Source of the DNA: Diphasiastrum complanatum
Lineage: Eukaryota > Streptophyta > Lycopodiopsida > Lycopodiales > Lycopodiaceae
Direction: 5' to 3'
DNA: 64,000 bases
Assembly (NCBI GenBank): GCA_029204225.1
Contig: CM055102.1
Span: 977,863 to 1,041,862, forward strand
The notes below the pieces were generated by a model, which saw only the letters and a program-made list of their open reading frames with translations, did not search any database and was not told the DNA's origin. Positions 1 to 64,000 of this stretch are shown one piece after another. Both the position numbers and the translations under genes were made by a program. Numbering within the stretch: the first letter of the stretch is position 1; every line of letters begins with the position of its first letter.

Positions 1-821
1 TGTTGGCATAGAACATTGGATATCCCTGATTAGAGATGGGAAAGCATATCAATGGTTTTGTAGTTGGACTTCCAAAGACCCAATGTCAAAATGATTCTAT
101 TTGGGTTGTTGTGGACAAATTAAGTAAGTTAGATGCGTTCATGTTGAAATTCACAAGCTAGTTTGGACGAAACTTGGTCACATGCATTGTAATTGGCAAG
201 ATGGCCATATAAATGAATGCCACACGTGCCAAAGTAGCATAGGATGCTTTTCCAAAGTTTATTCTACATCGTACATTGTAAAGGCCTTTAGATAGGGTAG
301 GGTAGAGATAAAATAGGAGCCAAAAATAGTATCTTTTACATTGTTTTTGGATCTCGAGATTAAGGACCCTAATTAGGGTGGATTTAATGATTACTTAGGT
401 TGGATACTAGGGTTAGGTTATGAGAAGTACAGAGATGTCCTAAAATGCTCATATTCGATCTTGAAATGTATAAATATGTGATGGGATCTCCATCAATTAA
501 TGAGTAAGCAATTGGTTTTCAATCTACCAATGTTGTCAGCGATCTAGATGTTTGATAATTGCTATTTGTGTAGAGTGATTTATCTTTGTGAGATTGATTT
601 GGAAGTTCATGTACTGTAATCTGCTTGTGGCAGTTCGTACTTTCACACTTGTGAAGGCAATTGCATAAATTTGAGCCTACAAGTGGAGTTCAAGCCAACG
701 TGAAGCTAGGAAACACTAAATTGGTTGGTGCTTTAGCTATAGGATCTTAGTTGGATCCATTCAAGGTGCTTCCCCAATCATTTCAAAGGTTTATTGGAGT
801 CTATTTGCTACATTTTTAACA
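1..821 (+). repeat. 5' LTR of Copia element J (left end outside window or unresolved)
   Basis: This stretch ends in ACA immediately before a tRNA-iMet primer-binding site at 822, which is how a Copia 5' LTR ends. The left edge is not visible, so the LTR may begin before the window. No coding frame of note lies inside. It would have driven transcription of the gag remnant that begins at 1631. Confidence 0.65.
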
Positions 822-833
822 TGGTATCAGAGC
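822..833 (+). other. Primer-binding site of Copia J (initiator tRNA-Met type)
   Basis: The 12-base TGGTATCAGAGC motif, complementary to the 3' end of plant initiator tRNA-Met, directly follows the LTR end. It is the priming site for minus-strand DNA synthesis and fixes the element as plus-oriented. Confidence 0.85.
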
Positions 834-1630
834 ATTGTTATGAAATGAGCCAAATTCTTGCAATTTGATTCACTAGCATCATAGATTTTGATCAACTCAA
901 GGCATTGATTGATTCTTTATGATAATCTATGATTAGTATCTCCATTATTGATCAAATAGAGTTCTTGTAGGATCTAATTTGAAAATGTTTAGGCTTCTAA
1001 AGCCAGGTTCTAATCATTTCTCATCTACAAGATCAAATTAGCAAGTTTCACTTGCATTCTCACACTTGATCCAGAGTGAGTTTTGGAATCAATCTCGAGG
1101 AGTAGCATTCAAGCATTGGAGAGATAGGAGAATTGAAGGTTTTGGAGTTAATTTAGGTTTTTCTCAGGTGTGTGAGAGACCTCCTAAGAGTGATTTAGGT
1201 TCATCTCAAAGAATTTTGCAATCACTCATCATTAAGATCGTTTTTGGTCAAAATTGTCATCTTAGTAGCTTGTGCTTGGAAGGTAGAATGTTTTGACTCT
1301 TATATAAAGTATCAACCTGATCTTATAACAGTGATTTAGAGTGGCATTTATGTGCAATTATATCTTCTTTTCTCAGGTTAATTGGATCTTTATATGCCTT
1401 GTGAAGTTTAGATCAAGGAGGAGTCATTTTTTGATCATTTTTCTACATCAATCAAGCTAGTTTCATTTTTCATTTTTCAATAGAATTGGTTAAGCTCAAG
1501 ATCCAATAGTATCTTGTTGAGAACTCATTTGTTAATCATTATCAGTTCCCTAGATAGTGGGATAGCTAGTTTTTGCATTCTTTCTATTGTGTATCCAGTC
1601 TTTTAGAATCAATCTCTTGTTTAGAGGAAT
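834..1630 (+). other. Untranslated leader of Copia J
   Basis: About 800 bases lie between the primer-binding site and the gag start. I see no gene here. Long leaders of this kind are also present in elements A, B and G of this window. Confidence 0.55.
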
Positions 1631-1975
1631 ATGGCATCAATGAATGCTTATCTTTTGGATTCTAGTGATAGATTGAAAAAATCAAACTATTCCATATGGA
1701 AATTAAGAATGGAATCTATCCTTGTAATGCAAGCCCATCCACCCTCAAAAATCCACTAGATACAAGAAGAGGTGCAAACTAGCCCCCCATTGTATCAAAA
1801 TGAATGTAGCCAATGGACTCCTAAAGGAAGTAGGAGAGTGTTCCTCAGCCCAAGAGGCTTGGAAATCCCTTCAAAAAGTGTATGAGTCAAAGATCACTAC
1901 AAGGTTGCTTGCTTTGAACCATCAAAGTTTTCAAAGCTACCAAAAGAAGGGAGAAAGTGCTTATTCATATCGTCA
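1631..1975 (+). pseudogene. Copia J gag fragment, frameshifted and truncated
   Basis: An ATG at 1631 opens a Gag N-terminus of the same type as elements B, F and G: MAS..., then LDSSDRLKKSNYSIWKLRM, which is the conserved tryptophan-containing start of the Copia gag region. After about 40 codons the frame breaks. A second frame carries the next conserved block (ANGLLKEVGECSSAQEAW, then LQKVYESKITTRLLAL). The match stops near 1975, just after the LNHQ-F block, and unrelated sequence follows. Gag would form the virus-like particle in the cytoplasm, but this copy cannot encode it. No protease, integrase or reverse transcriptase of this element is seen downstream. Confidence 0.8.
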
Positions 1976-3500
1976 CTAGTCTGATTATCAACACATCAAA
2001 TCGGCTATCTATCTCTAGATTGCCCAATTCCAATCCACTAACTGATCTCTAGATTGCTCGTTCTCTACACACTTCTCTTTCTCAACTCCTCTATCATCAA
2101 CTCAGTCTCATCAACTCACAAACTCCTCCCTTGAACCTTCGTCTTTTTCTCTTTTCTATCTTCTCTCTCTTTTACCTGCCATTCATTTTCTTGGTTGTCT
2201 CTTTCTTCAACTGAATATCATTTTTTTTTAGCTCTCCACTCATTGGCATGGTATATGAAGTGTATGTAGTTGGAGTTCACTTTAATGTTTTATTTTTACA
2301 TTTGCTTACTCCAGTTGGATAATCATGTGATCCATGGTCAATAGATATATTTCATGTTTTTGCAGCTTCTAGTTCAACATCCGTATTTTGGTAGCTTCCG
2401 CAATATATGCAATTAGTGGTAGTTTGTTCATAATTTGCAACTTTTACTTTCACAATAAATATTGCAGCAAATCCTATTTTAAACATCCATGTAGGGACAA
2501 TATGTTTTTAAGGCAACAAGAGTTATTGGCAACCCAAACACTCTAGTTGACTTCTAGCATGTTTTGAGTTTAATTTTTTTTAAGTAGACCATGTGATTTG
2601 GCCTCTTGAGATCTTAAATCATGTTGTTAGTGATTTGGCATTTTGGAAAAGCTTATTATGTCTTATTAGGCTCCTAGCCCTAACTCGTTGGACCTTCTAG
2701 CCAGCTTTTAATAGGATTCATCCCTGCTTAAGCTACATTCCACTACGACCAGCTTGTTAATATCATAATTCTTATGGCGAATATCATCATCGATCTTTCT
2801 ATTTGTAGTGCTTTATGCTTTATGTTTTCTTTTGAGTGTAGCTTTTGTGCTACACAGTGGATGGACATATCTTTTTGTGCATGTCTTTTTGGCACGAAAT
2901 GTTCGCACCCAAGAAATATGGGATAATGTGTGTCAAGAGAATGGTTAGTATCAAACAACGAGTAGATATGTTCCCTTAAAATGACAACAAAGCCATACTG
3001 TTTCTTTCAAACACTTTCAATTGTATTGAACAAACATTCTTCAACACCTCTTGACTACGTGTCAGTTATTGGAAGGATTCTCTCCCTCTATATCTCTTGG
3101 GAAGCTTCTCATCGACTTTGGAACTCCCTATTCTTTAAGCAAATTCTTCTCACTTCTTGAAGGAGATCATGCTAGTGTTCTTTTCCATAGTTTGCTGGTT
3201 CTGTTGACCAATAATTTGTGGCTTTCAATATAATTTTCCAATAGGAATGATTGTAGAAGTAAACTAATATTTTCCGAGAATGTTCTACTATGAAATTAAC
3301 TTGTAGTTGTCCATTCCTAATGGTACTAATTTTGAAAAGGTGGTTAAAAATCTTGGACATCCATTTTTCACATATTTCAAAGTTTTTTTTGCTGTTTTGA
3401 GACATAGTAAAGCTCTTGAATAACATCTTGGTATTAAAACCCTATGATATGTCCGCATCATTGTCTCATATGCATCAAACACCTCAAACTAAGTTGTGAA
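1976..3500. other. No recognisable gene
   Basis: About 1.5 kb of AT-rich sequence. A pyrimidine-rich stretch (about 2060-2230) begins it, and short open frames occur on both strands around 2743-3482. None has a recognisable domain, splice structure or repeat partner in the window. I read it as decayed intergenic DNA. Confidence 0.5.
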
Positions 3501-3505
3501 TAATC

Positions 3506-3780
3506 ATGCCAGAAACTTGGTTTTGTTTCAAACGATACACAAGTGATGCTCCGAGTAAGTGTCACCTATTTGATACCATGGTCACACCGACAGTCATGTA
3601 TGCAACAAAGACTTGGTGTATGGATTACTATGCTTTCACGTATGATTCGAACGAAACCTTCTGTCCCTCACCAGATTGTACTTGCAGAGTTGCAGTTCCT
3701 CCATTACAGGTTGAGGCTATCAACCAGGGATTTCACCTCTCATGGTTTTCTCAAGTAGGAAGGCTGCTTGACTACTATTA
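3506..3780 (+). pseudogene. LINE reverse-transcriptase C-terminal remnant
   Basis: One frame reads LFDTMVTPTVMYATKTW, which resembles the block after the catalytic core of plant LINE reverse transcriptases (LFD.LVTP..LYG...W). About 30 codons later the similarity changes frame: VPHQIVLAEL lies in one frame and VPPLQVEAINQGF in the next. Both match the usual continuation, a hydrophobic IxLAE block followed by a PLQVEA block. This is a short 3' piece of a non-LTR retrotransposon with at least one frameshift. The catalytic FADD region is absent. It sits just upstream of LTR I, so I may have landed in or next to it. Identification rests on motif memory only. Confidence 0.55.
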
Positions 3781-3799
3781 GAATAATAAATGTAAATGA

Positions 3800-4218
3800 T
3801 GTAGAAGCCATAGGTTACTATGACCCAAAAGGTCGAGATCTATGTAACCATGGTCATTTATATTCTAGGCCCAAGCTAGTATGAAACTAACTTGTAGGGA
3901 CTCGTGGGTCCACTAGGGGCCTATACATGTGAATTAAGTACCTAACTTGTTATCTGGAGTACTTAATAATTTTATGTAACTTATGGTAGCTAGATAGCCA
4001 TTAGTTAAGTTATTGGACAACCAATAGTCATGAAGGTAGGTAGCCATCTTGGACTACTTATATGTAGCCATTCATTTGTATGAGACACACTTTTGTTAAG
4101 CAATCTACTGTTCATATTGGTTGTCCACAAGTTTCTACAAGAGGGTCATCTAAAGATCTGTCTCTTCTCTTTGAGAATACTTTGTGTTGATGAATAGTCT
4201 TGATTCTGGATTCCTACA
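3800..4218 (+). repeat. 5' LTR of old Copia element I
   Basis: The 419-bp segment starts TGTAG and ends CTACA, a perfect 5-bp inverted terminus, and is followed at once by a primer-binding-like motif. That is the structure of an LTR. The coding remains of I lie downstream on the same strand. The 3' LTR was not found, because the element's right end is lost near 12530. Confidence 0.75.
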
Positions 4219-4230
4219 TGCTATCAGAGC
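4219..4230 (+). other. Primer-binding site of Copia I (one base off consensus)
   Basis: TGCTATCAGAGC follows the LTR directly. It differs from the tRNA-iMet complement TGGTATCAGAGC at one position, consistent with an old, decayed copy. Confidence 0.7.
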
Positions 4231-4830
4231 CATTTTTTGGAATTGATTGCTTGCTGGAGGGCACCCAATAGGCAGCCACATTTCTCCTCTTTTGGTTCAT
4301 AAAAATCATAATTTTTCTGATTTTTGTGGAGAGAGAACTGTTCGACTCCTTGTTTTTTGTGCAAGAAATTATAGGGAAAAGCTTGGAACCTCCACTCATT
4401 TGGGAGCCAACAGTAAGACGCCCATGCTCAACTAGTTTTCATGTGATTGAAATCATATTACATGCTTCAAATTTTAGATTTTCTTCTTGGAGGAGGGCGC
4501 CCATCTACCTTGAAGACAAATGTGTTTTTGACACATTTTTAGTGGCTGAAATTTTTCTATTTTTGAGCCTGGAAGAAGGTCCTACCATATGCTCCATTAG
4601 TACATTGAGTGCACACCATTTTACTACAAAAGTTTTGGTTCTGGTTTTGGCTTCATTGGAAGCCTGCATATTACTAGTTATTTTGTTATTTCAGTAGAAT
4701 ACAACCACCTATATCTTCTTGTGAATGAGCTATTGCATGTGGTGTATTCCAATCTATAGTGCTCATTTATTCAGCTATGATCTTGGTGATTTTTTAGTAG
4801 ATTTTGGCCTGAAATCTGTTTTGGGCATAC
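4231..4830 (+). other. Decayed leader/gag region of Copia I
   Basis: No Gag or protease motif can be read here, although 600 bases separate the primer site from the integrase core. A full Copia needs about 2 kb for this part, so gag, protease and the integrase N-terminus are deleted. The short open frames present have no recognisable content. Confidence 0.5.
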
Positions 4831-4831
4831 T

Positions 4832-5090
4832 TTGAAGATACTATGTATCGACCGAGGAGGGGAATACATTAAAAGTATGTTCGGCACGTTTCTTCAAAGC
4901 AAAGGCATTCTACATCAAATGACTACACCTTACACACCGCAACAAAATGGTGTTGCCGAGAGGCAAAATCGCACAATCATGGAGATGGCTCGTTGCATGC
5001 TTAAGGCAAAGGGCGTTCCCCACAAGTTTTGGGCTGAAGCGGTTATTCGACGACATACAATAGTAATCGGTGTCCGACTAAAGACTTGAA
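4832..5090 (+). pseudogene. Copia I integrase catalytic-core fragment
   Basis: The frame reads CIDRGGEY, then TPYTPQQNGVAERQNRTIMEMARCML, then a block ending FWAEAV. These are the second Asp region (here DRGGEY instead of DNGGEY) and the catalytic Glu block of a Copia DDE integrase, which joins element cDNA to host DNA. The first Asp and the HHCC zinc domain are missing, so the fragment cannot be active. Frame is lost after about 5060. The rest of I follows downstream on the same strand. Confidence 0.85.
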
Positions 5091-5883
5091 GATTTTGACT
5101 CCTTATGAAGTTTGGTATGATTTGGTATCACCACTAATGTTGAAGAGGAGGGGCTGCCATCATCCTCTAATGGACAACCCACTGGTTCTTCAAGTGAATA
5201 GCCCATAATTCATCAAGAGGAGCAAATTTATGAAGAGGAACAGCCTGTCGAAAACTTTGGACAGCATAGTCCGATTTCAGAGCACTTTGGATAGCAAAGT
5301 GTTGACGGTTTAGATCACTTTGGACAGCAAAGCATTGATCAAAGTAAGGCTATTGGACAACCTAAACCAGTCCCTAAATGGCTGTTGCAGACTTTGCAGG
5401 ACAACAAAGTGAACCGCTTCTATGAAGGGAAGACTCGTGCCTCATCTAAATCAATAGAATTTGCTGATTTTTCTGATTTTGCTCTTACGTCTATTGAGGA
5501 TAGTGCAATAGAACCCGTTTTTTATGAGCAGGCTAGAGGAGTGAAATGTTGGGAGGACGGATGAAAGAGGAGTATGACTCACTCATAAAGAACCAAATAT
5601 GGGTTCTTGTTGATCTTCCACATGAAAAGAAAACAATTGGCTGTAAATGGGTTTATAAGATCAAGTACAAGTCCGATGGTACTGTTGAAAGGTACAAGGC
5701 AAGACTTGTTGCCAAAGGTTGTGCGCAAAAGGAGGGCATTGATTGTGACGAAACTTTTGCACCTACTGCATGAATAACTACTGTAAGGATAGTCACTACT
5801 TTGGCTGCCCATCATGGTTGGCGTATGCACCAACTTGACATAAAGACAGCCTTCCTCAATGTTCATCTTAATGAGGAAGTTTA
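5091..5883 (+). pseudogene. Copia I integrase tail and reverse-transcriptase N-terminus
   Basis: The first part (to about 5545) is the poorly conserved integrase-RT hinge. It has stop codons and three imperfect copies of a CACTTTGGACAGCAAAG-like motif (5255-5335). From 5546 the RT begins: WVLVDLP, then [27 protein letters not shown] and DETFAP, ending in a TGA. The reading resumes through the TAFLN block, holding the first catalytic Asp region, to EEVY. There the sequence is interrupted at 5884 by element A. The RT continues at 11622. Stops and the insertion make it inactive. Confidence 0.85.
5879..5883. other. Left target-site duplication of element A (GTTTA)
   Basis: GTTTA at 5879-5883 is repeated at 11617-11621, directly outside the TG...CA ends of A. 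A 5-bp duplication is the normal product of LTR-retrotransposon integrase. It sets the element ends to the base. Confidence 0.92.
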
Positions 5884-6538
5884 TGTGAAAAATACAGATC
5901 CTAAGTGGATCTAAACTCCAAGATCATTGGCTTGAATGCTTGCACTCCAAACTACATAAGCTAGGAATTGGCAACACATTCTATGCTACCTAGAATGCAA
6001 AGAACTTGATCAAAAAGCATTTATCACAAATGGAAACTTCCATAAACATCAAGTGCGGCCCAAAATAGCATTATACAGTCCATAATACATCAGCCTATCA
6101 CTTTTGGAAAGCACCTAAGATCATACACAATAGCTTGAAGACAATACACACAACAATGCTCTCAATGGAGGAAGAAACAATGACAATGATCTATTGATCT
6201 CAATGAAGCATACAAAAGGTTTCTCCAACCTGTTCTCCACGACTTCCCTACTATTTATGGATGAGGAAGATGACTCTCTCTCCTCTCTCTAGAAGGTACT
6301 TGACCCTAGATATTCCCTATATAGGAAAAATAGCTAAAAATGGCTTATATGACCAAAATACATCAAAATGGTCTCATTTTGAAGGGTATGAAGTTTGACA
6401 CTTCATCATACTGAAAAAATACAGTAAATAAAAACATTGTGGCCTGGTTCACACGTGTGAAACTCCAGAACCAAAACTATTTACAATTTTAGTCAATTTA
6501 GGCCTCAAACTAGCTAGGAAATGTTGACAATTTTCACA
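5884..6538 (-). repeat. 3' LTR of element A
   Basis: Bounded by TG and CA, 655 bp, and matching 10962-11616 with one visible difference (C versus T in the CCAGAAC[C/T]AAAAC region). It contains the palindromic TTTCACACGTGTGAA motif with a CACGTG core, and a CTATATAG TATA-like box. Confidence 0.95.
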
Positions 6539-7026
6539 CTCCCTCTTCAACATTGGATGCTAGTTTCAACATAGTCTTTGAGCACATTCCAAGATTAGAT
6601 CTATGCATTAAATATAGGTCCTTTCCCAATGGTTTGGTGAAGATATCAGCCACACACTCCTTTGAAGAGACATGTTGAAGCTCCACCTCTTTGGCAATGA
6701 CTTGATCTCTCACAAAATGGTGAGCAATCTCAATGTGCTTGCTCCTTGCATGAAAAACAGGATTGCTTGCCAAGCTTTGGGCTGAAAGGTTATCACAAAG
6801 TATGATTGGAGTCTTCTCTGGTTCCAGCAAGTGAAGATCCAATAACATCCTCTTGATCCAAAGAATCTCCTTGGTGCATGTTGTTAATGCCTTGTACTCG
6901 GCTTCGGTGGAAGATAGAGAGATAGTTGGTTGCTTCTTTGATAGCCATGAGACCACTCCATCTCCAAGATAGATTGCAAAGGCACTTGTTGACTTCCTAT
7001 CCATTTGATCACCTGCAAAATCTGAA
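6534..7026 (-). pseudogene. Element A RNase H domain (3' end of pol)
   Basis: Downstream of the second deletion junction (near 7027-7031), the minus strand encodes MDRKSTSAF, SSTEAEYKAL and LCDN, the Copia RNase H block with its catalytic Glu and a catalytic Asp. It then runs to the C-terminus ending EEGV. The first RNase H Asp lies at the deletion edge. The frame differs from that of the main gag-pol ORF, because the 97-bp deletion shifts it. The stop codon is read from the first bases of the 3' LTR. RNase H would remove the RNA template during cDNA synthesis. Confidence 0.9.
6539..6548 (-). other. Polypurine tract of element A
   Basis: On the minus strand GAAGAGGGAG abuts the 3' LTR. This is the expected plus-strand DNA primer site. 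The same ten bases occur at B 31277-31286. Confidence 0.88.
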
Positions 7027-7046
7027 TCAACTCCTTGGTGCTTGCT

Positions 7047-9788
7047 TTAGCCCATACAAACTCTTTTGGAGATAGCACACATGATTAGGCTCATCATGTG
7101 AAACATAGCCCTCGGGTTGCTCCATGTAAATATCTTCATCTTTGCCATGGGTGCAAAGGTCTCATCATAGTCAATACCATATTCTTGAGCATACCCCTTT
7201 GCCACCAACCTTGCCTTGTACTTGTTGATTGATCCATCTTGATTTGTCTTGATCTTGAAGATCCACTTACAACCAATTGCCTTCTTGTCCTTTGGAAGCT
7301 TTACCAACCTCCATGTGTTGCTTTTGATGAGTGCTTGATGCTCATGATCCATGGCTTGGATCCATTCCTTCTTTTGAATTGCTTCACCTACACAAGTTGG
7401 TTCATCAAAAGAGGTAAGAAAAGCAAAGTTAGAGTTGTCCACCACTTGCTTTCCTTTTTCATCATAGGTTAGCCTTGATGGCTTAGCCCTTTGCCTTTGA
7501 GTCTTCCTTGAAGTTTGCTTTGGAGTGGCATCTCCATCTTCATCCAAGACATCTTGCACATCATGATGATTAGTAGGCACATCAACATCAACACCAACAA
7601 CATTGGAAACATTCTCTTCATGAAAGATGACATCCCTACTTATGACAACTTTCTTTGTAGAAGGAATGTACACTTTGTAAGCCTTGCTTACTTCACTATA
7701 GCCAACAAACACACCCTTCTTTGATGAAGGATCTTCTTTAGTTCTATCATCAAGTGTGATATTGACAAAACATGTACATCCAAAGATCCTACAATGCTTG
7801 ACACTCGGCCTTCTACCATAAAGAACCTCATGAGGAGTTTTACCATCCAAGGAAGCACTTGTCCATCTATTACATAGATAGTTAGCACATGCTAAAGCTT
7901 CCCCCCAAAAAGACTTAGCAAGATTAGCATGTAGTCTCATTGCCTTGGCACATTCACAAAGGGTTCTATTCTTCCTCTCGGCCACTCCATTCTGTTGTGG
8001 AGTCCTAGGACTAGACATCTCCCTCTTAATCCCATGTGCTATACAAAAGTCTTTGAACCTATTTGAGGTGTATTCCCCTCCATTATCAGATCTTAAGCAT
8101 TTGATCTTTGTATTGAATTGGTTTTCCATTTCATTCTTGAACTTGACAAATGCAGCAAACACTTCATCCTTACTTTTAAGAAGATAGATCCAAGTATACC
8201 TACTAAAGTCATCAATGAAAGTTGCATACATCTTTGCCCCACCATTGCTAGTTGTACTAGAAGAATGAATATCAGAATGCACAAGTTGAAAAGCTTCTTT
8301 AGATCTAGAAGTAGATCTAGAATAAGCAAGTCTATGAGATTTGGACAAGGCACAATGTTCACAAACACTATTGTTTGCAACAAGACTTTTAGGGAGACCA
8401 AGAACAAGCTCTTTCTTTGCCATTACCTCCAAAGATTTGAAGTTGGGATGGCCCAACCTCTTGTGCCAAACTTCTTGGTTTGTCAATTGCTCCCTAGCCA
8501 TACATCCTTCATGATTAGAGATCACACATGAATCAAGCTTGAAAAGTTTACCATGCCTCCTACCTTGAGCAATCAAGGATCCACATTTACTTATCAAACA
8601 TGCATCTCCAATGAACTCCACATCAAGTCCTTTGTCAATCATTTGACTTACACTAAGCAAATTCTTAGTGATTGAAGGAATGTACAAAACATTTTCAAGA
8701 TTTGCTTTCCTATTTGTTGAAAGGGAAATAGGAATAGTGCCTATGCCTTTGATGTCACATTGACCATCATTTGCAGTGTAGATGATGTTACTTTCTCCCT
8801 CATAAGACAATAAGGATGTAAAGTATTCCTTATGTCTTGTCATGTGAGATGAGGCTCCACTATCAATCCACCAAGGATCATTATCATCTATGTTGGCTAA
8901 CAAACTTGAAGTCATAACAAGTGATTCACATATGTTATGTTTTTCCTCATCTATTGTAAGATTTCCTTGCCTCTCTCCTTGCTCTCTTTTCTTCTTATAA
9001 CATTCATTTGCAAAATGACCTTTTATCCCACAATAAAAGCACTTGAACTTTGACTTATTGTTCTTAGTAGAAGAGGAAGAGGAAGAGTGATCATCATGAT
9101 CAAAGTTACCACCTTTGGACCATTTCCCTTTGCCTTTACCTTTGCCCTTGAATTTGCCTTTTGTGAAGAAAGCCTCTTCACCTCCACCTTGCAAGGATGC
9201 ACCATCAAGCTTTGATTGCAACCTATGTTCTTCAGCCAATACGATTTCTTGCAAGTCAACCACACTTGGCAAGACTCTTTGAATGGCAAAACTTTGCACA
9301 AGGTTAGCATGTTCATTTAGCAAACCATTCAACATAACTTGGACTATTTCACCATCTTTTATGTTCTCATCAATGCATGCTAAATCATCACTTAGGGACT
9401 TAACTCTCAAGATAAATGCATGAGCACTTTCACCCTCTCTTTGCCTACTAGAAAATATTTGTCTCCTTAGGGTCAATACCCTAGATGTGGACTTTGATTC
9501 AAAGAGCTTCTTTAAGGCATTCCATGCCTCACTTGCACTTTGACACTTTCCAACTTCCTTGAGAAGTTCATTTGTAACATTCATTTTAATGATATGAAGA
9601 GCCCTTTTGGCCTTCTTATCAAACCTTTGTTGCTCTTGAAGTGTGAGAGGTCTCTCTTCAATTTCTGCAACTATGTCCATGAGTTCATTCAACTCAAGTA
9701 AGGACTCCATCCTCACTTTCCAAGTAGAGTAGTTTGATGAACTCAACCTTTCACTAGACTCTAGCATGATCCCACCATTGGAAGCCAT
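7047..9788 (-). pseudogene. Element A gag-pol, truncated within reverse transcriptase
   Basis: Translation from the ATG at 9788 gives 913 residues. In order they hold Gag (with the NYSTWKVRM start), a basic KGKGKGKGKW stretch, one CCHC knuckle (CFYCGIKGHFANEC), protease (WIDSGASSHM), the HHCC integrase zinc region, the integrase core with DNGGEY and the QQNGVAERKNR Glu block, and the RT N-terminus to DETFAP. At about 7139-7142 a 97-bp deletion shifts the frame, and the last 33 or so residues are out-of-frame nonsense. The RT palm Asp residues are lost. About seven residue differences separate it from B in the shared part. Gag, protease and integrase still look intact, so this copy might supply particle proteins even though its RT is dead. 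Confidence 0.93.
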
Positions 9789-10949
9789 GATTCTAATGTT
9801 TCTTCAACTTTTAGGTTCTGTCCTAAAGCACTTAGCACTCACTTTTCTCTCAGCAAATGATAGATAAAGAGATCTATTGAAGATTTAGGACCCTAAAACA
9901 CTTCTATCTTGAACCTAGATGGTTTCCAAGCATAGAAAGGAAGATTGAAACACATGCAACACTTTGCACACACTAAGAATGGATTACAAAATCAAACCAA
10001 CCTGAACACACTCTTGCTTAAGCTCTCAAACTTTCTAGCAAGTGACCAAATCAAGTTATGGTGTGAAGAGTTACTTGCATTCTTAGAAAATACCCAAAAC
10101 TAGGATGCCAAGATTACCTAGTAATGAACAAACTTGATCAACATATGATCAACACACTAAGATATTGATTCAACCTGTAAAACCACATGTAAACCACACT
10201 TCTAAAAGTTTATAAACTCCAGCAAGTGATAAATACAAGATTTAGAGGTGAATGAATGAGCACACTTAGTGAATCACAAGACTAGCTTCACTATCTTGTC
10301 AAATCTTGGTGTTTAGATGTAGATCTAAGATCACTTCACATGAGAATGTTCCTCAACCTGTTAAGAACCTGAAAACACACTTGCATAATGGTTAACACCT
10401 TCCAGCAAATGCTCCAATCAAATTACATAAGGAGAGTTACTTACATGCTCAACAAAGTACACCAAAATTTATGCCAAAATTGATGACAATCTTTACAATA
10501 TGCTCTTCACAATGGAGCTTACAATATGTTCACCCAAAAAAGGGGATCTTTCATCCAAATGGGAGCTTTGCTCAGCCTTTAGGAGAATTACAACTCACTC
10601 AAAAGAGCATTTGTCATCCACTTAAGGAGAAGTTTCATCCACTTAAGGAGAGTGTTCATCCAAGAATGGAGATTGTCAACAATAGGATTGAAAAGAACAT
10701 TGTTAGTATTGAATATGCACAAGCCTCACAATCACAAATGATTAGGTGTTATGATCTGATCCAAAATAGTTTCTTTTCAGCCTCTGATCTTCAATAGACC
10801 TGAAATATGCTTTTGATCCACAAGTTCAACTCACAAAACAAAGGTTAGTAAGATTTGATCAACAAAGCAATGCAAAATCATGCTAGAACTTGATCAAACA
10901 TCCAAATATCACCAAAAATGGAATACTTACTGTAAATAGAAGCCAACCA
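9789..10949 (-). other. Untranslated leader of element A
   Basis: About 1.16 kb between primer site and gag ATG, colinear with 26177-27337 of B. An open frame on the opposite strand (10471-10797) is not conserved as protein and is ignored. Confidence 0.8.
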
Positions 10950-10961
10950 GCTCTGATACCA
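10950..10961 (-). other. Primer-binding site of element A
   Basis: On the minus strand this reads TGGTATCAGAGC, directly after the 5' LTR end with no gap. It is complementary to initiator tRNA-Met. Confidence 0.93.
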
Positions 10962-11616
10962 TGTGAAAAATACAGATCCTAAGTGGATCTAAACTCCAAG
11001 ATCATTGGCTTGAATGCTTGCACTCCAAACTACATAAGCTAGGAATTGGCAACACATTCTATGCTACCTAGAATGCAAAGAACTTGATCAAAAAGCATTT
11101 ATCACAAATGGAAACTTCCATAAACATCAAGTGCGGCCCAAAATAGCATTATACAGTCCATAATACATCAGCCTATCACTTTTGGAAAGCACCTAAGATC
11201 ATACACAATAGCTTGAAGACAATACACACAACAATGCTCTCAATGGAGGAAGAAACAATGACAATGATCTATTGATCTCAATGAAGCATACAAAAGGTTT
11301 CTCCAACCTGTTCTCCACGACTTCCCTACTATTTATGGATGAGGAAGATGACTCTCTCTCCTCTCTCTAGAAGGTACTTGACCCTAGATATTCCCTATAT
11401 AGGAAAAATAGCTAAAAATGGCTTATATGACCAAAATACATCAAAATGGTCTCATTTTGAAGGGTATGAAGTTTGACACTTCATCATACTGAAAAAATAC
11501 AGTAAATAAAAACATTGTGGCCTGGTTCACACGTGTGAAACTCCAGAACTAAAACTATTTACAATTTTAGTCAATTTAGGCCTCAAACTAGCTAGGAAAT
11601 GTTGACAATTTTCACA
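10962..11616 (-). repeat. 5' LTR of element A
   Basis: 655 bp, TG...CA, next to the GTTTA target duplication at 11617-11621. As the upstream LTR on the minus strand it carries the element's promoter: the TATA-like CTATATAG lies near 11395-11402 and the CACACGTGTG palindrome near 11530. Confidence 0.95.
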
Positions 11617-11621
11617 GTTTA
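11617..11621. other. Right target-site duplication of element A (GTTTA)
   Basis: Partner of 5879-5883. Removing 5884-11621 restores the continuous RT reading of element I across the junction. Confidence 0.92.
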
Positions 11622-12530
11622 CCTTTAGCAACCTGCTGGTTTTTTGGTTGCAGGTCAAGAAGACAAAGTGTGTCTTCTCAAAAAGGCTCTCTATGGACTA
11701 AAACAAGCTCCCAAGGATGTGGCATCAAAACATACACACATACTTTTGTGAGTGTGGGTTTTCTAATAGTCCTAGTGAATTTACGCTTTATGTCATGCAT
11801 ACATCTAAGTTTATCATCATCCTTTTGCTATATGTTGATGATATTATCATTACGGGTAGTAATGAACAATATATTGCAGTCTTAAAATCTAATCTTGTTT
11901 CAGTTTATGATACATCAGATTTAGGCCAATTGCATTTCTACCTTGGTCTTGAGTTTTTGCAAGGAAAGGCTTGAATCTTCATTATCCAACAGTGGTACAT
12001 TAAGCAGATTTTGAAGCATTTCAAAATGGAAGATTGCAAACCGGTTGCTACACCAATTGAGATGGGCCTGAATTTAAGAAATGAAAGTGGTGGTGAACCA
12101 TTTGATACTACACTATATTGTCAAGCGGTTGAAAGTCTCATTTACTTATGCAACTCAAGACCGGACATGTCTTATAGTGTAGTATAGTTTCCCTCATGAG
12201 TCAATTCATGCATGCTCCGTTGACATCACATTGGAAAGCATTGAAGAGGATCCTTCGATATCTTCAAGGAAGTAAAACACTTGGTTTGTTTTATCCTTCT
12301 AGTGATGATGCATGTTTGGCTGGCTTTTGTGACTCGGATTGGGGTGGAGATCAAGACACTAGACGCTCTACTGTGATCATTGCTTTTTCATTGGAAATTC
12401 TGTAGTTTCTTGGGTAAGCAAAAAGCAGCCCACCGTTGCTACATTCTCTAGTGAAGTAGAATATAGAGCAATGTTTTCAGCCACTACGGAGTGTATGTGG
12501 CTGAGACAATTACTTGTCGATATCCACCAG
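11622..12530 (+). pseudogene. Copia I reverse transcriptase C-terminus and RNase H
   Basis: The RT of I resumes after the A insertion: KKALYGLKQAP, then LLYVDDIIITGSN with the two catalytic Asp residues near 11836-11841, then the GQLHFYLGLEF block. After further stops and frame changes comes the connection region (HWKALKRILRYLQGSKTLG, 12229-12285) and RNase H (FCDSDWGGDQDTRRST, then SSEVEYRAM near 12450). Homology stops at about 12530 after LRQLLVDI, where an unrelated high-GC coding remnant begins. Family and orientation match the upstream halves. Several stops and frameshifts make it a dead copy older than A. Confidence 0.9.
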
Positions 12531-13343
12531 CCAGGGCCAAGCAACATCATCCAGAGAATCGCGTACGATATCTGCCAGCCGGGCCTTCCGAATACCGAAG
12601 TGGAGGAGAACATCAATGAATATTTATCCAAATATCCCCACGAGTCATCAAGAGGTGGCTGGCAGATATCATTCTCAGCTCAGACCATCAAGGGAAAAGA
12701 ACTGCAAACCTTACCCGCCCTCCAACCACAACCGGAGTGGCAACAACAGTTATTTGAGAGAGACCCTGCTGCCATCACGGCTTACGTGACGAGTCCACAA
12801 CAGTTACGGGTGAACGCGCATTTCCTACCATATCCAAGAAGATCCAAATGGGTGGAATGCGGCACTCCTCTGGACTAGAACACACTGCACAATTTCAACT
12901 GGCCAATCGTCAAATTTGAATGTGGGTGGACAACGGATGCAGACACCAGAAGGGCTCTCTCTGCATTCGCCAGTCACTACATCAATTGCCCCGATCCCAC
13001 AGTCCACATGGCAGCCACTTACATCCGGGACTTAGAATATTAAATGGGCATTGAAACAAAATGGATGATTTCCTTCCCTCCATTATTTTTTATCCAAATA
13101 AGATGCTCGCTTCCGACAAAGTTGAAGACCAGCTGCCAGTCGCTCGCGTATATTACCGAGCTGCATTCCTTGAAGATCACTGGACGAAACGATTCCAAGC
13201 ATGGGTGGATCAGGAATGGCTGACAGGAGTCCACAAGTCCTTCCACATGTCAAAGGACTCGATGAAACTGGACCGTCTCAACTTCATGGAAGATGTTACG
13301 GGCTATCTCATCCACGAGAGGCGGTCCAAGAGAACGCTATACT
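12531..13343 (+). pseudogene. Unidentified coding remnant just upstream of a Gypsy-type LTR
   Basis: One frame is open from the Copia junction to a TAG at 12876-12878. It continues in the same frame for about 55 codons to a TAA near 13040 (blocks include PIVKFECGWTTDADTRRAL and HMAATYIRDLEY). A second frame carries 94 residues from 13061 to 13345, including FLEDHWTKRFQAWVDQEWL and LNFMEDVTGYLIHERRSK. Base composition is visibly richer in G and C than the flanks. I do not recognise the protein. No zinc knuckle, protease, integrase or RT motif is present. It lies 50 bases before the LTR at 13392 in the position of the extra 3' ORF that Athila/Tat-type Gypsies carry after integrase, so an element-encoded 3' ORF is one reading. 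A captured host gene piece is another. Confidence 0.5.
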
Positions 13344-13391
13344 AAATCGGTAGAGTGCCGAGGGACCGGCACTACTTCAGGCCGTGGGTCC

Positions 13392-14035
13392 TGTTGGGGG
13401 TATTCCCAACAAATTGTAAATAAATAAAATCCTCCAATAAAATGTGTTGCGAGGGCATGGCATCCTGCGTGTATAAGCCCATGGCCCAATGAGCATGCAA
13501 TTGAAGTTGTAAACAAAATAAACTTGACTTGGGCCTTGTAATTAAAATAAAACTAGAGGCCGAAAAGTCATTTTTAAACTTAGAGATCACTTTTTAGAGT
13601 TGGGTCCAAATTGGGACTCACATGAATCTTGTGATTTCTAATGTACTTTTTGTGGACCCTTGGATCAAGTTGGGTATGATCATTGTGGATATTAGCCAAT
13701 AAGATTGAGGGGCAAAGGCCTTTCCCATTTTATAAAAAGGCACCATTTGTACACTATTTTGATGCTTAATGAGAAGGAGGAAACTCTACCATTTTTGGAA
13801 GAGAAGCATCCTCATTTGCTATTCACTACTTGCTATTGCTCTTGATTGTGTTTTCTATTGCTTTCTATTTCCATGTTTATTGTTTGCCATAGTGAATGTT
13901 TTTCCATTAGCAAGCATAAGGAGCATTTGAGCTAACCTCCACCCTCACTCTCTATCTCTCTCTTTCTCTTCCCTTCTCAATCTCTTCTTCTCGATTCCTT
14001 CTCTTCAACCAAAACTATGATGAATGTAGGTGTAG
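13392..14035 (+). repeat. Gypsy-type LTR of element O (3' or solo LTR)
   Basis: It starts TGTTGGGGGTATTCC and is similar along several blocks to the LTR of Gypsy C (37068-37806) and the short LTR of D (33015-33095). Shared features include AAAATGTGTTG...GAG, GGCATCCTGCGTGTAT, CCAATGAGCA and ACTCACATGAAT..TGTGA. A pyrimidine-rich CTCT stretch near the right end (13930-14000) parallels the CT-rich part of LTR C. The right edge is not exact. No target duplication or internal Gypsy sequence follows. Confidence 0.7.
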
Positions 14036-14404
14036 ATGAGTAGAGTTAAAGAGGAGTAGTATAGTGGTGAGTAGATTTAAAAGAGAAATTAGGAAATTAA
14101 CTAAAAGTAGCATCTATGCATAGTTAGGCACCTATCCAGTGATCTGGCCTTTGTTGACAGGCGGAAGGGCTATACTACGAGAGATCTTTGACCCCACAAA
14201 AGTACATACACATGAGAGGAAGTGCTTCTTGAAAAAAATAAGTAAAATTAAGCTCCTCTCCTCGGGTAGACAAAGAATAGAGCTAATTCAACTCGGGTAG
14301 AGAGATTTGAACAAGCAAGTCTCGCCATACAAAGATTGACTCAAAAACTCAACTTATATAATGATCATAAGGAGAAGTACATATAGAGTTTGTGGAGATC
14401 CCTC
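14036..14404. other. No recognisable feature
   Basis: AT-rich non-coding sequence between the O LTR and the 32-bp tandem repeat. I see no open frame or repeat partner. Confidence 0.5.
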
Positions 14405-14560
14405 CTTGCATGCTATTGGACCCCTATTCATAGCCTTTCAATTCTATTGGACCCCTAATCATAGTCTCCTCAATTCTTTTGGACCCCTATTCATTACCTC
14501 CTTAATCTTATTGGACCCCTCGTGAAGAGTTCTTCATTCCTATTGGACCCCTTGACCAGA
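14405..14560. repeat. Tandem repeat, five units of about 32 bp
   Basis: The core ATTGGACCCCT (once TTTGGACCCCT) recurs at 14415, 14446, 14478, 14510 and 14542, a spacing of 31-32 bases. The spacers are similar but diverged. It is a minisatellite-like block of unknown role. Confidence 0.85.
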
Positions 14561-14833
14561 ATCAACCTTTGACTCCGTCACTCATCAAATTACTTTATTA
14601 CAAGTGTCAAATTCCTATTCATGTGCCTATCTAGCTCAAGATTGCATCATGACATACTTTTGGTTCAATAGAGGCATTACATGTGGATTTTGCCAATTTG
14701 TCATCTATGCCAATTTTTGGCCCTATCACAACTCTACACAAAGAAGCTTGACATAAAAACTTTATGAAACCCCTAAAGCTATGATAAGCTATTTTACACA
14801 TGTGGGAACATGCTCCACACATGTGAAATGTAC
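14561..14833 (-). repeat. Probable 3' LTR region of Copia F (partial)
   Basis: On the minus strand this contains a paired CACATGTG-type motif (ACACATGTGTGGAGC...CCACATGTG) like that in LTR G at 17820-17852. It lies downstream of the coding remains of F. Exact ends and a polypurine tract could not be fixed. Confidence 0.4.
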
Positions 14834-16860
14834 TCACAAACATAAAAGACATAAAATTGCCACATTATGCAAAACTAGTATTGCCATTTTTGAACTTTGA
14901 GATGTAGAAATCTCAATAAAGCAAGATAGTGCATCAAGCAATGGAAGAGAGGCATAAGTGAGAATGTTAAAGAGAGTACCACCTGAAAATTGCCTCTCCT
15001 TACCATAAAAGATGAGCCATAAGGACTTGGCTATCCATCTTGAAGATCCCCTTAAAATCATATGTTGAGGAGGCTCCTCCTCAAACCTGGACCCTTCACA
15101 TCTTGATAATCTTCAATAGATATGATCTGAGATGCATCTTGAGATGTCTTGAGCTCAACCCCTTCCAAGGTTGAATGTAGATCTTCATTAAATATGACTT
15201 CTTTGCTCTTAATCACTTTTGAAATAGAGAGTACAATGGCTTTATAGGCCTCCTTGGTGGATAAGCATCCAACCATCATCCATAAGCTTGGATCATTCAT
15301 CCTCCTTGTTTCCAAGGGAATATGTGCAAAGCAAGAACCTCCAAAGGCACTAAGGTAATCATCCTTAGGCTTCTTAGATAATACTTCATATGGTGTATTT
15401 CTTCCAAGAGCTTCAATACTCCTCAAAGCTTTGATTTTCAATGAGAACTCCATCTCAACATATGCTTTGAATAATAGGAAATAATCATGCACCATAAACC
15501 TCTAAGAAAGAAGACATGTGAATCTTGTGTGATCATCCTCCTTTGAAGACTTGGATGCATAAGCAACATCAAGAGATTTTCACTCTCTCTTGTGTTTAAC
15601 CTGTAGATGCCTTCATGTCTAGATCCATATGCAAGGATCTCACCATCCTTCTTGATCACACAATTGTCAATATGGAAATTGACATCAAGACCACCATCAA
15701 GTAATTTTCCAACACTTATAAGATTCTTTGTAATCTTGGGAACAAAAAGAACCTCTTGAAGAGATAGAACTTTTGATGATGCAAGCTTCAAGGGAATGGT
15801 CCCTACTCCTTCAATTTTGCACTCTTGATCACTTGCAATATATCTGGACTTCTTGATTTCTTCATAAGGCGTAATAGGTGAAAAGGAATTCTTGGAGCTA
15901 CACATATGTGAAGATGCTCCACTATTAGTATACCAAGAGTCATCCATGTTGAAGGTGGAATTTTGATGCCATAAGTGAGCATTCTCCATCACTTGCAATA
16001 AAGTCTTCTTTCTCATGAGAAATGTTGGCTTGCTTGGATTGATTCTTCTTCTTGAAGCAATTGGTGGCATAGTGGCCTTTCTTGCCACAAAAGAAGCACT
16101 TAACGTCTTTTTTCTTCTTTTTTGAAGTAGAATATTGAGAGGAATCATCATCCTCTTCATCTTGGTCTTTTGCTTTATCTTTAGAAAACTATTGGTGCTG
16201 CTTTTTTCTCCTATCTTTGTGCTTGGCAAATAAAACTTTGTCTTCAACATTATGATTGAGTGACAATTTGTCCACCCTTAATAGCTTCTTCTCATACCTT
16301 GATTCTTCAGCCATTAGCACTCCTTGCAAAGCCTCCAAAGTAGGTAGCTTCTCTTTGATGGCACAAGATTGAACAAGGTTCTCATACTCATCTCTCAAGC
16401 CATTAAGTATGACTTGGACTAGCTCACTTTGATTTATAGATCCTCCAATGCAAGCAAGCTCTCTATGAGTATCCTTCACTCCCAGAACATAATTAGTAGC
16501 ACTCTCATCACCCTTTTGAGAACTTTGGAAGATTTGATTTCAAAAAGTGAGGAGCCTAGAGGTATTTTTGGCTGCATAAATAGCTTTGAGAGTATCCCAA
16601 GCTTGCTTGGCCGAGTTGCAATCACCAATCTCTCTCAAAATATCATTAGAGACATTCATCTTGATAAGGTGGAGAGCCATCCTAGCTCTCTTCTTGTAAT
16701 TTTGTACTTCTTGAAGGACTTGAAGCTCCTCCTCAATCCCAAGTACTATGTCAATCACATCTTGGAGTATCAAGATTGACTCCATTCTAACATACTAAAT
16801 AGAATAGTTGGAGGTAGATAGCCTTTCACTAGATTCCAATAGGTAGGAACCCATAGATGC
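14834..16860 (-). pseudogene. Copia F gag-protease-integrase remnant
   Basis: Read on the minus strand from the ATG near 16860 it gives Gag (MASMGSYLLESSERLSTSNY, then a stop, then RMESILILQDV; later LREIGDCNSAKQAWDTL). A frameshift lies at about 16545 after the SRLLT block. Next come a second gag block (QVILNGLRDEYENLVQSC), a CCHC knuckle (CFFCGKKGHYATNC), a protease with NSGASSHM instead of DSGASSHM, the pre-integrase region (LLSVG-type motif as NLISVGKLL), and an integrase C-terminal piece (NTPYEVLSKKPK, then CFAHIPLETRR). The integrase core and all of RT are absent. Loss of the protease Asp, stops and frameshifts show a dead copy. The last 230 bases have no recognised domain. Confidence 0.85.
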
Positions 16861-17205
16861 CATGTAATAGTGAAGAATACTTGTAATGAGACACTAAAAT
16901 GTTGCTTCTCTCTCACTATAGGATCCTTTAAAGGTGTGCTGCCAGCTTCTATGCAAGATCTTGCCACAAACTGAGATATGGACCTCACTAGCTTTTCCAA
17001 TCTCTCTTAATCTAGATCAATCTCACATCAATTGATGAAGTATGGGTTAAGTTTGGGTGAAGCTATCTTTGACACGTGGGAAACACTCCAAGAATCCACA
17101 AATCACTCAAATACAAGCCAATTGTATGAAAGAATGTGGCTATGACCTCAAATTGATAACTAGATCTCAAGAAAGTGTGATTGGCAAGCCTAGAAGTGAG
17201 ATTTT
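16861..17205 (-). other. Leader of Copia F (5' part lost)
   Basis: Upstream of the F gag on the minus strand. It shares the CTCTCTCACTATAGGA block with the leader of P (near 17706-17721). No primer-binding site is present before P sequence begins, so F's 5' LTR is missing. Confidence 0.45.
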
Positions 17206-17208
17206 TGA

Positions 17209-17633
17209 TCAAACAAGCATCATAGATTCATAAATAAAAGTGTCCAACCAGGTTGGGTGCCCTACCCACCTTGATTCAATTGAAAAGATATGATTTCTAA
17301 GAGTAAGTAGTCTTGATGTGATCTTTGCTTCAAAAATGTTCTTAAGAGTTTTCCAGGTATGCTTGGCTAAGGTACATGAGCTTATTTTTTTCAACATCTC
17401 ATTAGAGATGTTCAATGAACTTATTTTCATTTGATGATATGAAGAGCAATCTTTGCTCTCTTCTTGAATCTCTGAGCATCATCATAAGCTTTAGATTCAA
17501 CTTCAATTCCTAATACTATGTCCATTACACCATATAGAACCAACAAAGATTCTATCCTATCCTTCCAAACTGAATAGTTGAAAGTATCTAGTCTCTCACT
17601 AGCTTCAAAGAGAAAATCTCCTAGAGATGTCAT
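17209..17633 (-). pseudogene. Copia P gag N-terminal fragment
   Basis: Minus-strand frame: MTSLGDFLFEASERLDTFNY, SVWKDRIESLLVLYGVMDI, then, after a stop, NISNEMLKKISSCTLAKHTW and LTLRNHIFS. This is the first third of a Gag related to F and G but clearly a different copy. Homology ends near 17280, just after the LRNxIF block. About 130 bases of its leader follow to 17764, where LTR G begins on the other strand. Confidence 0.8.
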
Positions 17634-17764
17634 GTATGTGAAGACTTCTTGTAAATGGACAAAAATATGTTTGAGCTTGTTCCAAACAAACTAAATGTTG
17701 CTACTCTCTCTCACTATAGGAGTTTTCAAAGGTGAACTACCAAGTCCTATGTGAAATCTTACAC

Positions 17765-18719
17765 TGTGAAAAATGCAAAAAACATGCTTGGTCAAGGCCA
17801 AATCTGTATATAGAATGATTACACATGTGTGGAGCCTGTTTCCACATGTGAAATAAATGTACTTTTCATATAGTATAATCATATAGCTTGTACATATAGT
17901 TTAAGTCAAGTTCTATTGGCTAAAAAGGCCAAAATCATGTTTTTTAGACATATGCCACATAGCATCAATCTAGAGATTGCATGAGCCACATCATGAGATT
18001 AGGTGTCAAATCCCATGTGTAGAGGTCTTCTCACATGTGTGGAATAGTGGATCATTTTAGGATACATTCTTGGTCCAATTTTGCAGATTCCACATGTTAT
18101 AAATATTTGATGGGGTTGATCCAAAACTAAGCCCGAATTAGCAAGTTTTTGGAAACTAGCTAATTTTGATGTGGCGAGTTGGATAGGATAGGTATACTCA
18201 AAATTTATGGACAAAAACTTGTTGTGGATTGCAAGGGTACTTTTCAAATGTGCTGGAATGTACAGTACCAATTTTGGAGTCTTATGTTTCAGTTTGATGC
18301 TAAATCTCCCAATTTAGCAAGTTTGTGAAAACTAGCTAATTTTGAGGTAGAGATTTTGAATTGACAACTAGATTCAATTTTTTTGTACCAAAACTTGTAG
18401 GCTGTAGTTGTACCTTCCACATGTGTGTTGCCGTATAGATCCATTTTTGGTTGATACTGTTCTCGATGTACTTTATTATTGACAACTATTACCAGTTGTA
18501 ACTAGCCGTAGGCTAGTCTAGTAGTCTACTCCTAAATTTTTTTTTTCTCTCTATCAGGGTTCAGGGTTTATATGTATATTTTATATTCAGTATGAAGTTA
18601 GTGTGATTGAGTGATATTGTGTGTTCTTCTTCTGCCTCCCTACTTGGTGATTGCTTATGGTGAATGCTTGATGCTACATATCTGATTCTTGACAGTTCAC
18701 ACATGCTAAAAACTTCACA
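17765..18719 (+). repeat. 5' LTR of Copia G
   Basis: Begins TGTGAAAAATGC and ends AACTTCACA directly before a perfect primer site, giving a 955-bp LTR with TGTGAA/TTCACA inverted ends. The TGTGAAA start resembles LTRs A, B and E. It contains several CACATGTG motifs (near 17824, 18018 and 18419). No partner LTR is seen, because the element is cut near 19820. Confidence 0.75.
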
Positions 18720-18731
18720 TGGTATCAGAGC
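18720..18731 (+). other. Primer-binding site of Copia G
   Basis: TGGTATCAGAGC, adjacent to the LTR end. Initiator tRNA-Met type. Confidence 0.9.
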
Positions 18732-19479
18732 TTCATGCTTTGAAGAGGTGAGGGTGTATACATCAGATCTTTAGTGCTTTTGCTTATAGAAACTCGGATT
18801 TGGGAGAGGGAACTCGTTGAGAGACAAGCTATCTGTGGATCAAAATGAGCCTGATCTGCTCCAGTGGAACCGTGTACGGATAGAGACCTCACACGTGTGA
18901 AATCAGCCCTCATTAATGAGTGCTACTTCTCAAGGAATAATCCAAATTTGATGTTCTATAGCTTGTTGGATAGGTATTGAAGAGTAGAATGTGTTGCTCG
19001 TGTTTCTAAATCAATTTGATTTATCTTTAGAAGACTTTTAGGCAATCAGAGAGTTTGAGAGAGTACTCAACTCGTGGGATATGCCAAAGTGAGCACACAT
19101 CAGTTCTTTTCACCATTTTCATCAATTTTCACTGTCAATCAAGTAGAATTGGATAGAAGCGAGGGTTCTGAGGTCTTATACTTTTCATTTTACACAAATT
19201 ATTGTGTTTGAGTTGAAAGTAAGTTCCTAGAGAGTTTATCAGTACTTTGAAACTCGTGGGAGAGATAGACTTTGTACTTGCATGTGCTTCTTTCTTGTGA
19301 CTGAAGCAAGATCCAAATTCAAGATAGATTGATTTTCTGTGTTGAGAATTTGTTCTCACATCTGTTGCTAGATTTCATAGGTTGGATCAACATCAGTGTT
19401 AGATCCTAGATTGAGATAGTAAGCACCATCCTTTCAACTCCATTTTTTTTTATCATTACTAGAATTTCTCATAGAGAAG
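18732..19479 (+). other. Leader of Copia G
   Basis: About 750 non-coding bases between primer site and gag ATG. A CACACGTGTGAAA motif lies near 18890, the same palindrome as in LTRs A, B and E. Confidence 0.65.
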
Positions 19480-19820
19480 ATGTCTTTATCTGACTCACAT
19501 TTCTTGGAGCACAGTGAGAGATTAACATCTTCCAATTATGCAATGTGGAAGATCAGAATGGAATCATTATTGATTCTACAAGATGTAATGGATATTGTGA
19601 GTGGAGCTGAAGAAGAACCTGCTGCACCTAATGAAGTTGCAACATTTCACAAAAGATCCAGAATTGCCCTTCATCATTATAAAAATGAATATAACCAATG
19701 AATGTTAAGAGAGATCAGTACATGCACTACTGCCAAGGAAGCTTGGGATACTCTAAAAACAATCTATGAAATCAAGAATACTTCTAGATTGCTTACACTT
19801 AGAAACCAAATATTTCTAAG
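19480..19820 (+). pseudogene. Copia G gag N-terminal fragment
   Basis: Reads MSLSDSHFLEHSERLTSSNY, then AMWKIRMESLLILQDVMDIV, then, after one in-frame stop at 19699-19701, MLREISTCTTAKEAWDTLK and TLRNQIF. It is the same Gag type as F and P. Homology stops at about 19820 after LRNQIF, and sequence leading into repeat R1 follows. No later gag or pol of this element is seen. Confidence 0.82.
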
Positions 19821-19871
19821 TTATTGTTTGTGTTTGTTTTCGTTCTTAGAGCTATTTTTGTTTCTCACACA

Positions 19872-20910
19872 TGACACACCCTCTTTCTCCAACAAGGAGG
19901 TCTCTGAGAAGACGAGATGATGAAAACTGAGAGCTGAGAAGTAGTAGTTAAGAATGACAAGCAAGAACTGTGTAAGTCTCATGGTGAATCCCGAGAGATG
20001 GAATGACCATGTAGGAACTAGTATTTCTAGGCAAAGTAATAAATGCAAGTAGACCCCTCTTAAAGAAAGTAGAGTGAGCCACCTTTTGATGGTGATCTCT
20101 AGTGGAGAGCATTATTCCACTTGTAATTTGTAAAATGTGAACATGCCACTAGGATGCCACCTAAGGAGCTCTCTTGCTTATTTAAGAGACTCTCTCTTTG
20201 AGAAGAGGAGCTTTTGGTTTAATGCATCTACTCCATGTCCAAATGAGAAGAGCCTCCATGAATTTGGTGCATCCTTTGAGATCTTTGATCATGATTATTT
20301 TATTGAGTGATTCTCTTATGATCATGCCCTTCCATCCCTTGTGTGTGGTTGTGGATTAGTGGAGGATTAGTTTTCCTTCTTTCCTTGTTGTGGATTAGAT
20401 TTCTTTTCTAGCTTGTGGATTAATATAGGAATCAACATTTAGGTAACTATAGAGGCTAGAAATGTGGTGTAAATTTTGCAGATTCTTGACATTCTAGTTC
20501 TTGATGTTCTTGGGATGTCCAAGAATCAAAAAATGAGTGTCTCTTGATTTTTGGACTTCTGAAATGTTGTTAGATTAGTTTCTTGTTTCAGTTCTATGGA
20601 TTAATGCAAGTGTAGAGTAGTTTTAGTTGGTAAGGATCTGATTCAAATTCGTTTTGTAGTATTAAAGTAGGATTTCATGGCATTTCAATCACTGTTCAAC
20701 GGTTCTGCATGCTGATTTTATGATTGAACATTTTGGCATGCATGATTGACTGATTGTGGTCATTTATGCATGTGCTTTTAGTGCAAGAGTGACCAATCCG
20801 AGTGTCCTCTAATAGGCAGGAAACTTAGTAAACATAGATCCATCATTCTATCTGATATGGGCATTGTAATAAACAAGAAACATCTAATAAATGCCCAATA
20901 AGACATTCTG
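19872..20910 (+). repeat. Dispersed repeat R1, copy 1
   Basis: About 1 kb that is clearly similar, in the same orientation, to 56388-57415. Shared blocks include GAGGTCT.TGAGAAGA.GAG, AAGAACTGTGTAAG, CATGGTGAATCCC, GGAATGACCATGTAGGAACT and GTAGACCCCTCTTAAAGAAA. Shared features also include a TGCTTATTTAAGAGACTC stretch and GATGTTCTTGGGATGTCC. No coding frame is conserved. It could be a solo LTR or a non-autonomous element that interrupted Copia G. Confidence 0.85.
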
Positions 20911-21084
20911 ATTACATTGTGACAAATTACGAAAAATCGTTTTTTTGATAAAGACTAGCAGCAATAAGCACTTGGTTTTACACAAGCAAACAAAAATCTA
21001 CGCTTTTCCAAGTGAGATCAAGGATGCCAATGCGGAAGCGGAGCGACATCATTCAATATGAGTTGTAGTGGCACCTGCAACATC

Positions 21085-21419
21085 TAATCAAAAGAAAAAA
21101 CATTAGCCTTACACAAAACTGACTCTAGTTTCCCGTCATTGTTCTTTGTGTATTAGTCGCCTTTTTCCCGTTGCACAGTGTCTTCCTTCACGCTACAGAC
21201 CTTCGCATTTTGCCAAAAAGACACTTCCACAACTTTAAGGGCAAGTGTCACTTTTTCAAGGGTGGGTCTCGCTTTTTCTTGAAAGGCGAAAAATGCGACA
21301 GTTGGCTAAAAAACTTTTCTAAGGCATTTGGAGACAGTGTCGCTTTTTATCAAAAGGCGAAAAATGCGACAATGTCGCTTTTTTTGGAAGGGCAGAAAAG
21401 CCGACTTTAGGGTAGAAAC
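21085..21419 (+). repeat. Dispersed repeat R2, copy 1
   Basis: Matches 34570-35060 in the same orientation (AATCAAAAGAAAAA.CATTA, CTAGTTT.CCGTCATTGT, CAGACCTTCGCATTTTGC). It holds several diverged units built on GTGTCGCTTTTT and AAAAATGCGACA, which are partly reverse complements of each other and could fold. It ends where LTR E begins. Confidence 0.8.
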
Positions 21420-22051
21420 TGTGAAAGTTTTTAGATCATTAAGATCCAATCAACTTGAAAAATCTTTGGTTAGAAAGATAAATACACTACCAATCTCACC
21501 AATGTAGAAAAATTAGCATCTACACACAAAATGAGATGCAAACACTAACTTGAATGAAATGATAAAGTACTGTTGTTGTCCGCACAAAATCAGCCAGCTA
21601 CTGTATTTCACACGTGTGGATCCAAAAATAACAAATATAGATCATTCTACACATAAAATTGCATGCAATCACAAGTATAGTGCACCAATGGATAGTAGAA
21701 CCCAAGAGAACCATGTATAAGCATGAAATGAGATAGAGAAGAGAGAAGATATGTCTCTCCATGAGTTACATCCTTTTATAGTAGGTCCAAATCCTATTTG
21801 GCCACTTGGCTTTTCCACCAAAATGCTAACCCTACTATTTTTAGTCTAGATTCAAAGTAACCAACATTCAAATTTGAATCTACTCAAACTTGACTTCTAA
21901 CTTTCCCACACTTTCAAAAAGTGTTTATTCAAATGAAATTTAGACTAATGAACTTTGAAAAGTCAAACTCTAAGTCTACAAACAAAGTGGGCCTCAATAT
22001 GCCAAATATGGAAATATAGCAAATATGATCAAACTAGTTGAATCTTTCACA
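21420..22051 (-). repeat. 3' LTR of Copia E
   Basis: 632 bp, plus-strand ends TGTGAAAG and CTTTCACA, giving 8-base inverted termini. It contains TTTCACACGTGTGGATCC near 21607. The RNase H of E ends against it on the minus strand. Confidence 0.85.
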
Positions 22052-22680
22052 CTCTCTCTTCAACTAGTCTTAGCATGGACTTTGATAACACTCCAAGTGA
22101 TGTCCTATGCTTCATGAACAAGTCCTTTCCCAATGCTTTGGTGAAGATATCAGCTACAAATTCCCTTGAGAACACATGTTGAAGCTCCACCTCCTTTGCA
22201 ATGACTTGCTCCCTCACAAAATGATATTGCACCTCAATATGCTTGCTCCTATCATGAAAGATAGGATTGGTTGTCAATCTTTGGGTGATTGATTGTCAAA
22301 AAAGATGATTGGGCTCTCTGAAAAATACAGCAAGTGAAGATCCTTGATCATCCTCTTGATCCATACCATCTTCTTTGTACAATGTGTAAGAGCTTTGTAC
22401 TCGGCCTCACTAGATGACAATGAGATAGTGGCTTGTTTCTTCGACATCCATAATATAGCTCCATCACCTATGAAAATACAATGAGCACTAATGGACTTCC
22501 TATCCATTACATCTCCATCATAGTCCAAATCTGAAAATCCAAAAGATTAGGTGAAGATCCCTCATACATTATGCCAAAATCTTGAGTTCCAATGATGTAC
22601 CTCAAAACCCGCTTTCCTAGCTTGCACTGCTCCTCACTAGGATAGTAATTTGGCTTTACATAGTTTGAACTCTACAATGG
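22052..22680 (-). pseudogene. Copia E RNase H and connection region (3' end of pol)
   Basis: The minus strand encodes a piece of the connection (LGKRVLRYI, near 22590-22625), then RNase H: MDRKSISAHC, ISLSSSEAEYKAL with the catalytic Glu, FFDNQSP, and, after a frame change near 22275, NPIFHDRSKHIEV and EVELQHV, ending VEERV. It is close to the same part of B. As in B, the polypurine tract (GAAGAGAGAG on the minus strand) is coding and the stop codon is read from the LTR. The RT core and everything upstream are missing. Above 22680 the sequence is no longer Copia. Confidence 0.87.
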
Positions 22681-22989
22681 TATGTGCAAAGACATCACCC
22701 TTTATCTCAAAGACTCTTGACTCTCTTATAGTAAAATTGATGAATGGTTTCCTCTCTTAACAAACTCCTTGATGCTGGAAGAAACCCCTCTACACGATGA
22801 TTTTGATGACACAACCAACATAGACACTTATGAACACTTAATTGAAGAAGGCCCTCAACTCATGATTCAAATCCATCAGTCCCATAAGATTAGACGATAA
22901 CAAACACCCATTGTCGAAAATTGTGAACTCCTGCAACTTGGCCGGGATGCAAAACAAAGGACAAATGACGAACAATTTGCGAGAGTCAA

Positions 22990-23657
22990 CGTACCTCAAA
23001 AACCCTAAGACACGAAGCGAAGCGAAACTCGAAGGTCGGATCAAATGTTGATGGATCCCCTCGATGTGGACATTCAGCATGATGATATTTCCCTTCGCAT
23101 CCATAGCATCTTACCGAGTGCAATACACCATCGCCTCTAAGTTGATAGGCATACACTGGTAATAGATTCCCCTTAGGATCTTCCACAAAGTAGACTGATA
23201 GGCTGTTATGGTCCTCCATTGAGTTTGGTGACATGCAAGAGGATATAACCAAAACTTCTACCTTGCCACTGGTTGTTGAAGAAGCTTGTGATTTAGGTGG
23301 GTTTATCTGACATCCATCCTTTGGATGAGCTCCTTGTTGGCTTGATTTTGTTTCTGACCATTGAACCGTTGGATCTTGCCGTCGATGAACATGTTGCTCT
23401 GCATTCTGTCCTTTTAATAAGCGCGGATTCTTGATTGGACACTTGTTACTTGGATGATCTCAAAAGCAGAAGGTACATTTATCCTTTTCAAGAAAATTGA
23501 TTGTGCAATCACCCATTTTGGAGTCCCCAAAGAATCTCACTCTTGAGATTTGGAATGGATTTGTAATAGTTTGATAACAACCTATGTCAAGAATTTTGCA
23601 CCAAGCTTTAAAAATCACACATAGAGATTCACAAAGATCCCAACCATGCATGAACAC
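22990..23657 (-). pseudogene. Zinc-knuckle ORF remnant, gag-like or LINE ORF1-like
   Basis: The minus strand reads, with one stop, HGWDLCESLCVIFKAWCKIL and DKCTFCF*DHPSNKCP (a CxxC...HxxxxC knuckle interrupted by TGA). A Gln/Ser/Pro-rich linker follows, then a second frame with SVRCYGCEGKYHHAECPHRG, a second CxxC...HxxxC-type knuckle. The first half resembles nucleic-acid-binding ORF1/gag-like proteins (DUF4283-like plus knuckle) of plant retroelements. The second knuckle resembles CYGCDEGHKIAEC of Gypsy C. I cannot tell whether the source is a LINE or a Gypsy. No RT is adjacent. The block 22690-22990 holds no recognisable feature. Confidence 0.45.
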
Positions 23658-24374
23658 TCAAATATGGACTCCTCCTTGTTCTAGATATCCAATGAGATCA
23701 CAACTTGACCCTCACACTCTCACAAAGAAAGTTGAATAGAACTAATTTGAGTTTCATACATTCTATGTCAATTTTTGCTCAGTAAATTGAATTCATTCAC
23801 CCCTATTGGATTCCACCAATGACTCTACCTCTTAAGAGCTAGAATTAAATTCAAAATCAAAAGTTGTGATTCTTCTTTCTCACTAAGATAGTGTGCTTCA
23901 AAGAGCTAATGCCACTTAGAACAATTTGATCACCTAGGAGAAGACAAACTCTCCACCAATACCAACACAAAATGAGCTTCTAGATCTTGCCCTCTACAAA
24001 GGAAGGAACTCTTAGAAAATTGGATCTCTCTCTACACATTTGCCATACATACCTCAATGACTCTTTTCAAGCCTCATAGACACTCAAACATATTGAGTAG
24101 GGTTGAACAATGTGACTTGGATCTCAATCTCTTTTCTAGAATTCTCAATTGAAGCCAATCTATGTCAAATTCTACAAAAGATTCGCATAGATGCTATTTA
24201 TGCACTAGAAACTCTCAAAGGTTTCACTTGGAGGATAGATCCAAAGATGTTTTCTAGCAAATTGATGCTTCTAAACTTGACCCTATCACTCTTAAACAAA
24301 TCTAGAGTGATGGTACAATAATGGATTTCATCCTCTCACTTTGCATATCACTCAACCTATGATTTTTGGCAAAA
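23658..24374. other. No recognisable gene
   Basis: About 700 AT-rich bases between the zinc-knuckle remnant and the broken RT of D. Short frames only. The 3' part of D should have continued here, so this is sequence brought in by deletion or rearrangement. Confidence 0.5.
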
Positions 24375-25509
24375 AAAATTGTAGGCTTTAGCCCCAGCTA
24401 CTCTGTCAAGGAAATTTTCCGTAAAGGGTAAAGAAAAATGATCCTTTTTGGTGACTGCATTTAGCGCCTTCAGATTCACACAAATTCGCATTTTGCCATT
24501 CTTCTTGGATACTATAACTATCGGCGATACCCATTTAGTGTGCTCGATTTCATAAATGAAATCTGCGTCTAACAGCTTCTGCAACTCCTACTTGATCAGC
24601 TTTGTGTAGTTTGGGTTGCAACGGTAGTATCGACTAACCTTGGGAACTATTCCATCCACCAAGGGTATGGTGTGTTGGACTACTATTGGTGGAATGCCCT
24701 TCAGATCAATATAATTCCAGGCAAAATGGTCCTTGTATGCCACCAACAATGATCGTAGCCTTTTGAATTGTGTGGGTGTTAACTGCCCTCCCACATGCAC
24801 TATCTTTTCTTCTTCACCTGGCTCGGCAAGGTTCATTGGTTGTGTTCGCGCAGGTCCTTCATACACTTGTTCCACTGGTGTCTGACTTTGATCAGGTTCT
24901 CGCTGGGCTTGCGGCATCATAATTACCACGTCGTCAAAGGTGTAATTCTTGAAGGTTTCAAGCATCTCATGAACTGGTGCTCGTCGAGATTCCTCCTTCA
25001 ACATATTGATCTTGGCTCGACTGGTCATCTTTTGATTTTCCGTCATCTGATATGAGGATGACGTTGTATCCGAGTTCATCCTCATTGACTTTAAGGAGTC
25101 CAACACCTTTTCTTTGTCTCTTTTCGTCCAATCGGTGGATTCGTCCTTGTTGTCTTTCTTCAAAACTGGTGTGACATTCGTCTGGTGGTTGTGAATATCA
25201 ACATCCATTCTAGCTATAGCTTCTTCGGGCAGATCACTCCATCGGATCACCTGGTTGTAGCATTGCTTCAACTGGTTCTTCTTGTTCGCAGGTGCCCTTG
25301 GTGGATCTATTCTTGAAACTTTTGCCATAACAGATCTTTGAGGCGGTTGAGTTGGTACTTTCTTAATTCTGTAACAATCTGGGTCCATGTGTTGTAGGAC
25401 CTGCTCATCACTCAGTTCAACCTCCTTATTATAAGTCAGAGCATGTTGCCAAGGAACTAAATTATTGTCCACTGGGTTCTCAATAGGTTCCGCTGACAGC
25501 CATGCTACG
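24375..25509 (-). pseudogene. Gypsy D pol, linker and N-terminal half of reverse transcriptase
   Basis: Minus-strand frame from the B insertion site: NNLVPWQHALTYNKEVEL, then a charged linker (RSDLPEEAIARMDVDIHNHQ), FAWNYIDLKGIPPIVVQHTIP and VSRYYRCNPNYTKLIKQ. After one stop (near 24588) comes FIYEIEHTKWVSPIVIVSKKNGKMRICVNL, the start of a Ty3/Gypsy RT. It closely parallels C at 41815-42900. The match ends near 24375 at the first palm strand (AKAYNFF), before the catalytic FLDD block. RNase H, integrase and 3' LTR are missing. The upstream half of D is at 31942-33095, on the other side of B. Confidence 0.9.
25505..25509. other. Left target-site duplication of element B (CTACG)
   Basis: CTACG occurs at 25505-25509 and 31942-31946, flanking the TG...CA ends. 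Removing B and one copy joins the D reading frame across the site, as in the uninterrupted relative C. Confidence 0.93.
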
Positions 25510-26164
25510 TGTGAAAATTGTCAACATTTCCTAGCTAGTTTGAGGCCTAAATTGGCTAAAATTGTAAATAGTTTTGGTTCTGGAGTTTCACACGTGTGAA
25601 TCAGGCCACAATGTTTTTATTTACTGTATTTTTTCAGTATGATGAAGTGTCAAACTTCATACCCTTCAAAATGAGACCATTTTGATGTATTTTGGTCATA
25701 TAAGCCATTTTTAGCTATTTTTCCTATATAGGGAATATCTAGGGTCAAGTACCTTCTAGAGAGAGGAGAGAGAGTCATCTTCCTCATCCATAAATAGTAG
25801 GGAAGTCGTGGAGAACAGGTTGGAGAAACCTTTTGTATGCTTCATTGAGATCAATAGATCATTGTCATTGTTTCTTCCTCCATTGAGAGCATTGTTGTGT
25901 GTATTGTCTTCAAGCTATTGTGTATGATCTTAGGTGCTTTCCAAAAGTGGTAGGCTGATGTATTATGGACTGTATAATGCTATTTTGGGCCGCACTTGAT
26001 GTTTATGGAAGTTTCCATTTGTGATAAATGCTTTTTGATCAAGTTCTTTGCATTCTAGGTAGCATAGAATGTGTTGCCAATTCCTAGCTTATGTAGTTTG
26101 GAGTGCAAGCATTCAAGCCAATGATCTTGGAGTTTAGATCCACTTAGGATCTGTATTTTTCACA
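25510..26164 (+). repeat. 5' LTR of element B
   Basis: TGTGAAAATT...TTTTTCACA, 655 bp. Holds the promoter (TATA-like box at 25724-25730), the palindrome TTTCACACGTGTGAA near 25586-25600, and a purine-rich GAGAGAGGAGAGAGAG tract just downstream of the TATA-like box. Confidence 0.96.
25724..25730 (+). promoter_or_regulatory. TATA-like box in LTR B
   Basis: CTATATA in the middle of the LTR, at the place expected for the U3 promoter. The identical sequence is in the LTRs of A. Transcription start is inferred to lie some 25-35 bases downstream. Confidence 0.55.
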
Positions 26165-26176
26165 TGGTATCAGAGC
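26165..26176 (+). other. Primer-binding site of element B
   Basis: TGGTATCAGAGC, perfect complement of the initiator tRNA-Met 3' end, directly after the LTR. Confidence 0.95.
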
Positions 26177-27337
26177 TGGTTGGCTTCTATTTACAGTAAG
26201 TATTCCATTTTTGGTGATATTTGGATGTTTGATCAAGTTCTAGCATGATTTTGCATTGCTTTGTTGATCAAATCTTACTAACCTTTGTTTTGTGAGTTGA
26301 ACTTGTGGATCAAAAGCATATTTCAGGTCTATTGAAGATCAGAGGCTGAAAAGAAACTATTTTGGATCAGATCATAACACCTAATCATTTGTGATTGTGA
26401 GGCTTGTGCATATTCAATACTAACAATGTTCTTTTCAATCCTATTGTTGACAATCTCCATTCTTGGATGAACACTCTCCTTAAGTGGATGAAACTTCTCC
26501 TTAAGTGGATGACAAATGCTCTTTTGAGTGAGTTGTTATTCTCCTAAAGGCTGAGCAAAGCTCCCATTTGGATGAAAGATCCCCTTTTTTGGGTGAACAT
26601 ATTGTAAGCTCCATTGTGAAGAGCATATTGTAAAGATTGTCATCAATTTTGGCATAAATTTTGGTGTACTTTGTTGAGCATGTAAGTAACTCTCCTTATG
26701 TAATTTGATTGGAGCATTTGCTGGAAGGTGTTAACCATTATGCAAGTGTGTTTTCAGGTTCTTAACAGGTTGAGGAACATTCTCATGTGAAGTGATCTTA
26801 GATCTACATCTAAACACCAAGATTTGACAAGATAGTGAAGCTAGTCTTGTGATTCACTAAGTGTGCTCATTCATTCACCTCTAAATCTTGTATTTATCAC
26901 TTGCTGGAGTTTATAAACTTTTAGAAGTGTGGTTTACATGTGGTTTTACAAGTTGAATCAATATCTTAGTGTGTTGATCATATGTTGATCAAGTTTGTTC
27001 ATTACTAGGTAATCTTGGCATCCTAGTTTTGGGTATTTTCTAAGAATGCAAGTAACTCTTCACACCATAACTTGATTTGGTCACTTGCTGGAAAGTTTGA
27101 GAGCTTAAGCAAGAGTGTGTTCAGGTTGGTTTGATTTTGTAATCCATTCTTAGTGTGTGCAAAGTGTTGCATGTGTTTCAATCTTCCTTTCTATGCTTGG
27201 AAACCATCTAGGTTCAAGATAGAAGTGTTTTAGGGTCCTAAATCTTCAATAGATCTCTTTATCTATCATTTGTTGAGAGAAAAGTGAGTGCTAAGTGCTT
27301 TAGGACAGAACCTAAAAGTTGAAGAAACATTAGAATC
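26177..27337 (+). other. Untranslated leader of element B
   Basis: 1161 bases without a recognisable ORF, colinear with the leader of A. Repeated short phrases occur (CTTAAGTGGATGA twice near 26480-26510, and TTGCTGGA with nearby GAG at about 26720, 26903 and 27087). They suggest internal duplication. Packaging or translation-control signals may lie here, but none can be identified by eye. Confidence 0.75.
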
Positions 27338-30300
27338 ATGGCTTCCAATGGTGGGATCATGCTAGAGTCTAGTGAAAGGTTGAGTTCATCAAACTACTCT
27401 ACTTGGAAAGTGAGGATGGAGTCCTTACTTGAGTTGAATGAACTCATGGACATAGTTGCAGAAATTGAAGAGAGACCTCTCACACTTCAAGAGCAACAAA
27501 GGTTTGATAAGAAGGCCAAAAGGGCTCTTCATATCATTAAAATGAATGTTACAAATGAACTTCTCAAGGAAGTTGGAAAGTGTCAAAGTGCAAGTGAGGC
27601 ATGGAATGCCTTAAAGAAGCTCTTTGAATCAAAGTCCACATCTAGGGTATTGACCCTAAGGAGACAAATATTTTCTAGTAGGCAAAGAGAGGGTGAAAGT
27701 GCTCATGCATTTATCTTGAGAGTTAAGTCCCTAAGTGATGATTTAGCATGCATTGATGAGAACATAAAAGATGGTGAAATAGTCCAAGTTATGTTGAATG
27801 GTTTGCTAAATGAACATGCTAACCTTGTGCAAAGTTTTGCCATTCAAAGAGTCTTGCCAAGTGTGGTTGACTTGCAAGAAATCTTATTGGCTGAAGAACA
27901 TAGGTTGCAATCAAAGCTTGATGGTGCATCCTTGCAAGGTGGAGGTGAAGAGGCTTTCTTCACAAAAGGCAAATTCAAGGGCAAAGGTAAAGGCAAAGGG
28001 AAATGGTCCAAAGGTGGTAACTTTGATCATGATGATCACTCTTCCTCTTCCTCTTCTACTAAGAACAATAAGTCAAAGTTCAAGTGCTTTTATTGTGGGA
28101 TAAAAGGTCATTTTGCAAATGAATGTTATAAGAAGAAAAGAGAGCAAGGAGAGAGGCAAGGAAATCTTACAATAGATGAGGAAGAACATAACACATGTGA
28201 ATCACTTGTTATGACTTCAAGTTTGTTAGCCAACATAGATGATAATGATCCTTGGTGGATTGATAGTGGAGCCTCATCTCACATGACAAGACATAAGGAA
28301 TACTTTACATCCTTATTGTCTTATGAGGGAGAAGGTAACATCATCTACACTGCAAATGATGGTCAATGTGACATCAAAGGCATAGGCACTATTCCTATTT
28401 CCCTTTCAACAAATAGGAAAGCAAATCTTGAAAATGTTTTGTACATTCCTTCAATCACTAAGAATTTGCTTAGTGTAAGTCAAATGATTGACAAAGGACT
28501 TGATGTGGAGTTCATTGGAGATGCATGTTTGATAAGTAAATGTGGATCCTTGATTGCTCAAGGTAGGAGGCATGGTAAACTTTTCAAGCTTGATGCATGT
28601 GTGATCTCTAATCATGAAGGATGTATGGCTAGGGAGCAATTGACAAACCAAGAAGTTTGGCACAAGAGGTTGGGCCATCCCAACTTCAAATCTTTGGAGG
28701 TAATGGCAAAGAAAGAGCTTGTTCTTGGTCTCCCTAAAAGTCTTGTTGCAAACAATAGTGTTTGTGAACATTGTGCCTTGTCCAAATCTCATAGACTTGC
28801 TTATTCTAGATCTACTTCTAGATCTAAAGAAGCTTTTCAACTTGTGCATTCTGATATTCATTCTTCTAGTACAACTAGCAATGGTGGGGCAAAGATGTAT
28901 GCAACTTTTATTGATGACTTTAGTAGGTATACTTGGATCTATCTTCTTAAAAGTAAGGATGAAGTGTTTGCTGCATTTGTCAAGTTCAAGAATGAAATGG
29001 AAAACCAATTCAATACAAAGATCAAATGCTTAAGATCTGATAATGGAGGGGAATACACCTCAAATAGGTTCAAAGACTTTTGTATAGCACATGGGATTAA
29101 GAGGGAGATGTCTAGTCCTAGGACTCCACAACAGAATGGAGTGGCCGAGAGGAAGAATAGAACCCTTTGTGAATGTGCCAAGGCAATGAGACTACATGCT
29201 AATCTTGCTAAGTCTTTTTGGGGGGAAGCTTTAGCATGTGCTAACTATCTATGTAATAGATGGACAAGTGCTTCCTTGGATGGTAAAACTCCTCATGAGG
29301 TTCTTTATGGTAGAAGGCCGAGTGTCAAGCATTTGAGGATCTTTGGATGTACATGTTTTGTCAATATCACACTTGATGATAGAACTAAAGAAGATCCTTC
29401 ATCAAAGAAGGGTGTGTTTGTTGGCTATAGTGAAGTAAGCAAGGCTTACAAAGTGTACATTCCTTCTACAAAGAAAGTTGTCATAAGTAGGAATGTCATC
29501 TTTCATGAAGAGAATGTTTCCAATGTTGTTGGTGTTGATGTTGATGTGCCTACTAATCATCATGATGTGCAAGATGTCTTGGATGAAGATGGAGATGCCA
29601 CTCCAAAGCAAACTTCAAGGAAGACTCAAAGGCAAAGGGCTAAGCCATCAAGGCTAACCTATGATGAAAAAGGAAAGCAAGTGGTGGACAACTCTAACTT
29701 TGCTTTTCTTACCTCTTTTGATGAACCAACTTGTGTAGGTGAAGCAATTCAAAAGAAGGAATGGATCCAAGCCATGGATCATGAGCATCAAGCACTCATC
29801 AAAAGCAACACATGGAGGTTGGTAAAGCTTCCAAAGGACAAGAAGGCAATTGGTTGTAAGTGGATCTTCAAGATCAAGACAAATCAAGATGGATCAATCA
29901 ACAAGTACAAGGCAAGGTTGGTGGCAAAGGGGTATGCTCAAGAATATGGTATTGACTATGATGAGACCTTTGCACCCGTGGCAAAGATGGTAACTATTCG
30001 AATCCTAATCTCTCTTGCAACTCTTTATGATTGGGATATGTGGCAAATGGATGTTACTAATGCCTTCTTGAATGGTGATCTTGAAGAAGATATTTACATG
30101 GAGCAACCCGAGGGCTATGTTTCACATGATGAGCCTAATCATGTGTGCTATCTCCAAAAGAGTTTGTATGGGCTAAAGCAAGCACCAAGGAGTTGGTATG
30201 CTAAGCTCAATTCCTTCTTACTTTCTCAAAACTTTGTTATGAGTGAGTATGATCATTCTCTCTACTTTAGATTGAATGAAAATGATATCACTTTACTTTT

Positions 30301-31291
30301 GATCTATGTTGATGACATTATCTTAAGTGGTGGTAACAATCTAGATATAGATGAAATCAAGATGGCACTCAAAAGAGAGTTTGAAATTCAAGATCTTGGT
30401 AAACTTCATTATATCTTAGGAATAGAGATTATTAGAACTTCTAAATCTACATTCATATGTCAAGAAAAGTATGTTAACTCTATTCTAAAAAGGTTTCATA
30501 TGGAAGATTGTAAAGTTGTTTCTACTCCTATGGAATCAAATGTAAAGCTAACTACAAGAAGTAATGAAAGATCCTTCAAGGACATTACTCTCTATAGAAA
30601 GCTAATAGGATCTCTTATATGGTTAACCATCACAAGACCTGATCTAAGCTTTGTGGTTGGTAAACTAAGTCAATTTATGCAAGATCCTAGTGAGGCTCAT
30701 TGGAAGCTAGGAAAGAGAGTACTTAGATACATCTCGGGATCTAGAGATTTTGGCATCTTGTATGGAGGTACTACACCTAACCTTTGTGGATTTTCAGATT
30801 CAGATTTTGCAGGTGATCAAATGGATAGGAAGTCAACAAGTGCCTTTGCAATCTATCTTGGAGATGGAGTGGTCTCATGGCTATCAAAGAAGCAACCAAC
30901 TATCTCTCTATCTTCCACCGAAGCCGAGTACAAGGCATTAACAACATGCACCAAGGAGATTCTTTGGATCAAGAGGATGTTATTGGATCTTCACTTGCTG
31001 GAACCAGAGAAGACTCCAATCATACTTTGTGATAACCTTTCAGCCCAAAGCTTGGCAAGCAATCCTGTTTTTCATGCAAGGAGCAAGCACATTGAGATTG
31101 CTCACCATTTTGTGAGAGATCAAGTCATTGCCAAAGAGGTGGAGCTTCAACATGTCTCTTCAAAGGAGTGTGTGGCTGATATCTTCACCAAACCATTGGG
31201 AAAGGACCTATATTTAATGCATAGATCTAATCTTGGAATGTGCTCAAAGACTATGTTGAAACTAGCATCCAATGTTGAAGAGGGAGTGTGA
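27338..31291 (+). CDS. Copia Gag-Pol polyprotein, full length
   Basis: 1317 residues, the usual size for a Copia polyprotein. Order: Gag (about 1-270) with a basic KGKGKGKGKW stretch and a CCHC knuckle CFYCGIKGHFANEC (250-263); protease DSGA with catalytic Asp309; integrase zinc region with H442, H447, C476 and C479; integrase core with Asp506, Asp568 and Glu604 (35 residues between the last two, DD35E); reverse transcriptase with Asp905 in the QMDVTNAFL block and Asp992-Asp993 in YVDDI; RNase H with Asp1154, Glu1195 and Asp1232. The gag-protease-integrase-RT-RNase H order defines Ty1/Copia. The ATG at 27338 matches the start in A and gives a conserved MASNG start. The final Val codon and the TGA stop overlap the 3' LTR (which starts at 31287). 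The particle assembles in the cytoplasm, and integrase then inserts cDNA in the nucleus. No frameshift separates gag from pol, so relative Gag dosage must be set another way. Confidence 0.97.
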   Translation: MASNGGIMLESSERLSSSNYSTWKVRMESLLELNELMDIVAEIEERPLTLQEQQRFDKKAKRALHIIKMNVTNELLKEVGKCQSASEAWNALKKLFESKSTSRVLTLRRQIFSSRQREGESAHAFILRVKSLSDDLACIDENIKDGEIVQVMLNGLLNEHANLVQSFAIQRVLPSVVDLQEILLAEEHRLQSKLDGASLQGGGEEAFFTKGKFKGKGKGKGKWSKGGNFDHDDHSSSSSSTKNNKSKFKCFYCGIKGHFANECYKKKREQGERQGNLTIDEEEHNTCESLVMTSSLLANIDDNDPWWIDSGASSHMTRHKEYFTSLLSYEGEGNIIYTANDGQCDIKGIGTIPISLSTNRKANLENVLYIPSITKNLLSVSQMIDKGLDVEFIGDACLISKCGSLIAQGRRHGKLFKLDACVISNHEGCMAREQLTNQEVWHKRLGHPNFKSLEVMAKKELVLGLPKSLVANNSVCEHCALSKSHRLAYSRSTSRSKEAFQLVHSDIHSSSTTSNGGAKMYATFIDDFSRYTWIYLLKSKDEVFAAFVKFKNEMENQFNTKIKCLRSDNGGEYTSNRFKDFCIAHGIKREMSSPRTPQQNGVAERKNRTLCECAKAMRLHANLAKSFWGEALACANYLCNRWTSASLDGKTPHEVLYGRRPSVKHLRIFGCTCFVNITLDDRTKEDPSSKKGVFVGYSEVSKAYKVYIPSTKKVVISRNVIFHEENVSNVVGVDVDVPTNHHDVQDVLDEDGDATPKQTSRKTQRQRAKPSRLTYDEKGKQVVDNSNFAFLTSFDEPTCVGEAIQKKEWIQAMDHEHQALIKSNTWRLVKLPKDKKAIGCKWIFKIKTNQDGSINKYKARLVAKGYAQEYGIDYDETFAPVAKMVTIRILISLATLYDWDMWQMDVTNAFLNGDLEEDIYMEQPEGYVSHDEPNHVCYLQKSLYGLKQAPRSWYAKLNSFLLSQNFVMSEYDHSLYFRLNENDITLLLIYVDDIILSGGNNLDIDEIKMALKREFEIQDLGKLHYILGIEIIRTSKSTFICQEKYVNSILKRFHMEDCKVVSTPMESNVKLTTRSNERSFKDITLYRKLIGSLIWLTITRPDLSFVVGKLSQFMQDPSEAHWKLGKRVLRYISGSRDFGILYGGTTPNLCGFSDSDFAGDQMDRKSTSAFAIYLGDGVVSWLSKKQPTISLSSTEAEYKALTTCTKEILWIKRMLLDLHLLEPEKTPIILCDNLSAQSLASNPVFHARSKHIEIAHHFVRDQVIAKEVELQHVSSKECVADIFTKPLGKDLYLMHRSNLGMCSKTMLKLASNVEEGV
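31277..31286 (+). other. Polypurine tract of element B
   Basis: GAAGAGGGAG directly before the 3' LTR. It is also coding, giving the Glu-Glu-Gly near the C-terminus. Confidence 0.9.
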
Positions 31292-31941
31292 AAATTGTCA
31301 ACATTTCCTAGCTAGTTTGAGGCCTAAATTGGCTAAAATTGTAAATAGTTTTGGTTCTGGAGTTTCACACGTGTGAACCAGGCCACAATGTTTTTATTTA
31401 CTGTATTTTTTCAGTATGATGAAGTGTCAAACTTCATACCCTTCAAAATGAGACCATTTTGATGTATTTTGGTCATATAAGCCATTTTTAGCTATTTTTC
31501 CTATATAGGGAATATCTAGGGTCAAGTACCTTCTAGAGAGAGGAGAGAGAGTCATCTTCCTCATCCATAAATAGTAGGGAAGTCGTGGAGAACAGGTTGG
31601 AGAAACCTTTTGTATGCTTCATTGAGATCAATAGATCATTGTCATTGTTTCTTCCTCCATTGAGAGCATTGTTGTGTGTATTGTCTTCAAGCTATTGTGT
31701 ATGATCTTAGGTGCTTTCCAAAAGTGGTAGGCTGATGTATTATGGACTGTATAATGCTATTTTGGGCCGCACTTGATGTTTATGGAAGTTTCCATTTGTG
31801 ATAAATGCTTTTTGATCAAGTTCTTTGCATTCTAGGTAGCATAGAATGTGTTGCCAATTCCTAGCTTATGTAGTTTGGAGTGCAAGCATTCAAGCCAATG
31901 ATCTTGGAGTTTAGATCCACTTAGGATCTGTATTTTTCACA
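31287..31941 (+). repeat. 3' LTR of element B
   Basis: 655 bp, TG...CA, one visible difference from the 5' LTR. Its first bases, TGTGA, complete the last sense codon and supply the stop codon of gag-pol. Confidence 0.96.
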
Positions 31942-32345
31942 CTACGTTTATCATATTCACTCCAAATGTAATTGGTATTCCATGGTGTAATACTTGGGTG
32001 AAGATGTGTTGGGTTCAAGATCTGATTTGTATTGACATGCTTGGCAGTCAATCGTTGCTAATGCATCCGTCCATCTCACAACATCCATCTCTGAATTGTA
32101 GTGACCACCCTTGGCTGGCCTTGGGCAATCTATCATGTGATTTGTCATGGATGATCTATCATCAGCCTTGGGTGCAATAGGTTTCACCACCCAGGTGGTT
32201 GGATTGACCTTTACAACATGCTCTCTATTTTCAAAGGTGAGTTTCCCCGTCCCCCAGTTGTGTACTACTTGCGTAGTCCTCAACCATAGTCTTTTCAATA
32301 AAACATGGTATGCAGTTGAAGATTCAGGTATATCCATTACTCAAT
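31942..32345 (-). pseudogene. Gypsy D pol, region after the protease
   Basis: The minus strand reads a VLLKRLWLRTTQVVHNWG block, VVKVNPTTWVVKPIAPKA, GGHYNSEMDVVRWTDALAT and CQYKSDLEPNTSSPK. All are close to C at 41400-41780. A small frame change follows near 31970, before the B insertion point at 31942. Upstream (above 32345) the sequence jumps directly to leader DNA, so gag and most of the protease are deleted. With 24375-25509 it forms one interrupted element. Confidence 0.9.
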
Positions 32346-32995
32346 GAGATGGAACTTTAGAACTCTCTACGAGGATTTTTGCCCACTAGAATTGAAAATT
32401 TTAGCGTCTGCGAGAGTTCTTTGGTATTTTTCCATCTTTTTTCCACTAGAAACTCTCGCACAGGCACTTAGACAATGAAGTAACTCTCGCAAGCTTCTTT
32501 GTGCCCTGGTCTCACTGAGATGGAACTTCAGAGGACTCTGCAAGAGTTTTGGTGAAGGTTTGTATTTTTTTGATTTTTTTCAAAGATTTTTTGAAATTTT
32601 TATGATTTTTTTCTGATTTTTGCAATTTGCTTGGAATTAATTCTCGCAGGCTTCTATGTAGGTCTAAGACAGTACGCTGGAGCTGCTGCCAATCGTGTAA
32701 GAGTTAACTCACACTGGTTTTGGAGATATTAAAATCTGATCAGATTTTAGGCTCTTTTTCCCTCCAAAAGACAGATTGGTGTGTTTTTTGGGTTTTCTCA
32801 GGTTTTGGTTTGGATGTCAAGCCCATAGAGGCTATTCAGGGTCTCTTCTACTCTCTTACACCTCCTTCGCTAGATGTGAACAGTCCAAACACAGAAAAAT
32901 AAAGAAAACTAACTCTAAACACCCAAAAATCTACCTAAAACTACTCCAAAAAGCAAGAAATAGCTAAAATGCAGCTATACTAGTTAGAAAACCTA
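32346..32995 (-). other. Leader of Gypsy D
   Basis: Non-coding on the minus strand, similar in parts to the C leader (37826-39130). Both contain CATCTCAGTGAGA-type blocks and many scattered copies of a GCGAGAGTT/AACTCTCGC motif. Confidence 0.75.
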
Positions 32996-33013
32996 TCCCT
33001 GGCAACGGCGCCA
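32996..33013 (-). other. Primer-binding site of Gypsy D (tRNA-Asp type)
   Basis: On the minus strand TGGCGCCGTTGCCAGGGA, the motif typical of Athila/Tat Gypsies, complementary to plant tRNA-Asp. It is the same class as 37808-37825 in C. Confidence 0.85.
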
Positions 33014-33014
33014 C

Positions 33015-33095
33015 TGTAGTGTCAAAGTTCTCTCGCCTCACAACACATTTTATTGGCCGATATTATTTATGTACAATATGAAATACCCCCAACAA
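33015..33095 (-). repeat. Shortened LTR of Gypsy D
   Basis: Only about 81 bp. On the minus strand it starts TGTTGGGGGTATTTCAT and ends CACTACA before the primer site. Compared with the 739-bp LTR of C, both ends are present but the middle is lost, so an internal deletion removed most of it, including any promoter. It lies inside the RNase H of Copia H. Confidence 0.75.
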
Positions 33096-33966
33096 TGATT
33101 TCATTGGCCATCTTTGTTGCTGCTATGTACTCTGCTTCGTAAGATGACTGAGCCACAATGGTCTGCTTCTTGCTGACCCAGAGAGTTGCTGCTCCTGACG
33201 TGATGGTGCATCCTCCTGAGACACTTTTGCAGTCATCCTTGAGAGATGCCCAGCTAGCATCATTGTAGGAAAGCATCTGGAACCCTGCATCACAAGAATA
33301 ACACAATCTAAAATCTTTCATTAATTGATGGTATTGCAAAATTCTTTTCACAATCTTCCAATGAGTTGAGCCTGGATTCATACAGAATTGGCTCATCATG
33401 AACACATCACGGGCTTCCACCTCTTCTCTGTTTTCGACTATAGCCTTCTCAAGGGTCATCTGTGTATCTTTGGCAAGCAATGTTTGGGTCATCTGAAACG
33501 ATCTTGGTAGAGCTCGCAGTAGGTATGTGAGCTGCTTCTCTGGTGAGACTGCATTCTAATTGTGTAAGGAAAGGAACAAGTCCTTCATTCTTCTGATGAA
33601 GGAGGTGAGGTCTTTACCATTCCATCTCAGATTGGTCAGCTGATTTTCAAGAACCATAATTTGTCTTCGTGATTTCATTTGAAATTTGGTCAGCAATTCT
33701 CTTGCATTGGAGAGTGTGGCTAGATCAAGTGTCAAGATATCTTTGATGGAGGAAAATAGGATGACTATTGTCTTTTCATTTCTTTCTCTCCATTCTCGTA
33801 GCTCCTTGCCAGTAGTTGTGGGCATTTCCTCTGTGTCGTCAATCCAGGACCATAGACTTTCTCCTTTTAGTATGGGAGAAATCTTCACTTTCCATGCTAT
33901 GAAGTTTGATTTTGAAGAGTCCAAGATCATCCAGAACTTTGACTGAATGTTGCTAGTGGATGTCAT
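33096..33966 (-). pseudogene. Copia H gag fused by deletion to RNase H
   Basis: The minus strand begins with Gag (a start block with FIAWKVKISPILKGESLWSW, then LENQLTNLRWNGKDLTSFI). A stop lies at 33556, then LLRALPRSFQMTQTLLAKD, AIVENREEVEARD. This runs in frame into a Copia connection/RNase H segment: FCMNPGSTHWKIVKRIL, YNDASWASLKDDCKSVSGG, SSYEAEYIAATKMANEI. Protease, integrase and RT are absent, so one deletion near 33395 joined gag to the RNase H region while keeping the frame. The RNase H is then cut at 33095 by Gypsy D. This Gag is unlike that of B. Confidence 0.85.
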
Positions 33967-34007
33967 AGTCTGAAAGAATCAGCCGTAGTTCTGATAAAGC
34001 TTTTTGG

Positions 34008-34019
34008 GCTCTGATACCA
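34008..34019 (-). other. Primer-binding site of Copia H
   Basis: Minus-strand TGGTATCAGAGC, 40 bases upstream of the gag ATG at 33966. The leader is far shorter than those of B or G. Confidence 0.88.
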
Positions 34020-34020
34020 C

Positions 34021-34560
34021 TGATGAGAATCTATGTTCGCTCCATGAAACATCAGAAATGCTAAAAGCATTGATGGAAAAAATTCCGGAAGCGTCAAACG
34101 GCTCTAATAGCATTGAAGGGAATTGCCAGGGATGAAGGCCAGATAGAGCTGACTTAGCAGGAGTAGCTACTGCTACTGACTGTGGTCTAATTCTCTTCAA
34201 GCCTCAGATCGCTACTGTAGATCTGATATGAAATTAAACTTGTATACAACAGATAATGTTGAGTAAAACAACAACAAAAAGATATCTACTATTAGCATGC
34301 ATTCCAATATTGCAGATCATACACATTATAGAACAAAGTATTGCAAAAATCACTTCTATTATCAAAACTGAATATACAATGATTTTCTTGAGCATTGTCC
34401 ATTTTCCAGATTAGCGCATTGGCGCAAGAGATGTTTACTCTCATGAATAATGCGATTAGCTATTGTTGATCACTATATCAAATTCTTGCAGTTCTGTCTA
34501 TTTTGTATATGTGACTGTATATCTGTGTCTGTATCCTCCGTCGATCCTTTATGTGATCAA
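34021..34560 (-). repeat. 5' LTR of Copia H
   Basis: Begins (plus strand) TGATGAGAATC next to the primer site, so on the minus strand it ends GATTCTCATCA. The outer end is not fixed; it must lie before repeat R2 at about 34570. No partner LTR is visible. Confidence 0.55.
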
Positions 34561-34569
34561 ACCAGGGAT

Positions 34570-35060
34570 CTGATTAAATGAAAAGATCTAATCAAAAGAA
34601 AAAGCATTAATCTTGAACAAAATTGATTCTAGTTTTCCGTCATTGTGCTCCGTTCATTAGTTGCCTTATGCCCTTTACACCCTACCTTCATGTTGCAGAC
34701 CTTCGCATTTTGCTTAAAAGACACTTTTGCAATTTTAAGAGAAAGTGTCGCTTTTTCAAGGGTAGGTGTCGCTTTTTCAAGGGCAGGTGTCACTTTTTTC
34801 CAAAAGGCAAAAAATGCGATAGTTGGCTAAAAAACTTTTCTAAGGCGTTTGGAGACAGTGTCGCTTTTTCCTGAAGGGCAAAAAAGTTGACTTTAGGACA
34901 GAAACCAATTTTAAGATCAATGTCGTCGTAAGGGCAAGTGTCGCTTTTTTTTCGAAAGGCGAAAAAGTCGACAATAGGCCTAAAAACTATTCTAAGGCAT
35001 TTTGCGATAGTGTCACCTTTTTTGCAAAAATGTGAAAAATGCGACAGTTCCGGGAAAAGT
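34570..35060 (+). repeat. Dispersed repeat R2, copy 2
   Basis: Same family and orientation as 21085-21419, and longer at its right end. It contains three near-tandem AGTGTCGCTTTTTC / AGGTGTCGCTTTTTC / AGGTGTCACTTTTTTC units at 34744-34800. Further GTGTCGCTTTTT units lie at about 34857 and 34938, and AAAAATGCGA half-units on the opposite sense. Confidence 0.8.
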
Positions 35061-35840
35061 TGCCAAAGTTATTTTCTAAGTGTTTTAGACCTAGGGATGA
35101 TTTTTTCTCATGATCTAAAAATGTAAAATTGTGTGACGAAACAGTTCAAAAATGCAGACTGTGCGAAACATAGTTCAAAATGCACAATCGCTAAAAAACA
35201 GCAAAGGAGAAACTAAGAAAAAAGCTAAGACTTTGAAAGATAGAAACTCTTAGTTTCTTCAGAGGCCTGCTTACCAACGAATCTACACACCCTATATTTT
35301 GACATGTCTTTTCGATCTCTCATCTTCACCTGAATTGAAATGCGATTCTAAATTCAAACTTGATGAATAACTCAAATCCGAGTCAAAACTGTTGTTCGAA
35401 TTTTCAGAAGGAAAAAAAGTACGTTTTTTCCTTTTGGATAAAAAATGCTTAACAGATCTTCAACTTTTGGATATTCTAGAAGTTTCATAGTTTTCAACAA
35501 TCGAAATGACATGTTCCAACGTATCAGTTGGTTATTGATCAATTCTTTTGGGTAATCTTCCCAAAAAACATTTGATTTGCATAGCGATAGGATACTATCA
35601 TGTTAATTGACCAATAAGATTCTTGAACCTTCTAGTATATTTTCTTCAAGATTCTTTGTCTTTCTTCCTTATTGAATTCAACTAGGACATAATACGAGAC
35701 TTACAGGAATGTGAAAAATGTCAACTAGTTTAGTTGATTTATGTTGGCAATTTTGAGGCCAACATGAAATTCAACTTAGAGATAGATTTATTTTTGTCAA
35801 TAAAGGCCTAAATAGTGTTTGTACTATTTTTGGCAAGTAC
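35061..35840. other. No recognisable gene
   Basis: AT-rich, no coding homology. A TGTGAAAAATGTCAACTAG start at 35712 resembles the first bases of LTRs A/B, but no matching LTR end or primer site follows. Confidence 0.45.
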
Positions 35841-36600
35841 ATTTGTGGATGAGGTCGGATTTTTATAGCGGAGAATTAGATGGCGTTTTAGAAAAAGTGC
35901 ATGTTTAGAGCTCAATTTACTACCAAATTTTGTAGGACCTTCTTCATGATTTTATAAAATGCCAAAGAAGCTGGCGAAGGTTCTTAAGCTGATTTGGATG
36001 GTCTGCAAGAGTTCTTAATGTCTGGCAAGGGTTCAACAATCGCAGGGAAGGAACTCTCTCACAACTTGCTCCTGTCAATATTTTCTACAAACCAAATCTA
36101 TAGGAAAGTCAATTCGACTACCCTGATTCAATTTATGGTGCTTGCAAAGGTTGATTTGATGATTTTGATGGCCTGCGAAGGTTTTGAAGTTTTCCTTCAA
36201 ATGAACTCTTGCAAGACCCATTCTTGGACTATTGTTTTATAACTAACTCTTGCAGAACTTACTCGAAGTCTATCTGGGTGAGGTCTTCTTATGGTGAGCT
36301 CTTACAGAGCTTACTGGAGGTCCATTTGGGTGAGATTTTCTTATAGTGATCTCTGCCAGTGTTCTTATAATGGTTTGATAGCCATTTCATCATCTCAATA
36401 ATTTCCTCTCTATTTTGCTTCATCGGGCCTGATACCTTCAAGTCTGATTGGCACTATCAATTGATAACTACTCACTGATGATAATCTACTATCCCTTTGA
36501 TTTCATCTGATATTTCTTCTGCTTGAATCTCATTGTAATGACTGCTTGTGATAGTGTAGAATTTTATCTATAGTTCATCCACCATTCATTATCTTGCTTC
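35841..36600 (-). other. Non-coding 3' region of Gypsy K
   Basis: Lies downstream of the K integrase on the minus strand. It carries many copies of a degenerate TGCAAGAGTT/GCGAAGGTT motif like those in the leaders of C and D. No LTR boundary could be drawn. Confidence 0.4.
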
Positions 36601-37067
36601 ATATGTGTCACTAAGGTGGCCAATACTCATGTAATCTACTGTCGTTGATGGGTGTATCAAATGGAGTCCCATCTAGCTATTGAAGTGTCATGGCTCCATG
36701 GTTGAGGATTTCCTTTATGTGGTAGGGACCTTCACCTGTGAACTTCAATTTTTTCTTGATCGCCTTGGTTTTGTACATGAGGACCAAATATATTGCTTGA
36801 AGATCCTTCTTGTGCATCATGCCATACTTTGCGACGTGTTTTTTCAGCGACGAGAGTGCATGCACAGATAATAGGCATGTCTCACAAAGTCTATGTAGAA
36901 CTTTATCACGTAATTGTAGAGATTTGGAATCATCCAAGCACTATGTGGTTTTAACTCGCAATGATAGTACCAAAAACTCTATTGGCATTATAGCATCATG
37001 ATCATAAGCCAGATGGAATGGTGTTTGATTGCTACCTTTGTATATTGTCTTGAATGCCCACAGAGCA
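36601..37067 (-). pseudogene. Gypsy K integrase C-terminal fragment
   Basis: Minus-strand translation gives HALWAFKTIYKGSNQTPFHL, AYDHDAIMPIEF, a stop, then LCETCLLSVHALSSLKKHVA, LVLMYKTKAIKKKLKFTGEG and PYHIKEILNHGAMTL, a stop, then LDGTPFDTPINDSRL. These match the end of a Ty3/Gypsy integrase: the ALWA.RT...TPF.L.YG block and the C-terminal GD.VL.Y....KLKF.G.GPY.I domain. The DDE catalytic residues lie upstream and are cut off by Gypsy C at 37068. Two stops show decay. It is likely the same Tat/Athila-like group as C. Confidence 0.83.
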
Positions 37068-37806
37068 TGTTGTGGGTATTTCATGTATACAAATAGATAA
37101 GTGGGTCCCACCACTTAAAATAATGTTGGCCAAGCCTTGCCTAGTGGGCCCCACCATAGTACAGTAGAATAATAAGTGCAAGGCATTGGCATCCCGTGCG
37201 TATAGCGCAGCCACCAATGAGCACAAGTAGCAAGTTGTAATTCCTAGGAATAAGAGACTAGGGGCTTAAAACTCTAAAATGACATTAGAGGCCCCAAGTC
37301 GAGTTGCAAATAAAAAAGCTAAAAGGGCCCAACTTAAAACTCACATGAATAATGTGAGTGCCCTTGTGCTTTCTTAGCACCAATAGATTTAAGTTGTGTT
37401 TAGTTTAAAGACTTGGATTAGAATCCTTGCCCCAATGAAGTGGCCAATGAGAGTAAAGGAGGCTCACCTCTAAAATCTACAAGAGGGAGTCATTTCCTTT
37501 GTATTGTATCATATTACATTCTCATTCTAATAAAACTCTTTTGGTTTCTCCATCTCCATCTCTCTCTCTCTCTCCTCTCTCTCTCTCTTCTCCCTCTCTC
37601 TTCTCTCTCTCTCCCTACATTGTGATAGAATAGCTTTTGGTAGGCGCTCGAGTCCCCAAAGCCTTTCTCAACCTAGGCGTTCTCTCTCTCCCTCTCTCCA
37701 CTCTCTTTCTCCTCTCTCTCCTCTCCCTCTCTCTTCTTGCTATGCAGGTGAAGGCGAGGTTGCCGCTCCCAGTGACGGACCCCTATGCTACATCGATGAC
37801 ACAACA
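37068..37806 (+). repeat. 5' LTR of Gypsy C
   Basis: Starts TGTTGTGGG and ends CACAACA, with 5-base TGTTG/CAACA inverted ends, directly before the primer site. AATAAA at about 37529 is a possible polyadenylation signal. Two CT-rich microsatellites follow in the right third. Confidence 0.85.
37553..37737 (+). repeat. CT-rich microsatellites within LTR C
   Basis: Two (CT)n-type tracts, about 37553-37617 and 37680-37737, separated by about 60 bases. The LTR at 13392 has a shorter CT-rich stretch in the same relative place, so it is a family feature, possibly in the transcribed 5' untranslated part. Confidence 0.85.
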
Positions 37807-37807
37807 T

Positions 37808-37825
37808 TGGCGCCGTTGCTGGGGA
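37808..37825 (+). other. Primer-binding site of Gypsy C (tRNA-Asp type)
   Basis: TGGCGCCGTTGCTGGGGA, one base off the common Athila/Tat consensus, one base after the LTR. Confidence 0.88.
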
Positions 37826-39130
37826 TAGGTTTCCACTAACTAGTTTAGTTGTATTTTAGCTATTTTCTTGCTTTTTAGAGTACTTTTAGGTAGATTTTTG
37901 GGTGTTTAGAGTTAGTTTTCTGATTTTTTTTTGTGTTTGGACTGTTCACAGCTAGCAGACGAGGTGTGAGAGGGTAGAGGAGGCCATGAACAGCCTCTAA
38001 GGGTTTGAAACCCAAACCAACCAACCAAAAAAACACACCAATCTGTATTTTGGAGGGAAAAAGAGCCCAAAATCACATCAAATTTTTTATATCTCCAGAA
38101 TCAGTAAGAATTAATCCTTGCATGACTGGCAGCAGCTCCAGGTTACTGTCCCAGACCTGCATAGAAGCCTGCAAGAGTTAGTTCCAAGCAGATTGTGAAA
38201 ACCAGAGAAAAATCATAAAAAGTTCAAAAAACCCTTGAAAAAATCCAAAAAATTCAAATCTTCATAAGAACTCTCGTAGAGCCCTCTGAAGTTCCATCTC
38301 AGTGAGACCAGGACACGTAGAAGTTTGCGAGAGTAAGTTTGATGTCTAAGTGCCTGTGCGAGAGTTCTCAGTGAAAAAACAGACGGGAAAGTACCAATGA
38401 ACCCTCGCAGACAGAAAAATTTTCAGTTCCAGTGGTCAAAAACTCCCCCAGAGGATTTTGAAGTTCCATCTCAGTGAGACTAGGACACATAAGAGCTTGT
38501 GAGAGTTAGTTTGATTCCGATGAGCAGAAAATTGGATTTAAGTGCAAAAAAACACTAAAAAGTGAAGATCCAACAAATCATTCCAGTAAGAACTCTTGCA
38601 GACCCTCTCAATCGATTCAGAATGTCAATTTACAGCAGTGATGAAGCCTACGAGAGTTAGTGTAAAGATCTGGTGAAGATCAAGCCAAAAAAGTGATTTT
38701 GAATCCTCGTAGACAGTGAAATTTTCACTTCTTGCAAGAGATAACTCTCACAACGATTTCTATAGTGAGATATGACCCAGATCCAGCTATTGTGAGCCTT
38801 GCGAGAGTTACTTCCCAGAGATATGAAAGATATCAAGTTTTTTACCTGCAAAAACAACTAAATACCCTCGCACAGCCAACCCTCACACAAGAGAACCCTC
38901 ATAGACTAGATCAGTGGAAAGATCTGCATCACATCCAACTACTATAAAAATCTCAGCTCAATCAATACAAGGAATAGAAAGCTATCAAGGAAGAACCACC
39001 ATAAAGGGCCCAGAATTCACTTCCGGCCGATCAGATTGATCAGATCCTTAGAGATCCAGACTGCATCCTATTGTATAAGCAAGATCCAATCACTTTGGAA
39101 CCCACCATCGGATGAATTTGAGATCAGGAC
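37826..39130 (+). other. Leader of Gypsy C
   Basis: About 1.3 kb with no recognised protein. It is studded with GCGAGAGTTA and reverse-complement AACTCTCGCA motifs (near 38170, 38270, 38325, 38355, 38400, 38500, 38588, 38648, 38745, 38810 and 38865). Two copies of a GAAGTTCCATCTCAGTGAGAC block occur (38289 and 38460). Confidence 0.75.
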
Positions 39131-40905
39131 GATCAATAGCATGAAGAATAGCAAATCAAGCACCACACCTTCCCATATTAGCAGCTGCACAACAAGAGGT
39201 AGAACCGGAACCAGCACCAATGGATCCAATGGGCCAACCCATACCTGTCGCTCCCTTGCAAGTAGTCTAGAGAGCACCACAGATGGAAATACCAAAATAC
39301 GACGGATCATCAGATCCCATCCGATTCCTCCAGATCTACGAGCAAGCTTGTGAAATCTACGGTGAACAGACACCTACGGAGAAGCTGATGTTGTTCCCCA
39401 TGTCCTTATTGGGAGTGGCTTAGGATTGGTTTTTCAACCTGTCAGAGGGAGAAAAATCCACCTGGGAAGCGGCTAAGACGGCTCTCATTACCAGCTTTAA
39501 ACCAAAAAAGTTCTTGGAAGACATGTTCCTCTTGCTGAGCAAAGTCAAGATGGGAAAAAAAGAAAGGGTCAAGGACTATATTGAGCGAGTCAAACACTTA
39601 TGATTCGAGTGCAGTGCAGCCCTAACTCGCGATCACACGGTGATCATGTGGTTCCTAGCTGGACTACCATGAAGCATCAAAAGAGAACTGAAACGACGGG
39701 AGCAGTACGCTTCTCTGCAAGAAGCTATGGAAGATGCCATCAGGGAAGAAGATGAGGGATCTGACGACGAATATCCATCCACCCACACTCCTACTCCCTC
39801 GATTGCATCATCATCATCAAGCGCATTTGCTCTATCCACCGAACTACTGTTGGAGCAAATGACAAAATTACACAAACAGCAGATGGAACAACTTACGGCG
39901 TAGTTTGACCAGAAATTGAAGGCCTTACAGGGAGCTGTAGCAGTAACGCCACATCAATCGGAATCAAACCAGCTACAATACCCAAGACGGGAAAATATAT
40001 GGTGTTCAGTGTGCATGCAAAGCCATACAAAAAACGAGTGTCCAGTCCTAAAGCAAAATTTGGGACTGACACATAGATTCTACCATCTATGCAATGCAAC
40101 ATTGCACGATACGACATTTTGTCCGTTCAACCCCCAGATTGTTCAACAGAAGAAAATTCCTTATCAAATTTCCTATCCTTACCATCAAGGGGCACCCAAC
40201 TGGCACCAAGGTACGGCGCACCAAATCAACCACAATGTATGGCCTTACCTGCTACACCAGGGCCAACCAATCAACAAGTGGCCATGTAAACTTGACAGCA
40301 GCAGAACCAGAGATGCAAATGCCACCTCAACCTGAGCAATAGCAGTGGTACGGACCAAATGAACCATTTATGGATCCTGCCATAAATGAATATGTTGCGG
40401 CCTATGCAGCTCAAACTTAGCGTCAAGGCGGAAGAAATTACGGTTGCTACGGATGCGACGAAGGACACAAAATTGCAGAATGTCCGTACAAGGGACAATT
40501 TACATCCTTCTGTCGAGAATGCGGTTATGGACACTGTTTCAAGAATTGTCCATTTAAACCTGGAACCAGTGCACCTCTGAACTTCATTGCAATACAACAA
40601 CTAGCAGTTCCAACAGGGATGTCATCGGAAGGATGACAATTCCATGCTCCTATGTTAGTTGTTACGCGAGCACAGAAGAGGAAGGAAGTGGCTCCCTCAC
40701 CACCACCATCGGTCACTGACGACCAACCCTCAACTTCAGCGCCATATCTGAATGTGAGGGAAGAAAGAAGACAGTACCAGAAAATAAGACACTGGGTACA
40801 GAAAGCAGGAAAAAGAGCAAGAAAGAGATAATCCTGCGAAACCTCCAGTTGGCATCGAACAGGAACCACAAACGAGCTCACCACTGCGCACTGATCATAA
40901 TGATC
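39131..40905 (+). pseudogene. Gypsy C gag, multiply broken
   Basis: From about 39370 the frame reads PTEKLMLFPMSLLGVA*DWF, STWEAAKTALITSFKP, then MGKKERVKDYIERVKHL: the Retrotrans_gag fold (PF03732). An acidic stretch and a Gln-rich stretch follow. Then come a series of knuckle-like blocks: CSVCMQSHTKNEC (about 40008), a degraded HLCNATLHDTTFC, CYGCDEGHKIAEC and CRECGYGHCFKNC (40440-40555, another frame). Three of these have CX2CX3HX4C spacing rather than the usual CX2CX4HX4C. At least four stops and several frame changes are present. Gag would bind RNA and form particles; this copy cannot. Confidence 0.82.
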
Positions 40906-40907
40906 GG

Positions 40908-43588
40908 TTGCACGAACATGAACCACCTTTTTACATGGTGGAGCCTGAGGAACCACACACTGAAAGGCTCACACTTCTATTGTCAAGTCGTGTTAGTTTA
41001 CCACTCGGAGAACTATTGCGGATTGTACCACAAGCTAAAAGCCTTCTAGCTGAATGGGTCAAAGCGGATGAGGATCCAATAGCGCCTGAGCCCATACATT
41101 GTAAGGGCTATGAAGAAACAAGTAATGTCCTCCACATCGGAGCAGTATGGGAAAGTGAGGAACACAACATCACTTTGTCAATCAAACACAAGAGATACGA
41201 GGACGAGGCGATAGTGGTAGATGGAGGATTGGGTGTCAATTTGATCTCCACTACTTTGTACAAAAAATGGGATTTACAAGGATTGAAGCCAACAAGATTC
41301 GCCATCAAGCTAGCTGATCAATCCTGTTTAAAACCAAAAGGTGTGGTTGTCGATATCCCTGTAAAGATAGCAGACATGCAGTTTGTGATTACTTTTGTAG
41401 TCATGGATATTCCTAAATCTCCATATGCATACCGTGTTTTATTGGAAAGACAGTGGTTGAGAACTGCGCAAGTAGTACACAACTGGGGTATGGGGAAACT
41501 CACCTTCGAGAACATAGAGCAGGTTGTAAAGGTTGATCCAACCACATGGGCGGTGAAACCTATTGCACCCAAAGCTTATGACGGATCATCCACGACAGAT
41601 CACGCGATTGATCGCCCAAGGGCAGCCAAGGGGGGTCACTATCATTCAGAGATGGATGTCGTGATATGGATGGATGCATTAGCAACTATTGACTGCCAGA
41701 CATGTCAATATGAATTAGATCCGGAACCTAGTACACCTTCACCCAAGTTTTACACTATGGACACACCCATCACATTTGGGGTGAATATGATAAACGTAGC
41801 ATGGCTGCCAGTGGAACCTATTGAGAACCCAGTGGACGATGATTTGGTCCCTTGGAAACATGCTCTAACTTATAATAAAGAGATTGAGCTAATTGATGAA
41901 CAAGTCTTACACCACATGGACCCAGATCGTTACGGAACCAGAAAGTACCAGCTCAACCACCGCAAAAGTCTGCTATGGCGAAAGTCTCAAGGGTTGATCC
42001 ACCCAAGGCACCTACGAATAAGAAAAATCAGTTGAAGCTGCGCTACAACCAGGTGATCCGTTGGAGTGATCTACCCGATGAGGCAATAGCTACAATGGAT
42101 GTGGATATTTGCAACCATGAGGCGAATGTCACGGCAGTCCCGATGAAAGACAACAAGGATGAATCCACCAAGATGACAAAAAAGAGCAAAAAGAAAGTAT
42201 TAGATTCCTTGAAGTCAATCAAGATGGACTCAGATACAGCGTCATCTTCTACACAGGTGACAGAAAATCAAAGAATGACCAATCGGGCTAAGATCAATAT
42301 GTTGAGTGCCAGTTCACGAGATGCTTGAGACTTTCAAGAACTATACCTTGGACAACGTGGTAATCATGATGCCGCAAGCCCAAAGAGAACCTGATCAAAG
42401 TCAGGCACCGGCGGAACAAATCTTCGAGAGACCTGCACGAACACAGTCGATGAACCTTGTCGAGCCAGGTGAAGAAGAAAAGATAGTGCATGTGAGGGAG
42501 CAACTAACACCCACACAGTTCAAGAGACTACGATCGTTGTTAGTGAAACATAAAGACTGTTTTGCATGGAGTTATAGTGACCTGAAGGGCATTCCACCAA
42601 CAGTAGTCCAGCACACCATACCCTTGGTGGACGAAACAGTCTCCAAGGTAAGCCGTTATTACCGCTACAACCCGAATTATACTGAGCTGATCAAGCAGGA
42701 GTTGCAAAAGTTGATGGATGTAGATTTCATCTATGAAATCGAGCACTATCACCGATAGTTATAGTACCCAAGAAGAACGACAATGCAAATTTGTGTGAAT
42801 CTGAAGGCGCTAAATGCAGTCACCAAAAAGGACCCTTTTCATTTACCATTTACGAAAAGTGTCCTCGACAAGGTAGATGGCACTGAAGCCTACAGTTTCC
42901 TAGATGGCTTTAGCGGCTACAATCAGGTGAAGATAGCCCCCCAGGACCAACACAAAATAGTGTTCGCCATGGAATGGAGAACCTATGCCTATAAAGTGAT
43001 GCCATTCGATCTTTGCAATGCCCCAAGCACTTTCCAGCAAGTCATGCAGGTGGCATTCAAAGATTATTTGCAAAATTTTTTGGAGATTTTCTTGGACGAT
43101 CTATACGTGCATGGACCAGATTCAGAACACTTATGCAACTTGAGAAGGTGTTACAAAAATGCCATGAATACCAGATCTCCCTGAATCCAGAAAAATGTCA
43201 ATTCTGGGTGACACATGGCTTGATTCTCGGCCATATAGTGTCAAGACACGGGATCGCCACAGATCTATCTAAGATCAGGATCATTGTTGATCTACCACCA
43301 CCGGGGACGATCCGCAAGGTCTACATTTTCATGGGTCATGCTAACTATTATAGGATCTTCATTCTTGATTTTGCGAAGTTAGTCCAACCAATTTACAAAC
43401 TCACAACGGATCCACATTGGAACGAGGAAGCCCTAAAGGCTTTTCAGAAGCTTAAGGATGCATTGGTTTCAGGACCAATCTTACGCCCACCCAATTGGTC
43501 CATTGAGTTCCACGTGCATACGGACGCATCGAAGTATGCAGTTGGAGCAGTCTTAACCCAGCCAGGTGAACACAAAAAGGATACCTGA
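40908..43588 (+). pseudogene. Gypsy C pol: protease, reverse transcriptase, start of RNase H
   Basis: First ORF (40908-42035): protease-like block AIVVDGGLGVNLIST, with DGG in place of DSG/DTG, a variant known from plant Tat-type Gypsies. It is followed by the FENIEQVVKVDPTTW region that D also carries. A frame change near 41980 leads to a charged linker, and another near 42300 to the RT fingers (LKGIPPTVVQHTIP). A third near 42755 leads to the palm (ICVNLKALNAVTKKD, then FLDGFSGYNQ, and IFLDDLYVHG with catalytic Asp codons at 43095-43100). A fourth lies at about 43140, leading to the thumb/connection (NPEKCQFWV, ILGHIVS, MGHANYYR) and RNase H start HTDASKYAVGAVLTQPGE. It ends with TGA at 43586-43588, just past the junction to unrelated DNA. 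Confidence 0.9.
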
Positions 43589-44654
43589 AAAGTCAAAGAT
43601 TGTAGATATAGATACTTTTTTATTGACACGAGTGTTAATTTAGATGATTGTTTTGATTTTGATCCTGTTCGAAATAGGGCTACTTTTATAGGCCCTAGAA
43701 CACCCACTACTCTTTTTCCTTCTGATAAATCTTTGATCACTTTGCCTACTTATAATATAGATAATAATTCCTTTTTGACAATATCAGATATATCGGATCT
43801 TTTTTACTTCACTGAAGCTGAGACTCTTTGCATTTTGAGCAAAGAGCTTAATGAATTTTCGAATATAATTGATTTTGATGTTGATGATCTTCTCCCTGGT
43901 GTTGACAATGTATATTATGATACGTTTTATTCAGGGAAAGATTGCTTGAAAATGGTTGTGGAGGAAATGTGCAACAAAGAAGATGATCTACCTTCTGAGG
44001 AGGAGTTTCTTAGAATCCAAAGTCAACTTGGTTTTCCACAGCCAACTGTCCATTCACAAACAGTATTGACATCAAAAGGTGGACATACTATTGATGGAGA
44101 GACAGTAATCAGAGAAGACAAAGCCGAATGCGTAAGTTTTTGTCTCTTATCAAGTACTAGTAGATTTGTTATGTCATATTCTATATTGGAGCTTACTTTG
44201 TTTTTTTTCATTTCAGAAAACAATTTTCCTTGATGATTTCGCAATTTGTCGAGGAGGGCAGAGATGTTCTGCGGGAGAATTTTCAAGAGATCATGCACTC
44301 GGGCACTATCTCAAGTCCTTCAAGAATAATGAGATAAGTGTTGCCCATTCAAAGTTTCATCAACATGGTAAAACTATGATTATGGCAATCAAGGCACTGT
44401 CTCATTTTCTTGGAGGACATAATTGTAATAAGGTGCATAAAATAATTTTTGTAAAGAAAACTATTGCGTTTAAAATTTTAGGATATGGACTAGTGAATTT
44501 CATGCTCAGATCATCTCATTTTGCAGTGTGTGCTGCTTATGTTGATCTGAGTAAGCATGAAAACTATGAGCTATTGGATCCATACGAAAGAAGAAAATTG
44601 TTGCATGATTCTAAGTTGCAACTTTCAATGGAAAAAATATTGGAAGCAGATTAG
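43589..44654 (+). CDS. Unrecognised two-exon protein gene, convergent with a transposase-like gene
   Basis: Open from 43589 through exon 1 to 44131 (tgc^GTAAGT), with an 85-bp intron 44132-44216 ending in a pyrimidine-rich TTTTCATTTCAG, and exon 2 from 44217 to the TAG at 44652-44654. The phase is kept across the splice, giving about 326 residues if the true start is near 43622-43700. No ATG opens the frame, so either an upstream exon or the original start was lost. Exon 1 is acidic (FDVDDLLPGVDN, NKEDDLPSEEEFL). Exon 2 is basic and aromatic (IFLDDFAICRGGQRC, DPYERRKLLHDSKLQL). I recognise no domain. No stop or frameshift breaks it, unlike everything around it. The stop lies about 57 bp from the stop of the minus-strand gene. 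A second protein of an uncharacterised DNA transposon is my preferred reading, by context only. Confidence 0.55.
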
Positions 44655-44711
44655 ATACTACTGAATTGTACTTTGTAAATATTTTTATTTAATATACAAA
44701 ATTTTATTGTG

Positions 44712-46410
44712 TGTCTATAGCCTACTGGCTTGTATAAATTTGCATGCTTTTTGAAATTTTTTATAATCCGTCGATTTTGTATTATGACGAATTTGGATTC
44801 TTCTGTAAAACCATTGGAAAAGTTGCAGTATATAGCCGTTTTTTGTGCTAGTCCCGCCATGTTGTGTACTTTTATGAAATGCTGCTCTTGCTTGCCAATG
44901 AGATTTTTCCATTCCTTGCGATGATCATATGCTAATACTTCCACTATTTCTTGCAAAGAATGTCGAATGATGTCGTAATATGTGCTGCATGTCATAAAAA
45001 CATAATCTAAATCAGTACCAAAAGTATCTAATTTAATTGCACATATTTGTCTAACGTAGTATAAAATCAAAATCTTACCATATAATGTGTTATATGATCA
45101 ATATCCCATGCACTTTGAACTGCATCCACAAATTCATTGGTTGTTTTCTGTATCATTTGAACATCATTATTTGAAAATTTATCTTTTCTCAAGTATTTCA
45201 CCATGTTGTCTAACTTTTTCCAAACTTCTACTTTGTGTATACGAGTAGAACCTTCTTCTTCGAAATCTTGAGTTGATGCAATAATTTCTTTTCAAGCCGT
45301 GTATTGAACCTTAGATTGTTTGCCATAATAATTTGATAAAAATCTTCGAGCTTTAGATCCTCCAAGCTCGGCTTGCATGGAATATTTCCTGTTGTACCTG
45401 ATAACTTGTCATCTTTTTTATTTTAACGTGACCTTTATGTGAGCTTGCTTTGGACAACACATCCTCTAATCTGGAAATAGCTTCCTTCGCAGAGGCCTCT
45501 GGCTCGAAATTCCATGCAAACAAGATGTGAAGATATATTATTTTTTCTATAATATGCACCTCCGCATGCAATGTATAGATATGAACATTGCGTAGAGAAA
45601 TCGGTAGTACAGGTTTCCAATTAGGATCTTCTCGATCTCTTGATATTCCTGTACTCCTTGTCATGTCTTTTGCTGTTTTCATGCAGTACAAACAAGGATG
45701 TTTAGAGTTAGCGCCATGAGATACATTGAACATACATTTTAATGTCTTTAGATCTCCTGCTAAATGCCATTCAATGTTGAAAGTGCCAATTCCAGGAATA
45801 TTGAGTGGAACTCTCTCCATGTGAATTTTTATGGTGGCAGGATATGATGTTCTACTAAATATCCATGAGAGAATGTTATGGTCTTCTTTCAGCACCTATA
45901 AGAGAATACAAAAACGTGATTAGCCTCATAATATTACCACAGAGAAGATTTTAGATATGAAATCCATATTCAAATGATTATCCCTATTTATTATGCGAAG
46001 GAACTGCTATACCTGAAATGCTGCCAACCATCAGATATCATTTTCTAATTGAACACTGAAATTGAGGCCTTCTGAGTCTTCTAAATTTGAAAGTGCTCCA
46101 TTCACAATTGTGAGATTGACTCTTTCCATTTTTCGTCCTTTTATAATATTAGACTCATCTAACTTGAGAACAACTATCAACTTGTTGTTGACATTCTCAT
46201 TTGTAATACCGTAAAAGTTTATGATGAATGTTAATAACTGATTAATGTCAATAAATAAATTGTTGGATTTGTTATATGCTAGACTTTCTCCTTTCGAGCA
46301 ATACACTTCATTGATATGAGATGGATTACCAACTATTATCATTATTCTTAGTCTGATCTTTCTATTTGAATAAGTATTCAGAAATGCAACAATTTCTAAA
46401 TTGTTTGCCT
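44712..46410 (-). pseudogene. Transposase-like multi-exon gene of unrecognised family, decayed
   Basis: Minus strand. Exon a (about 46410-46010) holds NRKIRLRIMIIVGNPSHINE and IVVLKLDESNIIKGRKM, then an in-frame TGA (near 46031) before WLAAFQ. An intron of about 115 bp follows (CAG^GTATAG...TCTTATAG^GTG). Exon b (about 45896-45062) reads VPLNIPGIGTFNIEWHLAGD, LKTLKCMF and GANSKHPCLYC. After a frame change near 45370 and a TGA near 45300 comes a helical segment with FVDAVQSAWDIDHITHYM. A second intron of about 70 bp follows (ATG^GTAAGA...GACATGCAG^CAC). Exon c reads HILRHHSTF, one TGA, then SSQGMEKSHWQARAAFHKST, ending at the TAG about 44712. The order of an early Asp, a GDLK Asp, a CxxC/His knuckle and a C-terminal MEKSH block recalls RNase H-fold transposases with a zinc insertion. 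That assignment is inference and I cannot name the superfamily. Confidence 0.6.
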
Positions 46411-48970
46411 CTACTCAGAAATACTACCTCAAATTCCAAAGATATACTAAGCTATAAATCTTCCAAATGGATTGATCTTTCCCAAATAAAAGTTCATCAT
46501 CTTCATATAATCCAAATTACATGAACCACTGGGTGAATCAGCACTTTATTTTTGAGATCAAATCCAAAAGCTAAAGAAATCCATTTTAATTATAGTCTAA
46601 ACTTATCCACAATTGCTTGCAGAAAATATTGCTTCTTGGTACAAATATTCTTAGAATATCCAAATATTCTAAATACCACAATTCAATCAAAATCTCTAGG
46701 AGATCCATCAAGTCTCAGACGACCATAACCCTGCAGTTACTCTAATGAGTTAATAGCCCCATTTCTAGCACCATATTCCAGAAATTAGCAACTACTTGTA
46801 TCTTAATAGATTTATCTATCTCCTATAAATTTGGAGATATAGACTAAACTTTGTACACAAGCACTTATAAGCTACAATCTGTAGCATAATACCATCCACT
46901 AAGGTAAGTAAATCTCCTCATAAGCAAAAAAACAATTACCTAATGGGAAATGTTGGTGAGATCCATAGAACTTCAATAAAAACTGGAGCAAAGATTAGAA
47001 ATTGTACACTCATAATAACTAAGTATATGTTTATAATTCATCAATCACAAATAATTAGATTCTTATAATTCATCAATCATAATTCATTGGAATCTAATCC
47101 CGTATTTAATCTTTAAGGAACACTAGAGTGTAAGTCAAACTAACTCAGCTGAATTGCAAAAATTCAGTTTACCATTCTTGGAATCATTAGGATCCGGTAT
47201 CCAATTGAGCTCTCGGGGATACTATTACTAATGAATCAAGTCTATTCCTCAACTGAGAAATACTCACCCAATAATTCTGTTTATCCTATGCACACAATTT
47301 CTTGATGAATCCAAATGATTCATAAATCATGTGTCTTACAAGTGATACACACAAAACAAACAGTTTCTGGTGAATTCTTTTCACATTGTCTGTTTTACCA
47401 ATTAATTTCCTCAGGATTAAACAAACTACTCAAGTTAATTGCCCATGATTTAGAGATCTTAAATGTCCAGGTGCAGCTCTTGATTGTACTAGTACAACAC
47501 CACATTTAGATCCATATCCAAATCACTCTTAAGTTAATCTATAGATCTATCAGAACAGATCTGTTGACTCTGCAAGTAATTGTCAAAACACAATACTTGA
47601 TCATATGTCTATGTTTAACAACTAGGTTAAGTGCACAAGATAACTTTAATAACTAGGAATACATAGTAGATCCAAACAAGATTAATCGTGCACATATGAG
47701 AGAAATCTCACTATGACCTAGTACATAAACATATATGTCATTATCTGGTAGATTCCTCTAAAATCTGCATATGTTGGTCACATATCTCACCGAGAATCTT
47801 GTAACTCAGCTACAAAAGAACTCTATTTCTCATGAGTAAGTAATATATCTGGGAAATCTCTGAAGTAAATAATTCCACATCACAAGTTTTCCAACCATCA
47901 TACCAACAAAATTTCTTCAGCCAATCAACCTACTTCAGATCTTAGTATACAAACCAAGATTAGGCTGACTTATACAGACATCTTTGGACATAAGGTTAAG
48001 ATTAAAGCTTTATTCCATCTGATCTAATCAGCAACCACCACTATCCATAATCATGAATATCTAATACCTCAAAACCTCCAAAACTCCTCTAGTTCCAGAA
48101 TATTCAAAACAATCACTAGAGATTTCCTCTATTCTCACTGGATAGTTCCACCACTGTGCACATACTAGATTCCACAAAAGAAATCTATGCAATTGGGTGA
48201 TCCCATGAAAGTCTTATTCCTATCATTTTTTTCTCTCCCTTTTAAAAGAAATTATGTAATTTCGATTAAAAAGTTTCCAGGAGACAATGTAAAAGATATC
48301 AAAAATTCAAAAAAGGCAGTAATGAGTATCCAATACTATTACAAACTGGCCTTTTTTCTCAAAATCATAAAATATCTTATCTCGAGTGATAGAAACATCA
48401 CTCTCAATAATCGACTATCAAATAGAGATAATCATTTGGGCTCAGGAAGTCTGAATACCACTTAATTAGTTGAAAACATGATTCTAAGCTATATTCACAA
48501 AACTGAAATGGAAGCATAAATTCATATAACTTTAACAGTCCTACAGAACCTAGTTCTACACTAGAAGGAATTATATGAATCTCAATGCATTGTCCAGTAT
48601 TTAAGAAATTTCTCAAAAGTAGAGGTTTAAATTTAAAGAGAAATAGCTTTTAAGGGCTTCCGATTTAAAATTTATGAGAGACCATTTAGGGATCCAGATC
48701 TATATCTCATAACCTCTCCAAATACCCTGAACAAGTTTACCAATGATTTCAACTGTTAGCTTTACTAATAATGTAAAAACTAAACACTGGTCTACATACA
48801 TTCTCGCACAAGAATTTCTCTTTGAAATTACTGATGTCCCATACCAACAATTTTCTCTCCAAGAAAGTTCTTTGCTTTTAGATCTGCTCATCAGAAAATC
48901 AAAACGATTATTTGACCATCCTATATCCAACATAGGATCCGATCTTTTACCATTTCCAAAAAAATACCTC
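46411..48970. other. No recognisable gene
   Basis: About 2.5 kb of AT-rich DNA with scattered direct repeats of TCATAATTCATCAATCA type (47035-47095). I see no coding homology on either strand. It lies between the transposase-like gene and a Gypsy RT fragment, and may hold decayed pol of element M on the minus strand. Confidence 0.5.
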
Positions 48971-49260
48971 CTACCATTTAATTCTCTATTTCCTTAAGCT
49001 TTTCACTATAGATGACAATATCATCTAAGAATACCACTAGGCATTGACCTCGATATGGACGAGAAACCTCGTTCATAAACAAGTAAAATAACCCAAGTGT
49101 ATTCATCAGAAACCAAAAGGAACCATTAAGAATTCAAACCAACTGAGCTATAAGCAATATATATCCAATATTCTATTCCTTCAAGAAGATCATTAACCGC
49201 ACTATCCAATAATCCAGAAATTTTAAAAACTCCTGTAAATGCTAGGTTGCATCCCTTTTG
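48971..49260 (-). pseudogene. Ty3/Gypsy (chromovirus-type) reverse-transcriptase fragment
   Basis: The minus strand reads NTLGLFYLFMNEVSRPYRGQ directly followed by CLVVFLDDIVIYSEKLKE. This matches the RT palm of chromovirus Gypsies: the MPFGLTNAP..F..LMN block and the catalytic FxDD with VYS. A weak GSFWF block just upstream may be the MPFGL strand. Asp codons lie near 49035-49040. Only about 45 residues are readable. It probably belongs to element M, whose primer site is at 51475 on the same strand. Confidence 0.72.
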
Positions 49261-51474
49261 ACTACACTAGCTTAAGTATTACTTCGTTAAAGTTGCTTGA
49301 ACCTAATGGAAAATCCATAAAATTTGGATCCGGATTCTCTTTTACGATATTCAATACACTTATTTTTTTTATTGAATATAGAGCTACCTTTAAATTTATG
49401 ACCCTTATTCCATTTATTCACTTTAACAAGTATCTCAAAAGCTTTAGTTTGCCCACTCCTAAAGATTAAAATCATTTAGGATAAGCCTATCGGTGCTTCA
49501 CCGGGTCCAAAAGGAAGAACCATAACCACCATTTAACTCAATTTACTAGGAGTATCAATACTCTGGAGTTAAGTGGTTAAATAGCATAGTACCATGGAAT
49601 CAAATCCCTTTATTGGGTACATGTCTGAGAACCGTACCACTTCCATCGTTTTGTCAAGATCGGTTAGAATGATTCAGACCGATTATTATAGCTTGATATA
49701 AAAACAACGCTACCAAAGTCCCACAAAAAAAAACTGGCTTATAGGTAACTATCAAGGTAACCCACCAAAGCCTAAAGTCAAGTTGACAAGTCTTAAACAT
49801 GCATATTGTCTCGAGAGAATAAAAAACTAATTTCTTCTACCAAAACCAGGAAGCAATATCCAAAAACCAAGGTTATAGCTTTGACAACCGAGCACCAAGG
49901 AACTGAAATTCCTCTTTTGGGTGCTAGTAACTTAAATTTTCCGAGTTGATTTCGCATCCACTTTTGGAACCAACTTTAAAGTTACCCAATATCAAGCCCT
50001 TAGAAACCTTGGTGACATGCAACAAACATTGGTGCAGACACTCATTCAATGTTGTCGTACCACATAACCCAATATAACTTTAACATTCAAAAACCTCCAT
50101 TCACAAATGGAAAAACCATAGGTCCACAAAATGCTCATATGCCCTCAATCAAAACCCTAATAGGTTTTGCTTTAGGAAAGGAAAAGCCTCTTCCAACCAC
50201 AGCCGCCAGCAATGAGGCTTTACAAAACGAGAGGGAGAGAGAGCTTTTCACTAAGCAAGAGCAGAAGAGATTTTGGAAAGGTACAAAGCATGAGGCTCGT
50301 TCCTCACGATCTCTTTAACAACTAGTCTGCAAAGCATGCAAAACAAGCTCACTCGCTCTAGCTTCCAGATACAAATCAAATCTGCAACTCAGTGCAGACT
50401 GACGCCATTGTTGGGAAAGCGTCCTCTGATGTCCAAACATCTCCTCAAAGGTCTGCCATCGCTGCCACTCCGGGTAGCACCTGCTCACACAGCCCTCTTA
50501 TGAGTCTGCCCCGCTAAGAACCGTTTACCACATGCTGCACTCCTAGCCACAATCTTTTTCCATGCTTCAGTCACACCAAAGGGGGCGAAGATAGCATTGC
50601 TTATGCTGCTGGAAAACAGTTTCCAGATGCACCTACACATCCCAATCCCCTGCAACAGAGTGTGACTTTGCTGTACATGAAGATCCACATGGAAGGAAAA
50701 AAAAGATGAGCAGCAGTTTAAAGTAGCAGTCCACGGTTCTGGAAGACAAGAGTTCAATAGCTGATCCGTGAGCCTGAGCAGTAGTCCAAGAATGGTTTCA
50801 TAGGGGTTCTATTGCATATTCATTTAAACTGCTCCAAACAATTATGCTTCACTAACCATTTAGCATCAATAAAATTGTTTCTACAGGGAGCTGTTTAAAT
50901 CCAAACATATGCAGTTCTACAACCACTTACTACTTGCTTCCTGTTGCAATTTAGCAAAACTAAATAACATCATATCCGATTTCTGTCCATCAATATGCAT
51001 ACTAACAGGAGGATCAAAAAAGCTTTAACTCCTCACATGCAACTGCTAGAATCCAATATCATTACTTTCAGTTCATTCTACAAGCCAAATTGATTCAAAT
51101 TCAATCCATCAATGAATAAAAGGTTACCTAACCAGATTTCAGTCAATTGGAACTCATGCATATTATTCAGCCAAGCAGAATTGCTATAAAGCAAGCAGCC
51201 AAGATCCAACAAAGCAGATTCATAAGAGCAATGGGAAGATTCTCAAGAAATAGGGAATTATTAATGAATTTAAATTGATTCTCAGCATCTTTAACAAAAT
51301 CACACATGTAGAAGTGCACTCTACCATATTCCAAAAGTATACTTCAAACCGGAATTAGTGAATCCAATTCCCTTGAGAAAATAACACTCCAATCGGGATG
51401 TAAATCCAAGCACTCACAACTTCCAATCCGGTGTAAGCTTGTCTCCATCCCATCCAAAACTGCATCTTAGCCGG
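49261..51474. other. No recognisable gene; probable leader/gag region of M
   Basis: About 2.2 kb between the RT fragment and the M primer site. Short frames on the plus strand (50049-50318) and minus strand (50485-50757) have no recognisable motif. Strongly decayed. Confidence 0.45.
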
Positions 51475-51486
51475 GCTTTGATACCA
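51475..51486 (-). other. Primer-binding site of LTR element M
   Basis: Minus strand TGGTATCAAAGC, the tRNA-iMet complement with one change (AAAGC for AGAGC). The LTR side begins two bases away at 51488. Confidence 0.75.
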
Positions 51487-51487
51487 A

Positions 51488-51710
51488 TGTAAAGACCACT
51501 AGGGATAACCCCTAAGATGAGGATAGGAATAGTACAACAAGAGAGACTATGGAGCAAAACCACCCAACCAAACCTAGATCCCTCTTGGAGTTCCCTCCTG
51601 GATCTAGCCCCCAAGCCATGCCCTGTGATAGCAAGAGGAGAAGAGCTCAACTGGTAACCTAGACCAAAATCGTCGACGGGATAATCTCTACCTCAATATA
51701 TAGAGAGTAG
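51488..51710 (-). repeat. 5' LTR of element M (outer end not fixed)
   Basis: The plus-strand inner edge starts TGTAAAGACCACTAGGG, so the LTR ends CTTTACA on the minus strand. CTATATATTGAGG near 51697-51709 (minus strand) is a possible TATA box. It abuts LTR N head to head. Confidence 0.5.
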
Positions 51711-51793
51711 AATCATGTGCATGAACCCATGCACTCCCCATGCATGTCAACTATAAATAGGTCAGCAGCCGTGACAAAACGTAGTTTCGTAGC
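51711..51793 (+). repeat. Right part of the 5' LTR of Copia N
   Basis: Ends CGTAGCA directly before a primer site. Contains ACTATAAATAGGTC (near 51751), a strong TATA-box candidate about 45 bases from the LTR end. The left edge overlaps or abuts LTR M. Confidence 0.5.
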
Positions 51794-51805
51794 ATGGTAT
51801 CAAAG
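51794..51805 (+). other. Primer-binding site of Copia N
   Basis: TGGTATCAAAGC, the same one-base variant as in M, but on the plus strand. Confidence 0.8.
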
Positions 51806-52850
51806 CAGGTTCATTAGCTTACAATATGGCTACTACAATTCAAACAAGGATCATCATCAATCTTGCTGGAGAAAAAACCATCGCGTATGGAAGTTCAAGA
51901 TAAAGACACTTCTAAAAGGTGAGGGGATATGGTCAGAATGGGTAAGGAAAGATGAATGTGCAATGGCAATCATCGTATCCTTCATAAATGAAGACATTCT
52001 CATGCAGATTGAAGATTGTCAAAGTAGTCGTGAAGCGTGGTAAAAGCTAAAACAAAAGTATGAAGTGAGGACAGTTGCATCAGTCATGCATCTCAACAAT
52101 CAGTTGTAGAGCTTGCAATGGGATGGAAATGAGCTGGATCAACATGTAGAGAAGATCAAGACAATCTTCGCACAACTCTCTGCATTTTGACAAGAGCATC
52201 AGGTCCCAGCACCCCATAAGCTGATGTACTTCATGAAATCACTACCCCCATCTTATCAGCCACTGAGAATGCTCATCTTAAGTTTACCTGAGATGACATT
52301 CGAAAGAGCATTCAATCTCGTAGCAAACGAAAGATTGATGAGAGATGAAGGAGAAACAAATGGTGACCAGGAAGAGACAAGCCCAATATTGATAAGACCC
52401 ATTGAAGTCTTCAACGAAGGGTGATAACAACCTTAAAGTTCTACCTGTGATCACTGCCACAAGTTGGGACATACAACAGATAAATGTTGGTTTAATCCGA
52501 CTATACCTTGCGTTCATTGCAATAAAAAGAGGGCATTCAGCATACGATTGCTGGTTTAATCCCAAAGGAAAGCACAAAGGAGAAAAGACACATGTAACAT
52601 AATCATCCAAATATGGTGACAAGAATGACAATGCAGTCACAACTGTCAATGAAGAGTCCACCACTTACACACAACATGACTATGACATAATAATGGATTC
52701 AAGAGCCACATCTCATATCATCTGCAACAAGAATGTTCTAATGAACTACAAAGCACTGGACAACACAAGAACAATGATACTGGGGGAATCTATTATGACC
52801 ATATTCAGCTAAGGACATGGAATAGTCCTAATATGGTAGACCGGCCCTCC
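51806..52850 (+). pseudogene. Copia N gag and protease remnant
   Basis: Gag blocks in changing frames: WKFKIKTLLKGEGIWSEW (near 51890), LMQIEDCQSSREAW, then YMKSLPPSYQPL-type (MYFMKSLPPSYQPLRMLIL, 52224) and FERAFNLVANERLMRD. A frame change near 52420 leads to a CCHC knuckle CDHCHKLGHTTDKC (52448-52490) and a second CxxC (CVHC). Then come the protease-like IIMDSRATSHI at about 52690 (DSRA in place of DSGA) and an MILG.S block. It ends near 52850. Stops are frequent. This Gag type (WSEW, LPPSY) is a different Copia lineage from A/B and closer to H. Confidence 0.8.
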
Positions 52851-54440
52851 AGTGTTCAAGATTATTGGTCACGCCTAGATTTTATTTCACATCGAGGCCT
52901 GTTATTGACTAATGATTTTGAGAGGACCCAGACACTCTAATTGAGACATATGGAGTAGTGCATGTACGTTTGACGGATATAGGCAGGAGGAATGCATGAA
53001 GAGTTGTGTGATGTGCGAAATTGCATAAACTAGACAAATGTAGACAATGCAACAATCAATCATGTACATACAACGCAAAAACACTACTAGAAGGACATAA
53101 TATCTTTTGTATTTTCTTTATCTCAAAGTGAGTCGACAGTGCATCACCAAGTAGCAGCCTGACGCTCCTCTTACAACTCTATCTATTTCTATCCTCTTTT
53201 TGTCTCTTGTCACTTCTATCTTTTGATTTCTGTTCTACACTTATATTCCATTAAACGGGAATTACAAGACAACTTAACTGGTCATTACAAGAGAGATTTA
53301 TACTAAACTATCAGTTAACTACATGTCTCTTCTTGTAATGTTGCCTACGGTTGAGCATGACATTTTGGTGTGTTGTATTTCAAATTCAATAATTCTAATT
53401 ACTTGTCACTTCGCTGCTTGACAGTTCGTTTGTCTATAGTTCGATAGACACTCAAACTATCGATTGTTCGTCGGTTGTGCCGAAAAGGTTGGTTGAGTTC
53501 ACCATTTCCAACAATTGGTAATCTGCCACTTCGAAGTGCTTTCTAAAGGCTTTTGAAAAACTCCTCTTGGAGTTTCCAATAACATTTCAATCATTCACCT
53601 CTACTATTGCTTTCTCCACTTGGCATTCATCTTTGATAAATAATCATCTATATTCAACAAGTTAGCAGTCCCTGACAACGACGCCAAAAATAAGCATATG
53701 GCATGGTATACTTATTATAAAAAGTATAAAAATGTAGCATAAAAGGTTGCCGAATCCCAAAGGAACAGCTACTTGGTGGGATTATAGATGATTTTGTGGT
53801 ATTCATTGTTATGAGTATTTAATTTGGTTGTTGACAGACATTTAGCAAAATTGGCGCCCAGTATCACCAGTTAAAATGTGATTGTACATATTATAGCCAA
53901 AAGATAGTTGATCTAGACAATTCTCATATTGAACATAGTTCACTAAGACTTGGCAAGAACATCCGACTTATCAGCCAATCGATTTATCGAACTGTGCTCC
54001 TAATGAAGTTTGTTAGACAAGAACATACACTGTTTCATCATTAATTTCGACACAAAGATTTACACAAATGTCTTAGAACGACTTAGACGAGATCCGACAA
54101 TCAGTCCTCAAAAACCGACCATCGCTCATTCAAACAATCGATCGATCTCAAGTCTAAACTATCCGAGTATCCATAAGCAATCTATTTGCGATATCAATTT
54201 ACAACAACACAGTGGATCCTTTAAGATGTGTAAGTTCGAACATTTTGAAGTGTTAATGAAATAGTGATTCTGAATGTCATGATTGCAATTAAGTGCATGT
54301 CAATCGGTAAGTTCCAATACACGATTAATTTGAAGACAATTTTAGTATCAAATTTGTGGACATACAAAATTTGCACTTACCTCTCAATTTGAAAGCTTTT
54401 TATACCACCTAGCATATCAAAGGCTAGGTGGTATTAGAAA
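52851..54440. other. No recognisable gene
   Basis: AT-rich intergenic DNA. The only candidate signal is the primer-site-like motif at 53669-53686, listed separately. Confidence 0.45.
53669..53686 (-). other. Possible Gypsy primer-binding site (tRNA-Asp type)
   Basis: Minus strand TGGCGTCGTTGTCAGGGA, two bases different from TGGCGCCGTTGCCAGGGA in D. If real, an LTR should lie at higher coordinates (from about 53688), but I could not draw its ends. Confidence 0.4.
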
Positions 54441-54959
54441 GATTGTCTAACCAGAGTTTGTAGGAAAAATAGTAATTATTCTTCCATAGAGAACACGATG
54501 CAAGTTTGAATAAATCAAACTAATATCAGTGTCTTCAATCGAGATTGTATCTGATCTATGTACTAATTGAACAGTATTAGTTTTGATTGAATATGCGTGC
54601 AAAACTTATATGCGGAAGTAAGAGACAACTTAAGACAATTTAGACAATAAGAAACTATTGATCAAAAATGAATTTCTATAACTCTGAATCTAATTCATCA
54701 ATATGCATCTCTTGTTGTCTTATCTCGTTGTTGTGTCTCTGATTGAGTGAGTGTAATACAACAAGTAGTGCACATGTATTTATATTGCTACAGGACAGGT
54801 CTTTTGGCCTTTAATTTACAGGTCTTTTGGCCCTTTATTGCTGTAACAGTAGATATCTAAATGTTTATGACAATTGATATTCAAATAGATGCTCTGTTTC
54901 AAGGCTCGAGTAAAATTTGTTTGTGAATAATTTGCGACAGTTCATCTCTCTGTCTCAGC

Positions 54960-55340
54960 TTCATGTTTCGCGAATTGTTCGCGACACTTGTCTCTTCATG
55001 ACATGACAGATGACAATTCTTGAGCTTGAAGAAGAAATCTAGAATATTTCGCGAACTGTTTGTGATAGTTTCGCGACAGTTGAGCTTGAAGAACAGTCCA
55101 GAAGATTTCGCGAATTGTTTGCAACAATTTTGCGACATCTGAGGCTTGAACAAGAAACGAAATATTTTGTGACAAGATTCTATTTGCGAATCTTTCGAGC
55201 TTCAACAAGAAAGCCACGAGCTTCTACGAGAAACTGTTTCACGAATCTTTCACAAATCTTTCGAGATGACTACAAGATAATTTCGCGAAACCTTCACGAA
55301 TCTTTCGAGTTGGTCACGAATAGAAATGTTTCGAGTTCTC
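54960..55340. repeat. Cluster of TTCGCGAA-type palindromes and diverged short repeats
   Basis: TTTCGCGAA or close variants occur about eight times (for example near 54966, 55048, 55072, 55105 and 55284). They are mixed with repeated GAATCTTTCGAG, GAGCTTGAAGAA and TTGTTCGCGACA phrases. It looks like a degenerate minisatellite, probably the inside of an LTR or satellite-derived DNA. No protein is supported. Confidence 0.65.
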
Positions 55341-55396
55341 GTTTGTTTCTTTCTCATCCTTTGTCAAGTAAACTATGCACTTTGTTAGTAGAATCA

Positions 55397-55582
55397 AGAT
55401 TGTCTGACCAGAGTTATCGAACATATGACACATCTGACAGAGCGAGACTATCGACTATATCACAGACACACATAGCACAACAATATCGAAACTAAAAAGA
55501 TTATCTGGCCAAAGTTATCGAACATATGACACATATGACAGAGCGAGAAAATATCGACTATATCATAGACGCACTTAGCACA
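55397..55582. repeat. Direct duplication of an 85-bp unit, spacing 101 bp
   Basis: Unit 1 (55397-55480) and unit 2 (55497-55582) share AGATT.TCTG.CCA.AGTTATCGAACATATGACACAT. They also share TGACAGAGCGAGA and ATCGACTATATCA.AGAC, with a few substitutions and a 3-base gap. A shorter relative, AGATTGTCTAACCAGAGTTT, is at about 54440. Confidence 0.85.
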
Positions 55583-56387
55583 CATATAGCATATGCAAGC
55601 AAAGAGAAGTGAAGACTCGAAGGCTCAAGACAATTCTCCTATTCTTTTGAAAACTTGGTGGTTTACATGGAAATGTTAATGGAGTACTAATAGATGTTCA
55701 AGTGCGAATGTACACATCTCTTAGAAACTGATGTGTCGGTTCTTATTGATAATTAATTAGCTAATTACAACAAATAATAAAATTATTTATGTACAAATGC
55801 TGATGTGGCATCCTACTCATGCGGCCTTAATCCAATAAGTATCAAGCCCATGGGAGGTTACAACATTTAGATGAGGTGCGAATAGTTCGGGTCATCGAAA
55901 ATATTATCTTAGGATTAGACTTTTTCTTAAAGTGTGTCATTTCAAATCTGTCAATCGTTTAAAGGTCTGTCCTTGTTGGCCCTTCGATATGTCATTGGAC
56001 CTCTGATATGTCATTGGACCATATGGATAATCTTAAGTTTGCTGCAACCGTTAATATTGTTTCTTATTCAAATAATTGTCTTCGACATTTGAATGGGTTG
56101 ATTATGTATTTGCATTATAATTATATCATTTTGCGAAAAAATGCATGTAATAGGGTATTACAATATTTAGACTCAAACTTTGGCTCTAGAAGGTGGATCA
56201 CACGAAAATTTCTTTAGAAAAATACCTTTTAAAGTAGTGGTCATATAGGTTTAAAAGGAAACGCTTGAATAGTGTGTTTTCAATAAAATCATTCATGCAT
56301 GTATAGCCTTACATTTGGTTTGGAAGTTGAAGCATGTTGGCTGATTCTGACAAATTCCCAAGATACTCGGACAGAGCAACTCAAGAG
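55583..56387. other. No recognisable gene
   Basis: AT-rich sequence before repeat R1 copy 2. A small direct repeat of CCTCTGATATGTCATTGGACC type is at 55981-56020. Confidence 0.45.
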
Positions 56388-57415
56388 CACCTCTCACCTT
56401 AGACCGAGGAGGTCTTTGAGAAGAGGAGACTAATGAAGACTGAGAGTCGAGTATGAGAGCCAAGAAATACTAGCTAGGAAAAACAAGTAAGAACTGTGTA
56501 AGCCTCATGGTGAATCCCGGAAGATGGAATGACCATGTAGGAACTAGTATTTCTAAGCAAATGCAATAAATAAAAGTAGACCCCTCTTAAAGAAAGTAGA
56601 GTGAGCCACCTATTGATGGTGACCTCTAGTGGAGAGCAATATTCCACTTGTAATTTGTGAAATGTGGAAATTTCACTAGGATGTCACCTAAGGAGCTCTC
56701 TTGCTTATTTAAGAGACTCCCTCTTTGTGAAGAGGAGCTTTTGCATTGTATCTACTCCATGCTTAATAAGAAGATTTTCCATGAGTTTGATGCTACACTA
56801 AGCTCCTTGATCATGATGGTTTTCTTGAGTGATGCCCCTATGATCATGCCCTTCCATTCATATTGTGTGTGGTTGTGGATTTAGAGTGGATTAGTTTTCT
56901 TGATTTCCTAGTTGTGGATTAGATTTCTTGTTTTGTTGTGGATTAATGTAGGAGCCAACATTCAAGTAAACTAAATAGGCTGGATCTGTGGTGTGATTCT
57001 TGCATATCTCTGTACAATCCAGTTCTTGATGTTCTTGGGATGTCCAAGAATCAAAAGGCTGGTTGGTTTCTTGATTCTTGGACTTCTAACATGCTGTAGA
57101 TTAGTTTCTTGTTTCTTGTTTTTGTCAATATATGCAAGGTAGTTCGGTGTTAATGTAGTGTAGGCTCTGATTTCAGTCCGTTTTAAGTGTAGGGAGTTGT
57201 AGAATCTGTAGAAGATTCATTGGTTTGTTTATTGATCTGTGAATGAGCGTTCTTGGCTTGCATCCATGTAGAATGTAAGTGCGTTCAAGAGCGACGTCCC
57301 TGAGTTGTCCTCTGACAGGCAGGACATAAAGAAAATACTAAAATGACACTCTGTCCTTTCTGCCTAGGTTGGCATTGTTAAATCAAGAAGACATCTAACG
57401 AATGTCTTTAAGCCT
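56388..57415 (+). repeat. Dispersed repeat R1, copy 2
   Basis: Partner of 19872-20910, same orientation, with many substitutions and small indels. The similarity runs from the GAGGAGGTCTTTGAGAAG block to the CAGGCAGGACA...AACGAATGTCTTTA block. No target duplication or primer site could be identified. Confidence 0.85.
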
Positions 57416-58440
57416 GGTAACAGGCAGAAACAGTTCTAAAGAAGTAGAAAGAATCAGATAAACGAGTAAACAACAGGTCCTCTGGAGTAGGGGATCTGTC
57501 AACAAAGCAGTTACAAAGTGCAAAATTAATATTAATTGTTACATGGATGATTCAAAAGAGTGATCGAAAAAAAATTACAATAAATTTTTAGATTTTTTTA
57601 TGATTTGTTTTATTCTTCCACGGGCACAACAATGTTTTGTGGATTTGAAATTTTATATAAATCGCTTTGTAGTTTTTTCTTAAATCTCCCCATTTTAAGT
57701 TCATTGTATTTTAGTTTTTTGTTACCATTCTTTAAACCTCTATAACTTTTCTATTTGACCTCAGTGAAGTGATCAAAATGACAAGTTGAACATTGTAATT
57801 ACTAAAATTCATATTTCTCAGTTGTAATTTGTTGCATTTGTATATTGGACCATTTTAAAAAATGGGTGGACATTGGAAACAGGCCACTAATAAACACAAC
57901 CCTCCTCAAGAGAACCGTCTTAACCATGGATTTTGGACCAACATTTAGTCATGAGGGAGCAATTCCAAGTTATAAATAATTTTATTCTACGAATGTTGCA
58001 AAATATGAAGATGACTCATGAAGCAGATGAGGAAAATTTGTGGAGACTAATTTGCTAGTCTACCTTGCAAGCAAGACAAAATTTTGGATTCTGATATGAG
58101 ATTTAATGAACCATTCACATGAATCCATGCCCTTTCAATCTTATGTAATCATTTACTCATTTCTAATGTGATTTCATGGAGATCTTATGTCTTTTGCTTC
58201 TTATGAAAATGCTATCTTGATTGCTTTGCATTTTTCTTGCTCTAGCTTTAATTCTATAATTATTGCTATTTGCTTGGATTTTGCACATGACAAAAGATGA
58301 TATAAATTCTTGTGCCATGGAAGAAATATCCAAAGGTGGGACATCTTCACACTTGTAGCCACATGCAATCTGAAAATTGATGATGATTGCCACATAGGCA
58401 AAATGTTCAACACAAATAAATACTTATTTTAAAACTACTT
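57416..58440. other. No recognisable gene; 3' flank of the neprosin gene
   Basis: AT-rich. Downstream of the neprosin stop, AATAAG/AATAAA-like motifs occur on the minus strand near 58420-58430 and could serve polyadenylation. Nothing else is supported. Confidence 0.5.
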
Positions 58441-58453
58441 GTGTACCATCCCA

Positions 58454-59686
58454 TTAAGGGTGCTTGATGCAACCAGGGCCGCCAAAAAAGAAATAACTCC
58501 CCCAATCGGTAAAACCTCCTTGTTGAACTGAACTATTATAACAATTTGCATGGCTCACAAATTTATTTTGCAAAGTGGCATTGAAGAATGTTTTGGAGGA
58601 ATCAGCATATTTCACACATCTTTGGTAAGCTGCCAAAGGGTACCCTTTATCTGGAAATGCACCTGAGCCCATAGCCGTGGCTTTTTGGCCAGCTGGGTAG
58701 ACTTCGCCGCCCCATAGTAGGTTAGTAGCACTTGAGTTTAGAGCGGTTGTAGAGACTTGAGGGCCAATATCCAATGGTTGTGTCTGAGATGGACAACCAC
58801 CAACCAGGGATCATAGAGTCATAGGCCACGACGACAGAGATTTCTTGTTCTTTTTTAGTGTTGATATTGAGAGTAGACAAGGTTCCACCAAGCACCCACT
58901 TGTTGTTTATCTGAACAAATCCAGAACATGTCAGATCGTAGCACCCTGTGATGTTGTAGTTATCAGCAGTCCAATAGATGAAGAGACGTGGAGATAGAAG
59001 TGTTTTCAACTGTGGATATGAGTGAGACCCTTGCCAACCACCAACTTGCCAACCAACTTCGATAGTGTTGAGAGGTTGGCCAGCAACAAGCCAAAGTTGT
59101 GAAATGCTATAATCCAACTTGGGTTTTCCTAGCTTAGGTTTATTAACACTAAGAACCGCACGGGAACCTTTGTAAGGTGCTTTTGAAGATTGCAATCCCG
59201 TTGTAGCATATTCATGTGGCGTCTCGTGTAGCTGTAGAGTATGGAATTTTCTCAAAAGGGGTTGCTTAGGATCCCTTCGTTCAACTGGGATGCAACCTTC
59301 AGGGCATCCTCCATGCTCCCTTGCAAAAAGTTGTGGTGCAACCCCCTACTTTGAGATTCAATGTGATTTTGTTGCCAATTCATATATGATGGTGGTGATA
59401 TCTGGATGATATGACCTTTGAGGGTAGGATGGTGGGATGCAATCTGCTGTTCTATGCGGACACAATCTACCCAACTTCCATCTGAAACCTGGAATGACTT
59501 CATAGCTGGACCATGCCTTATAGTGTTGGTGTTGTCTGTGTAAGGCTGTAGTCTTCTTTTTCTTGAAGCTTGTTGCAGATTTCTATTTTGCGATGACTCT
59601 ACCAGTAGTAATAGTTGAATATATATGGCTACAAGCCAATACAAACTCCTTGCTTGAGAACTGGATACTCCTCTCCTAGACTCCAT
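58454..59686 (-). pseudogene. Neprosin-family (DUF239) secreted protein gene with two frameshifts
   Basis: Minus strand, about 410 codons, the usual family length. Order: basic N-terminus and a hydrophobic signal segment (LYWLVAIYIQLLLLV, residues about 15-29); activation-peptide domain (DUF4409: FQVSDGSWVDCVRIEQQIA, HPTLKGHIIQISPPSY); a GGCPEGCIPVERRD block; then the neprosin domain (HEYATTGL, TIEVGWQVGGWQG, SPRLFIYWTADNYNITGCYD, CSGFVQINNKW, SIGYWPSSLY-type, LLWGGEVYPAGQ, MGSGAFPDKG, GGPGC). The Glu residues in IEVGWQV (codon 59058-59060) and WGGEV (58703-58705) fit the two catalytic Glu of Nepenthes neprosin, a prolyl endopeptidase. Two frame changes break it. One lies at a 5-A run (plus strand 59325-59329), where one more base would restore the frame. 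The other lies between about 58725 and 58755. No intron is apparent. It may be a recent pseudogene, a retrocopy, or a good gene with assembly errors. The product would be secreted. Confidence 0.88.
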
Positions 59687-60116
59687 TATAGTTCCTTATC
59701 AAAAACCTGTAATATAATGTAGGAGGAATCAAGAGTTAAACCAAAAGTGCTTTTGAAAATTAAAAAAAGACCACTTTCAAGGGCTAGTCTCTACACATTC
59801 AACACTATAATCTAACTAGAGAGCAAAAAAATAAAGCTCAAATCATTATGACTTGACATTGGAGGATAGATCCAAGCATCTATATTTAAACCTGAAGGTA
59901 AATATCAATAGAAGGACTCAACAATAGACTCGCAAATCTAAATTTGATACTTGACCTAGTTTATAAATATCATGTAACCAAACCTGGCAATCACAAATCA
60001 GTTTCCAATCTATCAATAGTGTAGCAAATGAATCTCGTGATTCGTAAGGATCCAAATTTACACAAGACTATTGGATTTGATGGTTAAATTTAAATCTAAT
60101 GAAGAAATAGAGTCAA
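59687..60116. other. 5' flank of the neprosin gene
   Basis: No coding features. On the minus strand a TACATTATATTACAG stretch (near 59713-59727) could be either promoter-like sequence or a splice acceptor of a 5' untranslated intron. Confidence 0.4.
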
Positions 60117-61850
60117 TCAACCTTGTCTTTGAGCAACTCATAGGTCAAGCCTGTCCACCCCATATTCCAAATGGCTACATCATTTTTTTCGTTTTTAAAA
60201 GATTCTTTTTTTGCAATTGTTTCAATCAATCTTGTCTTTGAGCAACTCATAGGTCAAAGCTGTCCACCCTATATTCCAAATGGCTACATCATTTTGTTTC
60301 ATTTTTAAAAGATTCTTTTTTTGCAATTGTTTCATTGCAAGATTATTTAGGAAGACCCAAAAAAAAAAAACCAAAATAGTAAAAAAATTCAATCAGACAA
60401 CCTTGCCTTTGGCCACCAGTGTCTCCACCACATACTATAAATGGGTGTATCGTATTGCCCATTTTCCTAGAAGGCTCTCTTTTTCTCTATATGCAATTGT
60501 TCATTGTACTATTATATTGGATGACATTAAGAAATCAAGCATAAATCAAAAAATTCTAAAACTAATAAAAAAGATTAGATCAAACAACCTTGCCTTTGAG
60601 CAATTGATAAGTCAAGGCTCCCCACCACATATTCCAAATAAATACATCATTTGTCCATTTAAAAGAGATTCTCATTTGTTCTATCTACAATTGTTTCATT
60701 CTGATAATCTATTAGGGATGAGCCCAAGAAGCACATCCAAAAATTAAAAGAAGTACACCTAATTAAAACAACGGAATCATCCAACTTTGCCTTTGGACAA
60801 GTCTCTCCAACATCTATTCCAACGGGCTCATTCAGAAGAGAATCTCTTTTGTTTTCAATTTTTATATTGTAGTATTACATTTGTGACAAAAGATCTTTCA
60901 TGTAGATATGCTATAGAACTTCACATAAGCTATCAAATTCAATAACTCACAGCAAGCTGAAAAGAGGTGTACTTGAAACCAATCAAAGCAACAAGAGAAG
61001 TTGCAGTCTCTTTCTAGAATAGTCACCATATGCATAGCTCTTCTTCTTCCTCCATGGCAAGGCTACCATTATGGGACCAAGTCCCGACGCCTATTACAAC
61101 ACATGACTTTTGCATGCCACATTAGACTTAGTATAGAAAATAACGTGCACACACGACAAGATGGCTATGTATAGAAAGAATTGAATTCTTACTAATGATT
61201 TAAACTTTTCGCTTTTATTTTAACAGTAAAACATTAGAAAAAAACTAAACCTAATAAAAAAAAATTGGATTATCCAACCTTGCTTTTGAGTAATTGACAT
61301 GTTAAGGCTCCACCACATATTCCAAGTGGGTAAAATTTTTTGTTATTTTAAAGAGGTTCTCATGTGTTCTGCAGTACTTTCATTGTAGTGTCAAATTTGG
61401 GATGACCCCAAAAAATGAAGCCAATGATAAAATGTTTGAGTGATTGGTAGTTCTAGGCTCCTCATCACATATTCCAAATGGGTACATCATTTTGTGCATT
61501 TTAAAGAGACTTTGTTTTAGAGCTCCTATTTGGAATTCAAATGTAGTATCATGGGATTCCCCAAGAAACATAGAAGGCCACAAATAAAAAAAAACTATTA
61601 ATGTAACAAAAGAAAACGAATTCTAATGTTCAATCTTTTTTTTTGCAATTGAATGTCAAGGCTCCACAAATTCCAAATAAGTACAATTGTTTCTATTCCA
61701 TTTTAAAGAGATACCTTTTTGTCCTATTTGTAATTCTTTTCATTATACTATAGATTCATGAGATCCCAAGAATAAAGACAAAATCCAGAAAATCCAAATC
61801 CATAAAAATGAATCAACCAACCTTGCCTTTTTCGACACCAAAAATGAAGT
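60117..61850. repeat. Degenerate tandem array, about nine units, upstream of the neprosin gene
   Basis: A unit built on CAACCTTGCCTTTGAGCAA, then GTCAAGGCTCCCCACCACAT, ATTCCAAATGGGTACATCAT, TTTTAAAGAGATTCTC and CAATTGTTTCATTGTA recurs. The ATATTCCAAAT anchor lies near 60162, 60271, 60432, 60629, 60813, 61317, 61469 and 61668, with a partial unit near 61820. Spacing is irregular (109-199 bases, one gap of about 500 at 60890-61215 holding other sequence). Units are strongly diverged, so the array is old. An open frame inside it (60280-60747) is a by-product. Confidence 0.82.
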
Positions 61851-62689
61851 GAACACTTCAAAGAGATTTTCTAATGTACTCAAGAGATCATCACAGAATG
61901 CTTGAAAAACCCTCGCTCAAAAAATGTGATTTCATTTATCTCCATCGAGTTTGATTTCTGTCACTAGGAACACATTTATTGAACTAGCCAATCATTTGCT
62001 TCTATGTTCAAAAAACTATATCATATCCTTTCCCTATTGTTATTAGTATTGTTGAAAATTTTCCATGTTTTTGCTAACTATTTCTACTTATAGTCTTTGT
62101 TCTCTCGGTATTTAAACTTTATGTGCTTCTATGCAAAACCCTACTTAAATTGGTTGACCTTTGTGTTTTTGCTGGTTCTACGATTCAACGGACTTAAAGT
62201 GCTAGCCATCATAGCCTCAGTGTGCACAATTTAGAAAATACTCACAAGGACAAGAGACAAAAAACAACTCACGTGAGATTTGCCCAACAACTTACTAATG
62301 TGAAAAAAAATAATGATGGTTTAGCCTCTATTCCATAAGTTATCTAAATTTAAACAAGGTAGATACTACATAAAACGATGCACTGGTAATTGTACTACCA
62401 AAGTGCCAATAACTATAAATACACCAAGAGTGCTAGACATAATGAGTAGTTTTGTTTGATAACAAAAGCTACTTTTAAAAGATAAACAAATGCTAATTAA
62501 ACTTAGACTTTTTAAGGAAATATTGGCTCAAAATAGGAAAATGCAAAACGTTTGAAATTCAAGCTACTTTTAAATGATAGACAAATGCTACTTAACTTAG
62601 ACTTCTAAGTTTATGTATTCGTCTCATTTTTGATAAATACCTTATCATAGGGAGATTGTTGTCTCATCCCATTATTGAGCCAATAGTCT
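61851..62689. other. No recognisable gene
   Basis: AT-rich flank between the tandem array and Gypsy L. A CTACTTTTAAA.GATA.ACAAATGCTA phrase occurs twice (62468 and 62567). Confidence 0.5.
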
Positions 62690-64000
62690 TGTGAACATAT
62701 CCATAGCGGAGAGTTCCTGTGGATTGCAGCACATGCCAAGAGCGTTTGGTAAATTGCTGAACACTGGACCTGAAACAACAACAAGAGAACCCTTGTATAG
62801 TGACAGGTAAAAGGAGACAAGCAAGTGTCCCTCCACATTGGAACAACATGGGAGAGTGAGCAACACAACATCACCTTCCAATCAGCACAAGCGATACGAG
62901 GATGAAGTATGCAATGGATGGTAGATGGATGATCCAATGTAAATATGATCTCCCTACCTTGTATTATAAATGGACCTAAAAGGGCCTCAACCGAAAGAAG
63001 TTTGCTATCACATAAACTAGCTGATCAAATCTTGCATATGATCTAAGAGTGTAGTTGAGGATATACTGGTGATCGATTAGGGAGTGAATTTGTGATCAAC
63101 TTTCCGTGGTCATTGGATAATCACCAGAATCTCCTTTCTCCTATCGAGTCTTACTAGGAAGATCTTGGTTGAGAGTTGTGCAAGTGGTTCACAACTGGGG
63201 GTAACCAAAAAACTCAACCTTTGAGAAACCTAGAGCATCAGGTAACCACGTGGGTGGTGAACTCTTTCATTCCTAAAGCTGATGATGATGATTCACCCAC
63301 TACCGATCTCAATATTGATTGTTTCAAGAAAATCAAAGGGTGTTGCATATATGATTCACAAACAGATATAGTGTGATGAACAAAAGCATTAGCAACAATT
63401 GACTAGGTATGTTTGGGCGCACATGTCAACCACGATTCAGTATTCCAGAACCATCACCTCAATCTACGAAAGTTACAACCCCTAGACATGCCGACAATCA
63501 CATCGGGGTGAACATGAGAATGTTGCATGGCTTGTTGCGGTACCAACTCTGAACTAATCCGAAGATGTTCTGGACCATGGCAACATGCACTTTTCTTATA
63601 ATGAAAAAGCTGAGCTGACCAAACAACAGATCTCGTGACACATGGATCCATCGCTATGGCACACCAAAAATACCATCGAACCACCGATTTACATACTCAT
63701 CACATATCCACATGGAAAGAGGAAGGCCTACAAATTTCAAAGCCTCAAAGAAACATTGATTCAGCGCTGATACTTACGACTGTCCAATTGGACTATTGAG
63801 CTTCCCATGTGTATATACGATGCAATCGAAATATGCAAATCGAAAGCCATCTGACCCAGCAGGAGCACAAAAAGTATTTCCTATCCAATTTATTAGCCGA
63901 CAAGCTCAACATTAGAAATAACTACTCAACAACGGAACGAGAGGCACTTGCAATGATCTTTACGATCAAGAAATGTAGACACTATTTCATGGACACCTAT
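62690..64000 (+). pseudogene. Gypsy L pol remnant, runs off the window
   Basis: A decayed relative of C. Frames change often, but the order is clear: LHIG-type block followed by WESEQHNITF (62830-62880), SNVNMISL, LADQILHM, VTTWVVNSFIPKADDDDSP (63240), KALATID (63385), and a QHALFL-type segment near 63570. RT is missing. A jump near 63715 leads to FQSLKETLIQ, LRLSNWTIELP and an RNase H block ending NYSTTEREALAMIFTIKKC and RHYFMDTY at the window edge. The last 50 codons read without a stop, so integrase may continue beyond 64000. It is more diverged from C than D is. Confidence 0.8.

Follow-up and report, generated by a model that had tools for sequence, protein, structure and literature searches.

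The 64,000-nucleotide stretch of Diphasiastrum complanatum DNA analyzed here (the window) contains a site at which a truncated Gypsy element adjoins two genes that meet tail to tail. What are these genes, and do they belong to a mobile element? An earlier note on this DNA had proposed an unrecognized, probably two-protein DNA transposon. We consider it probable, at roughly 0.8, that the window holds a defunct internal piece of a cut-and-paste transposon of ~10.2 kb that is present in high copy number and has at least three genes and a putative transposase of the CMCT type.

Gene layout of the window fragment

The fragment spans 43585..46346 and contains neither terminus of the element. When the complete copies EA and EB (see below) were compared with the window by blastn, the sole matches were at 43585-46331 and 43585-46340, respectively, with 94% identity, and the right break is visible when 12 copies are set side by side. 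The plus-strand gene consists of a 5'-truncated exon (43589..44131), which is an open frame without a known domain, a GT-AG intron in phase 0 (44132..44216, placed by sequence and frame arithmetic), and a last exon (44217..44654) that is open up to a TAG stop. The minus-strand gene begins with an exon piece (46013..46340) that carries the first Asp (VLKLDES) and whose 5' portion is gone at the break. An intron (45896..46012, GTATAG...TTATAG) leads to the middle exon (45079..45895), with the second Asp (GDLK), a CxxC motif, and a TLHA block. A further intron (44985..45078, GTAAGA...ATGCAG) precedes the last exon (44715..44984), with an HxxxxH motif, the position of a W that is TGA in the window, and the putative catalytic-E block SSQGMEKSH. 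The GDLK, CLYC, and GMEKSH motifs to which the earlier note had drawn attention are all in frame in this spliced gene, with GDLK to CLYC spanning 45683-45757. An alternative open frame for the last exon (TYYDIIRH...) was dropped; the copies conserve the GMEKSH frame.

The tail-to-tail arrangement of a two-exon plus-strand gene and a spliced minus-strand gene was thus read correctly at the outset, but the stop codons (44652-44654 on the plus strand and 44715-44717 on the minus strand) are separated by 60 nt rather than 57. Two of its frames run without a stop for 214 and 180 codons, in both cases farther than the longest run (164 codons) in 1000 first-order Markov simulations of the same stretch.

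Both genes are damaged in the window. The plus-strand frame had been described as intact, but its start is missing: the window copy breaks off at 43585, and in copy B the start lies ~150 codons farther upstream, where the full-length gene begins with MSNFES (copy B/EB). The minus-strand gene has lost its 5' exons at 46340-46346, contains three in-frame TGA codons (46031-46033, 45292-45294, and 44925-44927), and shifts reading frame between ~45419 and 45369.

Complete copies and their ends

In the 1.74-Gb assembly, 40 scored places (of 6726 candidates; window included) match the fragment at 92-100%, and 28 of them reach query position 2743 (window 46331) or beyond. We fetched 20 stretches around copies for comparison. 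Other copies continue for ~1.45 kb past 46340 to a sharp right end, ...CCCATATTTTCTCTAATG, which is shared by 15 of the 20 stretches; the flanks of the right-end copies differ, save for those of L015 and L017, which are near-identical duplicates. The left end, CATTAGAGAAACTTAGAGCCC, was located by comparing copies A and B with L029, a deletion derivative. It was also present in four of seven further stretches (L014, L024, L025, and L030) and absent from the DNA fetched for the other three (L023, L027, and L028); that of the L027 element was found in a 21-mer search.

The element ends obtained from this comparison are CATTAGAGAAA...TTTCTCTAATG. The exact 21-mer of the right end occurs 796 times in the genome and that of the left end 626 times; the reversed control gave 0 for both. 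The complete element measures 10,239 bp in copy A and 10,345 bp in copy B (~10.24 kb). Its ends form an imperfect inverted repeat, with 10 matches in A and 11 in B over the first 11 positions and 28 and 32 matches, respectively, over the first 40. The termini are CATTAG...CTAATG, i.e., CA..TG. Mapped across the genome, the family therefore comprises many dispersed copies with sharp inverted-repeat ends, in keeping with the transposon that had been proposed.

The element is not limited to two proteins, as had been assumed, because longer copies carry at least three genes: a spliced minus-strand transposase gene, a convergent plus-strand gene, and a second minus-strand gene, whose histone H3-like product has a long extension.

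Several features of the complete copies are recorded as separate observations. Further open frames without a Pfam match lie near the left end (EA 917-1465 on the plus strand and 2053-2409 on the minus strand) and are possibly a fourth gene. Tandem repeats of ~580-600 bp, 80% identical, occupy EA 4507-5669 (L015 1980-3142) and overlap the beginning of the plus-strand gene. Left-end 21-mers are clustered at 48.4-50.3 Mb of contig C1, which accounts for 20 of the first 100 places listed, 17 of these 20 on the minus strand.

Insertion sites

Target duplications longer than 2 bp were found in none of 13 end pairs, of which five were read by eye (A, B, L029, L030, and L024) and eight by script (contigs 1 and 2); a 2-bp match was present in two pairs, and ends of different copies may have been combined in some of the longer pairs, which reach 14 kb. 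When the flanks of L030 were joined without any base added or removed, 40 scored places matched the joined sequence at 92-96%. Query and target spans were equal in length in the first 12 rows listed, with a few lower rows off by one base, and all four of the empty sites that were read align as one gap-free block over the junction. Thus, no base was duplicated or lost in the L030 insertion, and in this one tested case the element inserted without target duplication.

The putative transposase

In the joined exons of the minus-strand gene, the spacings are D-D 96, D-C 20, CxxC (C-C 3), C-H 204, HxxxxH (H-H 5), and H-E 20. The RAG1 counterparts are D708-C727 19, CxxC (3), C730-H937 207, HxxxxH (5), and H942-E962 20, and the D600-D708 spacing of RAG1 is 108. 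The D, C, H, and E positions compared are functional residues of RAG1. The last exon aligns without gaps with a RAG1 segment. The W of RAG1 falls at the TGA in the window copy. Among 22 aligned rows, D is conserved in 21, the second D in 21, the two C in 19 and 17, the two H in 20 and 22, W in 20, and E in 22. The spaced signature, defined after the alignment had been seen, was present with W included in RAG1, in 12 of the 22 rows, and in 0 of 100000 shuffles; similarly defined but without W, it was present in 14 of 22 rows and in 4 of 100000 shuffles. Rows that fail the signature are broken by gaps and mutations.

The transposase gene is under purifying selection. Its dN/dS over 22 rows was 0.47 in the middle exon and 0.17 in the last exon, and relative to an older, 72%-identical copy it was 0.19-0.25 and 0.06-0.09, respectively, the latter estimates being rough (dS 0.9-2.5). 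The middle exon was not found end to end in a single stop-free piece in any of 21 subjects, so that no working transposase copy was seen among them. The older copy (L032, oriented 2291-3335; 72% DNA identity) lies beside a younger member of the family, and a second subfamily of the transposon probably exists.

Homology searches with the transposase gave little. A phmmer search of PDB with the conceptual protein returned no RAG1 or Transib, and a PDB sequence search with the window fragment gave no relevant match. Pfam gave no match to RAG1 or to CACTA, Mutator, or hAT, the last three being superfamilies that the earlier note had weighed as alternatives. Smith-Waterman alignment with RAG1 did not reach significance (scores as high came from 124 of 2000 shuffles, and from 68 of 1000 with softer gaps), and single-sequence hhalign with RAG1 found nothing (probability 0.1). 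With a profile of the copies, hhalign placed the H-H-W-E block in the correct register of RAG1 (P 0.035), but the probability was exceeded by one of the 60 controls with shuffled RAG1. AlphaFold2 modeling of a 161-residue piece from the window was uninformative (pLDDT 36). Peptide scans of IMG/VR found no relatives; five degenerate GDLK-CxxC matches there were discarded as chance, four having stops inside the motif and one lying in a 31-codon frame.

The residue pattern suggests that the protein is a DDE enzyme of the RAG1/Transib-like (CMCT) type. The proposal of a DNA transposon with a minus-strand transposase of the putative RNase H type (DDE) is well supported by the multiple copies, sharp inverted-repeat ends, and purifying selection, and by the conserved D-D-E, CxxC, and HxxxxH residues.

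The accompanying genes

As had been noted from the sequence, the convergent plus-strand protein has no recognizable domain; Pfam found none. The mean pairwise dN/dS of its gene is 0.64 (21 rows). Beside the older transposase copy, which is itself a fragment, the plus-strand gene gave a match of only 12 aa (E 2.0), and a histone gene was not detected. This doubtful match, together with the missing histone, counts against strict coevolution of the genes. A RAG2-like identity for the plus-strand protein was considered and rejected, as Pfam found neither kelch nor any other domain in it.

To the left of the gene pair, copies A and B have a minus-strand frame whose product contains a histone fold (Pfam Histone, 3.2e-16 in B and 1.2e-15 in A). 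The protein matches H3.1 in PDB at 7.3e-16, with 37 of 77 residues identical, and the best 60 of its 174 PDB matches are all H3. The frame starts with MARTKSTARAITT in L030 and A and is ~380 residues long, with ~250 of these making up an extension for which the scanned piece gave no Pfam match; in L030 it has no intron and one stop. Part of the frame is matched in 13 of 21 subjects and the histone-fold part in 11 (A and L017 being near-duplicates). In the eight subjects without a match (W, L016, L018, L020, L026, L029, L032, and L033), the region is truncated, deleted, or outside the stretch fetched.

Relationship to known transposons

The CMCT clade comprises EnSpm/CACTA, Mirage, Chapaev, Transib, Plavaka, ESTA, Lanisha, and RAG1; its published hallmark, located from the second D to the E, is C(2)C plus H(3-4)H, and its elements have CA..TG ends in most cases and target-site duplications of 2-5 bp (PMC12730594). 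The element resembles the clade in its putative D, D, and E residues (21, 21, and 22 of 22 rows), in a CxxC and an HxxxxH between the second D and E, spaced as in RAG1, and in its CA..TG termini. It differs in that the 2-5 bp duplication is absent (none of 13 pairs above 2 bp, and a gap-free empty site), and it has no sequence homology detectable by phmmer or Pfam. We infer that it works as a CMCT transposase does, but we stop short of assigning it to the clade. To call the family unrecognized, as the earlier note did, agrees with the lack of a Pfam match but is too strong at the level of the clade, because the residue signature published for CMCT is present. Tao et al. listed 39 potential Transib-like proteins in plants.

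The element might belong to a lineage that already has a name, either Lanisha or a divergent EnSpm/CACTA. In that case, the transposase would be nothing new, and the histone would be a passenger in the family of this host only. We regard this as a substantial possibility, somewhat short of an even chance. Lanisha is counted in the CMCT clade and described as a cut-and-paste superfamily similar to EnSpm (Maumus, McDaniel, and Carey 2020, Repbase Reports, via PMC12730594). The CA..TG termini are those of the clade, and the capture of H3 by a fungal hAT element has been published (PMC6710886). However, the element has no Pfam-recognizable CACTA transposase, and it lacks the duplication of 2-5 bp described for the clade. 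Its H3 part, furthermore, is diverged (37/77 to H3.1), fused to an extension, and present as the fold part in 11 of 21 subjects. The authors of Lanisha reportedly work on mosses. None of these objections tells decisively against Lanisha, which is the likeliest named home of the element and may be the right one.

A different suggestion, which we put forward tentatively and with some doubt, is that the element represents an undescribed lineage that combines a RAG1/Transib-type transposase acting without target duplication, a dedicated H3 variant that perhaps marks or opens the chromatin of the element to counter silencing, and a convergent partner. If so, the transposon-encoded histone would be a working part of the element and not a captured passenger. 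A transposase spaced like RAG1 that leaves no target duplication would separate two traits that are usually joined in the CMCT clade.

The presence of a convergent gene beside a RAG1-like transposase is also relevant to how transposons with two genes, the ancestor of RAG1-RAG2 among them, arise. In RAGL transposons, the RAG1L and RAG2L genes are convergent and the target duplications measure 5 bp (PMC9435367; also PMC7204232 and PMC4411706). The element shares with RAGL/ProtoRAG the RAG1-like residue spacing and a transposase gene convergent with a second gene, but here the partner lacks a kelch or other Pfam match, the 5-bp duplication is absent, and there is a third gene, for a histone. The ends differ as well, those of RAGL transposons being RSS-like and those found here CATTAG.

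Possible role of the histone-like gene

One case of a histone in a DNA transposon is the capture of H3 by a fungal hAT element in Pseudocercospora and relatives (PMC6710886). Both elements are DNA transposons that carry a histone H3 sequence, but the H3 sequence here is strongly diverged, keeps the start of the tail, has a long extension, and sits in another type of transposon. Among the papers listed in a limited literature survey, there was no case of a plant transposon carrying a histone, which is weak evidence of absence.

The histone-like gene might be a nonfunctional passenger, derived from a host H3 fragment that was acquired once and has been copied while decaying. This is plausible, although it is not the outcome that we would expect. 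A complete frame without stops or breaks was found in none of the 13 matching subjects, and dN/dS in the C-terminal extension is 0.85 (11 rows), so constraint on the extension is weak. In contrast, the H3 part has a dN/dS of 0.48 in the same 11 rows, which indicates moderate constraint, and the ARTK start, histone-fold core, and extension of the frame are common to diverged copies. If the histone is functional, the element would be a rare DNA transposon that supplies its own nucleosome component, a possible way around silencing.

Proposed mechanism of transposition

If the window fragment derives from a cut-and-paste transposon, as we consider probable, then the transposase would bind the inverted repeats, pair the ends, and cut the element out. 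The ends would be joined to the target by a blunt or near-blunt cut, leaving no duplication. Least certain are the other two proteins: the histone-like protein might act on the chromatin of the element or of the host, favoring expression or transposition, and the plus-strand protein could be an accessory factor. Spy (PHIS group) is likewise described as a DNA transposon without target duplications but, according to its literature, has a transposase of another group.

The absence of a target duplication could also reflect a mechanism of another kind, such as rolling-circle transposition of the Helitron type or tyrosine recombination, in which the DDE-like protein would not be the recombinase. 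Helitrons are defined by TC...CTRR ends without inverted repeats and by a RepHel protein. The element, however, has inverted repeats at its ends (32/40 in copy B) and no CTRR right end, the ORFs scanned with Pfam include no helicase or tyrosine recombinase, and the RAG1-like putative catalytic and zinc residues are conserved; we therefore consider such a mechanism very improbable. The notion that both genes are ordinary single-copy host genes, which the earlier note had allowed for and which their splicing and long open frames might recall, is ruled out by copy number, with 40 scored places, many of them dispersed and with sharp ends.

The Gypsy junction and neighboring elements

The earlier note had placed an insertion at or near the point where the Gypsy element is cut. 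The junction (43585..43589) does exist, but it contains no end of the transposon and is therefore a truncation or rearrangement. The Gypsy element is itself also cut at the 43585 junction, inside its own RNase H region. The Gypsy/transposon chimera is found in three more places on the same contig with 99.6-99.8% identity, which suggests that it spread by local duplication and not by transposition of the fragment. Immediately past the position that corresponds to window 46728, the L008/L009 locus duplicates have Copia LTR-like sequence, which is absent there in the window.

The retrotransposons of the window and a neprosin-like frame suggest a plant genome. Two Copia-type elements (5883-11616 and 25509-31941) are 99.6-99.8% identical and lie in opposite orientation; a frame of 1322 codons (27323-31291) is open in one of them, whereas the other is interrupted. 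An open frame on the minus strand at 58722-59345 resembles a neprosin-domain protein.
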